Shown here: in pieces, positions 1 through 64,000 of the stretch | Layout: each line of letters opens with the position of its first letter | Position numbering within the stretch: the first letter of the stretch is position 1 | Origin: Auricularia sp. M13 | Lineage: Eukaryota; Basidiomycota; Agaricomycetes; Auriculariales; Auriculariaceae | Length of the DNA stretch: 64,000 nucleotides | Reading direction: 5' to 3' | NCBI GenBank assembly: GCA_037042915.1 | Contig: CM073197.1 | Location: 62,001 to 126,000, forward strand | The notes under the pieces: generated by a model | What the model saw: the letters and a program-made list of their open reading frames with translations, nothing else | Told to the model about the DNA's origin: nothing | The model's database searches: none | Program-made: the position numbers and the translations under genes

Positions 1-930
1 TCAGAATAGTGGGAATTAAAGGAATTGTCCATGCCAGTATTACAAGTCACTGGGGCACTGAACTGGGTAGTATCAGCCTCAGCAGTACCCAAGTCATTAC
101 TCATCACCCAATTCATGTATTGTGAATGGCTCCACGACGAGACAGTGTCGAAATGAGCAGACAGCCGTCGTTTGAGCAGCGGAGGCGGAGCCTGAACATA
201 GCATCCGGAGCTCAGAAACAGCCAAGCTTTTCGTTCTGTGTCTAAAATCGTCATTTTTGGCGTCCCTAGGGACCCCTAGACACCCCCAAGCAGGCATTCT
301 GTTGGAAATAATATGAGGTACCCAAAAACCAAGTTTGAAGTGAATCGGTACCGGGACGGCTTGCGGCGCGCAATTTGTGTTTCAACCGTGAACCAACGGC
401 CTGCCCTAGCGCGCCCTCTATAACAATGACAATGACGTGTTTGACAACCTCAGCCATGTGCATGGGCATTACTTCATATCCGATATCTTTGAAGACACAA
501 ATGGCAACATTCTCATTCCCAAGGCAGTGTGCCGCCGATTTAAAGAACCGAACACCGTCGCGAGACGTTACGGCCACGATAACTTCAGCCACCTCTTAAT
601 ATGTTCATGGTATGAGATCCAAAAGGTTCCTGTGCCACAGAAATGAGGAACATGGGCTGATTGTTGCGCCTTTCATCGGGTCCCTCCTCTCCCGCGGCTT
701 CATTTCACCGTCCAGCGGTCCTTGCCTGCCCCTCCGATGTGTTCGTCCCTGCCAGACCCCGCGTCAGCACATCACCTCAGCCCCTCCACTCGGTCGGCCC
801 TTCAGTCCCTGTCCAGGAGAAGGAGGATACTATGAGATGTTTCTGGTTTGAGGAGGACTCTATTTGTTCTTGTTTCCCCTCTGTGCCGAGGATGTCTTCG
901 CGGTGACCACTTGGTCCGATTTGGGGCAAC
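1..930. other. Left flank, no gene recognised
   Basis: Several short overlapping frames exist on both strands, but none shows a domain, a codon pattern or an intron structure that I recognise. The stretch at 437-646 reads as a smooth short frame but has no start context and no recognisable motif. The sequence probably belongs to decayed repeat DNA next to the LTR-like repeats that follow. Confidence 0.4.
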
Positions 931-1901
931 CGCGTGGTGATTGGCCGGTCACGCAGTGGGTCCACAGGCCCCCTCAGTCTTGCTTCCGTAGTATATATAG
1001 GGGTTGGAGCCCCCTCTTGTACCTTAGGCTTGGTTTGGTCTATCATACTGCTTATCCGCCACCTCTCCACTTATCCCTTCCCCTCGAGCGTCGTCTCAGA
1101 GAGTGATATAGCTGTTGCGGTCGTCACAGTCATTGCAGACTCTGTCCGTTTGCCCGTGGGTTTTATGCTGCTTCGCCGAGCGTTTGACCAGCGCTGCGTA
1201 CACCGGACGCATACAGTTGGTGCACTGTTTATCCTCGGACTGAGACTCGGTCAGGGTTGTACGCCTTGGTCTGTGGGGGCTCAGGATATTATCCACGCGC
1301 CACTCTCCCTCTGTCTATGGGGTGAGACAACCTCCTTGTATACTCCAATTTGGCTTGGTGGAGGTTCCCTGCCCTCAGACTCTGGTTCAGAAGCTCTCAC
1401 TTTGCCGCACACATCGGACATGGGCGTTGTCGTGCACGGGATATGCTCTAGGACCCTCTTCGGACCTCAGATGGCCTTGGGTTTACGCCCTGTCCAACCC
1501 CAGAAGCTCTTGCTTCGGTTGGACTTCCTGTTGGCGTGGTACTCCTCGAATGGACAGCATATGGGTTATTGTCGCCTGGTACAAGCTCAGTTACATTCCC
1601 GGACTCTCGGTCCGTGCTCGCTGCACCTCGGTGTCATCCTTGTACCCTCGGGCATCGCCTCTCTACTTGGTCCATACCCTTGTGGGGTGTCTCTAGAGTG
1701 CCGGTGGTAGGGGAGATGATGGTGGGTGTGTCCCCTCGCTCCGGGATCACCCAGGACCGGATCAGCAGTCCCTGGGGATGGGTATATAGGTTGTGGGGTG
1801 TAGATGCGTGTACCCTAGGTTTGGTCTGGTCAATTGTACCGCTTGTCCGTTCTTCCTCGTCCCTTTCTCCCCTCTTGAGCGTCGGTCTTGGCGAGTGACA
1901 A
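930..1901 (+). repeat. Two diverged copies of an LTR-like promoter repeat
   Basis: Segments around 940-1130 and 1720-1901 share the same order of motifs: a TATA-type box (tatatagg or tatata followed by ggg), then a conserved run near ctaggtttggt, then a pyrimidine-rich stretch ending in a (c/t)gagcgtcg motif. The spacing is preserved although the bases have drifted. The pattern resembles two old copies of an LTR promoter and leader. The young chromovirus begins directly after the second copy. I see no coding capacity and cannot name the family. Confidence 0.4.
1897..1901 (+). repeat. Target-site duplication, left copy (GACAA)
   Basis: Five bases directly left of the 5' LTR are identical to the five bases directly right of the 3' LTR (24023-24027). 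This is the length typical of Ty3/gypsy integrases and confirms both element ends. Confidence 0.9.
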
Positions 1902-2334
1902 TGTCATGCGCGCGAGCGCTGACTCGCCCCACCGCGCCAGCTTCTGTCCGCGTCCGAGCTCGTCCCGCTGCAGCAGACAAGTTACTCGCCTTTTCTTTTA
2001 ATTCACCTTAACATACATTGCCCCACATTGTAATTCGCCCTTAGTTCTGGAAATAGCACCTGAGATGTTCCTGGAAGTCATTCACCGACTCACTCCAGTC
2101 CAGGAACCGATACTGACTTACAAGTGACTTAGAAGTGATTCAGGAATGACTTAGATAGTGCATGACTCAGAGGATTCTCAGATGTACTTAAGGAACTCAG
2201 GAGCGAGCCATTGTAGGGCAGCTCTTTTGTAATCGGAGACTTTGAGCAACTCACGACTCGAGCTTCTGCTCAACCGAAAGCATCAGACTCTTTTCCGCAA
2301 GCTACTAGCCTAACCAGCTCTTCCGTAGCTTACA
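1902..2334 (+). repeat. 5' LTR of the chromovirus
   Basis: This 433-base terminal repeat starts tgtcatgcg and ends gcttaca. It matches 23590-24022 with one mismatch. The base just outside completes the GACAA target duplication. No TGG-type primer binding site follows immediately, so the priming mode is not clear from the sequence. Confidence 0.96.
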
Positions 2335-2393
2335 ACTTTTTGAGTTTCTGTTACACCTCTAATTACTAAATAAACTAATATACATCGGACATC

Positions 2394-5276
2394 ATGAGCA
2401 CTTCTGGGATAGGCCATCCAAAGAAGCAGACTCATTTTGCCCGAGAAGTTCCCCTTCGTCAAGGAGAAATCACCCCGACCGTAACCCGGCGGGGAACCGT
2501 ACGCGAGTTCAGCAGACCGGTATCCCGAGCGTCCGCGATCCCCGAAGAACCTGAGGAGGTAAGTCAAACACTTCCGGGAGCGTGGGCGGACGAAGAGCCC
2601 GACCTACTGACTCGGCTTGCGCGAGCAGAGACGGGTTACGTACCCATCCCGCCCGCGCAGGTTCACAGAACCCCGTCGGCAGTCCCGTCTCGTCTGGAGA
2701 AGGACGCCGAGGGGTATTATGTGACCAAGACACCCCTTCAGTGGAAGGAGGAGTCGCGGTCCCAGTATCTACCCCCCTCGCGCGAGCGAGAGGAGAGCGG
2801 GCACGGCTCGCTTAGTAGATCCCGCACATTCCGAGCGGAGGGCGTGAGTTACGATACGACTCATCAGCCTCAGTCCCGGATGCGCAGCCCGGAGGGAAGT
2901 CCTTATCGGACTCCTTATCATCCAGGATATATGGAAGAGCGCCTGCCGAGCAGGCCTCCGTACTCACCGTTGTTCAGTCCTAGCTTGGGAAGACGCTTCC
3001 CCAAATCGCCCGATACGGCGATAATCGAGCAGTTCGGACAGATCAAGAACGTGCTGCAGTCGACGCCGCAGAACGCGCGCTCCTGGAGGAGTCGCGAGGC
3101 TTCATCACAAAGCGGCCTGCCACCTGTCATCGAGGATGGCAGTGGCGGGGTTGCCTCAGTTCCCCCGTCCGCGGGACGCGGACGAGCGGGAACGTTGGAG
3201 AGTGCGCGCAGCACGCAGCAGGGCAGCCAGGCACCTCGAGTGCCTCCCAGAGCGACAGTAGTAACTGTCACTGACTCACAGGACCGCGTCAGCCGTCGCG
3301 GCATCGCGCTTGACGGATCCGCGATCCTGGAGTCAGTGAAAGGGCCTGTGCCTGCAGACCAGGGTGCAATGCAGCCAGATCCTATTAGAGCTCCTAGCAC
3401 TGCTGCTCATCTGACAGCTCCCAATCTGGAGAACAAGCCGTCCACGGTCTACTATAGCCCAGGCCGAGAGTACACGCGTACGGTCCGGTCGGACGAGAAT
3501 GTGTCACGAATTGACCAGTGGCGCCAGGAAGTGGCCTCGCAGTCGGACAGCTCGGCAGTGCGAATCCCAGAGACCTATGATGTGCCTGATGACCGCAAGC
3601 AGGGGTATGTCGTGTTCGACCCCCATTACAACAAGCTGTTCAATGGCTGGGGTCGACCAGTGGAAAGCACGAAAATCGGGCCCAGGAGAACGCAAACGCG
3701 CTATTTTACAGCGCAGCCAGAGTCGCGCCCAGGGACCCCGTCGCTCCTGCAGCGACCAGCAGAGCTAGTACCCAGCCTGGTGTCCGTGCACCGAGAATCG
3801 AGCCCACATGCCAGACCAGACGCACAGCGCGCGCGTGATCAGCCTTCGCCGGCCTCCACAGTCCGTGCCGGTCCGACTGGACCAGCGCCCGAACGCGCCG
3901 AGGCAGGCGCAGGTGATCAGACGGCCGTACTGAGCTCCCACGGCCGGCGCGAAAGAGGAAAGAGCAAGGTGCGCGACAAGCACCGCCACAAGCCGCGCAA
4001 AACCGATGCGGCGGGATCTACGCGTGATGACCGGGATAGGAAAGCACCCAAGAAGACTCAGGGTCGGTTGCAGAGGCAAGATCTGGTGATCCCCAGACCC
4101 AGGGATCCCGCTCCGCCGCGAAATCGCAAAGACCGAGCTGTGTCTGCTCCGCCGCCCGGAGGATTGCTCTCCCAGCGACTGGGCAATGCGCACTACCACC
4201 AACTGGAGGAGAGTAGCGATGAGCCAAGCTCAAACGACTCGAGTAGCAGTAGCTCCAGCTCGTCCGGGTCATCCCCAGATGACTCGAGCAGCTCCTCATC
4301 CGATGAATCGAGCAGGTCTGATTCAAGCACCTCGAGCTCATCAAGTCGATTGAGCTCCAGTGATTCAGGCCACCGCTCGGACAGTTCCAGTCGAGCCCGG
4401 CGGAAACGGCAGCATCGCAAGAAGAAGAGACGCGCCAGGAGAAAGGAACGCAAGCAGAAGATTCTGCGAGACTTGAAGATTCCTATGCCGTCGTATAACG
4501 GTGTAGATGACTATGACGCCTATGAAGCGTTCATCAGCAAATGGGACTCGTATGCGCGCGCTTATGATCTCAAAGGCGACGACGCGGTGGAAATGTTTCA
4601 ACACGCATTAAAGGGAAAGGCAAGCCTATGGTACAATAGCCATGTCTCCCTTCAGATCAGCGGTTGGACCATTCGCAAGATATACCAAGAGTTGTATGAG
4701 TATTGCTTCCCGGCTGGTTTCCGCGAGGACTTGCGCGAGAAACTTATGTCGGCAGCTCAGAAGGGACGCCCAGTGAAAGATTACGCTAAGGATCTCGAGA
4801 ATCTCGCCATTAGATACTCGGATATTGATGCGGCCACTGTCAAGCGAATCTTCTGGGACGGCGTTGATGATTACATTAAGTTATACTGGATGGACAAAGG
4901 TCTCAGCCAAGAATACACCTCGTTGGACAATCTGGTATATTATGCGTACCGGGTTGAGCGCAGGGAGCAAGAGCGGCGGCGATTGGAGCGCCGGCGCGCG
5001 ACCCTGAACAGAAGCCATCGCCCGGCGCATGGAGTCAAGCCCTGGAATGGTCACGGTCAACACGGACGTGAGAGAACTGCGGATGGACAAAGGAGAAGCA
5101 ATGCTCACGTTACGCAATCAGCATCTGTGGCTGCATCGATGCCCGCTGGGGGTGGGGTTGAAGTCGCGACGCGATCGTACTGTGGAAAATATCAGTGCCT
5201 TGCCCGTGGGAGTGCGTCTCACCAGAAAGCAAATGGCGGAGCACCGCGCGCAGAAGCGCTGCTACACTTGCCATGA
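2394..5276 (+). CDS. Chromovirus gag region
   Basis: This long frame starts 60 bases after the 5' LTR. The first 600 or so residues are basic, proline-rich and low in complexity, with a serine-rich tract (about residues 610-650) followed by an arginine/lysine-rich tract. A retrotransposon gag domain follows at about residues 700-880, recognisable from the IPMPSYNG start, the repeated W/F positions and the helix pattern around LWYNSH. Gag forms the particle shell of such elements. The long basic and serine-rich leader is unusual for a chromovirus gag. The end of this frame overlaps the start of the pol frame. Confidence 0.8.
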   Translation: MSTSGIGHPKKQTHFAREVPLRQGEITPTVTRRGTVREFSRPVSRASAIPEEPEEVSQTLPGAWADEEPDLLTRLARAETGYVPIPPAQVHRTPSAVPSRLEKDAEGYYVTKTPLQWKEESRSQYLPPSREREESGHGSLSRSRTFRAEGVSYDTTHQPQSRMRSPEGSPYRTPYHPGYMEERLPSRPPYSPLFSPSLGRRFPKSPDTAIIEQFGQIKNVLQSTPQNARSWRSREASSQSGLPPVIEDGSGGVASVPPSAGRGRAGTLESARSTQQGSQAPRVPPRATVVTVTDSQDRVSRRGIALDGSAILESVKGPVPADQGAMQPDPIRAPSTAAHLTAPNLENKPSTVYYSPGREYTRTVRSDENVSRIDQWRQEVASQSDSSAVRIPETYDVPDDRKQGYVVFDPHYNKLFNGWGRPVESTKIGPRRTQTRYFTAQPESRPGTPSLLQRPAELVPSLVSVHRESSPHARPDAQRARDQPSPASTVRAGPTGPAPERAEAGAGDQTAVLSSHGRRERGKSKVRDKHRHKPRKTDAAGSTRDDRDRKAPKKTQGRLQRQDLVIPRPRDPAPPRNRKDRAVSAPPPGGLLSQRLGNAHYHQLEESSDEPSSNDSSSSSSSSSGSSPDDSSSSSSDESSRSDSSTSSSSSRLSSSDSGHRSDSSSRARRKRQHRKKKRRARRKERKQKILRDLKIPMPSYNGVDDYDAYEAFISKWDSYARAYDLKGDDAVEMFQHALKGKASLWYNSHVSLQISGWTIRKIYQELYEYCFPAGFREDLREKLMSAAQKGRPVKDYAKDLENLAIRYSDIDAATVKRIFWDGVDDYIKLYWMDKGLSQEYTSLDNLVYYAYRVERREQERRRLERRRATLNRSHRPAHGVKPWNGHGQHGRERTADGQRRSNAHVTQSASVAASMPAGGGVEVATRSYCGKYQCLARGSASHQKANGGAPRAEALLHLP

Positions 5277-8200
5277 GGAGGGACATGACTCGCGAAATTG
5301 CCCGAAAGGAAACTCCCACAAACGCACCGGAATTCGCGCTGCGGCGATCGTGCCTGCTGAGAACGCTCCCACACAGCCAGCGAAACCCAGGACTCTTAAG
5401 CCGAGAGTCCGACGCCCTGTGAAGGCGTTGCCTTCTGCCGCTGTCCGCGTCATGAGCACTTCATTCCGCAAGGATGAACTCACCAATTTCGTCCGAGTCG
5501 CCGTCCACCTCGCTGCGCCAGAGGCGCGTGGCATCGAAATCCGTCGCGCCCAGCTCAGAGCCGCGCTCGTCAACTGGCACGACCCCAACACCGCATACAA
5601 CTGCGGATTCCTCAAGCCGGAGCATCGTTTCCACATCCTCACCGCGGGAGACGGCGACGCACCTGACATCATGCCCGAGTACCTCGTCGCCTTCGACGAG
5701 GTCCGCAAGGCCGAGCTGGTCTTCCTGCTCTCAGCTTTCGGGCCGCTGGGCGTGGACGTGGGCTGTGTCGTCGCTCACCATCTCGGGATCGCTGAGAGTG
5801 AGCTGGGCCGCATCTTCAGCATCGGAGGACGCGCGCCGCCGCTCGTAGAGCGCATCCTTGGCGCTCTCACCCGCATCGGAGACACCTGGGCAGTTGTCAA
5901 CACTGTCTTTGACCTCGTCAATGCGGGAGGAGACGAGACGGACCGTTGGCTTTTGCAGACCGACGGAGCCGAGTTCTGGGCGCGCGACCAGCTGTACGGC
6001 GCCTGCTACAAGCTGTCCCAGGCTGAAGTCACAGCCGGGCTGACACTCGCTGAGGTGCTCCAACGCACCCAGCTTTCGCCTCGGCCTGGAGCACTGGTAC
6101 GCGGGTCGTCTCGCGTCAGCCTCCCGGACACTGACAAGGCCCTCAGCAAGGCCGCGAGCTCACCCGTTGCTCCAGCTTCGCCGCTGACGCGCAACGCGAC
6201 TGGCAGGCTCCGTTCGAACCCAGCGCGGCCGCCGTCACACGTCGTGGCGAGTGGGTTGACTACCTCGAGAAACGCCGCTTCCGACTCTTCTCTCGCGACG
6301 CCTCGTACCGCCCGGTCAGCCCAGACCCTCAACCTGTCAGCGAGCGTGACATCTGGAAAGAGTACGCACCGGATGCCAGCTATGAGCGCCTTCGCCACTT
6401 CGCCTCCGACTCGGAGAGTGGCGAATCCATCGAAGTTGGGAGCGCCAGTGAGAGGGCCGCGCTCATGGAAGACGTCTCAGGGAATTACGGGCCTGCCGAT
6501 CCCATCCCTGATCGCCCGCACGCGCCGGCGCCACCATCTGAAGGCGACGAGGACCGCGAGTCGGTCGTCACGTATAGCAACATGCCGGCGTTGCTCCCTC
6601 CGTCGTCACCGAGTTCGCTGTCGGCGATCTCGTTTGTCGAGGTCCCAGACGAGGTGCCCGTTCGCCCGGACCTGGCGCCGTCCGAACAGGCGAGCAGCCT
6701 ATTCAGTGCCGCGTCCCGCGAGTCCTCCAGCGCGTCCGACAGCAGCGCCAGCTACGGAGACGACGGCATTATCATCGCCCTGCCACGCGCGCGCGGACGA
6801 GAGCCGCGTCTCCGGCGTCAGCGGGCATATCTTGACCTGCGCCGCGGCGCGCGTGTCGTCAGCGCCGCAGAATTCATCGGCCGTCAGCTCGGACTCGAGA
6901 CCAGCAGTGACGAAGAGTGAGCGTACCGTGAACCGTTTGCCGAAAGGAGGGATGCGAGTTAAGAAGGACGAGCGTTTGTTCCCTATGCCCGTAACGGTTT
7001 TCGTGTTCATTAATGGTCAACGATGCAATGCGCTAATAGACTCGGGTTCGCTCACGGATTTCATGTCTACGACGTTGGCGGACCAACTGAAAGTTAAATG
7101 CAAGCCCAAAGCTCAGCCATTAGATCTGCAGCTTGCCATTGTCGGTTCCCGATCTAAAGTAAACGTGGAGTGTGAGACGCGGTTCCGCTATCAGGAGATC
7201 GACGAGAAGCGCACCTGGGATGTAGCAAATGTCGACTCGTACGACATTGTCCTCGGTACACCATTCATCTGGCAGCACTCAGTGCTCATCGGACTTAACC
7301 CTACTCGGGTACTCATAGGCAGCGTACCTTCTCGGCCACTGGAGGGAAAAACGATGCTGGTGCTGCAGTCGGCCGCGACGCGCATAGAGACCCGGCGAAT
7401 TGATGACTTCCGCGCGCGAGTGTTTGCAGTGGCAGCCGATTTGTTCCAAGAAGCCGCAAACACACCGTTGCCGCCCCTGCGCGCGTTAAATCATGAAATA
7501 CCACTGAAGGACGAGAATATGATCTATCCGTACCGACCCTCTCGATGCCCAGAAGCTCTTCGGCCCCTCTGGATTAAGAAGAAGCTTGACTATTTGAACA
7601 CCGGGAGATGGCGCTATTCCGCGGGCGGCACGTGCTGTCCGTTGCTTATTATTCCCAAGCCAAAGACGCCCGACGGCCAGATCAAGATACGTACCGTCAT
7701 AGACACTCGCAGGCGGAATGAGAACACCATAAAAGTGGCGGCCCCGTTGCCGGATATCGAAGAAATCCTGCGCAACGTAGTTAAACATCAGTTCCGCAGC
7801 CTAATCGACGGCAAGGATGCGTATGAGCAAATCCGCGTGAAACCTGAGCATGTACCCCGCACCATGTTCAATACACCGGACGGGACCCTCGAGAGCCTGG
7901 TAATGCAGATCGGCGACTGCAACGCGCCGGCGACCTATCAGACGCTAATGAACCATATTTTTGCGGCCTATATTGGAGTCTTTATGGATGTATATCTGGA
8001 TGATATCATTGTGTATTCAGACACGGCTGAAGAGCATGAAAAACACTTACTACAGGTGTTTGAAGTGCTTAGAAAAGAGAAGTTCTTCCTAAACCCCAGT
8101 AAGATGCAGCTGTACGCCGACGAGCTGATCATCCTCGGCCACGTCATCGACCGTGATGGGATCAAAATGGATCCCAACAAAGTCGACAAGGTGGTCGCCT

Positions 8201-10397
8201 GGCCGGCGCCGACCTCGAAGGGCATGCTGATGTCGTTCATTGGGGCAGTTGGCTTTCTGGCCAACGACTGCCAGGGCATCCGCGTGCCGATGGGGACTTT
8301 GTCCTCGCTCGTCGGGTCGACCCAGCCGTTTGTCTGGAAAGATACGCACCAGCGCGCGTTCGAGCTGGTCAAGGAGATAGTGCAAAAGCACCGGGATCGG
8401 CGCCGGCATGCAATAGACTATTCAGGGTCCGCCGGTCCGATTAATCTCATTACCGATGCGTCCCTGACGGGAGCAAGCGGGTACCTTAGCCAGGGGTCCG
8501 ACGTCCAAACCGCGCGGGTAATCACTTTTTGGAGCGCAAAGCTGAACAGTGCGCAGCAAAATTACCCGGTACATGAAAGAGAGCTCTTGGCCATCGTAGA
8601 ATCCTTGAAGCGCTTCCGACCCATGCTTCATGGGGCCAAGTTCCGCATTTGTACCGATCATAAGGCCCTCATTCACTTTATGAAGCAGAAAGAGCTCTCA
8701 CAGCGGCAGATGCGGTGGTTGCATGTTCTAAACGAGTTTGACTTTACGATTGAGTACATTCCTGGCGTGGATAACATTCTCGCGGACGGTCTTTCTCGTA
8801 TATACCAGGAAGATGAGCCTGGCACCGTCCGCACTCCGGGAGAATTCATTACTGAGGCCGACGACTCCTCTCCAGAAGAGGAGGAGACGGAAGTTCCGAT
8901 CTCCGCACCGGTGTTTGTAGGTCGGGCAGTTTTACTATCTGCACTGCAGCCGCGCCACTCTCTCGGGAGTGAACCCGAGGACCTAGCCAGGGCGCCCAGG
9001 CGATCGGCGCGGCTCCGAGGAGAGAAAGGGCCGCCAGTAAAAGACATCCGGCTACGCTCAGGCCCGAAGAAGCAACTCTCCACCACGCCACTGCCCGCAT
9101 CTGAACCCGGCAGTGATACCGAACCAGTTAGCGAAGTAGAATCTCTGACGGAAGAAGAATCCCTCTCGACTGGAAAACTTGCAGAAACTACGGCTACTAG
9201 CACGATGCCGGACTGCAATGACATCAGATCTACGGGTTTAGCGGCCATCATTTCGCAGCAGAAGCCCGGCATCGACATCAAAGCGACGGTACAAGGGCAG
9301 TACGCTCTTGATAAATTCTTTGCCAAGGTACTCGCTAGCCCGGGCCAGTTCAAAAACTTTGAGGTGTCCGGGCCGGAGGGCGAGGAGCTAGTTTTCACCG
9401 TGCAGGGATCGCCACCCAGGCGGCTATTGTGCATCCCCGACGTAGCAGCGAATGGCACCAACCTCAAAGAAGTCCTCATAGAGCAAGCTCACAGCATTCT
9501 TGCTCATCTGGGTACTTTCAAGACGCTCACTTACCTGCGAGAAGAAGTGTGGTGGAAAGGAATGGTGGTCGATGTTAAAGACTACATTGACTCTTGCCAC
9601 ACTTGCCGGACTACCAAAGACAACACTCAGTCCCCCTTGGGCCTGCTTCAAACGTTGCCTGTACCAACTCGGCCGTGGGAAATGATTGGGATCGACTTTA
9701 TCGGGCCTCTGCCTACTTCTCAAGCTCGTCACGGCCGCTATGACCGAATCTGCACCATCATCGACCACTTCTCAGCCATGGTACACTTGGTCCCAGCGCG
9801 AACGTCGTACACAGCCATAGACATGGCCGAGCTACTGTTTCACTCGGTCTATCGCCTGCACGGCATGCCCGAGTCCATCGTCAGTGACCGAGATGTTTTA
9901 TTTACTAGCCCATTCTGGCGGAAGTTGCATGAATTGACCGGAACTAAATTGCGCATGTCAACGGCATACCATCCACAGACCGATGGCATGACAGAACGCG
10001 CGAACCGCACCATCGGTCAGATGGTACGGCAATGTATCGGTGAAACCCAGAAAGACTGGGCAGGGAAATTGCCAGCAATTGAGTTTGCCTTGAACTCAGC
10101 AACATCCACTACGACCGGGTTCAGCCCTTTCTTTATGAATTATGGCTATAACCCGAACGCGGTCACGTGGGACAAACCACCGGCTTATCCCGGCGTGCAA
10201 CGCTTCGCAGAAGCAATGCGCGAAACCATCATGGCGGCCCACGACGCAATCATTTCAGCACGAGTCGATCAGACTATTCAGGCTAATAGGCATCGTAGAC
10301 CCGCCGAATTCGCGGTCGGAGACAAGGTTTACCTCAGTACAAAGAATCTCACGCTTCCCAAGCAGCTACGGCGTAAGTTCGTACCCAAATACATCGG
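5029..10397 (+). CDS. Chromovirus pol region: zinc knuckle, protease, RT, RNase H, integrase
   Basis: A CCHC zinc knuckle (C-x2-C-x4-H-x4-C) lies near 5263-5305. The protease active site ALIDSGS is near 7032. Reverse transcriptase carries the YLDD box near 7995, RNase H the LITDAS start near 8450, and integrase its zinc-binding HHCC part (9490-9610) and catalytic DDE core (9690-10015, with IGIDFIGPLP and the YHPQTDG-x2-ERANRT segment). Between knuckle and protease lies about 1.5 kb that I cannot match to the usual chromovirus plan. The region stops where the Plavaka element is inserted; the missing end lies at 22110-22574. Confidence 0.88.
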
Positions 10398-10419
10398 CAT
10401 CACGAAATCCGGCCGGATC
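10398..10419 (+). repeat. Left terminal inverted repeat of Plavaka element 1
   Basis: The 22 bases here are the exact reverse complement of 22088-22109. Two G residues just outside are duplicated on the other side. The repeat does not begin with the plant-type CACTA. Confidence 0.92.
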
Positions 10420-10440
10420 TGGTACAGCGTTGCGGAGTTG

Positions 10441-10560
10441 ATAAGATTCCGGCAAGGCTTGCGACACCTTGCAGCGCATTGCCAGCCGTCATAAGATTCC
10501 CGCCAGACTTGGGACGGTCTTGTAATACGAAGAATCCTTGTAAACGCCTTTCATTGCATG
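10441..10560 (+). repeat. Subterminal repeats, left end of Plavaka element 1
   Basis: The motif ataagattcc followed by a (g/c)-rich stretch and (g/a)cttg(c/g)gac occurs at 10441 and again at 10491, a 50-base period. A weaker copy with aatccttg follows near 10531. Similar caagg/cttgtgg motifs occur near 21950-22060 at the other end. Subterminal arrays of this kind are transposase-binding sites in CACTA-type elements. Confidence 0.55.
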
Positions 10561-10705
10561 GTAATAATTTGAGAAGAGTTGTGCTACATTAGAATCTCTT
10601 CAAGATGCTTACATTCGCATTGCAGCTGTGCATTACCGCTGTCTGTGCATGCGTCTCAATCACTTACAGAGTATTTGGTTCTCCCGAAAAAGCTACTGTC
10701 AAAGT

Positions 10706-13700
10706 TCACACAAAGAAATCTAGATCGTACAAGTCGTCATCCATGGCCAGATCATCGTTGTCCTCTGAATCGTAGTCCGTATCCCGATCCTCATCCAGAT
10801 CTTCTGCGTAATCATTGAGATCGTCCATATCGTCGTCAGGGACATCTTCGTCTGCGCCCGCGTGCTCAGTTTGCTGCTCCGAGGGCACAGGCACAGTGTC
10901 CGCTGGCTCGGAGTCCTCAGCCGCCGACTCGTCCGCAGGAATGGCTCTACGCGTGGCGCTGGAGGTTGATACACTGGCCGCCGATGTTGTAGTGTGCCCG
11001 ATGCCACCACCTCTATATCGCATGAAGAGGTCACGATCGGACCATCTGTTGCGCTGTCAGCGGCGAAGAGCTACGAACTGTGTGCTACGTACCGCATGAC
11101 ATAGTACCAATTCCAGTCCACTGGCTGCTTTTGGATACTGACAGCTGAACGGCGGAAGCCATGGGCAAACGCTGGTACGATGTGGCAGGCCCTGAGGATG
11201 TGTCGCGGATCAATGAATCCATACTCATTTTCTCTATCCCAGCCAAGACGCATGAGGCGTGGGGGCCCGTTAGGCCCGCAAGCACTGAGGTCCCGACCAA
11301 ACCAATGAACGTGTAGGAATACCATGCGCTGAGGCGCTGCTGCTGAGCCGCGCAGTGCGTGGTATGCCTTGACGTGGTAAATGCCAAGCACGCGGGCGTA
11401 CCAGTAGGGGTGCCCGTCCTGAGAGTCTTCTTCGCGCGAGCGAAGAATAACGTCGCACCGGTCGGTATGGCTGCGGATGAAGTCGTCGCCTTGTCGTACA
11501 TCGTAGGTTGTGTACTTGATGTGCAAGTCGTGATGTTCGTACATCCGCCGATCCACGATAATGACTTGCGCGCGCTCCTGATCCGAGTACGCTGTCTCGT
11601 CGCCATCGTATTCCGTATTGAGAAGTCTGCCAAGCAGGTGATTCCGCAACTTGGTTGTGAATCCCTGCTAGACGTCAGTTATGAATTGTCCAACCCGATT
11701 GATGGCGCACCTCAACTGCTCGTTGACCGGCACGCTTCTTGACCCAGTCCCCGATCACTTCAAACACTTTCTCGCGCAGAGATACGCTATAAGAGAGCCC
11801 TCCCGTGTCGGGCGGTGAAGGAGACGTCGAACCGCCTGAGGGCTGGGGGCGAGGAGCTGAATCGGCTCTATCTGGTGGCACCAGGCTACGCTCCGCACGA
11901 GCGACGATCCTTGCCGTATTTGACTGGATGCGCTCCATCTCACCCATTTGCGAGGTTGCGTTTCGCTTATTGCTGCGCCGATATCGCTCCTTGAGCTCAG
12001 GGTGAGTATTCTCGGTCTAGTGCAAAGTCAGAAAGACCGCCGGCAAGCAGGAATTATGCACATACCAAGAGAGTCGAATACGACTCCGTTGTGCCGTACT
12101 CCTCGATCGTAGGGGCATAGTCACCGAGAGCGTGCATCTTGTAAGTGTTCATATTGAATGTCTTCTCTTTTGGCCCTTTCGTTGTCGTTGTCGCCGGCGC
12201 GGCACCTGGAGCTGCCTCGCGTGCCTCCCGCCGGTTTCGTGAGGCTTTTTCCCGCGGCAGCTCCGTCGTCTTAAACGCGCTGCATGTCTCGGACACAAAG
12301 AAGCGAAGCTGAGCGCCGAGGTTACGAGTCGTGTCGCGTAGGGCTTGAAGCGTGTCTTCTGTGTGCAGCCGAAGCTTTGCCAACGCATGCCATTCGGCCA
12401 TGATGAATAGCAGCGTGAGTACGATTGTGTTGTGCGGCTCAGGTAGCAGGCCCTCGAACGCGGGAATTGCGCACTGTGAACACGCTAAGCACCGAGCAAA
12501 AAAACATATTAGACACAGTGCCTACCTGGAGGATGTCTTCAAAGTTGTGTGCAGCCAGCTGCTTCAGCTCTGAAACATTATTTTTGAACCGCCGTATCGA
12601 GAACCGCGCGAACACCGGTATTTGGCGGAATCTGTGTCCCACATGTGTTCGTCATTTCTGCAGCATGATTTGAATGCAGAGCTCACCTCCGATCTAGCTC
12701 CTCGAGCAACTTCGGGTCTTGTGCTTGGAGGAGGCGGAGTATGTGCATTAGCAACGACTTCCACACACCGAGCTCGACTTCGTGCAGAAGATCGACCGTG
12801 AATAGCTTGAAGATTGAGAACGACGGGTGAATCGATCTCAAGACCGAGAATGCGTTCTGTAAGTGCAGTTATATTTGTGAAGAGGTTAATTCCGCACAGG
12901 ACACACCTTCGTGGCTACAAGAGACGTAGGCTTGAGAAGCTTCTCAACCGTGGTACTCTTGAGAGCGCAGATCCCACGGCGAATCCAGCCAGTGACCTTG
13001 TTAATGCAGTTCGTCCAAACCGTGCTGTGCTCGCGTGCACCGTTATGCGTATCTCGTCATCAGCAGCTGAACCGATCTCTTGAATTTCCGCTTTCTTGAC
13101 AAGACAGCGAGGACAGGGACAGTCCCCGTTGTCACGAAGCGTCGCAAGCAACATTCTGCGATAGATGTAATGTGTTAATAGCATAGAAAATGAGGCACTC
13201 ACTTCTCAGGATAATCCGCAATGTAGGTAAAGAAACGCGGATAGAATCGGCGAGTAATGCCGTCTTGACATCGGACGAGGAAGCCATGGGCGTAGGCATC
13301 CCGAAACTCGTCGTCCAAGATGTATTGCCAGCAGCCTTGCATCAACTCGCGCCGGAGATGCGCGAGAAGATTACGCTTCGTGGACTTTGGGATCTCCATC
13401 TTGTTGATCTCGTCATTAATAGAATCGGGCAACTGTAGAGCATCTTAGTAATTGAGAAAGAATGTTAATACACGATAGACCTACCTTTGGAAATGATGCA
13501 AAGTGGTGCATGGCGTGAGCGCTCTTCTCGAGGCGCGTGTTCTTGCTCTGATTTCCGCATCCGGTGTATCCAGGCCAGCCGCTCGCTGTGCCGAACTGGG
13601 CAAGATGTGTACCGTCTGAGCCCTGCATCAAGAGCAGAACACAGCGCTCTATGTCGTCTTCGGGATCCCGGGGAAGTTTCTGAACCTCGTCATGCAGTTT

Positions 13701-14809
13701 CTGGGCACGCGGGGAATGGTAGGCCTCGCCGGCAGTACGAACTTCGCGACCATCGGCGGTACAATGCATCAACTTCGATGGGACCCAAGTCCAATTTTTG
13801 GCGTCAGGATTGTTCTCAATTTCGCTCTTCCAGAGCGGGACAAGAGGGCGACGTTGAAAGCCTTCTACGGGAACAGTGACTGGCTGCTTGCCTTTGCCGC
13901 CTGGAATGGTGACATTGACAGTGTGTGAAAGCCAGCCATCCCCGAAGCCCCCCAGATCACCCGAAACCTCCTTATCCACCTGCTTCCAGTTGATGTCGCG
14001 GAGGTCATCAAGCACGAAGTCAGAATCCAAGATCAGGTCGAGCAACGTCTTCCGGCTATCGCGCGTTTTTACTGAGCCGTCGTTCCAGAACCAATGATTG
14101 AAACGAGCAGCGCTGCGATTGGGATAGGGGTACCAAGACACAGAGTCGTCATCAGAAGCAATCGACAGCTGGGAGCTGGGCGCCTGTGCAGGATCGTGCG
14201 CAGGTTGCTGCCGAAAGATGCGAAACAATCCAAAGGCATTGACGGCAGTGCGGAAGGGCTGGGTGACTCGCAATAGTACGCGGCTGACGGCAGAAGTTGC
14301 AGGCTGCGCAGGCGCCAGAGTTTCCGGCTCGAGGTCACGGAATTTGCGCGGTACGCGATGCTGAGTGCGGCGACGCGGTGCTGGCTCTTCGACCATGGGA
14401 TCTTCGGCAACAGTAGGCGGCGCCATGTCCGGCAGGGGCCCGTCGTCCGAGACAGGCGTGGGCTGTTGAACGTCGAGGTCAAGCGCGCCTATCTGTGATC
14501 GGTTAGATAGAGCGTACGTACAAACGCTTAACGTCTAAACGATGCACTCACCGTGTCAACATCCATAGCTACATCGCTGCATGCAGAGGTGGAGGCAGTG
14601 CCTCCCGCAGATACTGGGGCTTGTCCATGTGCAGCTGTGCCCGCCAGAGTGAAGCGAGCGCGCTTTGCAGCGGGGCCAGAAGACACTGATGTCTGCGCTG
14701 CACGCTTGTCCAGAAGCTTCTGACGGTTCGCCTTGTGCTCGTCGCACACCCTCTGGTGCGCCTTCAAGTGTGCGGCATCTGTATACTTGCCACAAATGCA
14801 CTGTGGCAT
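10706..14809 (-). CDS. Plavaka-type transposase, 10 exons, one apparent frameshift
   Basis: The product is a large transposase that would bind and cut the element's ends. Exons I infer, in reading order: 14809-14552, 14492-13485, 13432-13203, 13155-12907, 12856-12687, 12631-12526, 12473-12066, 12016-11711, 11667-11093 and 11045-10706, about 1216 residues. The N-terminus has a zinc-finger-like CxC...HxxxH motif (CICGKYTDAAHLKAH). The core contains DGTHLAQFGTASGWP, a CPCPRCL zinc-binding segment, LLHEVELGVWK, and a C-terminal FMRYRGGGIGH followed by an acidic tail. These are hallmarks of the mushroom Plavaka family. All exon phases agree except inside exon 4, where the frame changes by one base near 13,055, so this copy may be inactive or may carry a sequence error. 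Confidence 0.85.
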
Positions 14810-15081
14810 GCCGCAGGATCAGAATGCGGGCGAAGGGTGGATATGAGACGTGTTTCGGATTATCCCGAAAGCGCGTCACCGCGTCATTCCTGCTCTAGGC
14901 ATCCTGCCGTCGCGCTGCTGGGGCTCTGGATCATCCCGATGTTGTGGGAGTGCGTCCTTCACGTGCTTTCCCCCGGCATTTGCCTCAAACTCAGCGCCAG
15001 GAGGGTATAAAAGGACCGCTGCTCGAGCCTGACAACAATCCACCGCCCCCACCAGCAAGCGCATTCCACCCGGGTATCCCA
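14810..15081. promoter_or_regulatory. Shared divergent promoter of Plavaka element 1
   Basis: These 272 bases separate the start codons of the minus-strand transposase and the plus-strand partner gene. A TATA box (tataaaag) lies at 15006-15013, about 70 bases before the partner's ATG. The two genes therefore probably share one control region. Confidence 0.6.
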
Positions 15082-18000
15082 ATGTCGTCCTCTGCAGCTA
15101 ACAGCACCCCCAATCCGCCATCTGGTACTCAGAACCACGCGGGCAGCGGTCACAAACGCGCGGCACCCGAGCTTTCGCGCAGCGGCAAGAAAAAGAAGTG
15201 CGTGCATCGCGCGTCTTCACGCGTTTTCACGCGTCTTTACTTACTATTGGCTTCTTTAGATCAGTATCTGGCATTTGGGTCGACTATGGCCGCATATATG
15301 GGCGTGCATATAACTTTCTGGACCCTGCGGGCTTCATTCTGGATCTCGGGATCGAGATTGCAATTGACCGTGCATCGGCTGAGGAGGCCTGCGAGGACTA
15401 TGAAGTAGATGAGTGGTTCGTGCTTATTTTCGTGCCTAAGATGTCTCTAATTCCTATGATAGTGACCGCCGTATCGAGGTCGCATTCCTCGCGCTCGAGA
15501 AAGAGCTCAAGGCCAAAGCACCCGAGGCTCTCAAAGACATGGAACTGGCGGCAACGATTACTGGACAGGTCTGTTGACACTATTATGTGCCTATTTTTCC
15601 TCGCTGATGTCCCTGCAGATCGACGAAGGCATCAGCAGGGCCAAGGCTGATGACACCTACTCGCTCAAGTTGGCCATAGTCGAGTGGCTCCCCGAGGTTC
15701 CCGGCGCACCTAAGCTATCCCGGACTAACAAGGCTGGCCGCGGGTTCAACCACCCAGCTACTGGCCGTTTACTTATCCCAGTTGGTTCCGTCTGGACCGC
15801 AGAGTATGTCTCCGCTTCGATCCGCATTGCTGCTTCAGTTTCTGACGCTCTCTCAGACTGCAAAAGCAGATTCAGGATGGCGAGATGACGTTCACTGGTG
15901 AGGAATGGCCATATCTCATGTATAAGGATGAGAAATACGACCCGGAAAACCCGTGGAACGGTTTGGGGAAGAATGAGTACGCTGTAAAGGTAAGAAATAA
16001 CTGTTTATCTTAGTTCAGTTGCTGAGACCTCATTCAGACCTATAAACACTTCTTCACAAGCCCGTCGTCTGCCGAAAAGGAAAACGGCGGGGACAGCGGA
16101 ACATCACGCAAGGGCAATGCTGCACTTCACAATTACGACTCGGTCACAGTCGGTTCTATTTGCTATGTTCATGCGCATGTAAGTGGCTTTCTTATCTATT
16201 CCAGTCTATTATCTTTTCTGATTTGCAATGACAGCTCAAATTCGCGCTGTCCTCCGCAGCCACCCCAGGCACCTGCCTCGGAAGCAAAATTTGGTTCCGT
16301 AGGGGGGTTTCTCTCATACAGAGAAAACCCCCTATGATCTGGCCGATGGCCAGCTTCGTCTGCCGCCGCCGTGTGCTCGTCAGCCGCTGCCGCGCGTTCG
16401 TCGGCCGCTGCCACGCGCTCGTCGGCCGCCACCCCCTGCTCATCGGCCGCCTCCCCCTGATCATCGGCGGCCACCGGCGCTTCCGGCAAATCCCGAAGGG
16501 GGCGCTGGGGCCGTCGGGACCGGCCGGAAAGATCCGAAAATGAAGCGTCGGGCTGCCCAATGCTTCGTCGGCCAGTCTGCAGACCGGCGCTTGGTCGTCG
16601 GCCGGCCGTTGACCGGCTTCGCCAGCGGCGGTCGGAAATGGCCGACGGCACTTCTAATCCTTCGTCAGCGGCCCTTCTGACCGGCGCTTAATTTCTGTTC
16701 GTCGGCCGGCTCTTGACCGGCGCTTAATCGGCTTCGCCAGCGGCTGGTCGGAAACGGCCGATGGCGCTTTCAATCGTTCGTCGGCGGCCGTATCCTTCGT
16801 CGGCGGCCGTACCCTTCGTCGGCGGCCGTATCCTTCATCAGCAGCCGTGCTGACCAGCGCTTAATTGCTGTTCGTTGGCGGGCTGTTGATTGGTGCCTAA
16901 TTGGCTTCGCCAGCAGCTGGTTGGAAACGGCCGACGGCCATCTCAAGCCTTCATCGGCCACCATGGCTGACCGGCGCTTAATAGGTTTTTCGTTGGCTAG
17001 CTGAGGACTGGCACTTAATCAGCTTCAACAGCAGATGGTCCTTGGCCACTGGCCAAGCAATGCTTGCCTGCCGACAAACCAATGCTTGCTCGCCGACGAG
17101 CAAATGCTCGGCAGCCACCAAGGAACATACTCAGTAGCTTGGATCACTGTTTGTTGGCCAGCTGCCCAATGCCATAACAAAGACATTGAAATGTGTATCA
17201 GAGTAGTTTCAGTGGCAGGCAAACAAAATCTTGGCTGCTGGCCAGGGGAAAGCTTGCCTGCCGACGAACAAACAGTCGGCCGCCGCCGAACAAATGGTCG
17301 GCCGCCGACGAAGGTCGTTCAGTGGCAGGCAGTGGCCAGATACTGCTGAAATGAATCTCCTTGAAACTTTGGCTGTGTGATCCCATATATACTCATGTTG
17401 TCCCAGTGAATTATCAGACTCCCAGATGGTCTGGATAGAGTGCTATCCATGCTTCAAGTGAGGAAGCACAACAGGCCAACCACTGCTCCAATTGTCGAGC
17501 TCGAATGGTGAAAGTGTGCTGTTTGACATCTCTGAAGGCGTTCCAGGTTGCAAATTGTGAGTAGATGCATTGGTTGACCTTCGGTGCAAATGGCCACTTT
17601 TTGCTCAACAATGATCAGTTCACCCAGGGAGGGTTTGTTAATTATATCCTGAGTAACTCTCGCTGTGGGTTGCAGGACACCATAGAAGATTTTCGAGATA
17701 GTATGCAGGTCTGTATATTTTGAAATGATGGTGCAGTGTGCGATTTCGCCGGCCGGCCTCCCAAGGCCAACAGACCTCATAAGCCGAGGTCAGACATTGC
17801 TCCAAGCATGTGGATTTGTTGGAATACATCCATAACATCCTATCCCAGAGTTTGGTTGCAGGGGATGCGGAATTGGTGGAGGAATTGCATTCGCAATTCT
17901 GCCCCTCAGTTTCTGTCCAGAAGGACTTTCACCCAGAGCGCATTTGTTAATTATATTCTTAGCAATTTGGGGTGCGTATGCCAGGACCTCATACATGATT

Positions 18001-20786
18001 TTTGAAATAGTTTGCAGGGCTGTATATTTTGAAACGATGGTGGGGTGAGCGATTTATCACTCCCAGCCTTCCCACCCTCCTAGACCTCAGTACCCAACCT
18101 TATAACATGCTCTAAGCCCATGGGACTATTGTATAGTATGCCTACATGAACCTCCTGAAGTTTGAATGCAATTGATTAAGAACTGGTGGAGAAATGACAT
18201 GCGCATGTGGTGGAACTGAGTTGTAGCCAAGTTCACCATGAATTGCACATGCAACCTACCCCACTTTCCAGGTCAAGTGTCTCAGCGCCCATATAACACG
18301 TTATCTCAAAGATAGCATTGGGTACATTGGTTTCATGAGGTCCTAGCTTCTGAGAAGCATGGGCTGGAGTGTGGAGTAGGTTGTAACTACATATCCTGGT
18401 GAACTCACTGCAAGTCATACCACCCTCCAGCCCATGCTTCTCAGAAGCTAGGACCTCATGAAACCAATGTACCCAATGCTATCTTTGAGATAACGTGTTA
18501 TATGGGCGCTGAGACACTTGACCTGGAAAGTGGGGTAGGTTGCATGTGCAATTCATGGTGAACTTGGCTACAACTCAGTTCCACCACATGCGCATGTCAT
18601 TTCTCCACCAGTTCTTAATCAATTGCATTCAAACTTCAGGAGGTTCATGTAGGCATACTATACAATAGTCCCATGGGCTTAGAGCATGTTATAAGGTTGG
18701 GTACTGAGGTCTAGGAGGGTGGGAAGGCTGGGAGTGATAAATCGCTCACCCCACCATCGTTTCAAAATATACAGCCCTGCAAACTATTTCAAAAATCATG
18801 TATGAGGTCCTGGCATACGCACCCCAAATTGCTAAGAATATAATTAACAAATGCGCTCTGGGTGAAAGTCCTTCTGGACAGAAACTGAGGGGCAGAATTG
18901 CGAATGCAATTCCTCCACCAATTCCGCATCCCCTGCAACCAAACTCTGGGATAGGATGTTATGGATGTATTCCAACAAATCCACATGCTTGGAGCAATGT
19001 CTGACCTCGGCTTATGAGGTCTGTTGGCCTTGGGAGGCCGGCCGGCGAAATCGCACACTGCACCATCATTTCAAAATATACAGACCTGCATACTATCTCG
19101 AAAATCTTCTATGGTGTCCTGCAACCCACAGCGAGAGTTACTCAGGATATAATTAACAAACCCTCCCTGGGTGAACTGATCATTGTTGAGCAAAAAGTGG
19201 CCATTTGCACCGAAGGTCAACCAATGCATCTACTCACAATTTGCAACCTGGAACGCCTTCAGAGATGTCAAACAGCACACTTTCACCATTCGAGCTCGAC
19301 AATTGGAGCAGTGGTTGGCCTGTTGTGCTTCCTCACTTGAAGCATGGATAGCACTCTATCCAGACCATCTGGGAGTCTGATAATTCACTGGGACAACATG
19401 AGTATATATGGGATCACACAGCCAAAGTTTCAAGGAGATTCATTTCAGCAGTATCTGGCCACTGCCTGCCACTGAACGACCTTCGTCGGCGGCCGACCAT
19501 TTGTTCGGCGGCGGCCGACTGTTTGTTCGTCGGCAGGCAAGCTTTCCCTGGCCAGCAGCCAAGATTTTGTTTGCCTGCCACTGAAACTACTCTGATACAC
19601 ATTTCAATGTCTTTGTTATGGCATTGGGCAGCTGGCCAACAAACAGTGATCCAAGCTACTGAGTATGTTCCTTGGTGGCTGCCGAGCATTTGCTCGTCGG
19701 CGAGCAAGCATTGGTTTGTCGGCAGGCAAGCATTGCTTGGCCAGTGGCCAAGGACCATCTGCTGTTGAAGCTGATTAAGTGCCAGTCCTCAGCTAGCCAA
19801 CGAAAAACCTATTAAGCGCCGGTCAGCCATGGTGGCCGATGAAGGCTTGAGATGGCCGTCGGCCGTTTCCAACCAGCTGCTGGCGAAGCCAATTAGGCAC
19901 CAATCAACAGCCCGCCAACGAACAGCAATTAAGCGCTGGTCAGCACGGCTGCTGATGAAGGATACGGCCGCCGACGAAGGGTACGGCCGCCGACGAAGGA
20001 TACGGCCGCCGACGAACGATTGAAAGCGCCATCGGCCGTTTCCGACCAGCTGCTGGCGAAGCCGATTAAGCGCCGGTCAAGAGCCGGCCGACGAACAGAA
20101 ATTAAGCGCCGGTCAGAAGGGCCGCTGACGAAGGATTAGAAGTGCCGTCGGCCATTTCCGACCGGCCGCTGGCGAAGCCGGTCAACGGCCGGCCGACGAA
20201 TTAAGCGCCGGTCTGCAGACTGGCCGACGAAGCATTGGGCAGCCCGACGCTTCATTTTCGGATCTTTCCGGCCGGTCCCGACGGCCCCAGCGCCCCCTTC
20301 GGGATTTGCCGGAAGCGCCGGTGGCCGCCGATGATCAGGGGGAGGCGGCCGATGAGCAGGGGGTGGCGGCCGACGAGCGCGTGGCAGCGGCCGACGAACG
20401 CGCGGCAGCGGCTGACGAGCACACGGCGGCGGCAGACGAAGCTGGCCATCGGCCAGATCATAGGGGGTTTTCTCTGTATGAGAGAAACCCCCCTACGGAA
20501 CCAAATTTTGCTTCCGAGGCAGGTGCCTGGGGTGTCCGCAGCCACCTTCTCAAAGACGGACTCCACCAAGAACGGCGACCTCGAAGGCTTCTATGGCTCG
20601 CTCTACGAGCTGCTAACTGATCCCGACGAGAAGGAGAACATGGACGAGCTGTTGAAGTGGTGGAACAAGCGCATCTTCCCTTCCGCTCGCCGCACGCGCG
20701 AACGCTCCGCCAAGAGCACCCGCGAGCAGTTCCGCCGTGTGCGCGAGGCTTGCGCAGCCGCTCAGGAGGCCGATTCATCTGATTAA
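15082..20786 (+). CDS. DUF6698-type partner gene of Plavaka element 1, split by a palindromic insertion
   Basis: Exons: 15082-15197, 15260-15412, 15463-15568, 15619-15803, 15857-15989, 16038-16178, 16235-16260, then, after the insertion and the second copy of its target duplication, 20543-20786. The phases agree and give about 367 residues for the uninterrupted gene. The protein has a lysine-rich N-terminus, a central NHPATGRLLIPV segment, TFTGEEWPYLMY, NPWNGL, HFFTSPSS, LKFALSSA and a C-terminal LLKWWNKRIFP, the pattern I associate with the agaricomycete DUF6698 family. It sits inside the transposon's TIRs and shares a promoter with the transposase, so it is probably a second transposition protein comparable to the TnpA/TnpD pairing in CACTA elements; that role is inference. 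As it stands the gene is interrupted. Confidence 0.75.
16261..18369 (+). repeat. Left arm of the giant palindrome
   Basis: The reverse complement matches 18425-20534 with only a handful of mismatches and 1-2 base indels that I could see, for example near 16597, 16626, 16740 and 17246. These are too few to shift the pairing noticeably. The arm's inner end carries a small palindrome, gcttctgagaagc. Confidence 0.93.
17600..18200 (+). repeat. Diverged direct repeats of about 315 bases inside the arm
   Basis: The segment starting near 17630 (ttgttaattatat... then gtatattttgaaa(t/c)gatgg) recurs starting near 17945 in the same order with roughly one base in four changed. A weaker third unit is suggested near 18190. 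The same repeats appear inverted at about 18595-19195. The inner arm therefore grew by tandem duplication before the whole arm was mirrored. Confidence 0.6.
18370..18424 (+). other. Central spacer of the palindrome
   Basis: Fifty-five bases of unique, non-palindromic sequence separate the arms. It would form the loop of the hairpin or the tip of a cruciform. No motif is recognised. Confidence 0.9.
18425..20534 (-). repeat. Right arm of the giant palindrome
   Basis: This is the inverted copy of 16261-18369. Its outer end runs straight into the second copy of the 8-base target duplication and then the rest of the DUF6698 exon. Confidence 0.93.
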
Positions 20787-21410
20787 TATGTATGCCATAG
20801 CCAGAGTTTCCCGTTTTGCCCGAATTGTGTTCTGAAACTTGTTCGTACAAAATATTGAATATTAGTGCAACGGAACGTCCGGACATGACCATACTTCTCA
20901 GAAATATGCATTTAATGTGTGCAAAAGCATCCCGCTGAGTGTCTTTGCTTACGTTTGGATCCCTGACTAGGCTATCCTATGTGAGACTGTCAGAGCGGCG
21001 TACGCCGGCATCATTCTGCTCCGCAGCGGCGGTTGGGTCGGACCTTCAATCACTGCTTTCCTTCGTCCCAACCGCACCCTTTCCCCCGCCGCGCTTCAAG
21101 ACATACCCGGCGCCCCAACTGGCTACAGCAGGACGACTGCCGCTCCGAGGTACTGTATCGGGGGCCTACTGCCACGCTTGTGTCGCCTGGGGATCATGGT
21201 GCTAAATCCGCTTCATATCGCCTCTGGAGTTGCTCTGTCAGTCTGTGTGCGGTCTATTGGTCTTGTTCCTGGGTTCTGCTTTGCTTTGTGTGGCTTGGGC
21301 TCAACTTTCTGGCTCTGGGTTCTGCGTTGCACGCTCCGGGCTCGAACAGCAGGCTGGCACCGTTCAAGTACTGATTTACTATCCCCTCTAGAACTCGAGC
21401 ATCTTCGGCG

Positions 21411-21786
21411 ATGGCATTCCGCGGTCACGCGCGCACGCAGGTACGTCAAGATGCCTGCTATTGTACTGTTCTGACCTGTTGCAGGCATTTCCAAACCGGA
21501 TGCGCGCTCCGCGCTCGACGCAACTTGTCGTTAGCGGTCAACGCGAGGTATGTACACTGGCCTTGAACATGCCCAATCACTCATCGACTGCTATTCTCTA
21601 GATTGAACGGTACGCTGTCGTCCAAGCAGGTGAGTCGCACCAGCTCCGGGTCTGATATCGCGCGCTCACACAACGCTAGGCCCCGCAGTGGTCCGCCTCG
21701 GCACACCTTTGCGGCACCGTACCTGCTCGTCCCATAGGCATCGTACGTGCTCCTGCCTGCATGTAGCTCTGTACCGTCAGCAATAG
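21411..21786 (+). CDS. Possible small spliced gene at the right end of Plavaka element 1
   Basis: Four short exons join in frame through three canonical introns: 21411-21440, 21485-21547, 21602-21629 and 21680-21786, with introns of 44, 54 and 50 bases (gtacgt...gcag, gtatgt...ctag, gtgagt...ctag). The product would be about 75 residues, basic, with a C-terminal (R/H)HRTCS repeat. I recognise no domain. Three well-formed consecutive introns in so short a stretch are the main support. It could be a third transposon gene or a captured host fragment. Confidence 0.35.
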
Positions 21787-22087
21787 ACCCTTTTTTCATT
21801 TACTTGATGTGTATCGGCCGCGGTGAACGTGAGGATGCGGAACACGAGTGGCACCTGCGTCAGAAACCCTCCAGCCTGATAGTGTGTTTGCAAGGCATTG
21901 TAAAGTAGCAGAACGGTTGTGAGCATTAGCAAGACTAGCAATCATTGCATCATTTGGCAAGGCATCACAAGCCAGGTGGGGCCTTGGCAATCCTAACCGG
22001 GCAGCGTAATGCGTCACCAGATTCGCCACAAGACTTGTGGTCCTTACAATGAATGTGAACCTTACAATCCGTGATAACATGTTGTAG

Positions 22088-22109
22088 GATCCGGCCGGAT
22101 TTCGTGATG
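22088..22109 (-). repeat. Right terminal inverted repeat of Plavaka element 1
   Basis: This is the exact inverted copy of 10398-10419, followed by the duplicated GG and then by the resumption of chromovirus integrase sequence. Confidence 0.92.
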
Positions 22110-22574
22110 GGGCCCTTTGCTGTGCAGAAAGTAGTGGTACCTGGGGCAACTTATGAGCTCGATTTACCCCGAGAGATGACCAGGCGTAAGATTCATCCCG
22201 CGTTTCATGCGGAATTGCTGCGGCCTTGGATCAAAAATGGCGATTCCCGGTTTCCTTCTCGTTCCTGGCAAGCGGTGACAACAGTGCCTCTTGATCACAG
22301 CCCCCGGCGACTTGAAGAAATTGTCGGCTTCAAGAAACTCGGTGACTCACATGTGTTCTATGCAAAATGGTCAGACAAACACATCTCCGAGGAGTCTCTT
22401 GCAGCGGTGCAAAGCGAACCGGCGTTTGCAGATTACTGCGATTTGATGGGCTACGACCCGCACCGCAAATTCGGAGCCGCACGGTCTCCCGCCGACGGCG
22501 AAAGCAGTGTCCGAACTGCGCTTGTAAGAGTTACGCGTCCCGATACAGCAGCCGGGAGCGTACGTCTCCCTTGA
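22110..22574 (+). CDS. Chromovirus pol end: integrase C-terminus and chromodomain
   Basis: This segment resumes directly after the Plavaka TIR. It carries the integrase C-terminal module (GPFAV...YELDLP, then RKIHPAFHAELLRPW) and then a chromodomain-like stretch (RRLEEIVGFKKL...FYAKWSD). The chromodomain is the defining trait of the chromovirus lineage and is thought to steer integration toward particular chromatin. It is described here as a separated part of a fossil element. Confidence 0.8.
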   Translation, partial: GPFAVQKVVVPGATYELDLPREMTRRKIHPAFHAELLRPWIKNGDSRFPSRSWQAVTTVPLDHSPRRLEEIVGFKKLGDSHVFYAKWSDKHISEESLAAVQSEPAFADYCDLMGYDPHRKFGAARSPADGESSVRTALVRVTRPDTAAGSVRLP

Positions 22575-22648
22575 GGAGTATTGCTATAAAGTCGGGCTTC
22601 TTCTGGCGCATTTCGTTTGGTTCACCAGCCCGCAGCACACCACCCAGC

Positions 22649-23553
22649 ATGGTCTACAACCGCCCGCCCACGTTTGACGATCTCGCGTTCATCGTCTGCT
22701 GCTCATGGGCTGACGGCATTCGCCGCGCTATGACACGTCGCGCCGATTTTCCGGGCCATGCTCCTCCTTCCTACGATGAATTCCACGCCTATAACCCCCA
22801 CGCGGTGTCCGCCGCTCAGGGTAACGCCGCCATCGACCAGGACTTTGTCCGCCGCACTCAGGCAGCGGAGCGCGTCAAAATGCGCGAGGAGGCGCATGCC
22901 GCCGAATTGCAGCACGTCCGCGACAATGACAAGCTTAACATCCCCGTTGCCGCGCTCAAGATCATCTTGGACCACGACGCGACGGTGGCGCGCTTGCACA
23001 CCACTCAAGTTCAAGCTACGGCCCGTTCCGCCCAGACGGTTGCCCCACGCGACTGGTACTTTCGTCGCACTGGCGGCGTCGGGCGTCGCGGTATGCGACT
23101 TATACTGCTGCTCATGCTCGTTTTCTCACGGCTCGCAGGCGGCAGTCGGGCGCACTATGCGCGCCGCGCCGTTCGCCCCCGCACTTCACTCACAGCGCGA
23201 CTTACGGTCCGGCTGCGCGCGAGGTCGACGTTCCCATGCGCGAATCCACGCCCGCTGCGGTGGCCGTTTCAGCCTTCGCGGCTCCCGCCTTCGCTCAGGC
23301 GTTCCGCGGATTCGACTTCAACCCAACGCTCAACGGCGCGGCGTCAGGATCGACCACGGTAGCGGCCTCGACCACCGCGCAGGAGGCGAACGCCGCGCAG
23401 GAGGACTGGGGCCAGGACGGAGACGAGGCGGAAGACTACGACATGCTGGGTGACGGCGTGACCGCCGCAAACTCCCTGGAGCAGGGGATCGCGGGCCTCG
23501 GCATCACCTCATCGGCCGCTTCAAACAGCGGTGAAGGTGAAGCCACGACGTAG
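22649..23553 (+). CDS. Extra ORF region downstream of pol in the chromovirus
   Basis: Between the chromodomain end and the 3' LTR lies about 0.9 kb with sustained coding character. An N-terminal part (MVYNRPPTFDDLAF...) contains a charged helical stretch (residues about 70-110). A later part near 23236-23553 is alanine-rich and ends in an acidic segment (EDWGQDGDEAEDYD). I recognise no known domain and no envelope-like features such as a signal peptide or transmembrane segment. Chromoviruses usually end with the chromodomain, so this is an accessory region of unknown role. Confidence 0.45.
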
Positions 23554-23589
23554 GCTAAATCGTCCAGCGCTGCTGGCCGGGAGGGCGTG

Positions 23590-24022
23590 TGTCATGCGCG
23601 CGAGCGCTGACTCGCCCCACCGCGCCAGCTTCTGTCCGCGTCCGAGCTCGTCCCGCTGCGGCAGACAAGTTACTCGCCTTTTCTTTTAATTCACCTTAAC
23701 ATACATTGCCCCACATTGTAATTCGCCCTTAGTTCTGGAAATAGCACCTGAGATGTTCCTGGAAGTCATTCACCGACTCACTCCAGTCCAGGAACCGATA
23801 CTGACTTACAAGTGACTTAGAAGTGATTCAGGAATGACTTAGATAGTGCATGACTCAGAGGATTCTCAGATGTACTTAAGGAACTCAGGAGCGAGCCATT
23901 GTAGGGCAGCTCTTTTGTAATCGGAGACTTTGAGCAACTCACGACTCGAGCTTCTGCTCAACCGAAAGCATCAGACTCTTTTCCGCAAGCTACTAGCCTA
24001 ACCAGCTCTTCCGTAGCTTACA
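23590..24022 (+). repeat. 3' LTR of the chromovirus
   Basis: This is the same 433 bases as 1902-2334 apart from one A/G difference. It is preceded by a purine-rich stretch (ggccgggaggg), the likely polypurine tract, and followed by the GACAA duplication. Confidence 0.96.
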
Positions 24023-24027
24023 GACAA

Positions 24028-24739
24028 GCGCTCTACCATGACAATAGCAGTCACCGTGACACTAACTTGACCAACTTGCCAAGGGCCAACCTATAGATTC
24101 CCATCCTTGTGAGTTCTTCAATGCAATTCACTCAGCCATAGCTGTTTTCTATTAGGAGGAAAAGGTATGAGGGATCGCAAGCAGCAATTGGCAAGTTAGT
24201 CAACTTTTGGTCACTTCGAGACTCATGTTTACCTGATCCTAGCTCTGCAATGCAGCCCTTCCCATAGTTTCTCCTGTCATAATCTAGTACTACACCCTCC
24301 CACATCTTATATAAAAGCTTTCTTTGGTGCCTCCTATATTTGATCAGACGTTGCAGGGTGATCAGTGTACATATAGGTATTTCACATTTACGACTGTAGC
24401 ACGAGAACCAGCATTCCAATCATCATCATTGAACCACCAAATTAAAGCTTAGGTACTTGTCATCTACACCCCTTATGAGTAAAAGATTGCTCATGCATCG
24501 GGCTGTGCAGTTGTCCACACAAGAGTCATCAAAATCAGGGTGTGTGAATATTTATTTCTGTGACTGTAGTACTCCTCAGCTATATTAGATTGTATATGTT
24601 CAGAAGCTATTTGATCAGGTGGGGGGTCTGCTGACCCTGTTATCAGGACCTATAACCGCCTGTCAGGGCCCATAGCCAAATAGTACTTTTTTGGGACAAA
24701 ATTCAAATGTCCTTGCCCATAAAAATAAGTAGCTTAGTT
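24028..24739. other. Gap between the two large elements
   Basis: This is AT-richer sequence with one 95-codon minus-strand frame (24132-24419) that shows no recognisable motif. It is probably the other side of the older repeat in which the chromovirus landed. Nothing else is supported. Confidence 0.4.
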
Positions 24740-24758
24740 TGTCAGTAAAATAGCAATC
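24740..24758 (+). repeat. Left TIR of Plavaka element 2
   Basis: Its reverse complement is found exactly at 31952-31970. It marks the change from unassigned DNA to the transposon. Confidence 0.88.
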
Positions 24759-25082
24759 TGAGTATTCGCCCTTACAATGAATTACCACACTATGGCAACT
24801 GGGAATACCAAATAATGTTTGGCAATGATGTGATTGCTGCTAAATCCGGTAGCATAAGGTGGGATAAGGTCGAATAATGAGCGGATAATGTTGGTAATTA
24901 CTGATAGCTGCTTGAGTTTATGACATGGTCTGGTCACTGCCTATGCCCAACGGTAACCTGTATATTGGTTTCGGGTAGATAAGGCCGCGTAATGTTGTAT
25001 AAGCCGCGAGATTCCGTGCAACGGCACGACGGTGATTGAGCTTTCCGACATGATCGCTTATCTCCCTACAAATGTGTATAGC

Positions 25083-28000
25083 CTAGAAGTCATTGAGCCG
25101 TAAAAACATATCACCGTCAATCGTATCAACAACATAGAATGTGAAATGAGAATCGGGAGAGCCCCATGCTGGGCACAGGAGCGCACCTCTAACAACACTC
25201 TCAAGCGGAATAAAGGACAGCTCTGGGTCCTCGTCGAGGATGCGGCAGCCTCTCCAGATGGTGTTGGGCCGGAAGTGTGACTGTCGGAACCGTGTGATGA
25301 CTGCGATGTCCACGACTTTGCCCGTAGGTGTTCTGCACTTCAAAAGCCGGTGGAGGCGAACAATCACAGGGGATTCCGGTGCTGAGTCAAGGAGCACACA
25401 ATCATATCGTGCTTCCCCATGAAAGCTGGGATTGCAGCGCATGATGTCGCGTGCTTCACGATAGTCCTCCAAGGATTGATAGGAGATGTAGATGCAGCGG
25501 AAGCTCATGATCTTCAGATGTGTTATTCCTGGACAACTCATTGAGAAGCCTTGCTTACTTGAACAGTGTTCAATGATTCCACGCCAGGTTCGGGGAACTC
25601 GGCCTTGATGAAACTGCAGAGCCGGTCGCTGAAACCGTGAAATCGGGGGTCATCCCGTTCTGTGTCGTGCTCGAAGGTGTAAGATTGGAGCCACTTTCTG
25701 GGAAACGGTGAGCCCAGAGTCCAATGAGCAGGATGGTCTGGTGCATCGTTATCCCCAGGCGTCTCATCAGCTTCCCCGTCTGCCAGCGATTGGAGGAAGC
25801 TGTCCCTGATTTTGGTCGCAAGATTGATTGCGGTTTGAATCTGGGCAACTGCCTCCTCATTCTGATCCCGAATGAGCATCTGCAAATCAATGAGCTTCCA
25901 GTGAGGCCTGTCTGACCATTATGACAATACCTCTTGAGTAGCGGTACTCCTCTTGCTCGAAACTTCATAATAATGCTTAACCTCTTGCATAAAACCCTCG
26001 CCCGGCTCAGCGACGAAGTTGTTGGTCGTTCCTTTTTGGAGGATGTCATCAACGACGTGCGCTACCCAGTGCTGCTTGTAAAAGTTCCAATCCTTCCCAT
26101 ACTTGTCATGAACGTGCTGCTCGAATATTCAGTTCGCACGCAAAGAGAACAATGACCACGTACACTGCAGTATTTCTCGTAGTCCCGTATGAATTTCTTC
26201 AAGCGCTCCAGCCGATCTGTGCTGAGACATCCAAGGCCAATGACCATGCGATAATCGCTCAGAGCGCGGGCACAGTGAATAAGGGGATCATTTCTCGGAA
26301 GCAACTGGACAATGGCTGGCAGGATCATCTGCGTAACCAATCAACTCCGGTATTTCCCATTTCAGAATATGGACATACTTTGAGAATATCAAACTCCGTA
26401 TGACCTTCCGAAAACTCCAGGCTTGACACATGTGGACGAGGGATCATGCTCTTCCAGTGCGGGTGACGCTGCATACTAGTAATATAATCAGTATGATTCA
26501 AGTGCACCACACTCAAACGGTTACATACTTGTAATCCATCTCTCGACTTTTGTGGAGCTTTTTGATCACGTCCTTGATCAAAGCCCACAAATGATCCTCC
26601 CACTTTCCGAGTTCCACAAAATGGAGACGCTCATAGGAAATCGCCTGGTAGGGGTCCGAGAAACGCATATCCCAGAGAAAATGCTAAAAGGTGTAAGCTA
26701 ATTTATTTGTCTGCAATGCAAGCAATCGTACCTTAACTGGATAAAGACCATGCCGCTTCATAAGTTTCCGCTGGTCAGGTACAGATTCCGCAGCGGCTAT
26801 CTCGTCGTATGCTGCCCGCATTGATGCCGACGATCGCAGTTGCGCATGGCACGTCAGAGAATGCAAGTCATCCTTGTGAACCTCGCATTTTGGACTGGGG
26901 TGGCTTGCAGTAGGCGCTTGGCAGGCACAGAACGTGTTTGCCTCTTCGCCATCCATGCAGAGGATGAGGAAGCCCGGGAAAAAGACGCGAGTGATTCCAT
27001 CTCCACAGCGTACAGCGTCACCTGTCCACGAACGGGCCTCAAGGCTGTGGAATATCACGCGAAGAATTTGCTGATACACTTCGCGCTTGAAGATGCGAAA
27101 GTGATGGTCTTCGTTACTGCCTTCCGCAATGTCGCTGGGTTCGTCAATCTGCGGGCCATTAATTCCAGCAGCAATGGATAAAGGTAAACTGTACTCACAA
27201 TCTCCATAAATCCAACGAGAACACCGCCGCCATTACCAGAGCCGTTGCGGATGAGGCAAGGCAATCCGGCAGCACGAAGGAGCATCGGATGCATCTTGAC
27301 TTTGTTTCCGACCTTGCCCTTATCCAGCCAGAAGTGCAATGGAAAGAAGCAGTTCGGAAATGTGTCGTCGTCATCTAGTTCATCCTGAATCTTTTGTGAG
27401 TGTACGTCTCAAATATTCGCCGACACCTACGTCAATTTTAGCCCAGGTATCTGCAGTGTTGGGCTCATCGATGAGGCGAATGACACGGCCGTCAACATGA
27501 AGGTATTTCTTCACGGAGAAGAATGAGACGTGATCGACGAGTGTTGGATCTTGCACGATGGACAAAATCCATTCCCACGGATCACGGTAGGAGAACTTAA
27601 CCGTACGATCCACTCCGCGGTAAGGTACCGTGATTTCACCATCGGTAAACTAGACAGTATGAGGACAGCTTGCGCGTTGGCGTGTCTGAATCTCACCTGA
27701 ACGACAAAATCCCGCGCATGTTTCAAAGTCACGTCAAGGTCATCTTTGTTTCGGAAACTTATATTTGTCGTAGTAGTTGACCAGTCTCCATGCATCCCCT
27801 CCAACAACTCGTTTATCACGCTCTCGGGCAGGCGTGCACGGACGGCAGTTGACGCGAACCCGAAGTCAGCTTTCGAACGGAATGGAGCCCATGGAATATC
27901 AGCAGCAGGCCCAGAATGATCCTGGTTCTTGCTGTGCATGAAACGAACAAGGTCGGGGGCATCTAGCGGTATCTTGCGTTCAGGAAGGCCGCTGCGAGGG

Positions 28001-28454
28001 TGCGGAACGATTCGGATAAACATCTGGGACGTCTCGTCGACTGAAAGTCCGAGAGTGGTCAAGAAAAAGTAAAATAGTGATAATTAACTCACCAGGGGTA
28101 CCAGGAACCTCGTTAAGAGAGGGTGAAATGGGCTGGTCAATCTCCATTGGTGTTGGCGAAGCCGGCGGCTGTGGGTTAAGCGGCGTGTGCATTGCAGCGC
28201 CGACCACCGACTATACATAATCTTCAGATGGACAAAAGGACAATTTACTAAGTACTAACCTCTCCGAATGCCGACTGTGTGTTTCTATCGCGTTGGAATG
28301 CAGCTCCATGGTGCCGGGGTCGATTTGGACAGTGCCGTTCATGTTGGGTGATGCCACGACGGTCAAAGGTCTTATCGGGGCACCAGCTGCAGGCAATGCG
28401 GCCTCGTGGTGCCACAGGTACTGTGTGAGGCTTTCTAGCACTTAATCGAACCAT
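25083..28454 (-). CDS. Plavaka-type transposase of element 2, multi-exon
   Basis: A chain of about ten minus-strand exons encodes a long transposase. It starts at the ATG at 28454 with a zinc-finger-like motif (CSWCPDKTFDRRGITQHERHC spans the metal-binding residues). Middle segments read HPMLLRAAGLPC, IRNGSGNGGGVLVGFM, FKREVYQQILRVIFHSL, RCGDGITRVFFPG and ERLHFVELGKWEDHLW. The end carries CRILDEDPE and YVVDTIDGDMFLRLNDF. This combination is typical of a large set of agaricomycete proteins in the Plavaka transposase group. Exon joins are short GT-AG introns; I did not verify every phase. The sequence is only distantly similar to the transposase of element 1. Confidence 0.8.
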
Positions 28455-28528
28455 AGATTGGTGCTGATCAAGGTAGATAACCACGACGAGTCGGAGCACT
28501 CCGGCATTTCCCTTGCACACCTACCGTC
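28455..28528. promoter_or_regulatory. Very short divergent promoter of Plavaka element 2
   Basis: Only 74 bases separate the two start codons, so the transposase and the partner gene must share control sequences or have transcription starts inside each other's 5' ends. No TATA box is evident. Confidence 0.5.
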
Positions 28529-30099
28529 ATGAGCGACGAGGAGTCAGATCACCAGGATGAAGATCTACAACGGACTATCAAGGCGCAGAAACAGGTATTC
28601 TATTAAGACCCTCAAATACCGAATACTGACCAAAACTCAAAATAGATAATCCGAGAATTGCAGGCCCGGGTTAATGACGCTCATGGTCATCATCTGCAAG
28701 GGCCTCCAGGACGACAGGCGCTGCAACCTGGCAGTTTACCGCCGGACAGGCATCATGGGCGCAGCCCGGCCACTCAGCAGGCTCAGCAGGCTCAGCAGCC
28801 AGCACAGAAACGCCTGCGCACTCAGCACTCGAATCCAACGCATGCACTCAATGAGACGGACCCCGATGACGACGCAGGTCATCCCAGTGGCGAAGAGAGT
28901 CCTGCCAGCGACAGGGAAAATGAAGACCATCCGCTTGCATGCAAGTCGCTCGCTGCGCAAAGTCTCATCGACAAGCGCGGGCGCCTGTATGTTATCTGCC
29001 ATAGTCTCTGGCTGGAGGATGGAGAGACTACGTTCGAGGTCGATCTCGCGGACTACCGCCCCGCTGAACGCTTCAAGGATCGCACGACGCGTGTGCAGGG
29101 GCAGAAAGCCGACATTCTTGAGGTTTTGCCCGACTATATGCACTCGTGGATTCAACAGTCATGGCTAACCCGAAAGGTGTGCCTTAGCGTCGTTTATATG
29201 TGCGAGAGATCATATTAATGCTTTATCAGTTCATGGACGGGATGTCGGCGCAGCGATCCAACACATCGACGCGCTTGCGGCACAGCGGCGTTTACCAGAT
29301 ATTTGGTCGATATCGCGCACCTTTAATGAAAACAGAAGAGCTACGCCGTCAGCATTTTCGCCAGCTCATTGGCTATATTGAAAGTGGCGCCAACGCGGGA
29401 TCATACTCTACGTTCGACGTCGCAATCCTTCACGACGTCGATGTGGCACAGTTTGTCGGCTTTGATCTCAGCACCGTGTTTCTACACCCCCAGCTGATGC
29501 GGGTAAGCAATGCCATTCCCAATTCACCTGCAGCTAATGGAACGAATAGACTTACATCTCAATCATCCGCGGGACTATGGCTGCCGAAGCCTTCGGTGAG
29601 GATGAGCGTGCGATCGTTGCGGCCACTTCTACGATGGAAACCAAGCACGGCATTTTGTTCACAACGCCTGGCGCGATTGCCGCATCTGCTGTCCTGGTGA
29701 GTTATCCCAGAACGATAGGAGGTGTGAAGCTTACGATGCAACCAGTCTTGTTGGGCACTTTCGGAAGACCCCAAGCTCCAGCAGATTGGTGCGCGCACAG
29801 GCATCCGATATGAGCAGAATTTCCGAGACTACCTTCGCTATCTCACCAACGGCGTGCGGGAGAGAAAGCACTCAGTTTTGAATATTTTTCGAGTCTGGGA
29901 TGAGAAGGTCTTCCCGCACTCCGACACTCATTACGGGCAGGTGCCAGTCGGGCGCACACACAATGCCCACCGCGAAGAGATGGAGGCTATAGATGCTCGA
30001 CTAGCCGCTGACGTGACTGAGCCGCTGCCAGAGGCCGCGTCGGAGCCCGAGGAAGACCGTCCCATGTCGGAGGATGGAGAGCAGCTTAATGACGTGTAG
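28529..30099 (+). CDS. Partner protein of Plavaka element 2, 5 exons
   Basis: Exons: 28529-28594, 28646-29176, 29230-29502, 29550-29696 and 29746-30099. All phases agree and give 456 residues. The N-terminus is acidic with a short coiled-coil-like start (about residues 5-35) and a glutamine-rich stretch, followed by an acidic patch. The C-terminal half is globular and helical, with FMDGMSAQRSNT, FRQLIGYIESG, TPGAIAASAV, FRDYLRYLTNGVRERKHS and IFRVWDEKVFP, then an acidic tail. I recognise the sequence type from agaricomycete genomes but know no named domain. Its place inside the TIRs and its divergent position next to the transposase point to a role in transposition. Confidence 0.75.
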
Positions 30100-31940
30100 A
30101 TTGTCCAGGATGGGAATAAACAGTGCTCTGCGAAAGGTCAGACCGAGTCCGCAACATGCGACGGCCGACATCTTCCACAGATGCACATGATTGTCAAGGT
30201 TGCTGGTAGTATGCTGGTGCTGCCAGTGAGGGCATTGCACTACGTGAGCTTGCCCATGTAAGCTGAACTTGTGAATCGTGGCACGGTATGGTACAGCCCA
30301 TACCTTGAGGCGCGACGGGAAACCAAACGGCGAGGCTGCGGCATGGCACTGTTCACGCCGACCATCATTGACCCCAAGCGGCGTGTTGCGCGTCGGCGCC
30401 TTGCGCTCGCTGCCACAGCCGCCGCCATACCCCGGAACCGACGAGTGCGTGTTCGGGTAGCTGCCGGCGACTGTGGGCGTGTTAGCGGCACACGAACGAT
30501 GGCCAGGGCATGCGGCGGTCAAGAGGCGGCGCCGTGTGTGAACCGCGGCGGCGTTGCCCCAGCGCGTGAATGACGGCGGTGTGCCCAAGCGCACGAGCCG
30601 GTCGCTGGACGTCGGGTGGGGCAGCGCCATACGAGCGCGTGCGCAGGCAGCAGGCGGCGATTGTGGGCGCGTGGGCGGCGCACGAGCATAGGCCAGGGCC
30701 CAGTCAACGAGGAGCCGCCGGGCGTGGAAAGAAATGGCGTGCCAGAGCGCACAAGCAGGTCACTGCGCATCGGGTGCAGCAGTGGCAGCACCGTTGCTGT
30801 GGGGTGAGCGAGACGGTGTCGGCGTGTCGGCAAGCATCTCCTGCCGCGGCAGCTGGATAGCGCTTCCGCCTGCGCTAGCCAGGCCCGCAGCCACGGAGAT
30901 AGGGTAGGGCGCTGATATTGTTCGATCCTAAGCTATACATGAGTCCGCACTACAACGGGCTCTCTTAATAATAGGCACACCTGGTGCTCTGAACACAAGC
31001 AGTTGCGAATCATGAGCTTGAATACAATGAGCAGAATATAAACGACGGTTTATCGGCCATATGTACGCACAGGTTCGTAGAACTGCAATGCGCGATCTGC
31101 ATGTTGTAGGCCGCATTGCCTAGTTACATATGCCATGGCTTGCGGCACCGGTCTGCCATGGACCTGGAACCTGTGTGGCACATGGCACTCGCATGGTGAA
31201 TGGCACCGCGCATAGCTCGCACGTCGAGCGTGCTGGTATGTGTAGGAGGATAAGCTTGGGCTACGATGCGGCGCTTCCCGCCGGAAGCAGACCATTTCGG
31301 GATTGCAACCGTCGGTTGCGCTTTAAATCCCACCGAACGAGTTGGCCCCCGGATCGGTTTCAATATTCTCGACAAATGGTAGCACTGGGTCTGGTCATGG
31401 ACATGGACTTATAGTTGATTAAATACTTCTATGTACACTACAATATAGTCTGATAAGTTGAATATGGCATTGTACAGTTTGAGTGGAAAGTACAGTTTGA
31501 GAAGAAACTCTGATGAGTAAAGAGTAAGTAAGGTAAGTGAGTAAAGAAGATGGGTGGGAAGAGAGAACTTTTGGGACTCGTTGCGGCGACGGAATATCAG
31601 TACCTGCAGGACAGGACATCATGATTGATATCTTACAATGCAATACCGCTGTATCGCGTCACGCAGCTCCACGCCCGTCCCTGTAGGGCAGACATGTCCT
31701 CATATCTTCCGACAGTTCCAGACAATACGCCCATAGAGCCCGATGTCCGTACACGGGCAAATAACGCCGGCGATGCCGCGTAACGCCGATAATGTCCGAT
31801 AATGCCGACAAGACCCGACACGGTTGAAATGGCTTACACGGTCTGACACGACCTCGGAGAGACGTGGTGACTGTTTCGTGTCCCTTATTCAGTAGCGGTT
31901 CCCATATTGCCCTTATCACGACTTATCATACAGAATTCTA
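30100..31940. other. Non-coding right part of Plavaka element 2
   Basis: After the partner gene the element has about 1.8 kb without a supported gene. A very GC-rich part (30300-30860) contains two diverged direct copies of about 190 bases (starting near 30468 and 30658, both beginning ga(c/t)tgtgggcg(t/c)gt). It is followed by AT-rich DNA and then subterminal motifs ending at the TIR. Confidence 0.5.
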
Positions 31941-31951
31941 CCGTATCTCCG

Positions 31952-31970
31952 GATTGCTATTTTACTGACA
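31952..31970 (-). repeat. Right TIR of Plavaka element 2
   Basis: This is the exact inverted partner of 24740-24758, followed by TT. Confidence 0.88.
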
Positions 31971-32409
31971 TTAGAGCGCCGACACGGTTGACATCTGCTC
32001 CTCTGATCTCGACGTTCTGCACTTCCGAAAGATCCAAACCGCTACAGGGCGCCGCAACGCGCGAAATCCTGCTCTGTGCTCAGCTCCGCACGGTAGACAA
32101 CCACTGCAGGTGTAATCGAGCGTACTGTCTAATAACGTCCGGGCAGATGATTTATTTACCTTCGGTTCTTACCAGAATGCTACCATGCCACAGTCCCCGA
32201 TTCTGCCACCAATGTCAAACTGTACTAAGTTACCCAGAGATTTATTTCGCTACAATGACCGTTGAACCCAGCCGAGATAGAGATCCGAACTACATACAGT
32301 ACTGTACTAACTACAAGAACGCGCGAAAGCAAAACAAACCAGACAAACAAGCGAGCGAGCTACAAAACAGGACATCCAGTATACTACACATAGAACTTCC
32401 GGGGGCGGG

Positions 32410-32500
32410 GGCGACGACACCGTCGCTCCGCACACAGAGCGAGAAAGTCGTCGCTCCGCACACAGAGCGAAAACGTCGTCGCTCTACACATAAAGCGACG
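32410..32500 (-). repeat. Short tandem repeat over an F-box gene's 3' end
   Basis: Three copies of a unit of about 33 bases (gtcgtcgctc(c/t)(g/a)cacacagagcga(g/a)aa and a diverged third copy) lie head to tail. The third copy contains the predicted stop codon of the adjacent F-box gene, so slippage here could change the protein's end. Confidence 0.6.
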
Positions 32501-34241
32501 CCGTGGCGGGAAAGCACTGCCACCAACTGACGTCCCAATACAAATACTCGTCGCACCCCTCGCGCGCAAAGCCCCACTCGCGGCGCACCTCGCAGCACCC
32601 GCCGCCGCACACCTATTTCAGAGTCAATATTGCCCGACCTCATCTGGACAATCAAGCGCACCTCGGCGTCTGGGACGTCAAACACCACGCCGCGCAGGAC
32701 GAGCGATTTCACGCTGGGCGGGATCCAGCGGCGCACGCGCGCGGCGGGGAGGAGGACGGGGTCGTACACGGGGCTGTAGCGCTCGTACGCGGAGAGGCGC
32801 AGGGTGTGCAGCGCGGGGCACGCCGTCAACCGGGGGTCGTCGTCTGTGCTGCTAGACGAGGAGGAAGCGGAGAAGAGATGGCGGCACGGCACGGCGGGCT
32901 CGTGGCCCAGTATAACCGTGAGCTCCTCCAAACCGCCAAACGCACTCTGCAGCGCACAATCACCCAAGACAAGCGCGAGCAGCGCGTCGCCAATCGCGAG
33001 CACGCGGACGTCTGCGAGGCGGTGGCGCGCGGCGCGCAGGGCGTCGAGGACGGCGAAGAACGGCTCGTACTCGACGCACCTGGCCGTCCCGTCGGCGTAC
33101 TTGACGACCAGGCTCGCCTCGTGGCGGCGGTACGGCTCCGCGACGACGTACACCTCCGACAGCCGGCCGGGCGCGGACACCGCCATCTGGCGCAGCGTCC
33201 CGCTCGTCTGCAGGATGCGCAGCTCGGCCGCGCGCGCGGCGAGCGACGCGAGGATGCCGTCCGGGACGAAGCCGCGCAGGCAGAGCCGGTCGAGCGGCGG
33301 CGGCGCGAAGCCCGCCGGCACGTCTTCGCCGTCGAACTGGTCCGCGACGAGCGTGAGGTCGCTCAGCGCGGGCAGCGCGGCGCAGAGCGCGTGGACGTCT
33401 GCGGTGGAGACGAACGGCATGGCGTAGTAACCAAAGTCCCAGACGGCCTGCAGCGCCGCCTCCTTGGCCGTGGCGAGCGAGAAGGGGAGGTAGGCGTTGA
33501 CGAGCATGACCGAGACGAGGTGCGGCGCGCAGCCGGCGAAGAGGCCGTCGGGCAGGCGCAGCGACTTAGCCGAGGCAGCGTGCACCTGCAGCGTGCGCAG
33601 CGCGGGCGCGGGCGCCGTGAGGATGCCCGCCCAGGGCGATCCGAGCTCCAGGTCGTCCAGCGCGACGCACAGATGGCGCAGCCCGCCAAACGCGCCGCAC
33701 ACGAGCTCCGTCACGGGCAGCACCTCCTCCGCCAGCGCCGGGACGGCCGCCTGGATGCACAGCGTCCTGCAGCGGCCCCTTGCGCGCTCCAGCGCGCGCC
33801 GCAGCGTGTCTGCCCAGTGCCCGCCACTGCCGGGGTAGTGGAAGGCGATGTTGATGGTGGACCACAAGGACGCGTCGGCGGTCAGCGCGGCGCGCCAGCG
33901 CCGGCACACGCGCGTCGCGGCGTCCAGCGCGCGGAACGGCAGGAACGCCGCGACGTGCTGCAGCAGCTCCGTGGGCAGCGTCCGGCCGACCGGCGCGCGC
34001 GCGTTGCGGGCCGCGGCGAAGTCGTCCAGCGCGCCAGCCGCGACGCGCAGCACTTCCGCGCGCAGCGCCGACACCGCGCTGTCCGCCGCCAGGCCGTCGC
34101 CGCTGCACAAATGCAATGAGTCAATAAACGCTGCGGGCCGGACGTTAGACGTTACCTGTGGGCCATGACGGGCAGGGCGGAGGCGGCAAAGGCAAGTATC
34201 TTGTCGTGCAGCTCGCGCTCGAGCGCCGCGGTGAGCAGCAT
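32484..34241 (-). CDS. F-box protein, family A
   Basis: This is a probable substrate-recognition subunit of an SCF ubiquitin ligase. Exons: 34241-34156, 34102-32662 and 32612-32484 (introns of 53 and 49 bases). The N-terminal helix (MLLTAALERELHDKIL...) is followed by an F-box (LPTELLQHVAAFLPFRALDAATRVCRRWR) at about residues 75-115. A long leucine-rich-like region follows in which short strands alternate with alanine-rich helices. With the last intron removed the protein ends in an aromatic, acidic tail (DEYLYWDVSWW). If that intron were retained, the frame would run through the downstream tandem repeat. The paralogue at 50091-51753 has the same exon 1/intron plan. The gene is very GC-rich in third positions. 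Confidence 0.8.
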
Positions 34242-35400
34242 CCTGGGCAGCGGAGAAGGCGAGGGCAAGCGGGCGGGCGAGGACGGGACGGTGGAACGCC
34301 GCGCCGACCCCGGGCGCCAGCCACATGTCTTTGCTCCCGCGAGCATCGATAGACGCCCGCGACGTCGCCACCCTGCAATCCACCCCCACACCGTCCGCCT
34401 CAGCCCGCTCACCGTGCCCATTTATTATCGGCTGCATGAACACTCATTTACAGACGATTTCGTCGTCGCTTGCGATCGATAGTGGCTTTTGAATTTATGC
34501 TTGCCCAATCCTTTGCATTCTTCCTCTCCCTTGCCGTGCAGAACCCTGCTTTTTGACGGTAAGCGCGACACCGCCATGAGCTCCCGTGTTTGACCCTCAA
34601 TGTCGCAGTCCCCACGCAATACATATATCCCCAGATCCCATCGACATTGACGGGCAGTGACGCACACTGCGCCGTTCGACCTTCGTCGACGGGGAATAAC
34701 AACAGGTCAACAGGGCCGGGCATGCTTCTCTCCCCGCTCGACTCCCTTCCTCCCTTCCTTCTTGCGTCCCTGTCAGGGTGCACGGCGACCTCAGAGCTGT
34801 TATGACTGACACGGACACGGGCCGGCGGCGTTGCAGACGGGTCTTGTCGATGTCAACATCACCGTCAATGGCTGCACTCGAGCTTTTCGTCCGCCCTGTT
34901 ATTCTCCGACCCCTGGATCGGCACCGAGATCTCAGCTGAGCCGAGGCGGGCTCTCATCACACTGCATCGACGTCTTTGCGCTCCGGCAACGTGACTGTAC
35001 ATGTCGTACAATTGCTGGCATAGTGCACACGTCTTTCTCGCCGGCGCTGTCGCTAATTGCTGTCGTGACGCCGCTCCGCGACGAATATCTCAATGAGGCA
35101 AGGACTTTCGTCTCACCTCATCTTGCCTCGGGCGCCGGGACCCAAGGTGCAAAGGTGCTCTACGGACTGCTCATCCGACATTGCTCTCGGCCAGTCTTCA
35201 GCAACAGCACCCCCCTGCCAGCAAAGTTTCCACGCGCTCCCGCGGCATCGATTCTAAGTTCTTCTCGTATCTTACCGGCCTTCAAGTTCTTGACGCCGGC
35301 ATCATCCATCCACGCAGCCACAGTAATTGTTAATTCCCACCGCATCAGCAGGACGAAGTACATCATGAAAATCGCTGTATCGTCTCCTAGTTCACCATCT
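34242..35400. other. Intergenic, no gene recognised
   Basis: A 273-codon plus-strand frame (34831-35652) runs through here, but it overlaps the small secreted-protein gene in antisense and has no recognisable domain. Part of the stretch (about 35050-35140) resembles 37580-37660, so it belongs to the duplicated block described below. Confidence 0.4.
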
Positions 35401-35497
35401 CCACTCCGTCAACCTGCACAGCGCGTTTCCCTGTTCCTCTGGATCATCAATATTGCTCTTACACTAGATTCCGAGCTGGGACGAGAACGAAACGCAC

Positions 35498-35621
35498 CGC
35501 CCACGCAGTTGCAGCAGTCCGGATCCGCGCAGACGGGGCCTTGGGGAGCAGGGGCGGCTTCGACGGCGAGGGCGAGCGCCGCGAAGAGAGAGGAGATGAG
35601 GGCGAATGAGGTGAAGTGCAT
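35498..35621 (-). CDS. Small secreted cysteine-containing protein, copy 1 (first exon)
   Basis: The first exon starts at the ATG at 35621. It encodes a clear signal peptide (MHFTSFALISSLFAALALAVEA) with a likely cleavage after EA or AAP, then a short mature part with the motif CADPDCCNC. The frame continues to 35409 if no intron is used, but the gtgcgt at 35497 is a good donor and the paralogue has a donor at the same place. The 3' exon is not identified. The family is unknown; small secreted cysteine-bearing proteins in basidiomycetes are often effector-like or surface-active, which is inference here. Confidence 0.6.
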
Positions 35622-35679
35622 GAGAACGCGCTTGATGTGGTGGGAGTGGTAGCAAAAGTGGAGGGAGAGTTGCGGCGCG

Positions 35680-35686
35680 CTTTATA
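35680..35686 (-). promoter_or_regulatory. TATA box of small secreted protein copy 1
   Basis: On the minus strand the sequence reads tataaag about 60 bases before the ATG. The paralogue has tataaag at the equivalent distance (about 38294-38300), which supports both start codons. Confidence 0.55.
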
Positions 35687-36149
35687 CCCTTTCGCCCCGG
35701 CAAATCTTAGCATACAGTACCGGCGAATGGTGAATTCTATATATTCTTACATGGGAGATTTCCCCGGTGACGACTCTGAGACTCCGGTTCCTAACAAAAC
35801 ATACACGGTGAGATCGCCGGACGATATTTTTTTCCGTACTGTAGCCTTAGGTAACTGCGACAGTCGCCGTTGACGTCACAACAGCTTGATCCCACCTCGC
35901 ATGTACTCTGCCAGGGTTCCGCTCATGATCTCGCGCTGGTGACGAGGGACAGCCCGTCACCACAATCCCACGCGTGAGATCGACCCGGTGCTTCGCACCG
36001 GCGATCTACAATGACAGTACTTCCACGTCGATATGTAAGCCATTTTCGTCGACCAGCCTGAGGCCCGGTTTGTCAGTCTCTCACGAAAAGACGCGATAGC
36101 AAATTTATCTCTGAACCAAAACTCTCAGTCTGCTCAGTCTTCACGGCCA

Positions 36150-38060
36150 ATCCAAGCACGGGCCGTGCCGCATTCAAAACTCGTCGCGTCGGGCCCCGGG
36201 GCCCGCTTCTGAAGTTTCTCAGGTTGCCGGTCGAAAATGGTCGCTGTTTGCACCGACTCAGACTCAGAGCGCGCGAACCTCAGGCTGCGTCTCCGAGCGA
36301 AGTGCGACACGGTGCCGACCTGAGCAAGTCCGCGGGCGTCACGCAGAGTATCCCTGGGGTCTGTGCGCCGGGCCGGCAACACTGCGCACGCCGAGTACGG
36401 ATAGCATTGGCAGCCTGAGCACCATCGATACGGCAACTGCAACTAGATATCCCGGAACTGGAAGATGTCCTGGATGTTCAGCGGGCGGCGGGGATGTGAT
36501 TGTGCGCGGAGACGAATTATTTGGGCTCCTACAGCACTACGACGGTGACGTTCGCGCGGTGAGTGGAGCGGCCGGAAGATACAGGAAACAAGCGAGCACT
36601 CGATGCGCCGGGCGCCATAGTTCAAGATAAGATCACGGACAACATCTGCTACGCGTCGGTGGGCGCGATTTTGAGCAAGTAAGCCAGCAGCGCGCGGGTC
36701 CGTCCACCACTGCTGGATTCAGCCGTCGTTCCAAGGTGGGGGAGCAAATACTGAGGTCCGCTTGTCCAGCAAAGCAATGCGGTGGTTAATTGCAGATACC
36801 ATGGACCGCGTACAGGTTAACCAGGAAGCAGGCGACCATTGTCAAACGTCAAGATCCCGAGCTTTGTTTCTTGGGCCAATGCAGCTACAGCAACCTGCCG
36901 GACCCCGGTGGTCCAGAGCAAGTAGGCATCGCCAGAATCTATGCAACGGTAAAACGAAATGGTATGCACGAGTCACAGCCGCATCCGACAGGTGCAGCAA
37001 CGCGAGACTGCGTGAGACAGAGCAGACGACGAGGGCGCGGCAGTCAGGATTACTGGCGCAGGACCGCGCGCAGCGTAAAGAAAGTCCAGTAATTGCTCCC
37101 GTTGGGCGCGCAGAGCGTGAAACAACACGGTCCAATCCATCGTCGGCGAGGCAGGACGACAAGCGTGCAAACGGCAATCTCCGCTCCTTGTCCTCGTCCC
37201 GTTTTGGCTGGGTCAGGACGCTCCATTGTCCCGTTTCGTCACCCCGCGGTCTGTGCTGCATTTTCGTATTCAAAGGCTGGTGCGCTTCCGGGTAGCTGGG
37301 CTCGTTCGTCGAAGGTGCTCTCGTGCTCACTGGTCGGTCAAGCTCGCTGTGCTTCGTTCAGCCTTACTGGTTATATCACTGCTGTCAGCATGTCCTGGAG
37401 TTTCTCTTTCCGCCCTTTTACTGTCGAGCGCGTGGTTCGGCACCGACTCGGACATCTCGATCTCGCAATTGTAGTACGTTTCTGACTGCACTGAAGAGCA
37501 GAAACACTGACTGGCGGCTGGAGTGTGTGCCTGATGGCGACTTGACCATATGCATCGTCCTGGATGCTGTACGATGTCTGCGTCACGCCGCTGCTGTAGG
37601 CAACGAGGCAATAGCTTTTGTCTCACCTCACCTCGTATCATTTCGTTCTTTCGCGCCGGGGACTCTGCTAGGCAATTCTTTGCTGCAGAACTGCAGGCAG
37701 AGGCTGCCAACTTGAGGATCGCGCTCCGACTTCCCACTAAGTTCTCGGAATACCAGCATTTCCAGGGGCTCGCGCGGCAGTGCGCAGAGCATGGATTCTT
37801 CGCATCTCGAGCTGGATCTTAGACGCGTTCTTCACGCCCGGGCGTTCAATGACGATGACGATGATGGCGTGCAGCCGGAGACTGCTCATACAGTGCTAGT
37901 ACTAGATCCTTCGCCGCCGCACGAATCACAGTCTCATCGAAGGTCAACTTCTCCGCTCCCTCAACATTCACCCTGGCAACGCGCTTCCCTAGTTCCCTAT
38001 TCCCCCCACCTCAGTCAGCACGTTACACGTTACCCCCAACGAAAAAAAAAAATGAGAGCG
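36150..38060. other. Unassigned stretch between the duplicated blocks
   Basis: Several overlapping frames occur on both strands, none with a recognisable domain. A part at about 37150-37320 resembles 40420-40600 (shared cttgtcctcgtcccgttttg and gggtagctgggct). The region is therefore part of a chain of degenerate duplications, and no gene is supported. Confidence 0.4.
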
Positions 38061-38066
38061 ACTCAC

Positions 38067-38202
38067 CCGGGCCGCCCACCGTGACGCAGTTGCAGCAGTC
38101 CGGATCCGCGCAGCCGGGGCCTTGGGGAGCAGGAGCGGCTCCGACGGCGAGGGCGAGCGCCGCGAGGAGCGAGGAGAGGAGGGCGAATGAGGCTAAGTGC
38201 AT
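38067..38202 (-). CDS. Small secreted cysteine-containing protein, copy 2 (first exon)
   Basis: This is a paralogue of the 35.5-kb gene: MHLASFALLSSLLAALALA as signal peptide, then APAPQGP and CADPDCCNC. The exon ends at the donor gtgagt (38066 downward); the next exon was not found. A poly-A/T run lies directly in the proposed intron. The most conserved parts are the signal peptide and the CADPDCCNC motif, suggesting selection on the protein. Confidence 0.6.
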
Positions 38203-38850
38203 GAGAACGCGCTTGATGTGGTGGGTAATAGCTTGGGTGGACTTGAGGTGGGCTTCTGGCTCAAGTTCAAATTGAAGAAGCAGAGGGTCGCCTCTTTATA
38301 CTCTTGGAGTTGGCCCGCCCCGGCAAATATTTACATACCGCACCGGCGAATGGCGAATTCTATTCTTACAGTACGTGCGATATCTCACCGGTGGCTACAG
38401 TACGTATTAAGCTAGATCTCGCCGGTGGGGTGAGAACGCCGGTTTGTAAGTATAGTGTACACACGCTTCTGTCAGCGCTTCATTCCCGGAATGACTGCCA
38501 GCCTAGAGTATATTTACACTTCTGAGTCGCAGTTGAACATCAAGTCTATTCCATGCACACTGAGTTACGCCGGTAGCCCATCCTTGAGATGAATATTCGG
38601 ACTTGAGGGTGAAAGCTCGACGCCACAGGATCACAGTCTGCTAATTGGCACGGTGCGTACCCTGGCCCCACGCGTGGTAGGTAGGTAGGTAGAAGATCGA
38701 CCCGATGCTTCGCACCGGCGATCTACAGTACTTCCACGTCGATATGTCAGCCGCTTTCGTCAACCAGGCCCGGCTTGTCAGTCAGTCACGGAAAGACGAG
38801 ATAGCAAATTTATCTTTGAATTAAAATTCTGCTCAGTCTACCAGTGGCTT
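38080..38850. repeat. Segmental duplication, copy 2
   Basis: This is the same order of conserved islands as 35470-36150: secreted-protein exon, promoter with TATA, the ccggcgaatgg(t/c)gaattct motif, and the cttcgcaccggcgatctac island. A (gtag)n microsatellite precedes the last island. Confidence 0.75.
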
Positions 38851-39036
38851 TCACTGGCAGTCCACCATGGCCAATTAAATCAAAGCAGCATGCGAGAGCA
38901 GTCACGGTGCCGCATGCTGTCAAACTCACACGCCCTGATGATCGAGTCTGCGTGACCATGATGACTGAGACTCCCAACGTCATGGATACGGGAACGGCAC
39001 TCTTGATGTTCAATCAATAACTCACAGCTACTGTAT

Positions 39037-39726
39037 CTACTGTGCAGAACAGGAGACACTGACTCGATAAACGGCGGCGAAGAAAAAGAGGGCCACAAGC
39101 GCTGCACAGGCGCTAGTCTGCATCCCTCCTCGTATCGTCGCACAGGGCTTCAAGTTCTGCACGAGCGCTAGCGCCCTGTTGTACGCGGGGACGACGGCCG
39201 CAACCGCGGGCTGGCAGTAACACCGCACGGCGACTAGCATCGCCGAATACGCTTGAGTGAGCCTCTGCTCAGCGTACGAGGGCCCGAGGGGGGTCATGAC
39301 GTCGAGGAAATCGAAATCGTACGGGCTTCCATTGTCGAACATGTTTCTACGCGCTGAGGTGCGTAACGGGAGAATTTCCGGTTGCGTCCCGGTGTATTCC
39401 TCCTCCGAGTCGAAGTGTTGTTCCTCAAGCACGTGGTGGATGCACGGCATCTCCATCGATAGCAGGAAGTCGAATCCAAGGCCGACGAGGGGATGCGCGG
39501 CTTTGCGAGACTCGGATGCCTGGCGAGTGCGCGCGTGCAGGGCATCGAGGGCGAGAGGGCTCTGTGCCGGACCTCGCTCCATGATGGGAGAAGCGCGGGG
39601 TGCTGTAATTGCAGACATTTCTTGTGGCGCGTGTACGAGTATGGGTTGAGTGAGAGCGGTGGAATGCGTGACGTGAGTACCGGACTCGTTGTTGGGACGT
39701 TGAATGCGTGGGTAGATGAGTTTCAT
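39037..39726 (-). CDS. Uncertain protein with a C-terminal hydrophobic segment
   Basis: A 229-codon frame begins MKLIYPRIQ and ends with a hydrophobic segment (about residues 203-222, SACAALVALFFFAAVYRV) that could be a tail anchor. The middle is acidic and aromatic (DSEEEYTG, YDFDFLDVMTPLG). Upstream on the same strand (39740-40229) further coding-like pieces occur, among them ones reading FEIDGWYKTRLLLMDE and AAFSLCFNRGQCSYSC. The true gene may therefore have several exons, but I could not find a consistent splice path. No domain is recognised. Confidence 0.35.
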   Translation of the reverse strand: MKLIYPRIQRPNNESGTHVTHSTALTQPILVHAPQEMSAITAPRASPIMERGPAQSPLALDALHARTRQASESRKAAHPLVGLGFDFLLSMEMPCIHHVLEEQHFDSEEEYTGTQPEILPLRTSARRNMFDNGSPYDFDFLDVMTPLGPSYAEQRLTQAYSAMLVAVRCYCQPAVAAVVPAYNRALALVQNLKPCATIRGGMQTSACAALVALFFFAAVYRVSVSCSAQ

Positions 39727-40782
39727 CCATGAGGAGTAACCGAGTCTTATACCAGCCGTCGATTTCGAAACGGGCGAGAATTTCGGGGACGGCTGGCGCG
39801 GATGCTGCAGTGCGATCGCCGATCAGCCAGTGCTGCAATTGTTCAGGCCATTCTGAAACGACTCTGTCAGTGTGAGGTGCGGCCTGAGTCCATCAGGGAA
39901 ATAAACGTACTCCGTATTTACCACCAGAAAAAAAGTAATCCAAGTGTGATAGAATACCTTCCGCAACTGAACCAGCCAACCAAAGCCAGCACTGAGACCG
40001 GGCCCAGACAACCAAGCGGGAAGCCGCCGTAGACGCGCGAGCAGGAGTAGCTGCACTGGCCGCGGTTGAAGCAGAGGCTGAACGCCGCCGGGTCGCAGGC
40101 TATCGGCGTCCTCGAAGACGATGTTGCGCTGCGCTCGAGCGTCACCTGAGCAGGCCAATTGGTACGGTCGAGAAAATGATTCACAAGATGCGAGTTGGCA
40201 GCGGCTTTCGCGACGGGCGCGTCCAACACGGCATCAAATCATCAGACCTCGACGCATTGCGCGCGCGAGTGAGGAACAGCACAGTTCAGAATTTGGGCGA
40301 CGAGCGCATGTAACAAAGCTGGTGCAGGACTGCGTGAGCGCAGCGTACAAGCGAGTCAATAGGCCTTTAGTCGGCAGCCTGGACTCTGGAGCGTCAAGTG
40401 CCGTGGCTCGATTCCGTGTTGGCCAGGATGACAAGCGTGCCTGCGACGGCGAGGCTGCGGCTATTTCCGCACCTTGTCCTCGTCCCGTTTTGTTCGCGTC
40501 TGGTTGCTGGGCAACGCGCGGCATTGTTCCGCTTCTTTACCCCGCGCGCTATGTCCACGGCTTTGTCCAATTCTATTCAGCGGCGCTTCTGGGTAGCTGG
40601 GCTGCATCGCTGATGCGGATCTATGGTTGTGGACAATGCTCGCACAAGGTCTTGGGTGCTACATTGTTCTGTCTGACGGTGTTACCGTTTCCCGGCGTTT
40701 CCTTGGGTACAGTGCACTGCGCGTGGCGTATGCGGCGGATATAAAGGCCGTGATAGACCAGCTTTTCCAATTAAGAACCAAG

Positions 40783-41688
40783 ATGCGCATCCTCCTCAAA
40801 CGACCTCAGACTCAATCTCGCGCTCTTCATCCCTCTCGTACCGCGCCCAAAAGAGACGGCGTCAGATTGGAGGACGCCGTTGTAGATGTCCTGAATGACG
40901 TCGCATCTGGTGCGCCGAGGCTCGTTGCTCTTCAGTCGACCCCGCTCTTGCTCGCGGCGCTCGGGAGCCTGACGAAGCTGGAACTCGTCAAATCGTCACC
41001 GTACGATGCCATCAGTGTCCCCGGACTTTTCGCTATGCTCGTGCACATGTCGCGCCTGCAGGACCTCACGGTCGACGTCAACCGAATCCGACCGGCGGCA
41101 CAAGGCACGCATCTTCCCGCAGTGCCCGACAGCATGCGCCTTCGGCGCCTGGTACTCTCGCAGACGTTCCCCGGCTGGGCCCTCCTCATTCGCCACTCTC
41201 GCTACACACTCGAGCGGCTCGCACTCGGTCTGCGCTGGAACGGGCTCGACTATTCCTCGCCGCTCTTGATGGGCGACGTCCCGCTCTCCGTCCTTCAGAA
41301 CCTCAGAGCGCTACGGATGGACGAAATCCCGGACCCCGCAATCCTCGCAGCATGCGCACCGACGCTCGAGTCGCTCACACTGCACGGCATGGAGCGCGAC
41401 CTTGCGCTCTTCCAACTTTGCCACGTCCTGCGCCCGCAGCTGCGCCGTCTGCGCGTGCTCTACTCCGAGTTCACCGACGCGCGTGCGACTGACCTAGCGC
41501 GCAGGCTTGCGCACCTGCCGGTGTACAGTGGCCTACGCATGCTGGACATCGAGGTGGATATCGTGCCTGGGGACGAGCGCGAGTCGCGCAGGCGCGCGCC
41601 GCTGGTGCAGCTGTGCGGTGCGCGATATATTGCGATGTCGCTGTCGGCTACGCGTTCTATTACGGATTGGGAATGTCTCGAGGGCTGA
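40783..41688 (+). CDS. LRR-like protein fragment without an F-box
   Basis: An open frame of about 300 residues shows the leucine-rich pattern of fungal F-box proteins (LGSLTKLELV, MSRLQDLTVDV, LRALRMDEI, PTLESLTLHGM, LRRLRVLYSEF, LRMLDIEVD). It ends with a short polar tail (ITDWECLEG). The frame stays open upstream to 40627 but that part looks non-coding. No F-box is visible before it, so this is either a truncated relative of the neighbouring F-box genes or a gene whose first exon I cannot see. Confidence 0.5.
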   Translation: MRILLKRPQTQSRALHPSRTAPKRDGVRLEDAVVDVLNDVASGAPRLVALQSTPLLLAALGSLTKLELVKSSPYDAISVPGLFAMLVHMSRLQDLTVDVNRIRPAAQGTHLPAVPDSMRLRRLVLSQTFPGWALLIRHSRYTLERLALGLRWNGLDYSSPLLMGDVPLSVLQNLRALRMDEIPDPAILAACAPTLESLTLHGMERDLALFQLCHVLRPQLRRLRVLYSEFTDARATDLARRLAHLPVYSGLRMLDIEVDIVPGDERESRRRAPLVQLCGARYIAMSLSATRSITDWECLEG

Positions 41689-41969
41689 TGCACGCTTAAA
41701 CGACTTGAATGGACTCTTGCTTGTTATTTGCTCCCAGATATCTGGACCGTAATCCCACCGATTTGCTTGGTATTCAGATTCGTCTCGTCATGGATGATGC
41801 TTGATGCGTAGGCTGCAATCCCTTTCACATGCTCTACATGATTCACAAATCCAACCTCGCGAATGTGGCCTTACTCTGATAGAAAGTGAAAGACACCGTG
41901 ATCGATCAAGACCTATGACGGCGTCGCTCCTCTGGTTAACTGAGCGGGCTGTGATCATCATTTCTCAAA

Positions 41970-42387
41970 TTAACGCAGATACCAAGAAAGCCCAAGTCCA
42001 ACTCCTAGCACAAAGACAGACAGTCCTCCAATAATATGAGAGATCTTGTAATCTTTGACGGAGATCTTGTCATCAGTGACATTGGTAACTTCAGGAGGCG
42101 GCGGAGCCTCCCAGGAACTGAAATAGACGACGGGGTCCTGCAAAGTAAGGTCCATCAACGGTGGTATCGCAGAGGACAATATGCTAGAAACGTACGCCGC
42201 CGTCGCGGGAAGCCCGAGTCCTGTACCCTTTTAGAATACCAGGAACCATGACGACCTCGCCCGTCTTTTCGTCACGCTGAGAGAAACGAACTTGCATACG
42301 GTCCTGCAAGAAAGGCGTCATGCAAAGGACGACCTGATATCCTTTCACGTTACTTACTAGCAATTCAGCATCGGCTGGGTTGCTCAT
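41970..42387 (-). CDS. Small tail-anchored protein of unknown function
   Basis: Two exons (42387-42237 and 42183-41970, intron of 53 bases with gtacag...tctag) give 124 residues. The N-terminal half is soluble (MSNPADAELLVSNVKGYQVV...). A proline patch EAPPPP follows at about residue 80, and the last 22 residues form one hydrophobic segment (IIGGLSVFVLGVGLGLSWYL) with a single arginine after it, the shape of a tail-anchored membrane protein. The start was chosen at the first Met after a likely 5' UTR. I do not recognise the family. Confidence 0.6.
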
Positions 42388-42942
42388 TGTTCGAGGCTTG
42401 GGACGGGTACCGCGTGAGGGAAATCGCCGCCGCGCACGCCGGTATTTATAACCTAGTGACAATGCACAGAGACGCTCTCCTTGGCACCACAATAGAAAGT
42501 TGCCACACCCTTCGCGTCTCGACAGTCACGATGGAGGGTAACACGTGTCGACAATGGTAGCACCTGCGATTTCATTCATCCGGCCGCGAGTTGCCTGCGA
42601 AACGCGTGTTATGCACGAGGCTTTCGAAAGAAACCCCGGACCCTGAGAACCTGTGCGCAGTCCAGCTCGCAATCACAGCCTGAGGATGTCTCTATAGCCT
42701 CCTTTGTGGCAGCTCAAGTTGCTCTCCGCCGTGCCGGAACATCCAAGCTACGTATAAACTGAAACACTACTCGGAGGTAATGCAAGTACCTTCCGAGCAC
42801 TGAAGATAGCTTGCGATTCTCTGCCGCGGCACAGACTGGACACCCTCGCCGACCATAAAGTTCATATTGACAGTGTTCTCGACCCCAACATTCGACGCGC
42901 AATTTCACGTCTCCTCTCAGAGTACCCATACGAGCCTCACCA

Positions 42943-44577
42943 TTAGTCTTCGTCTTCCGAGGCAGTCCATACTTCCCCTGCTCTGGTGAGACAAATGATG
43001 AGAGTATCAATTTTACGCACCGGGGTCCGACGGCCAGTGCTGCGGCCCGCTCACCTGCTCCCCGTCGACAAACTCGGCCGCAACGTTGTTGCTGCGCTCC
43101 TCCGCTAGTCGTACGTACCGAGCCAGTCGCACAAGGGCATGGAGTTTGACGTCCGATTCGACAAGCTCTGTCGGCCGTGGAACTTCAACTCGCGCCGTCT
43201 CCAGCTGCGCAGGACCATAGGAAACCAGGAGGGGTATCGCAGCTGGGACCGCGACCCATTCTTCTGAGTGTTTGATCGCGACGGCAAGCGTCTCGAGCTT
43301 CACAGCATGTATGGGCGACGTGGACTGAGAGTTCGCCTGCGACGTCAGCCTCCCGAGTCGTCTCCTCTCGTTGTCCGTAATGCTGAGATTGCGGAGAGAC
43401 GGCAGGCTCCTTTCCCAGACCACACTCTCTGATGCGAGATCCAGCAGCGCGCCCCAAGGCAGAGTCAGCGATGCCAGGCGGTCCAAGCAGCGCATCCATG
43501 GTTCTCCGAGCCACCATTTATCTACGACGGTGCGGACGCTGTAGTACAAGCCGTCCTCCTCGTCCTCGAAAGTAGATTCAGGATCGTTGTACCTGCCCGC
43601 ATTAATACTCAGGGCCCATGTCCCGCGCGCCTTCTTCGCAAATGCGTCGATGGTGGCCGAGATGCGCTTGGCATAGCATGCCTGGAAGCGTCGCACTGTA
43701 TCGCCCATCCAGTTGTCGACAAAGGCAGTGAAGTCTACAAGGCGTCCTTCCTTGGGGTCGAGCAGGACATCGTTGAGTGACGAGGGCAAGGGTGGGAACG
43801 CAGACAAGTCTTCGATGCTGATCCTATACAGACTGAGACATGTAAGGCGCGGAAACAGGTTGAACAAGTTACGTAGTCCAAAATTCTGGGGACCAATAGA
43901 GGCGCGATAGCGAATATCTCCTCGGAATTCCCTCAGAGACGGCAGAGGCTCAAAAGTGGGCGGCACCAAGAAAGTGCCGACAGTAAGACTCTCTAGGCGC
44001 GGTGTAAAACTCTCCTTCCAGAGTCCTGGGAGTATGACGGGATCGTCTGGCTGATTCATGAGCACTAGAATTCGCAGCAAGGGGGCAGCACGGTCGCAGA
44101 GGCGGTGCCCCGGTGATTGTGAAGATTGCACTGGATTCTGAAGAACTGCATACGACCTATATGCGGAGAAATCGCCTCCGTCATGTCTCCAAGTACGTCG
44201 CGAGAGGCGTCGGGCCGGAGAGATACGTCCCAGGACAGACGGAACGGTACTGATTGTGATCGTGATAAGAGGGTCGATAGCTTGTGAAAATCATCTGGCC
44301 TTCGCGACGATATGCGCAAAGTGGTCCACATCAATGGGTCTGCGAGCGCCACACGGCGCCAGCCGCGGCAGACGTGCGAGACAGCAAAGCGATCGCGAAG
44401 ATTGAGCATCCTGAAGCATTTTCCGGTTAATTCGATGGGCAGGCACATCATAGCATCAGGATTTGTGCTGTTCCGCCTTTCTTTGAAGTCTGCGCAGGCC
44501 TCGCTGGCTTCGGCTCTAACGGTGGCTGCAACCGCTGCGATAAGGAGTTGCAATTTTTGAGCGGATTTGCTGCTCAC
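42943..44577 (-). CDS. F-box protein, third type, with a frame change in the middle
   Basis: The F-box (CLPIELTGKCFRMLNLRDRFAVSHVCRGWRRVAL) lies near 44330-44445, followed by PLMWTTL. A leucine-rich-like region then runs to 43021, and a last short exon (42977-42943, intron of 43 bases) ends SEDED. The two halves lie in different frames near 44130. Removing 26 bases (gtcgta...tccag) would join them, but that is shorter than any normal intron, so a frameshift in a decaying gene is as likely. The exact start is uncertain: the frame is open to 44577 without an early ATG, and the first Met pair lies just before the F-box. Confidence 0.6.
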
Positions 44578-45255
44578 TATCAGAAATTGAGCAGATTAAT
44601 CATCGGTTGACGAGATGCCCTACCTTGAAATCTCGTCCCGAGCCTCACTAAAAGCGGCGCAGAGGACATCTGTGGCGCATTCGTACACCTTGGTGCGGTA
44701 GAGCGGAGAAACCGAGAACATCGGTTTGTTTGCGCTTATTGACTGGCTCTTCGACTTGTATTCACTCGGACTGGTCACTTTCGCGCCTCGAATTCGCCAG
44801 AGGCAGTCTCTGAGATATACTGAACGGAAATAGCTACTATCACCTGCGTTTTTACGCTGTCCTCTTGCTCCCGTCGCTCGGTAACCGCATTGTCGGTGAG
44901 ACTTGCACCGCCATATGTGTCTCGCCTGCCGAGGAGCTAGCAGTGATAGCTGCGTCATTCCCTTGGGTACGCTCGACTACTGGTGAAGACCACGCGCTGC
45001 TCTGAGCGGATTAGCGGCGTCAACACAGGAGCCAATCGTTGCACCGTCGTGTTGTCCATCAAGGCGCTTACGTGACGGGAGATGGATTCATCGCCACGCA
45101 GCGGGCGTGAACGAGCATGTCGCCATGTTGGTTAATTCAATTGTCTACGAGTGAGAACATGCCACAACCAGTCACTGGATCATGATGACGGGCTCGCTAT
45201 GACGCCTCGCAACAGCAGTCTCGGACAAGCAGTCCGATCCTCCAGTAGTGTCACA
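44578..45255. other. Region upstream of the third-type F-box gene
   Basis: A 112-codon minus-strand frame (44620-44958) ends ARDEISR at a possible donor (gtaggg) and could be an upstream exon of the F-box gene, but the phase across the joint does not fit. Nothing else is recognised. Confidence 0.3.
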
Positions 45256-45268
45256 TCATGAAATAGAC

Positions 45269-47590
45269 TCATGACGTGTGCACAAGCGCAGCATGCGCGG
45301 GCGTATCGTGCACGATCTTCTCGAACTGCTCCGCGCTCTCGTACGTCGCCTTGTGCTCGGGCTGAAAACGGTCAATGTTGAGTGACAACCATTCCTGAGG
45401 CGACTCAAGCGGCAACCACTCACGATATCCGGTCCCTTCTCCCAGCGCTCCCTCGCTTTGATCTCCAGCGGTCCAAGCGGCACGAGACGCGGTTTCCAGC
45501 TATGTCCGAACTTATCCTGCAAATCATCGAGCGTGATCATGTACTTGCCCATCGCCTTGTACACATCCACAGCAATTGCGTCCCCACCCTTAAGCTCCGC
45601 GCGCGCGCGCGGGTCGAACGCGCTATCGACGCGCGGCAGATGGCCGGGGCCGACCTGCTCGTGCTCGGCTTTCTCGCGCAGCTCCTGCTCGTGACGCGCC
45701 TTGGCGGCGTTGCTGGGGCGGGGCGAGTTAAGGATGCTCGGGTGGAAGAGTGCGTGGCGCTGCAGCGCGCCGGACGCCAGGCGCGTCTGCGCGGTGATGT
45801 GCCCGAGCAGCGCGAGCGCTTGCGGGGTGTGCATGTACGAGTTGTGCGGAACACTGGCGCCCCAGAGCGGCTTGCGTGGCTCGCCGGGCGCGGCGTGTCG
45901 GATGTTCTGGAGCAGCATTTCTTCGTCGAAGGCGATGAAGGGCTGACATTCGCTCTGAGAACGCGTAAAAGGGGATGAGACACGCGAAGGAGTGAGAAGG
46001 AAGGTGCTCACGGCCATCCAGAACAGCGAGATGTCAGCCAGCTCGTGCTGATCCCATCCTCCTCCAACATCGCTGCGCAGGGCACATCAGACGTCTCATG
46101 AGTCAGAGTATTGCTACGCGCAACATACGAATGTTCCCCACCAAACCAAACCTGTTGAACAGCACCCAGTTAATCGTTCACACTTCTGAGCCACAGCTCA
46201 CGAAGAAATTGGGCGCACCTGCTTCAGCTGCTGGCCCTCAGCCAAGTTCTCCGCGCCGGCGTCCCCAAATTCGTCCTCGGCCGGGTCCTCCCACAGCGTA
46301 ACCTGGAACCAATTGCGGTTCTCGTGGAACGCGACGGCGTGCAGCGCGAGCTTGACGTTGCGCGGGAGCAGCGAATCGTGGATCGAGAGCCGGTGCACCT
46401 CGCCAGGGAAAGGCTGTGCGACGCGACTGGTTAGGATGCGGAGAGGAGAGCGAGATATTGCGGAATGCGATCGATACCTGCAGCAAGGAAGTGCGGATGG
46501 CGCCGACAGTATCCCAGACGCCAACAATTCTGTCGCGCGTCGCGGTCAGAACGCGAATCACTGACGAGCAAGAGCGGCTTACTGGATGGGTACAGGCTTC
46601 TTCGGCCTTGGCGGGACATCGCCTTTCCCTGTCTCCAACGCATACCAGTACGGACTACCCGGCAGCACGTCACATCATCCCAATCAGTCCGGGGTCCCAA
46701 CTCACGGGCCAGAGCCAAGACGCACTAGAAGTTGCCCATGCGCGTGACGTCCAGTACCCCAATACGGTCCTACCAGTCGCAGTGTGTAAGGTTAGCTCAA
46801 TGGACTTCAAACTGGGCGTCGAGGACGCACGATGAGCCCGGCAACTTTGCGCGCGGTATACGCCCCGCGCGAGAACCCAAACAGGAAGATCTCGTCGCCC
46901 GGGCTCCAGTTCTGCGCGATGAACGCGTACGCGTCGCGGATCTTGCGCGCTTGCCATTGCGTTGGCATCAGCACTACACCTTGCGCGCCAAGGTGGGGTA
47001 ACGTACCGACTGCGGTCCCGAAGAGCTCTATCGGACGACGCGACGAGGCAGAAAGAGAGGGAAGGTGTCAGTGTAGACGCGAAGAAGCAGCAGGTGGCAG
47101 TTGCGTACCTAACGCAAGCTCGTAGCTGGACGCGTGACCGCGGAAGTCGCTCTCCGTGCCGACGCCGGACTGGTAGTAAACGACCTGCAGAACGTCTTTC
47201 CCGCTGGAATATTTGTTCAGACGTCAATTAATTGACGGTGAATGGTGGGGCCGACGTACTCATGGGCGTTCGGCGCGCGTTGCAGCACGGCTCGCGCTGA
47301 TATGAGTATGAGCAAAGACGACCTCACCACCAATCAGAGAATCAGACGCACAGAGTCGAAGGACGTTGGTGAAGTACAGCGGCTCGTCGCCGTCAAAGCT
47401 CGTCCCGTTATCGGCTATATGAAATAATCAACGCCGTCGCCTGCTTGTGCAACTGAACGCCAGCTTACTGGCAATTAAACCATCCTGGTTCGTCCCTTTG
47501 GACAATTTAAGTCCAGATAAAAAAATGGGCCGAGAGCAGGAGCGCACCGTCGCAGAAAACCAGCAGTCTTTTGTGGTCGGCCAGGGGCAT
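45269..47590 (-). CDS. DUF2235-family alpha/beta hydrolase
   Basis: A multi-exon minus-strand gene encodes a DUF2235 (T6SS Tle1-like phospholipase domain) protein. It starts MPLADHKRLLVFCDG at 47590. Later exons carry TSFDGDEPLYFTNVLRLC (about 47400), VVYYQSGVGTES (about 47175), LFGFSRGAYTARKVAG with the nucleophile serine (about 46880), RIVGVWDTVGA (about 46510) and ALHAVAFHENR (about 46340). After the segment DISLFWMA the last exons end ALVHTS (last intron gtgagt...ttcag, 45361-45423). In fungi such proteins are uncharacterised hydrolases, probably cytosolic. The family call is firm from the YxQSGVGT, GFSRGA and WDTVGA motifs; not every intron boundary was checked. Confidence 0.85.
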
Positions 47591-48227
47591 GGTGAGCAGA
47601 TGAAGCGCCGCGCCGCGCGCTGTTCTCCTTCAGCGCACCTTTATCTCTAAATGCGCAGTGTACTACGTAGTCTTTGGGCTAGTAGATCCCATGCCATATA
47701 TGAAACGCGTTAGCCGCAAGCAGGGTCGGAGATGAACAGCGCGGACCGATCCACAGTGCACTCATTCTCCGCATTCAACGTCAGCATCCCAGCGCACGCG
47801 ATTATCCATTAGAACCAAGAAGCTACCAAGCCAAGCAAAAGCATGAGTTTAGAGTTAAGTCCGGCTGCAGCGCGCGTCCGGCGAAAAAGCACACCGAGAT
47901 GCGCGCTCCTCGACAGCGGCCCTAGAAGCCGCTCCAGCCCGACATTTGCAGCTTGTGGCACCGCTCTAGAGCGCGCATCGTGTTTTAACATGCGGTGGCA
48001 GGTTAGCGTTCGCCGAGTCGTTGCGCGTGGCGCGTTTGAGCCGCTTCTGGTCAAGGAGCTAAGCGGACTTTAAACGCGTGTTGACTTCTTGATGTTCCAG
48101 CTTTCTGTAGCCTAATACCTATCCACAGCTGAGATTCAATGAGAAACGGGTGGATACCGCGTGCTTTATCCATGGTGAGTTAGATATCAAGAGTAATTCC
48201 AAAACATCCTGTCCACTGCAGCAAAAT
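47591..48227. other. Intergenic, nothing recognised
   Basis: Short frames only. This is the promoter side of the DUF2235 gene on the left and the 3' side of an F-box gene on the right. Confidence 0.4.
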
Positions 48228-49577
48228 TCACGCTGCCAGCTTCCATCGCCCCGCGCCCTCTCTCTCAATGAACTCGCGAGTGTCATGAGCATCAAGAAGC
48301 TCCTGCTCCAAGTCCAGCTCGATTACGTGGCCTCCTTCACATTCAATGCTCTGCAGGATATGCTGAACGATCGGCGTAGAAGGGATACAGCCAAAGATGT
48401 GCAGACACTGCAGATCTGGCATATGAATGCGGCGCAGAGGATATACGGAGGCGTCCCGATGGAGGTCCAGATGCACCATCAACATGTCCAGCGCCGCACT
48501 CAGAGGATACGGGACGAAATCCTCAGCCAAGAAGTCCCACACGCTCAGGCCGACCATCATCGCTCTCATGGTCCTGTGGGCGCTGTATTCGCCGGAGAGA
48601 TATGTCCAGAGAACAGTACAGGACACCGGCCGGACGCCTGCACATATTCCCAACGCTCGTTGGCGGCCGGCTGCATCCTGTACGCAAAGATATTGCCCGC
48701 TCACCGGCGAGACGACGAGCGTTCTCAGTGGCCCCATACCGCGCAGGAGAATCTCGGAGAGAGACCACTGGAGGATCGCAGCATCGTCATCCGCGGTAAT
48801 AGCTGTCAGTGCGCGTAGGGCCGGGCGGCGATGCGCAACGTTCTCTAACACCTCCATGAGCAGCGGGAGCGGTAAGCCCACTTCAAGTTCCCGAAGACAT
48901 GTCAAGTGATGCATATCGCAGGACCGTTGTCGTCCGAGGTGGCCCGTCATCCCGCTGCAACGGAACGTCAGGCGCTCGACGCCGGCACAGTGCGCGAGTA
49001 CGCCCTGGAACTCTGCATAATCGACGCCCGGGCAAGATTCGACGCGGAGTTGAATAAATCTATCGGAGAGCAGGTCGAAAAATCCAACGGGCAAAGTTAC
49101 CGCCGTGAGGTCGAGGACGCGCAAATTCGGAGCCGTTAGACTGATGTTGTACGGTGGATTGGCAACAGCAGCCGCGTAGTAATGCCTGATGCGCATGGTT
49201 TGGAGCGCAGGAAAGTGCAGCTGGCAGTCCAGAAGAGCGCGCGAGGGGCGTTCCATATCCAACGAACGGATGCGCGCCGCGAAGGGCTCAAATGCGTGCA
49301 TCGTGCGGTCCAGACTGTCAAAATCGATGTCGTAGCCGGGCACCTCGATGTCGAGCAGTGCAGAGGGGCCACAGCATTCCAGTACTATTGGCAGGCGACT
49401 ACAATCCTGATACGTGGACAAGCTGATGCGTGTCCAGAGTAAAGGCGAGCTGAGCGCGACGCGCCGCCAGCGCGCCGTAACTTGCGCAACGACGAGTTTG
49501 CATTCGATGGAAGAACCAGCCACAAGACAGAAAATCTCGCTGAGCAGGTCATCGGGGAGCAGCGCCATCGCATACAT
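48228..49577 (-). CDS. F-box protein, family B member 1
   Basis: A single-exon gene of 449 residues. The F-box (MALLPDDLLSEIFCLVAGSSIECKLVVAQVTARWRRVALSS region) starts at residue 4, unusually close to the N-terminus. A leucine-rich-like region follows with APNLRVLDLTAVTLP, LTCLRELEVGLPLPLLM and MPDLQCLHIFG. It ends with a strongly conserved C-terminal block (HILQSIECEGGHVIELDLE... FIEREGAGRWKL) that recurs in members 2 and 3 and in the remnant at 62.5 kb. The protein is probably a substrate receptor of an SCF ubiquitin ligase. Its orientation is opposite to the two relatives. Confidence 0.85.
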   Translation of the reverse strand: MYAMALLPDDLLSEIFCLVAGSSIECKLVVAQVTARWRRVALSSPLLWTRISLSTYQDCSRLPIVLECCGPSALLDIEVPGYDIDFDSLDRTMHAFEPFAARIRSLDMERPSRALLDCQLHFPALQTMRIRHYYAAAVANPPYNISLTAPNLRVLDLTAVTLPVGFFDLLSDRFIQLRVESCPGVDYAEFQGVLAHCAGVERLTFRCSGMTGHLGRQRSCDMHHLTCLRELEVGLPLPLLMEVLENVAHRRPALRALTAITADDDAAILQWSLSEILLRGMGPLRTLVVSPVSGQYLCVQDAAGRQRALGICAGVRPVSCTVLWTYLSGEYSAHRTMRAMMVGLSVWDFLAEDFVPYPLSAALDMLMVHLDLHRDASVYPLRRIHMPDLQCLHIFGCIPSTPIVQHILQSIECEGGHVIELDLEQELLDAHDTREFIEREGAGRWKLAA

Positions 49578-50090
49578 GATCAGTGAAGAAAGAGCAGAGC
49601 ACGCTGCATCGCCTGCGTGACCCGACTAGGCGCCCAACCCACCAAAGCAACGGTGATTTTCACACATGCTGCGCCACTTCTCGAGGGAGAAAACAGATCA
49701 CTATCGTTTGGGAAGATGACAACGTATTCCTTCATATGGTGGTAGAGAACCGCAGTGAGCTATTTATTGTGAAGCAAGAAAACGTCGCCAACTCGGAGGA
49801 CCCATGTCACAGCTTGTTCAACAACTGCCACAAGCCGCCACCTTCTCCACCAAAAATTTCCCGAGTCGCGGTGACCTCCGCAATTTACGTATCGATGGGT
49901 ACAAGTGAGTCTCTGGAGTGCAGAACCGCTCGGCATCGCAGTCGTCATTGCCGTCGTCCGGAGCGCATAAAACGTCATTCTACTTCACCGACTCGGACCG
50001 TCGGACACAGCAGGATACAAAAAGCATGATGCAGATTAGAGATACACTCAGAATTAAAGATACAGTACACGACGCAAGCACAGAGACAGG
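49578..50090. other. Intergenic, one orphan exon-like stretch
   Basis: A short plus-strand stretch at 49803-49911 reads as a plausible first exon (MSQLVQQLPQAATFS... GYK) followed by a donor gtgagt. I find no continuing gene, because the next sequence is antisense to an F-box gene. It may be a gene fragment. Confidence 0.25.
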
Positions 50091-51753
50091 TCAGACCTGG
50101 AGCGCATCATCAAACGGAAACGTCCACTCCCACTCCTCCTCGTCCTCAACCGAGTACGGCTCCTCCGGCCGCTCATCCACGACCGCCCACGCGCCCACCT
50201 TCGCACGCAACACCCCCAAGCCAGGCTCACACAACACGATACCAGAAATGCGCAAACAACGCACACCCGCCGGCAACCATCGTGCAACATGCTCAGCGGA
50301 CACGCGCAGGAACTCGCCCGCGGCGTTGCCCCGGCAGCCGGCGTGCACGAGGTGCACGCTCTCGAGCTTCGGACACACTTGGGCGAGCGGCGCGTCCTGC
50401 AGCACGAACGCGTGGGTGTACTGCGCGCCGAGCGGGCCCGAGAGCGCGAGGTACAGCGTCAGGCTCACGACGGCGGGCCACACAGCCGGCGCGGGCAGCG
50501 CACACAGTTCCAGCCAGACCGAATCGGGGAACACGACCCGCGTCACCGCGCGCATATCGTCCAAATGCCGTCTCACGAACGCCAAAACAAACCCCTCCGC
50601 GACGCGCGCCACGACATACTCCGCGCCCGCCTCCGAGTCAGAGGCGATCGCAACGCTCAGCCGGTCGCCCGCGCCGAGCCAGTACACGGCGACGCGCGCG
50701 AGCGGGTGCGCGCGCAGCACGAGCGCGTCGGCGTACAGCGGCAGCGGCTCGTGCACGACCACGCGCCGTGCCCGTCTTGCGAGCGCGTCGAACACGCCGT
50801 CGCTGACGACCTTCTGCACGCACAGCTCGCGGAAGGCCGCGCCGAGCGCCCACCCGCCGACGTCCGCGGCGGTCTCGTAGCCCCAGCTGCCCGCTACGAG
50901 CCGCGCGAGCCGCGGCGCGAGCGCCAGCGCGTTCGCCACCTCGCCGCCCGTCAGCTTCGCGAAGCGGAAGTAGCCGAGCGTCGTGACGCCCGCGAACGCC
51001 GCGCACGGCGCCGCGGGCGTCACGCAGCAGTGCAGCAGCACCGTGCGCAGCGCCGGCGCCACACCCGCAAACAGTGTCTGTGGAAGCACATACACCGACG
51101 CGAGCGCGTAGCGGATGACGCGCAGCGTCTGCAGCGCCGGCGCGGGGTGCGCGAAGATCTGCGCCCACGCGCCCTCGTCGGCGGGGACGAGGTCGACGGT
51201 GAGGCTGCGCAGCGCGCCGAGGACGGACGTTACGAGCGGCACGACGAGCGGGTCGCCGAGCAGCTCGTGCGGGCTCTGCACGGCGAGCGTCTCGAGCGCG
51301 CCGCCCGCGCGGTGGACGACGGCGGCGGCGGACGTCGCGTCCACCGCGCCGTAGCCGTTCCAGAAGAAGACGGCGTCGCGCCAGAGCCGCCGGTCGCCGA
51401 CGAGCGCCGTGCGCCAGTGCGCGCAGACGAGCGCGGCGTCGGCGCGCGTGTTGAACGCGCTGTGGGCCGCGACGCAGCGCAGGACGTCCGCCGGCAGCGC
51501 GTGCACCGGCAGCCGGGCGTTGCGCCGCTGGGCGCAGAGGGCCATCTCGGTCTCGAGCGCGTCGTGCAGCTCGCCGCGCAGCTCGTCGATCGCGCTGATG
51601 CTCGGGATCCCGAGAGCACTTGGGTTCGGCGCCGCGTCAGAGAACGGTGGGCGCGCGGCGGCGGGCTCACTCGTGGCACATAACGGGCAGCGATGTCTCC
51701 ATAATCTCCCGTATCAGCTCGCGCAGGCGGTCCCGGTCAGTCTCGCGCAACAT
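50091..51753 (-). CDS. F-box protein, family A second member
   Basis: Two exons (51753-51671 and 51594-50091; intron of 76 bases, gtgagc...tcag) give about 528 residues. The start helix MLRETDRDRLRELIREIMETSLPVMCH parallels the start of the 34.2-kb gene, with a phase-compatible intron at the same place after the VM-(A/C)H motif. The F-box reads LPADVLRCVAAHSAFNTRADAALVCAHWRTAL (about residues 60-92). The rest is alanine/leucine-rich with LRR-like strands, and the end is acidic and aromatic (EDEEEWEWTFPF). Codon third positions are extremely GC-rich, which creates long antisense open frames that should be ignored. Confidence 0.82.
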
Positions 51754-52017
51754 GGCCGTTCGGGTTCAAGAGGCAAAGCGGCTGATACCGGCACACACAA
51801 GTCACCCATCGGAAATCAACCACTCAAGCAGCTCGCAACCCGGTAAAAGGGATAACTGGGACCCCAGTTCAACAATAAATGAACGTGTGAGCAGAGACAG
51901 GTATATTTCGCGAGGGAGCGTACACCAAGCCATCATGCATGATCAGTTATACATCCATTTCGGAGCTGCCGTCGACACAGAGCGCTACAAGGCCTGTCAT
52001 CCTCAAAATCAAAAGAT

Positions 52018-52103
52018 CTCCCCATCTTAGTTTCGAACTAAGGACCTCCCGATGTTCCACGAAGATAACAGTCGGACGCTCTAACCAACTGAGCCAATGG
52101 GGA
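52018..52103 (-). tRNA. tRNA-Asn (anticodon GTT) with a 12-base intron
   Basis: Read on the minus strand, a full cloverleaf forms. The acceptor stem tccccat pairs with atgggga, the D arm is gctc/gagc, the anticodon stem tccga pairs with tcggg, the loop is ctGTTa, and the T arm is cttag-ttcgaaa-ctaag. A 12-base intron (tcttcgtggaac) sits one base after the anticodon, the standard place. A run of four T residues follows within about 10 bases, fitting Pol III termination. The gene lies between two F-box genes. Confidence 0.92.
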
Positions 52104-52256
52104 TTATGTCGATGGCCCCATTTTACCTATCATATTATGATAATGCTCTCATCGACTAAATAGGGGTCAATAGGGGCTTAAGAGCAAACAGACGCCGGGT
52201 CAGAGCACAACCACGCGTCGGTTGTCATTCGTGATATGTGCAACAGTCGCGTCTTG

Positions 52257-52665
52257 TCAGCCTTGCGACTTCCCAGTCCCCTCAGCGCCTTTACGCAGCT
52301 CCGTGACGAGCGCGCTGAGTCGCTCGCGCATACGGCTCGCCATGGGATCTTCGTCCTTCTGCGGCGGCGGCTAAGAAGAAAGTAGAAGGAGCCTCATTAG
52401 AGTGCCGGTGCTTGAGTTCCATGCGTACCAGTTGGTCGAGCAAGTACTTGATAGTGATACAGCTCCCCGTCAGCTTCCTTCCCGCACCCATTATACCATG
52501 CTGCTGCACTGACCTCGGCCTCGTCTATAGTCTAGAATGCCAGCTATAAGCCTGTTTCAGACTCAACGGCATAGGCGCAACACACCAGGATGATCGGCCC
52601 TCTGCACGAGAAATGAGTATAAGTTCATCTATCCGCATAGTGAGTGAATGAACTGACCTGTTCAT
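52257..52665 (-). CDS. Small four-exon gene of unknown function
   Basis: Exons: 52665-52658, 52601-52568, 52531-52448 and 52370-52257, with canonical introns of 56, 36 and 77 bases and matching phases, give a protein of about 79 residues. It starts with a short hydrophobic stretch (GPIILVCCAYA). An acidic middle follows, with ELYHYQPPPQKDED, and a basic helical end (MRERLSALVTELRKG). The very short first exon (ATGAACAG) is the weakest part. I do not recognise the family; the start could lie further upstream. Confidence 0.45.
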
Positions 52666-53383
52666 GGCGTCTTCAAAGGATTCTATTCAGTCGCTGGAAT
52701 TGGTCAGAAGTCAAGCAGCGGAGACCCGACCGCGCCGTTCTGACCTTGAGCTCCGACCATCACCATGGATATGTCTACGTCTGGGATTGCGCAGCTGCCC
52801 GACGACGTACTCTGTCTGGCGCGCTGCAAGCTGGCCATGGCGTCCGCTCCTCTGCTAGTCGACGCGCTCGGACTGCAAGCGTCTTCCGCTGATGCTTAAA
52901 CTGTCTGGTATTTGTCGACTCGCTATTACTGCGCACGCCTTACAGTACTCTGGTGCTTGGACTACAGTATATGCTAGAATATCGAAAAATTTCCTGTTTC
53001 AGTCACATCTCCTATGGTCCTTGCACGCCAAATCCCACTTGAGCGGACCCTCCGACGCTGGCGCGCGTCATCCGTTCTTCTGGGCGCTCTCTCGCCGTTT
53101 CGGGCTTGCTGACGCCCTCTCGACCCGACTTGCCACCATCGCGCTAGGTCATGAAAAAACGAACCTCTGGATCTATATCTTGACGAGCGTCAGGCAAAAT
53201 AAGTTCCAGGTCGCCCGTAGAATATCGCCGCGAGTGCTCTAAGCAGGGCGTCACGGACTCTGGCGCTGTCTCCAGTCAAAGTTGCTGGTCAACTCCGCAG
53301 ACACAGGGGCAGCTGGAGCGGTTTTACCCGACGCTAACTTCCGTGCTCTTCCTCCTCCCATTCGGAGCGACCTTCTTTCTCCT
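52666..53383 (+). other. Possible F-box gene debris
   Basis: Around 52764 a short frame reads MDMSTSGIAQLPDDVLCLARCKL, which resembles the beginning of an F-box, but it ends after about 45 codons. A second open stretch (52892-53242) has weak similarity in style to F-box tails. No complete gene is supported. Confidence 0.3.
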
Positions 53384-54763
53384 ATGGCGCTGCTCACCAA
53401 GGATATACTCTCAGACATTATGACGCTAGCGAGCGGCGCTTTACTCGACCGCAAGTTCGCCGTTGCGCAGGTTTCGACGCACTGGCGGCGCATCGCGCTC
53501 CACACGCCGCTCTTGTGGACTCGTATTCAAATATCGTGTCAATTCGACTGCAGGCGGCTTGCGCTCGCGCTGGCGCGGAGCGGACCGTCTGCGCCGCTGG
53601 ACATCGACGTGCGTGGCAAATTCGCTGAGTCGGATATCCCGCAGCTGCGGGCGGCGATGCGTGCGCTGGTGCTCTACGCCGCGCGCATTCGCACTCTGGA
53701 GACTTCCGAGCCTATTGACGCTATCCTGAATTGCGGGTTCGCGTTTCCCGTGCTCGAAACGCTGCGCGTGCGGTGCCGACGAAGCGCCGACGTCGGGAAC
53801 ATCGCACTGTCTGCTCCCACCTTGCGCGTGCTCGCGCTGGCCGACGTATTCATTCGAGACTTCGACGAGATGATAGCCGACCGATTGACGGACGTTCGCG
53901 TCAAGCGCTGTGAGAACATAGGGGGCGGAGAGCTTCTTACGATTCTTAAAAGCTGTCCCAATCTCGTGCACTTGACGTTCCACGTCGCGTCACGGATCTC
54001 TTACGACGAATTGGACTTGGACTGGGACATTGAACCCCTGCGCTGCCTGAAGTCGCTGGATCTGCTGATCCCCCACGCCGAGCTCCAGGACGTCCTTGAC
54101 AACATCGTCGAAGACCACACCGTGCTGCCCTCTGTGACTATATCCGGTCGTTCGCCCTTCATGCCGGACATGCGTGCGGCGCTGCCTCGTGGGTTTGGAC
54201 CAATCGTCGAGCTTGAGATCACGGATTACTACAACGTCACGGTCGAGCTCCGCAACAACGAAGGCCATGTGCGCAGGATGGCCGTAGACGGGCGGTATGA
54301 ATCGGGCGCCTGGCGAGAGTACTGGGCGGACCTCGCAGAGACGTATAGGGTACAAGTCACCGTGCGCAAGGTCACCATCCTCCTTGACGGCTGCTGGAAC
54401 AAGCTCGTCGAGGAATTTGCCGTATTTCCTCCCTCGGGTAGCGCTGCGCCTCTGACCTTGCGCGCGTTAATAGATCCTGACGACGCGGATTTACTCGTTG
54501 ACTGGGCTGTGGATAACGACCCAGGCGCGCTCGGCGTGCTCGCATTGCCTCGGCTCACTCGCCTCGAGATTGGAGGCTGCAAATGGGACGACGACTCTCT
54601 CCCTGTTGCCGCTGTTGTGTACATCCTGCAGCATATTTCGTGCGATGTCGGTCGCACAGTCGAGGTTTCCGTCGATGCGTCGATGATTGCGGACGTTGAG
54701 GGCATGCGGGAGCTCAGCCTCCTTGATAGTGAAGGCGGTGGTCAATGGAAGTTGCTCGCGTAA
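53384..54763 (+). CDS. F-box protein, family B member 2
   Basis: A single exon of 459 residues starting MALLTKDILSDIM. The F-box spans about residues 1-40 (VAQVSTHWRRIALHTPLLWTRI at its end). Leucine-rich-like strands follow (LPVLETLRVR-type segments, APTLRVLALADV, LRCLKSLDLLIPHAELQDVL). The conserved C-terminal block reads YILQHISCDVGRTVEVSVD... LLDSEGGGQWKLLA. The frame is open upstream to 53282 but the first Met and homology with members 1 and 3 fix the start. It lies 256 bases from member 3 in tandem. Confidence 0.87.
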   Translation: MALLTKDILSDIMTLASGALLDRKFAVAQVSTHWRRIALHTPLLWTRIQISCQFDCRRLALALARSGPSAPLDIDVRGKFAESDIPQLRAAMRALVLYAARIRTLETSEPIDAILNCGFAFPVLETLRVRCRRSADVGNIALSAPTLRVLALADVFIRDFDEMIADRLTDVRVKRCENIGGGELLTILKSCPNLVHLTFHVASRISYDELDLDWDIEPLRCLKSLDLLIPHAELQDVLDNIVEDHTVLPSVTISGRSPFMPDMRAALPRGFGPIVELEITDYYNVTVELRNNEGHVRRMAVDGRYESGAWREYWADLAETYRVQVTVRKVTILLDGCWNKLVEEFAVFPPSGSAAPLTLRALIDPDDADLLVDWAVDNDPGALGVLALPRLTRLEIGGCKWDDDSLPVAAVVYILQHISCDVGRTVEVSVDASMIADVEGMRELSLLDSEGGGQWKLLA

Positions 54764-55019
54764 ATTCAGATTCATCTGTCGTCTCTCGCACTCTCAATAC
54801 TTTCAAATCTTCGTTACGTGTTGATCTTCGACTTTAAGCTATTAGAGTCGGCCTACCATTTCCCAAAAATCCTTCAACAACACAAGGAAGTCCCAATTTT
54901 TTTTTATGAGACAGGACTGATACAATATTCGTCGATTGATCGTCGTTACTTTGCATCCGTCGGCAGCCGGCGCTCCGGCGCTGATGAGGCTGTGCGCGCC
55001 TCTTTCCTTTCCCAACACC

Positions 55020-56399
55020 ATGTCTGCCATGGCTCTGCTCCCCGACTGCCTGCTCAGCGACATACTGTGTCTAGCCGCTGCCTCTGCTGACATTTCCACT
55101 AAAATTGCCGTAGCGCAAGTGTCACCGCACTGGCGGCGCGTCGCGCTCAGCTCGCCGTTGCTCTGGACCTACATTCACTTGTCCACCCGCCAGGACTGCC
55201 ATCATGTCCCTCTTGCTCTTCCGCGCTGCGGCCCCTCAGCTCTGCTTTATATCGTAGTATCTGGCTCTTTCCTCCGCCGTGATGCCGCTGCGGATCTGGA
55301 GGCAGCAATGCACGCACTGGAGCCATATGCCGCGCGCATTCGCTCGCTCAACACGTCCGCGCCGACCGACGCGCTGCTAAACGTCAATCTGGACTTTCCC
55401 GTGCTTCATACTCTGCGGGCGCGCGCGGCTGTCACAAACGATAGGCCCTTGACGCGCATCTGCCTGAAGGCGCCGGCTCTGCGTGTGCTCGACTTGACTC
55501 GGTGCTCGCCAGTCGGACTCGAAGATCTGCTCTCGCAAGAACTCGAAGAAGTTCGTCTCGACTGTTGCCCGGGAGTCCAGCAGGCCGATTTTGTTGCGGT
55601 TCTCGCGCGTTGCGTCAATGTCTCGCACTTGACTCTGCGCTGCGAGGAGTCTGAAGTGCAGCACACCGAGGTAGGAACCCGCTGGGAAACTTCACCGCTT
55701 GTCCACCTCGACACACTGGAGCTGTCCCTCCCCTGTCCGCTTATTATCACTGTCCTGGACCATGTAGTACTCCCCGACACAGTTCTGCCTGCGGTTACAG
55801 TTTCGTTCCCTTTCGCCCAATACCCACATGATACGATGCTGCTAATGGACGTCCTTCTCCGACGCGTGGGCCCAATTACAGAATTCGTACTGGACGCCTA
55901 CTCCGTCAGGCTCAGCGACGATGCGGGGCATCTGCGCGTGATAGCACTACGCGACGGCGTATTTGCCTTCGGCCCACTCTGGCCCCTACACCGTACGCAC
56001 GAAACGATACGCGACATGACAATCCCTCTAGCCCTCTGGAGTCCGCTCGCGGACGATATTGCCGCGTACGGGTACCGGCCGGAGGCAGTCACCCGGCTAC
56101 GCGTGGAAGTCGACCTGGAGTACATCCAGTTTTTAGACATTGAATCTACCGGCGAATGGCGTCTCCCGCTGCGCGGTATTCCTCTCCCCCGGTTGCGTCG
56201 CGTAGAGCTTGGTGTCGTCAGGTTGGGTACCCGTATCACACGGCTCCCGGCGCTCCTCGCCGTCCGCATTCTGGAGGCCATCACCTGCAACGCGGACCAA
56301 CTGCTAGAGGTGGAGATAGATGCGCAGGTTGCAGAAGTTCAGGAGACACGAGATCTGTTTGAGCGGGAAGGTGGCGGCAGGTGGCAGCTTTTGAATTGA
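55020..56399 (+). CDS. F-box protein, family B member 3
   Basis: A single exon of 459 residues starting MSAMALLPDCLLSDILCLAA, exactly the length of member 2. The F-box ends VAQVSPHWRRVALSSPLLWTYI. Then come the QDCHHVPLALPRCGPSALL segment shared with member 1, leucine-rich-like strands (APALRVLDLTRCSP, LVHLDTLELSLPCPLI) and the C-terminal block RILEAITCNADQLLEVEID... LFEREGGGRWQLLN. Member 3 is closer to member 1 in the N-terminal 100 residues, although member 2 is its neighbour. Confidence 0.87.
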   Translation: MSAMALLPDCLLSDILCLAAASADISTKIAVAQVSPHWRRVALSSPLLWTYIHLSTRQDCHHVPLALPRCGPSALLYIVVSGSFLRRDAAADLEAAMHALEPYAARIRSLNTSAPTDALLNVNLDFPVLHTLRARAAVTNDRPLTRICLKAPALRVLDLTRCSPVGLEDLLSQELEEVRLDCCPGVQQADFVAVLARCVNVSHLTLRCEESEVQHTEVGTRWETSPLVHLDTLELSLPCPLIITVLDHVVLPDTVLPAVTVSFPFAQYPHDTMLLMDVLLRRVGPITEFVLDAYSVRLSDDAGHLRVIALRDGVFAFGPLWPLHRTHETIRDMTIPLALWSPLADDIAAYGYRPEAVTRLRVEVDLEYIQFLDIESTGEWRLPLRGIPLPRLRRVELGVVRLGTRITRLPALLAVRILEAITCNADQLLEVEIDAQVAEVQETRDLFEREGGGRWQLLN

Positions 56400-57316
56400 C
56401 TCTTCGTCGCACTGATTCCCTGAGGACCGCATGCCACATTGTGAATGCCGATCACTCAATCGCAATGCTCTTTTTTCGCAAACAGGTAACCAAATCTTGT
56501 GCTGCTTTTCCCGACGGCTTAATATTGCGCAGACGACTTATCGCGTTGAGGGTCTTGACTCCGAGGCTCGATTACTTGTCGCGCTGCTTGTCTCCGATGG
56601 TTTCTTCCCTGAGTCGCCCGTCCCGATACAACACGAAGGACGGACCCAGCTGAAGTCACTGAATCTACTTGCACCAGTTGACCCAGGCCGATGTCTTTCC
56701 GACGCACCTCCACCGCACCTCGAGCGATGAAGTTGTTTGTTCGTGCCTCACGCCCGAGTGATAATGATTCTCGCGCCTTGCGTTCGCCTGGCGCTCTTGA
56801 GCTTCCGTAGCGCGTCGGCGGAGAGGAATTGGGAGATCCCTCCTCCGAGTCTACGCCTCTCACTCACACCGGACCTCTACATCACTTGCCCGTCCCTAGG
56901 GTATTCAAAGTGCCGTGCCCGGGGACGCAGTATTATCGACGGCGGCTCTGCAGGTGCCACGCGACGGTCGACCGCTCCGCGCACGATATTGCGACGCTTC
57001 TCCGCGGTGGAGGACGTCAAGTCCGTTAGGCTTGTCCGCGACGACGAAATCCATGACAATCGCGACGGGCAGTTGCGGGAGCGTGTCTGGCATCGCCGCA
57101 CTGCGTGTACGAGACCTTCCTGAATCCTCTTGCAATCTGGGACGAGCTCGCGCAGGAATTCCAGGAAATACGATTATCCGAATGTATTATTGGAAATTCA
57201 CTACGCCTTCTTTTCAGAGTCAGTCCCCTTCGGGACCTTGTGCCAGGCGGCCGTCGCGCGTTAAAGGTGAGGCACCGGAGAATGCCGGCTCGCCCGTCTG
57301 ACCGCTACTTTGCAGG
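56400..57316. other. No gene firmly recognised
   Basis: Coding-like islands occur near 56830-57030 and 57105-57240 (for example FLNPLAIWDELAQEFQE). They could be upstream exons of the gene that follows, but a consistent splice path was not found. Confidence 0.35.
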
Positions 57317-58625
57317 ATGTTCTTAAGGTGTCTGCTGGCCCTCGACCTGCTTTCCTCGCGTCCAGACCCAGATCTGACGTTCGACCCGCTCATGGCGCAT
57401 ACCATGCTCGTCACTACGCGCGAAGTCTTCCCCGTTATCCGCACAGCCACGTACTCGGAGCCCGTGCCCGTCCTGGCCAACATGCTGACCGGCAACAATG
57501 TGCTCAGTTCGACACCTTACTATGAGAACCTCGTTGGCTGCAACGTCACTGCCGTTTACCATTATCATTCAGACGCGCACGAAATCATCGTGGTCAAGTA
57601 TGCCTTGACGGCCGACGGCAACACGGACGAGCGTTACATGCGCTTCGAGCGGTTCCGAATTGACGAATGGCACCTCATGGATTCTTCGACATTGGGCTCA
57701 GTGGACCAGATCCTCGCAAGCTTCGTCGACGGCGAGCGGCTCGACTCGGCCAAGATTTCGGATGTGCTGAGCCGCAAGAAGAAGGACGGCAACATCCTCG
57801 GCAGAGCGCCCAACAACTACGTCCTCGTCCAATCCCTCAAAGACATCCGGCCCGGCGCGCTCTGCATTCTCGACGTCGTCGTGCTCGCCGACAGTCTCGG
57901 TCTCTTCGCGCGGCAGTACAGCACGATGACACATATGTGCATCTGGTACGCCTGTGCGCTCTTCGTCATGATCCGCCGCCGCCTCGGCGCGGATGCCCGC
58001 TGGGAGAAGGCGAGCGAATTCGATCGGGCCGGCACCGCGAAGATCGAAATCACGCCGTGGTTCCTACGCACGCGCCGCCAGCTCGTCGACCCCGAGACCG
58101 CGCGTCTCCTGCACAATGTGGACCAGAAGCTGGACACGGGGCTGCATGATCTGTGCCTCTCCCTGTACGACCGCGGCAAGCTCAATTCGGCGGAGTACAC
58201 AAAGGCCCTCGAGCAGATCAGGCTCGATCTCGAGCTCTGGCGCAACAATCCGGACGCAGTCACTGCCGTGTCCCGCACCGCCGAAAGCATGATCACGCAG
58301 GCACACGCGGAGGTCCGAGCCAGGAGCGAAGTGATGCAGAATAATGTGGTATGTCCTCTAGACGTTGAGAGCCCGTGCATTTGTTGATGTCGTGCACAGA
58401 CCGCGCAAGTTAAGCTAGCGGCGGCGGAGGCCAATCTGGCCGCCTCCGAGGCTGCACGTCAAGTAGAAGAATCGAGGCGGAAGGCCGCAGAACACGCAGC
58501 TGGAGAGAAGGAACGCGAGATCGTAGAACTGCGCGCCGCATTGCTGGTAAGTGCCAATCAGCGTGGATTGCTATTGCTGTCGCACCCTCACGGTCCTGCA
58601 GGCTTTCCAACGCCCTGATAGCTGA
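57317..58625 (+). CDS. Unrecognised protein with a C-terminal coiled coil
   Basis: Exon 1 is 57317-58349 and is followed by two short exons, 58401-58546 and 58601-58625, joined by GT-AG introns (gtatgt...cacag and gtaagt...tgcag). The protein would be about 400 residues. The first part is mixed alpha/beta (FPVIRTATYSEPVPVL, NYVLVQSLKDI), the middle helical (RRLGADARWEKA). The end is an alanine/glutamate-rich coiled coil (AEANLAASEAARQVEESRRK...). The true start may be the Met at 57392 or lie in an upstream exon. I do not recognise the family. Confidence 0.6.
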
Positions 58626-58627
58626 GC

Positions 58628-58674
58628 GATGGGAGTTGCACACCAATTAGGTGCAACTTCGAGGCTCCCATCCA
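58628..58674. terminator. Hairpin between convergent genes
   Basis: The sequence gatgggag-ttgcac-(8 bases)-ggtgcaa-cttcgagg-ctcccatc can fold into a stem of two paired blocks with a bulge on the right side. It lies in the roughly 60 bases between the stop codons of two convergent genes and may mark their 3' ends. A regulatory role is inference. Confidence 0.45.
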
Positions 58675-58684
58675 GATAACAGGC

Positions 58685-59664
58685 CTATGAAGTGAGAGCA
58701 GGGGTTGGGACGGTGTGAGTGTGCTTGTCGCCTCGTCCAATGTCGTCGTCGCCTGCGTCGTCGCCGTCGTCTTGCACTCCGGCACGACGCGTAGTGTTGA
58801 ACGCGTCCATGCGTGCGCTGGGACGAGGGGGGCCGTTCAACATGTGGAGAAAGGCGGCAATAATTTCCGCCCTGCTGCGATACGGAAGCCCGGCCATCGG
58901 AAAGTCAAAGAGCGGCCCAGACCTAGGCGGGAGTTGCGCGGGCGCGAGCTGGGCAGCTGGCACATCCTGCGAGACGCTACTGCCGTCGTTGGTAGCTACA
59001 ACAGTGGTGGCAGTGGGGGCAGCAGGGCTGACGGTGGCGGAGCGCTCCTGCGAGATGTTACCTCCGTCGCCCGTAGCGATGGCGGCGGCGGTGGTGGGAC
59101 TGGCGAGGCTGGAGATCTTCATCGAGACGTTGCCTCCGTCGTTCGCAGCGACGACGGCGGCAGGAGGACTGATGGCCGGGTAGATCTGACCGAAAACGAG
59201 CGAGGGCGGCGCTAAGTTGGCGGGGCGCGTCGACTGCCAGGGTGCAAGTTCCTCGCGGATGCGCATGTACTCGCGCAGGTGCGCCTGGACGGCGTTATCA
59301 CCCAGAAGGTGCCAGTAGAGCGTCGGCACGTACGACCCATATTGGAGCTTGCACTTCTCGCACGGGCCCCGCGGTGACACTCCGCAGGGGACAGACCTTG
59401 GCGCTTGCGGTTGGCAGCGCAGTCGCGCTGGACCAGAACGAACTCCATGTAGTCTTGCATAGACCACATGTAGTTCGGAAAGTCGTCATCGGAGACGAGT
59501 CCGCTGTCGCTGCTTTCGCCGCTGTCACTGCCGCTGTTGTACGACTGGCCAACGTTCTGTTCGAGGCGCTGCTTGTACGCAACGAGGTTCTTGGCGTAGA
59601 CAGCGCGAAGATCGCCATCCGCTTCAGAGGTGTCCATTGCGGGAGGTGGAGCGTCACTGCGCAC
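58685..59664 (-). CDS. Acidic/low-complexity protein of unknown function, with a frame change
   Basis: The N-terminal part (MDTSEADGDLRAVYAKNLVAYKQRLEQ, then serine/aspartate-rich, then MWSMQDYMEFVLVQRDCAANRKRQ) lies in one frame. A second part (PCEKCKLQYGSYVPTLYWHLLGDNAV... REELAPW, then a long serine/threonine/alanine-rich tail ending DDIGRGD...ALTS) lies in another. They meet near 59385 with no usable intron, so either a one-base frameshift or a sequence error is present. The CAAN...CEKCKLQYGSY segment could bind zinc. The family is not recognised. The gene converges on the coiled-coil gene 60 bases away. Confidence 0.5.
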
Positions 59665-61002
59665 GAGTTAGATGTGCACATCGCGAGCGAAGCAGGGCGA
59701 GTGCAGCAGGTGACTAACCTGTGGATGGCGCTGGTGCTGGCCGACGTCGGAACCTGCTTGGTGCTCTCCACGCTGGCTGTTGACCGAGGAAAACCGGGGG
59801 TAAGAAGACGGCCTGGGAGCAGTCCAGAGAACCTTTAGGCGCACCTAGAGGGCCTTGCGAGGAGCTCCCACGAGGTGCACCTCAGAAATACGAGAGGCAC
59901 GCCTTCGCACTCAGACGAGCCAAGGCGAGCTCGAGGAGCTCCTTGGAAACTTACAAGGTGCACCTGCGATCGAGCTGTGTTGAGAAAAGTTTTCGCTAGC
60001 TGACTCGAGAAATAGCGCAGACTCACCTGCAGTCAACCACAGCTAATCGGGTATTCGATATGACTGATCGGGTTGGCCTTGATGACGACAAAGGAGACAA
60101 GAGAACGGCAAGTTCCGGGTTCTCCGTCCTCGTCGTTTCCAGGAAGGACCGCGGCTGCATGACAGCCCGAGGTGCTCCTAGGCGCGGCTTCGGCTAACGA
60201 GGTCGACCAGTCCTTACAGCAGCGGTTGTCCAACGTTCAACGGTCGACCGCTGGGACTCTAGATCTCTAATGGCCTTCGCGCCAAAGCGCGTTTATTGTC
60301 TGTACGCCACACCCCGCAGCCCGCCCGCGCCTCTTCCAATTGTGCTGTCTACACGTCCCTTTCAAATCGTCGACGGCGTGCGTCTGGCACACCCGCATAT
60401 CCCTCTTCCCTCCTGGCTCTCGCGTCCCCCTCGCTCATCGTCGTGCAGCGGTGGTTCCTATATGACCTATGCTCGCGACCTCGGGCATCCGACTCATTGG
60501 CGACCACAGCGTGGTAGGAGCGACAAGTGCATTGCCCATCTCGATCGCGGATCCCGAGGCATCGTGCGGCCGTGTGTGGTATATGAGAGCCGTGTCCCGA
60601 GAAACGTCCGTCAACATCCGCGACACTGCCTACTTGAATTTCATGCTTCGCGCCGCTGCACCTCCCTACACTGTGTGCGACCACTTGCGCCTGCTCGCGC
60701 TTATGCAGCATCCGCCAACCTCCGGTCGATCTGTCGATCCATTCACAGTGGCGTTTTCAGTCATCAATCGTTTATCTGGCATCAGTGATCGACGAGTCAA
60801 GGTGTAATTTTATGCCTCTGGACGAGTTCAGTTTCGTATGCTCAGGCACTTCAAGTCTGCCTTGGTAAGTGCTCACTTTGTCAGCAGCCAAGAAACTGAT
60901 CAGTCAGCAAATTCTCACCGTCTACAGAAGCTTCGCCTTAAAAGCGCGCGTTGCAGGCTGGAATCCTCATTGACATCGTCTTTCCACAATCTCCACATCG
61001 CA
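59665..61002. other. Intergenic with short repeated motifs
   Basis: Near 59850-59970 the pair aggagctcc...aggtgcacct occurs twice about 70 bases apart. Two overlapping plus-strand frames (60270-60788 and 60469-60807) are open, but neither shows a domain or clear splice structure. Confidence 0.35.
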
Positions 61003-62100
61003 ATGCCTTCCTACGTCGTCGCTGGCGCTTCTCGCGGCATCGGAGTTCGTCTCATCCAGTCCTCAGCTTTCAACACAACGCCGATTGACACCCCTTTAAC
61101 TGTTGCAGCTTGAATTTGTCGTGCAGCTCTCGAACAAAGCCGATAACACTGTCTTTGCGCTCGCGCGTAACCCCGATGCAGCGCCCGGTCTGCAGGCCCT
61201 TGCGAGCAAGTCCAACGTCCACATCTTGAAGGCAGACATCGTGGATCCTACTTCTCTGAAGGCGAGCAGTCGCATGATACACAAACGGCGACTCGGAGGT
61301 CGCTGACTTGTCTCGCCCATAGGCTGCAGCCGACGCTGTGGCCAAGGTGACTGGCGGCTCGCTCGACGTGCTGATCAACAACGGCGCTATCTTGGGCGAC
61401 TTCGTGTGGTACGCCATCGACGAGTAGTACGTACCGTTCAGTCTGTGGGATTCCTGCATCTTACATACACGCTGCGCAGCCCTACGCCGGAGGACCTGAT
61501 CCAGGACTTCCGCAAGGTGTTCGACACGAACGTGCTCGGAACCATCCTGCCGACGAACGCCTTCCTCCCGCTCCTCCGCAAGGGCACGCTCAAGCAGGTG
61601 CTCACTCTCAGCACGGGCCTCGCCGACACGGCGCTGGTCCTCGCGAGCGGGCATAAGTATAACCCGTCGTACTGTATCACCAAGACGAGCGTTGAGATGG
61701 TCAACGTCAAGTATGCCGGTGAGCATCCGAGACATGTAGCCTACATCGCTGTAGAATGAGCTAATCGTCATATAGTCAAGTACAAGGACGAGGGCTTCAC
61801 GTTCCTCACGATCTCTCCCGGCATGGTCAAGACCGACATGAACAAGCCGCCGGGTCAGTCCTACCTTCCTGCAGCGGACTGACATGATCTGACGCTGTTC
61901 ATGCTGGTACAGAGAAGCCCGAGGAGCTCGCCAAACTGCACGAGATGGTCGGACAGTTCATGAAGTTTGCGCCGCCGGATTGGAAGGGGCCGATCGAGCC
62001 GTCCGAGTCGGTCAGCAGCATGCTCGCCGTGCTCGAAGGCAGCACGCCGGCGGAGTCGGGCAAGTTCGTCAGCCATCACGGCGATCGCAACTGGCTGTAA
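61003..62100 (+). CDS. Short-chain dehydrogenase/reductase (SDR), 6 exons
   Basis: An NAD(P)-dependent oxidoreductase, probably cytosolic; the substrate is unknown. Exons: 61003-61044, 61109-61261, 61323-61423, 61480-61718, 61776-61853 and 61913-62100, all phases in agreement, about 266 residues. The glycine-rich cofactor motif GASRGIG starts at residue 7. The structural NNGA motif is at about residue 92, and the catalytic YxxxK appears as YCITK in NPSYCITKTSVEMVN. The SPGMVKTDM segment after strand 6 is typical of classical SDRs. The second intron begins with GC (aag|gcgagc) and ends tag, a GC-AG intron; the others are GT-AG. Confidence 0.9.
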
Positions 62101-62289
62101 CTATGTACTCTTACTTGAACTTGCCTCTAAATCGAAGCTTCTGAACTGTGTTGCCTAGCTTCAAGTTGGAAGATGTAGCCGGACCAGGAAGTCGCTTTCG
62201 CTTTGAGAAAGTATTGACGCCAAATTTAACCTTCGAATAGCCCTTGGATCGATCATGAGCTTTCGATAGGTAGGTAGGTAGAGCTTGAT

Positions 62290-62798
62290 GAGCGCACCAA
62301 AGTGCTTTGTATCCGGCGGCAGACGGCGCTGAGGCGCTGCGCACCGCTCTTCACTTCCTAAAACCATCATCTCTGACACCGTTCTGCTCCCGTTGACGTT
62401 GAGCTTCATTCAAAAAACTTACATTTGTCGTTGTGAGAAGGTTGCAAAGCTGGTTGACAATTCCCTTTTGATCTCGTCGGACTTCGCGCCGTAGCGCTCT
62501 TCCTCTTCCTATCATCGCGCCCCCTGCGCTCCACATTGTTCCGTTTCCCTTGCTATCCCGCGTGGTACTTGCAGCTATGGTTACCTACGGGGGTGAGCCG
62601 CTCGGGGACGCGAATGTGGCCCTCGACGACGTGCGGCTCCCGGCATTGGTCGCCGCGGCCGTCCAGCTCCTACACGCTATTGTCAACGTAGAGGGGCAGA
62701 CAGTCCATGTGCAGATAGAACCAAAGGTTATGGACGTGGAGGAGGTGCGGGAGCTTATTGAGAGAGAAGGAAGCAGGAGGTGGCAAGTATCAGCCTGA
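62290..62798 (+). pseudogene. Remnant of a family B F-box gene
   Basis: The 5' part (62310-62400) resembles the leader and first codons of member 3 (shared ...gcggcagacggcgct...gttctgctccc). The 3' part (62600-62798) encodes the family's C-terminal block (LLHAIVNVEGQTVHVQIE... LIEREGSRRWQVSA). The roughly 350 codons that should lie between are missing, so an internal deletion has removed most of the F-box gene. The C-terminal frame is intact, which suggests a fairly recent event. Confidence 0.65.
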
Positions 62799-63800
62799 CT
62801 CTGGATTTGATTACTTCTTCTAGTCGGGAGGTCCGCACTAGTGACATCGCAAACGCAAAAGTGAACGCATATAGACCAAGGTAAAAGCTCCCCGCCAGAG
62901 CTCTGCACGACGTCGACCAGTAGTCCAATAATGCGCGAAAGAACGCGGCGACGAGTTTGAGGATGGCTTGGGCGGCCTTATCATCTTGATGGTCACGGGA
63001 AAATGAAGTGCGAGCTGAAGTTACCGGAACATGAAAAGCAGTACTAGATGGCGTCGTTGGAAGAGTCAGTGCGAGGTGCAGAGTTGTCAGGGAAGGCAGC
63101 GCAAATAATCACGGCTGGAAATGAAGAGCGAGAAAAGGTCGCCCAAGCTCAATCTGAAAAAGCAGTGCGCGAAAAGTAGCAGCCAGAGAATGCAGCAGTC
63201 GACGAGTGCAGGCCACCATTCCATGCGCAGCTGCCAGTATAGAATGCTCGGTGGCCAGATAGCGCTGGAAGGGGAACCGAGAACGCGTACACGTAGGAGA
63301 ACAGAATCAGCGGCGCCGATGGCCGAAGAAGCCAGCAGTTCTAGGCGGACTCAGACAGCAGCTTCGCAACGTGAGGTGGCGTTGCATGAGCACTGGCTCT
63401 GACAGTCAAGCGGGCAAGAGGGCGCCGAGAAGGAACATTGAAGACGGGAACTTTGATAACAGCCGGTAGGCGCGCAGAATCAGCTGCAGACACCCAGAAC
63501 ATGACCGCAAGCACAACGCCACACGATACTGTACTTAGCACATGCGCCAAACTCCAAACAATCACACCTCAATCGATTTCCATTCATTCCAAAACGGCAA
63601 GACAGCGCGACACAGAGACGAGGACTCAATAATAATACAGGATATACAAAGCGCTGTAGCAACATGACATCGACTACCCTATGTTCTGTACAAGTACGTT
63701 AGCAAGTACGCACATCCAAGAAGATCGACAGCTTCAGACAGTCCCACCAGCCGCGCGGCATCATATCGCAGTAGCAGCGGCAGGCAGCACGCAGCAGAAA
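62799..63800. other. Intergenic, nothing recognised
   Basis: Short frames without motifs. Confidence 0.4.
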
Positions 63801-63801
63801 G

Positions 63802-64000
63802 CTACGTCGCCTCCTGCAGCGCCCAAATATCCGCGACGGCGCGCGCGAAGACATCAGGCTGGCCAAACAGCAGCGCGGCGTCCGCGGGCGGCGTCATCTC
63901 GCCCTGCACGCCGAGCCAGACCTCCGCGCCCGCCTCCGGCGCGGTATCGTCGTCCGGCACGAACACCGGCTCGGGCACGAACACCGGCTCGAGCTCCTCC
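63802..64000 (-). CDS. C-terminal end of a gene that runs off the window
   Basis: An open minus-strand frame enters from the right edge and stops at 63802. It contains two copies of a PVFVP(E/D) motif, an acidic stretch and the helical end VFARAVADIWALQEAT. Too little is visible to name it. Confidence 0.45.
   Translation of the reverse strand, partial: EELEPVFVPEPVFVPDDDTAPEAGAEVWLGVQGEMTPPADAALLFGQPDVFARAVADIWALQEAT

Follow-up and report, generated by a model that had tools for sequence, protein, structure and literature searches.

Background

Foldback transposons such as Tetris and Tm1 have long inverted repeats, and in sex-chromosome palindromes gene conversion keeps the two arms of a locus similar. 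Palindromes of several kilobases are expected to be unstable. Tetris (PMC4079207) and Tm1 (PMC3169594) are named foldback transposons, and arm-to-arm gene conversion has been described for the sex-chromosome palindromes (PMC7023750). Galileo, an element of the P superfamily in Drosophila, has inverted repeats which are 98–100% alike within a copy, for which conversion has been proposed. Its 2-TIR elements average 1.7–2.2 kb with 7-bp duplications, and chimeric copies with unlike arms exist which, in the parts of that paper drawn on here, are without matching duplications (PMC3573991). The same paper puts MITEs as short elements, usually under 600 bp, of high copy number.

Within the Kyakuja-Dileera-Zisupton (KDZ) superfamily, KDZ1 of Cryptococcus neoformans is about 11 kb in length with 241-bp inverted repeats and an encoded transposase (PMC12810828, PMC12730594), and is associated with 8-bp duplications and with KDZ and CxC1 domains (PMC12810828). 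Zisupton also makes 8-bp duplications, and the Kyakuja families are given, in the same part of that source, as having 7-bp duplications and no inverted repeats (PMC12730594). No palindromic KDZ or Zisupton element was found among the literature titles and abstract openings listed, a set that lies mostly outside the subscription literature.

Architecture of the Palindromic Element

The window, a stretch of 64,000 nucleotides from Auricularia sp. M13 (contig CM073197.1, positions 62,001 to 126,000), was found to possess a palindromic element of 4274 bp (16261..20534). The left arm (16261..18374, plus strand) begins with the tip CACCCCAGGCACCTGCCTCG, and the right arm (18420..20534, minus strand) is the reverse complement of the left. 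Between them lies an asymmetric spacer (18375..18419) which is homologous in other palindromic copies. The tips are identical over 20/20 bp at both ends. Aligned over 2106 bp, with the central 60 bases left out, the arms show 3 mismatches and 3 gap events. An earlier note on this DNA had described a near-perfect palindrome with arms of about 2.1 kb and few differences, which agrees with these values; its 55-base spacer is corrected here to a strictly unpaired centre of 45 nt. A chance origin of the palindrome is excluded because of the length of the arms.

Each arm carries internal repeats. Four 21-nt tandem units (repeat family D15) lie in the tip region of the left arm (16356..16439, plus strand) and are mirrored in the right arm, and the two units of a 128-nt repeat (D7; 77% identity, spacing 309) are found at 17619..17746 and 17928..18055 on the plus strand of the left arm. 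The element has the long inverted repeats, short middle and internal repeats of a foldback transposon, and its assignment to that type on the ground that it is nearly all inverted repeat is upheld. The exceptional size attributed to it stands in part only, Galileo inverted-repeat elements averaging 1.7–2.2 kb in the part of the report consulted (PMC3573991). No Pfam domain, and hence no KDZ transposase by Pfam, was found in the six window-arm ORF translations scanned, out of 31 stop-to-stop ORFs of at least 70 aa listed, in line with the reported absence of coding content. Classification as a MITE was considered and ruled out, as the five uninterrupted palindromic copies measure 4.2–4.7 kb and only 37 tip sites with up to 2 mismatches are present genome-wide.

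Other features of the window include an LTR-type retrotransposon (2394-10494) with overlapping gag and pol ORFs of 960 and 1821 aa, and an ORF on the minus strand (13416-14426) whose match to Plavaka transposase is weak and falls slightly below the Pfam cut-off. Two regions (32001-34000 and 50001-52000) have a GC content of 0.67–0.68, an AT skew of 0.23–0.25 and long overlapping ORFs on both strands. A protein search with an ORF of the window gave no hit at E 0.001, and one with an RdRP ORF of the genome gave 13 hits, the highest at 59% and the highest named ones from Exidia glandulosa (53%) and Auriculariales sp. (45%), which points to an agaricomycete that is probably close to Auriculariales.

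Insertion Site and Interrupted Gene

The element is flanked by an 8-bp target site duplication, TCCGCAGC, the left copy of which (16253..16260) is missing in the alignment with paralogue L034 and the right copy of which (20535..20542) is identical to the left; the 8-base duplication had been noted before. A query made by joining both flanks, with both copies of the duplication retained, gave an element-free alignment through the insertion site in 4/4 paralogues aligned (74.5–76.9% identity). In the L034 alignment, the one printed, the paralogue has exactly 8 bases fewer at the site, which corresponds to the extra copy of the duplication.

Two ORF pieces of L034 match DUF6698 (PF20414) with E-values of 8.3e-23 and 2.6e-26. 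Since the insertion site falls inside one of these pieces, the element interrupts the coding sequence of a DUF6698-family gene. The left part of this gene, as far as it was compared with L034, spans 15461..16260 and the right part, which runs to the stop codon according to the ORF list and the paralogue alignment, spans 20535..20786, both on the plus strand. The earlier note had spoken of a host transposon; the insertion lies in a DUF6698 gene, which is not evidently a transposon.

Copies Elsewhere in the Genome

One arm was used as a query against the organism's own genome (52.1 Mb, 14 contigs) and returned 85 matches in 33 candidate regions. The tip pattern, with up to 2 mismatches, occurs at 37 sites, and its reversed control at none. 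Ten tip pairs are flanked by duplications of 8 bp, the length given for KDZ1 and Zisupton; eight of these are exact, two agree at 7/8 positions, and all ten differ from one another. The ten pairs comprise seven palindromic copies, namely C5 (the window element), C4, C6, C9, C2, C7, and C11a, of which C7 and C11a contain further inserts, and three long elements. The duplications of the palindromic copies are exact in five, the window included, and at 7/8 in two. Movement as a unit, proposed earlier from the window alone, is borne out by the empty site in 4/4 gene paralogues and by the separate duplications (four exact, two at 7/8) that flank the other six palindromic copies of this assembly.

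A half-length, non-palindromic progenitor, which the earlier note had envisaged, was not recognised among the single-armed pieces read. These look truncated, C13 retaining 110 nt of the opposite arm and C1 ending before the centre is reached. Such a progenitor may remain among the 17/37 tip sites which are unpaired or lie within nested or truncated pieces.

Several related arrangements were also seen. Nested pieces are present at C10 (L011, L012). A 2.7-kb piece comprising element arm and flank is present twice in inverted orientation at 98.9% identity (L020, C1:9010500-9014500; L021, C1:9069500-9073500), and about 57 kb separates the tips. Three imperfect palindromes, no shorter than about 1.0–1.2 kb and with arms 76–87% alike, are located at L043, L044, and L045 (C2:3681300-3682700, C10:51700-53000, and C10:158100-159400, respectively). 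They have a module of about 75–84 bp in common with the inner arm of the window element and are perhaps its decayed relatives.

Relationship to KDZ Elements

The three long elements measure 16, 21, and 33 kb, and KDZ transposase matches were found within 3/3 of them (C11:2619082-2619784; C3:2151383-2152076; C8:1712960-1713664 and C8:1729466-1730193). ORFs of the 16-kb element match KDZ at an E-value of 1.5e-17 and CxC1 at 9.5e-7. The 33-kb element (C8:1708106-1741254, with its ends in L028 and L031) has matching tips, an exact 8-bp duplication and two KDZ regions, and may hold a nested insertion or cargo. The inverted repeats of the 21-kb element are 542 bp long and 97% alike, those of the 16-kb element about 594 bp and 93%. 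Across the genome, 149 KDZ profile matches were counted with 150/163 candidates scored. None of the 149 lies within the seven palindromic spans; a single match is found some 1 kb away from the C4 copy. With transposases so numerous, any of several could be the acting one.

Palindromes and long elements share two types of tip. The type CACCTGCCTCGG is common to the C5 and C4 palindromes and the 16- and 33-kb elements, and GTCACCACGG is common to the C6, C9, C2, and C7 palindromes and the 21-kb element, being present in C11a with one change. Past the first 20 bp of the tip the likeness is moderate (75–89%): a family I palindrome matches long-element tips at 75–77% over about 200 bp (L028, L029, L030) and the L031 tip at 89% over 92 bp, and a family II palindrome matches at 84% over about 185 bp (L038, L039). 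Against a long element of the other tip type, similarity is 65–67% or there is no match at E 1e-5. The inner arms of the palindromes gave no match at E 1e-5 in the long-element parts read.

As possible transposase-binding arrays, shared short motifs were counted in palindrome arms and in the four end segments of the 16- and 21-kb long elements. The motif GCGCTTAAT occurs four times in the window arm, four times in the C6 arm and not at all in 59.2 kb of window background. Its absence from all four end segments speaks against shared transposase-binding sites. The motif TCGTCGGC is enriched in both arms, occurring on the given strand 8 times in the window arm and 5 times in the C6 arm, with 2 and 7 on the two background strands; in the end segments there are 0–5 per strand, in some segments only. 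The Zisupton branch fits the element in both duplication length and inverted repeats. The most fitting reading of the window element is that of a non-autonomous derivative of foldback type, with KDZ transposases as the predicted source of its mobility.

Arm Likeness within Copies

Differences between the arms of a copy number 3/2106 in C5, 11/2086 in C4, 1/2295 in C6, and 8/2287 in C9, a divergence of 0.04–0.53% in 4/5 uninterrupted copies. When the window element is compared with C4, 93/2081 sites separate the two copies and are the same in both arms of each, 14 set a single arm apart, and none is arm-linked or crossed. Among the 21 pairs of the seven copies there are no arm-linked or crossed sites in 16 pairs. 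The exceptions are C4-C7 (1), C4-C11 (1), C2-C7 (2), C2-C11 (21 and 2), and C7-C11 (5), most of which involve C2 or C11; for the C7 left arm and the C11 right arm the comparison covered inner parts only. In a tree of 18 inner-arm sequences, a copy's own arms are sisters in C5 and C4 (1.00 each), C7 (0.98), C9 (0.95), and C6 (0.95); the arms of C2 are not, nor are those of C11. The arms appear to have been copied onto each other, so that each copy keeps a matching pair even as the copies diverge. The arms of C2 differ at 129/2228 positions (5.8%), with 2–4% outside the block described below, so homogenisation is not universal.

A block of 265 bp exists in two forms, A and B, which are 19% apart (50/265, C6 vs. 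C7), in sequence which otherwise differs by 1–4% between these copies. C6 and C9 are A/A, C7 is B/B with 0/266 differences between its arms, and C2 and C11 are B/A. Between the arms, the block diverges by 20% in C2 (53/265) and by 25% in C11 (27/108, the 108 bp being the part comparable between arms), and beside the block the arms of both differ by 0–4%. The remainder of the C11 right-arm block, beyond an insert, is 94% identical to A and 86% to B. The window counterpart of the block (17332..17591, plus strand) has about 84% identity to A and to B, and the family I copies, C5 and C4, are roughly equidistant from both forms (17–18%), so neither is clearly older. B is on the left arm in both C2 and C11 and the spacer orientation is opposite in the two, which places B on opposite arms relative to the spacer. 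This fits separate transfers or an arm-to-arm recombination inverting the middle. The A/A, B/B, and B/A states are read as arm-to-arm copying caught at intermediate stages, and these copies provide markers for timing and measuring such copying in a fungus.

Origin of the Palindrome

A centre of 491 bp gave full or near-full matches at nine places, among them each of the seven palindromic copies, and partial matches at C13 and C1. When orientation was tested with the C6 spacer, one orientation scored 47–70 and the other 14–27 in 8/8 copies. With a centre and spacer common to the seven copies, the palindrome was most likely formed once, before the split of the two families. The arms of C5 and C6, compared per 200 bp, differ by 24–38% in the outer kilobase, by 20% in the next window and by 2–15% in the inner 800 bp, which suggests that outer or inner parts may have been exchanged between families. 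If tips have been exchanged with the core kept, the family illustrates a way in which non-autonomous elements may come to use new transposases.

Discussion

The favoured explanation, to which we assign a probability of about 0.85, is that of a non-autonomous foldback DNA transposon moved by KDZ-superfamily transposases of larger elements with the same tips, its arms being homogenised by copying. The transposase of a larger element would cut and paste the palindrome. After a single palindrome-forming event, one arm would have been copied onto the other, most simply by gene conversion as a break, a stalled fork, a cleaved cruciform or a gap left by excision is repaired, and exchange with other copies could import diverged tracts which then spread from arm to arm. 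The earlier account of a mobile, foldback, non-coding element holds, but it omitted the KDZ-carrying relatives with the same tips and the homogenisation of arms within copies. Despite the expected instability, seven palindromes occupy different sites, each with ends and duplications that match, and two of the seven contain inserts.

A tentative extension is that of a self-correcting mobile palindrome, in which breaks induced by transposase or at cruciforms keep copying arm onto arm, so that the core persists and tips are swapped to follow different KDZ transposases. If true, the family would repair its own ends without any coding capacity.

It is unlikely that the arms are instead renewed by snap-back synthesis in each round, whereby an arm that is broken or has become single-stranded would fold back at the spacer and serve as its own template, and copies would be born as perfect palindromes. 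This route, too, would yield arms that are nearly identical, as well as the A/A and B/B states, and the shared centre is compatible with it. However, C2 and C11 have matching tips and duplications (8/8 and 7/8) with unlike arms, and identical arms are therefore not an obligate outcome of transposition. Copying as far as the tip would, moreover, be expected to enter the flank, and by itself would leave no direct duplication.

Selection for the palindrome, its hairpin RNA feeding an RNA interference that restrains KDZ elements, would be a compatible addition to the KDZ-mobilised foldback explanation, and is rather doubtful. Profile matches to Argonaute (13), RdRP (19), and Dicer-dimer (3), counted exon by exon, are present in the genome, and any transcript through the element would be self-complementary; that such transcripts trigger silencing is a guess. 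As the earlier note proposed, the element may also extrude cruciforms, be hard to replicate and give rise to double-stranded RNA. In the parts compared, however, the arms match transposase-bearing elements at the tips only, so siRNAs would hit little coding sequence, and gene conversion accounts for arm identity without selection.

An assembly artefact, in which a single arm was read a second time in reverse (through missed hairpin adapters, for instance) or the arms were collapsed by polishing, is very improbable. The arm identity of 99.5–99.96% in four copies is known here from the assembly alone, and polishing could in principle inflate it. However, the flanks at seven sites are direct, unmirrored 8-bp duplications, the gene paralogues have an empty site, and in C2 and C11 the assembly has preserved arms that differ. 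Independent formation of each palindrome from a half-length progenitor would account for within-copy identity but is the least credible explanation, given the same asymmetric spacer and centre in all seven palindromic copies and the lack of any recognised intact half-length element, 17/37 tip sites being unpaired, nested or truncated.

Comparison with Known Systems

Sex-chromosome palindromes are chromosomal, gene-carrying structures, whereas the present element belongs to a dispersed mobile family. Tetris and Tm1 come from other hosts and are likened to it by name and description only. As far as the portions of the reports used here extend, the element resembles Zisupton and KDZ transposons in its 8-bp duplications and terminal inverted repeats, and KDZ and CxC1 occur together here in the 16-kb relative. 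It is unlike KDZ1 in being 4.3 kb long and nearly all inverted repeat, with no domain found. It resembles the Galileo 2-TIR and recombinant-TIR elements in being non-autonomous, in consisting almost entirely of long inverted repeats that contain internal repeats, and in having alike arms and chimeric copies (PMC3573991). Unlike Galileo as described there, it is assigned to another superfamily, its unlike-armed copies C2 and C11 have duplications (8/8 and 7/8), and one block exists in A/A, B/B, and B/A states (PMC3573991). Foldback elements with similar arms are already known from Galileo, and the present element is a variant of that kind.
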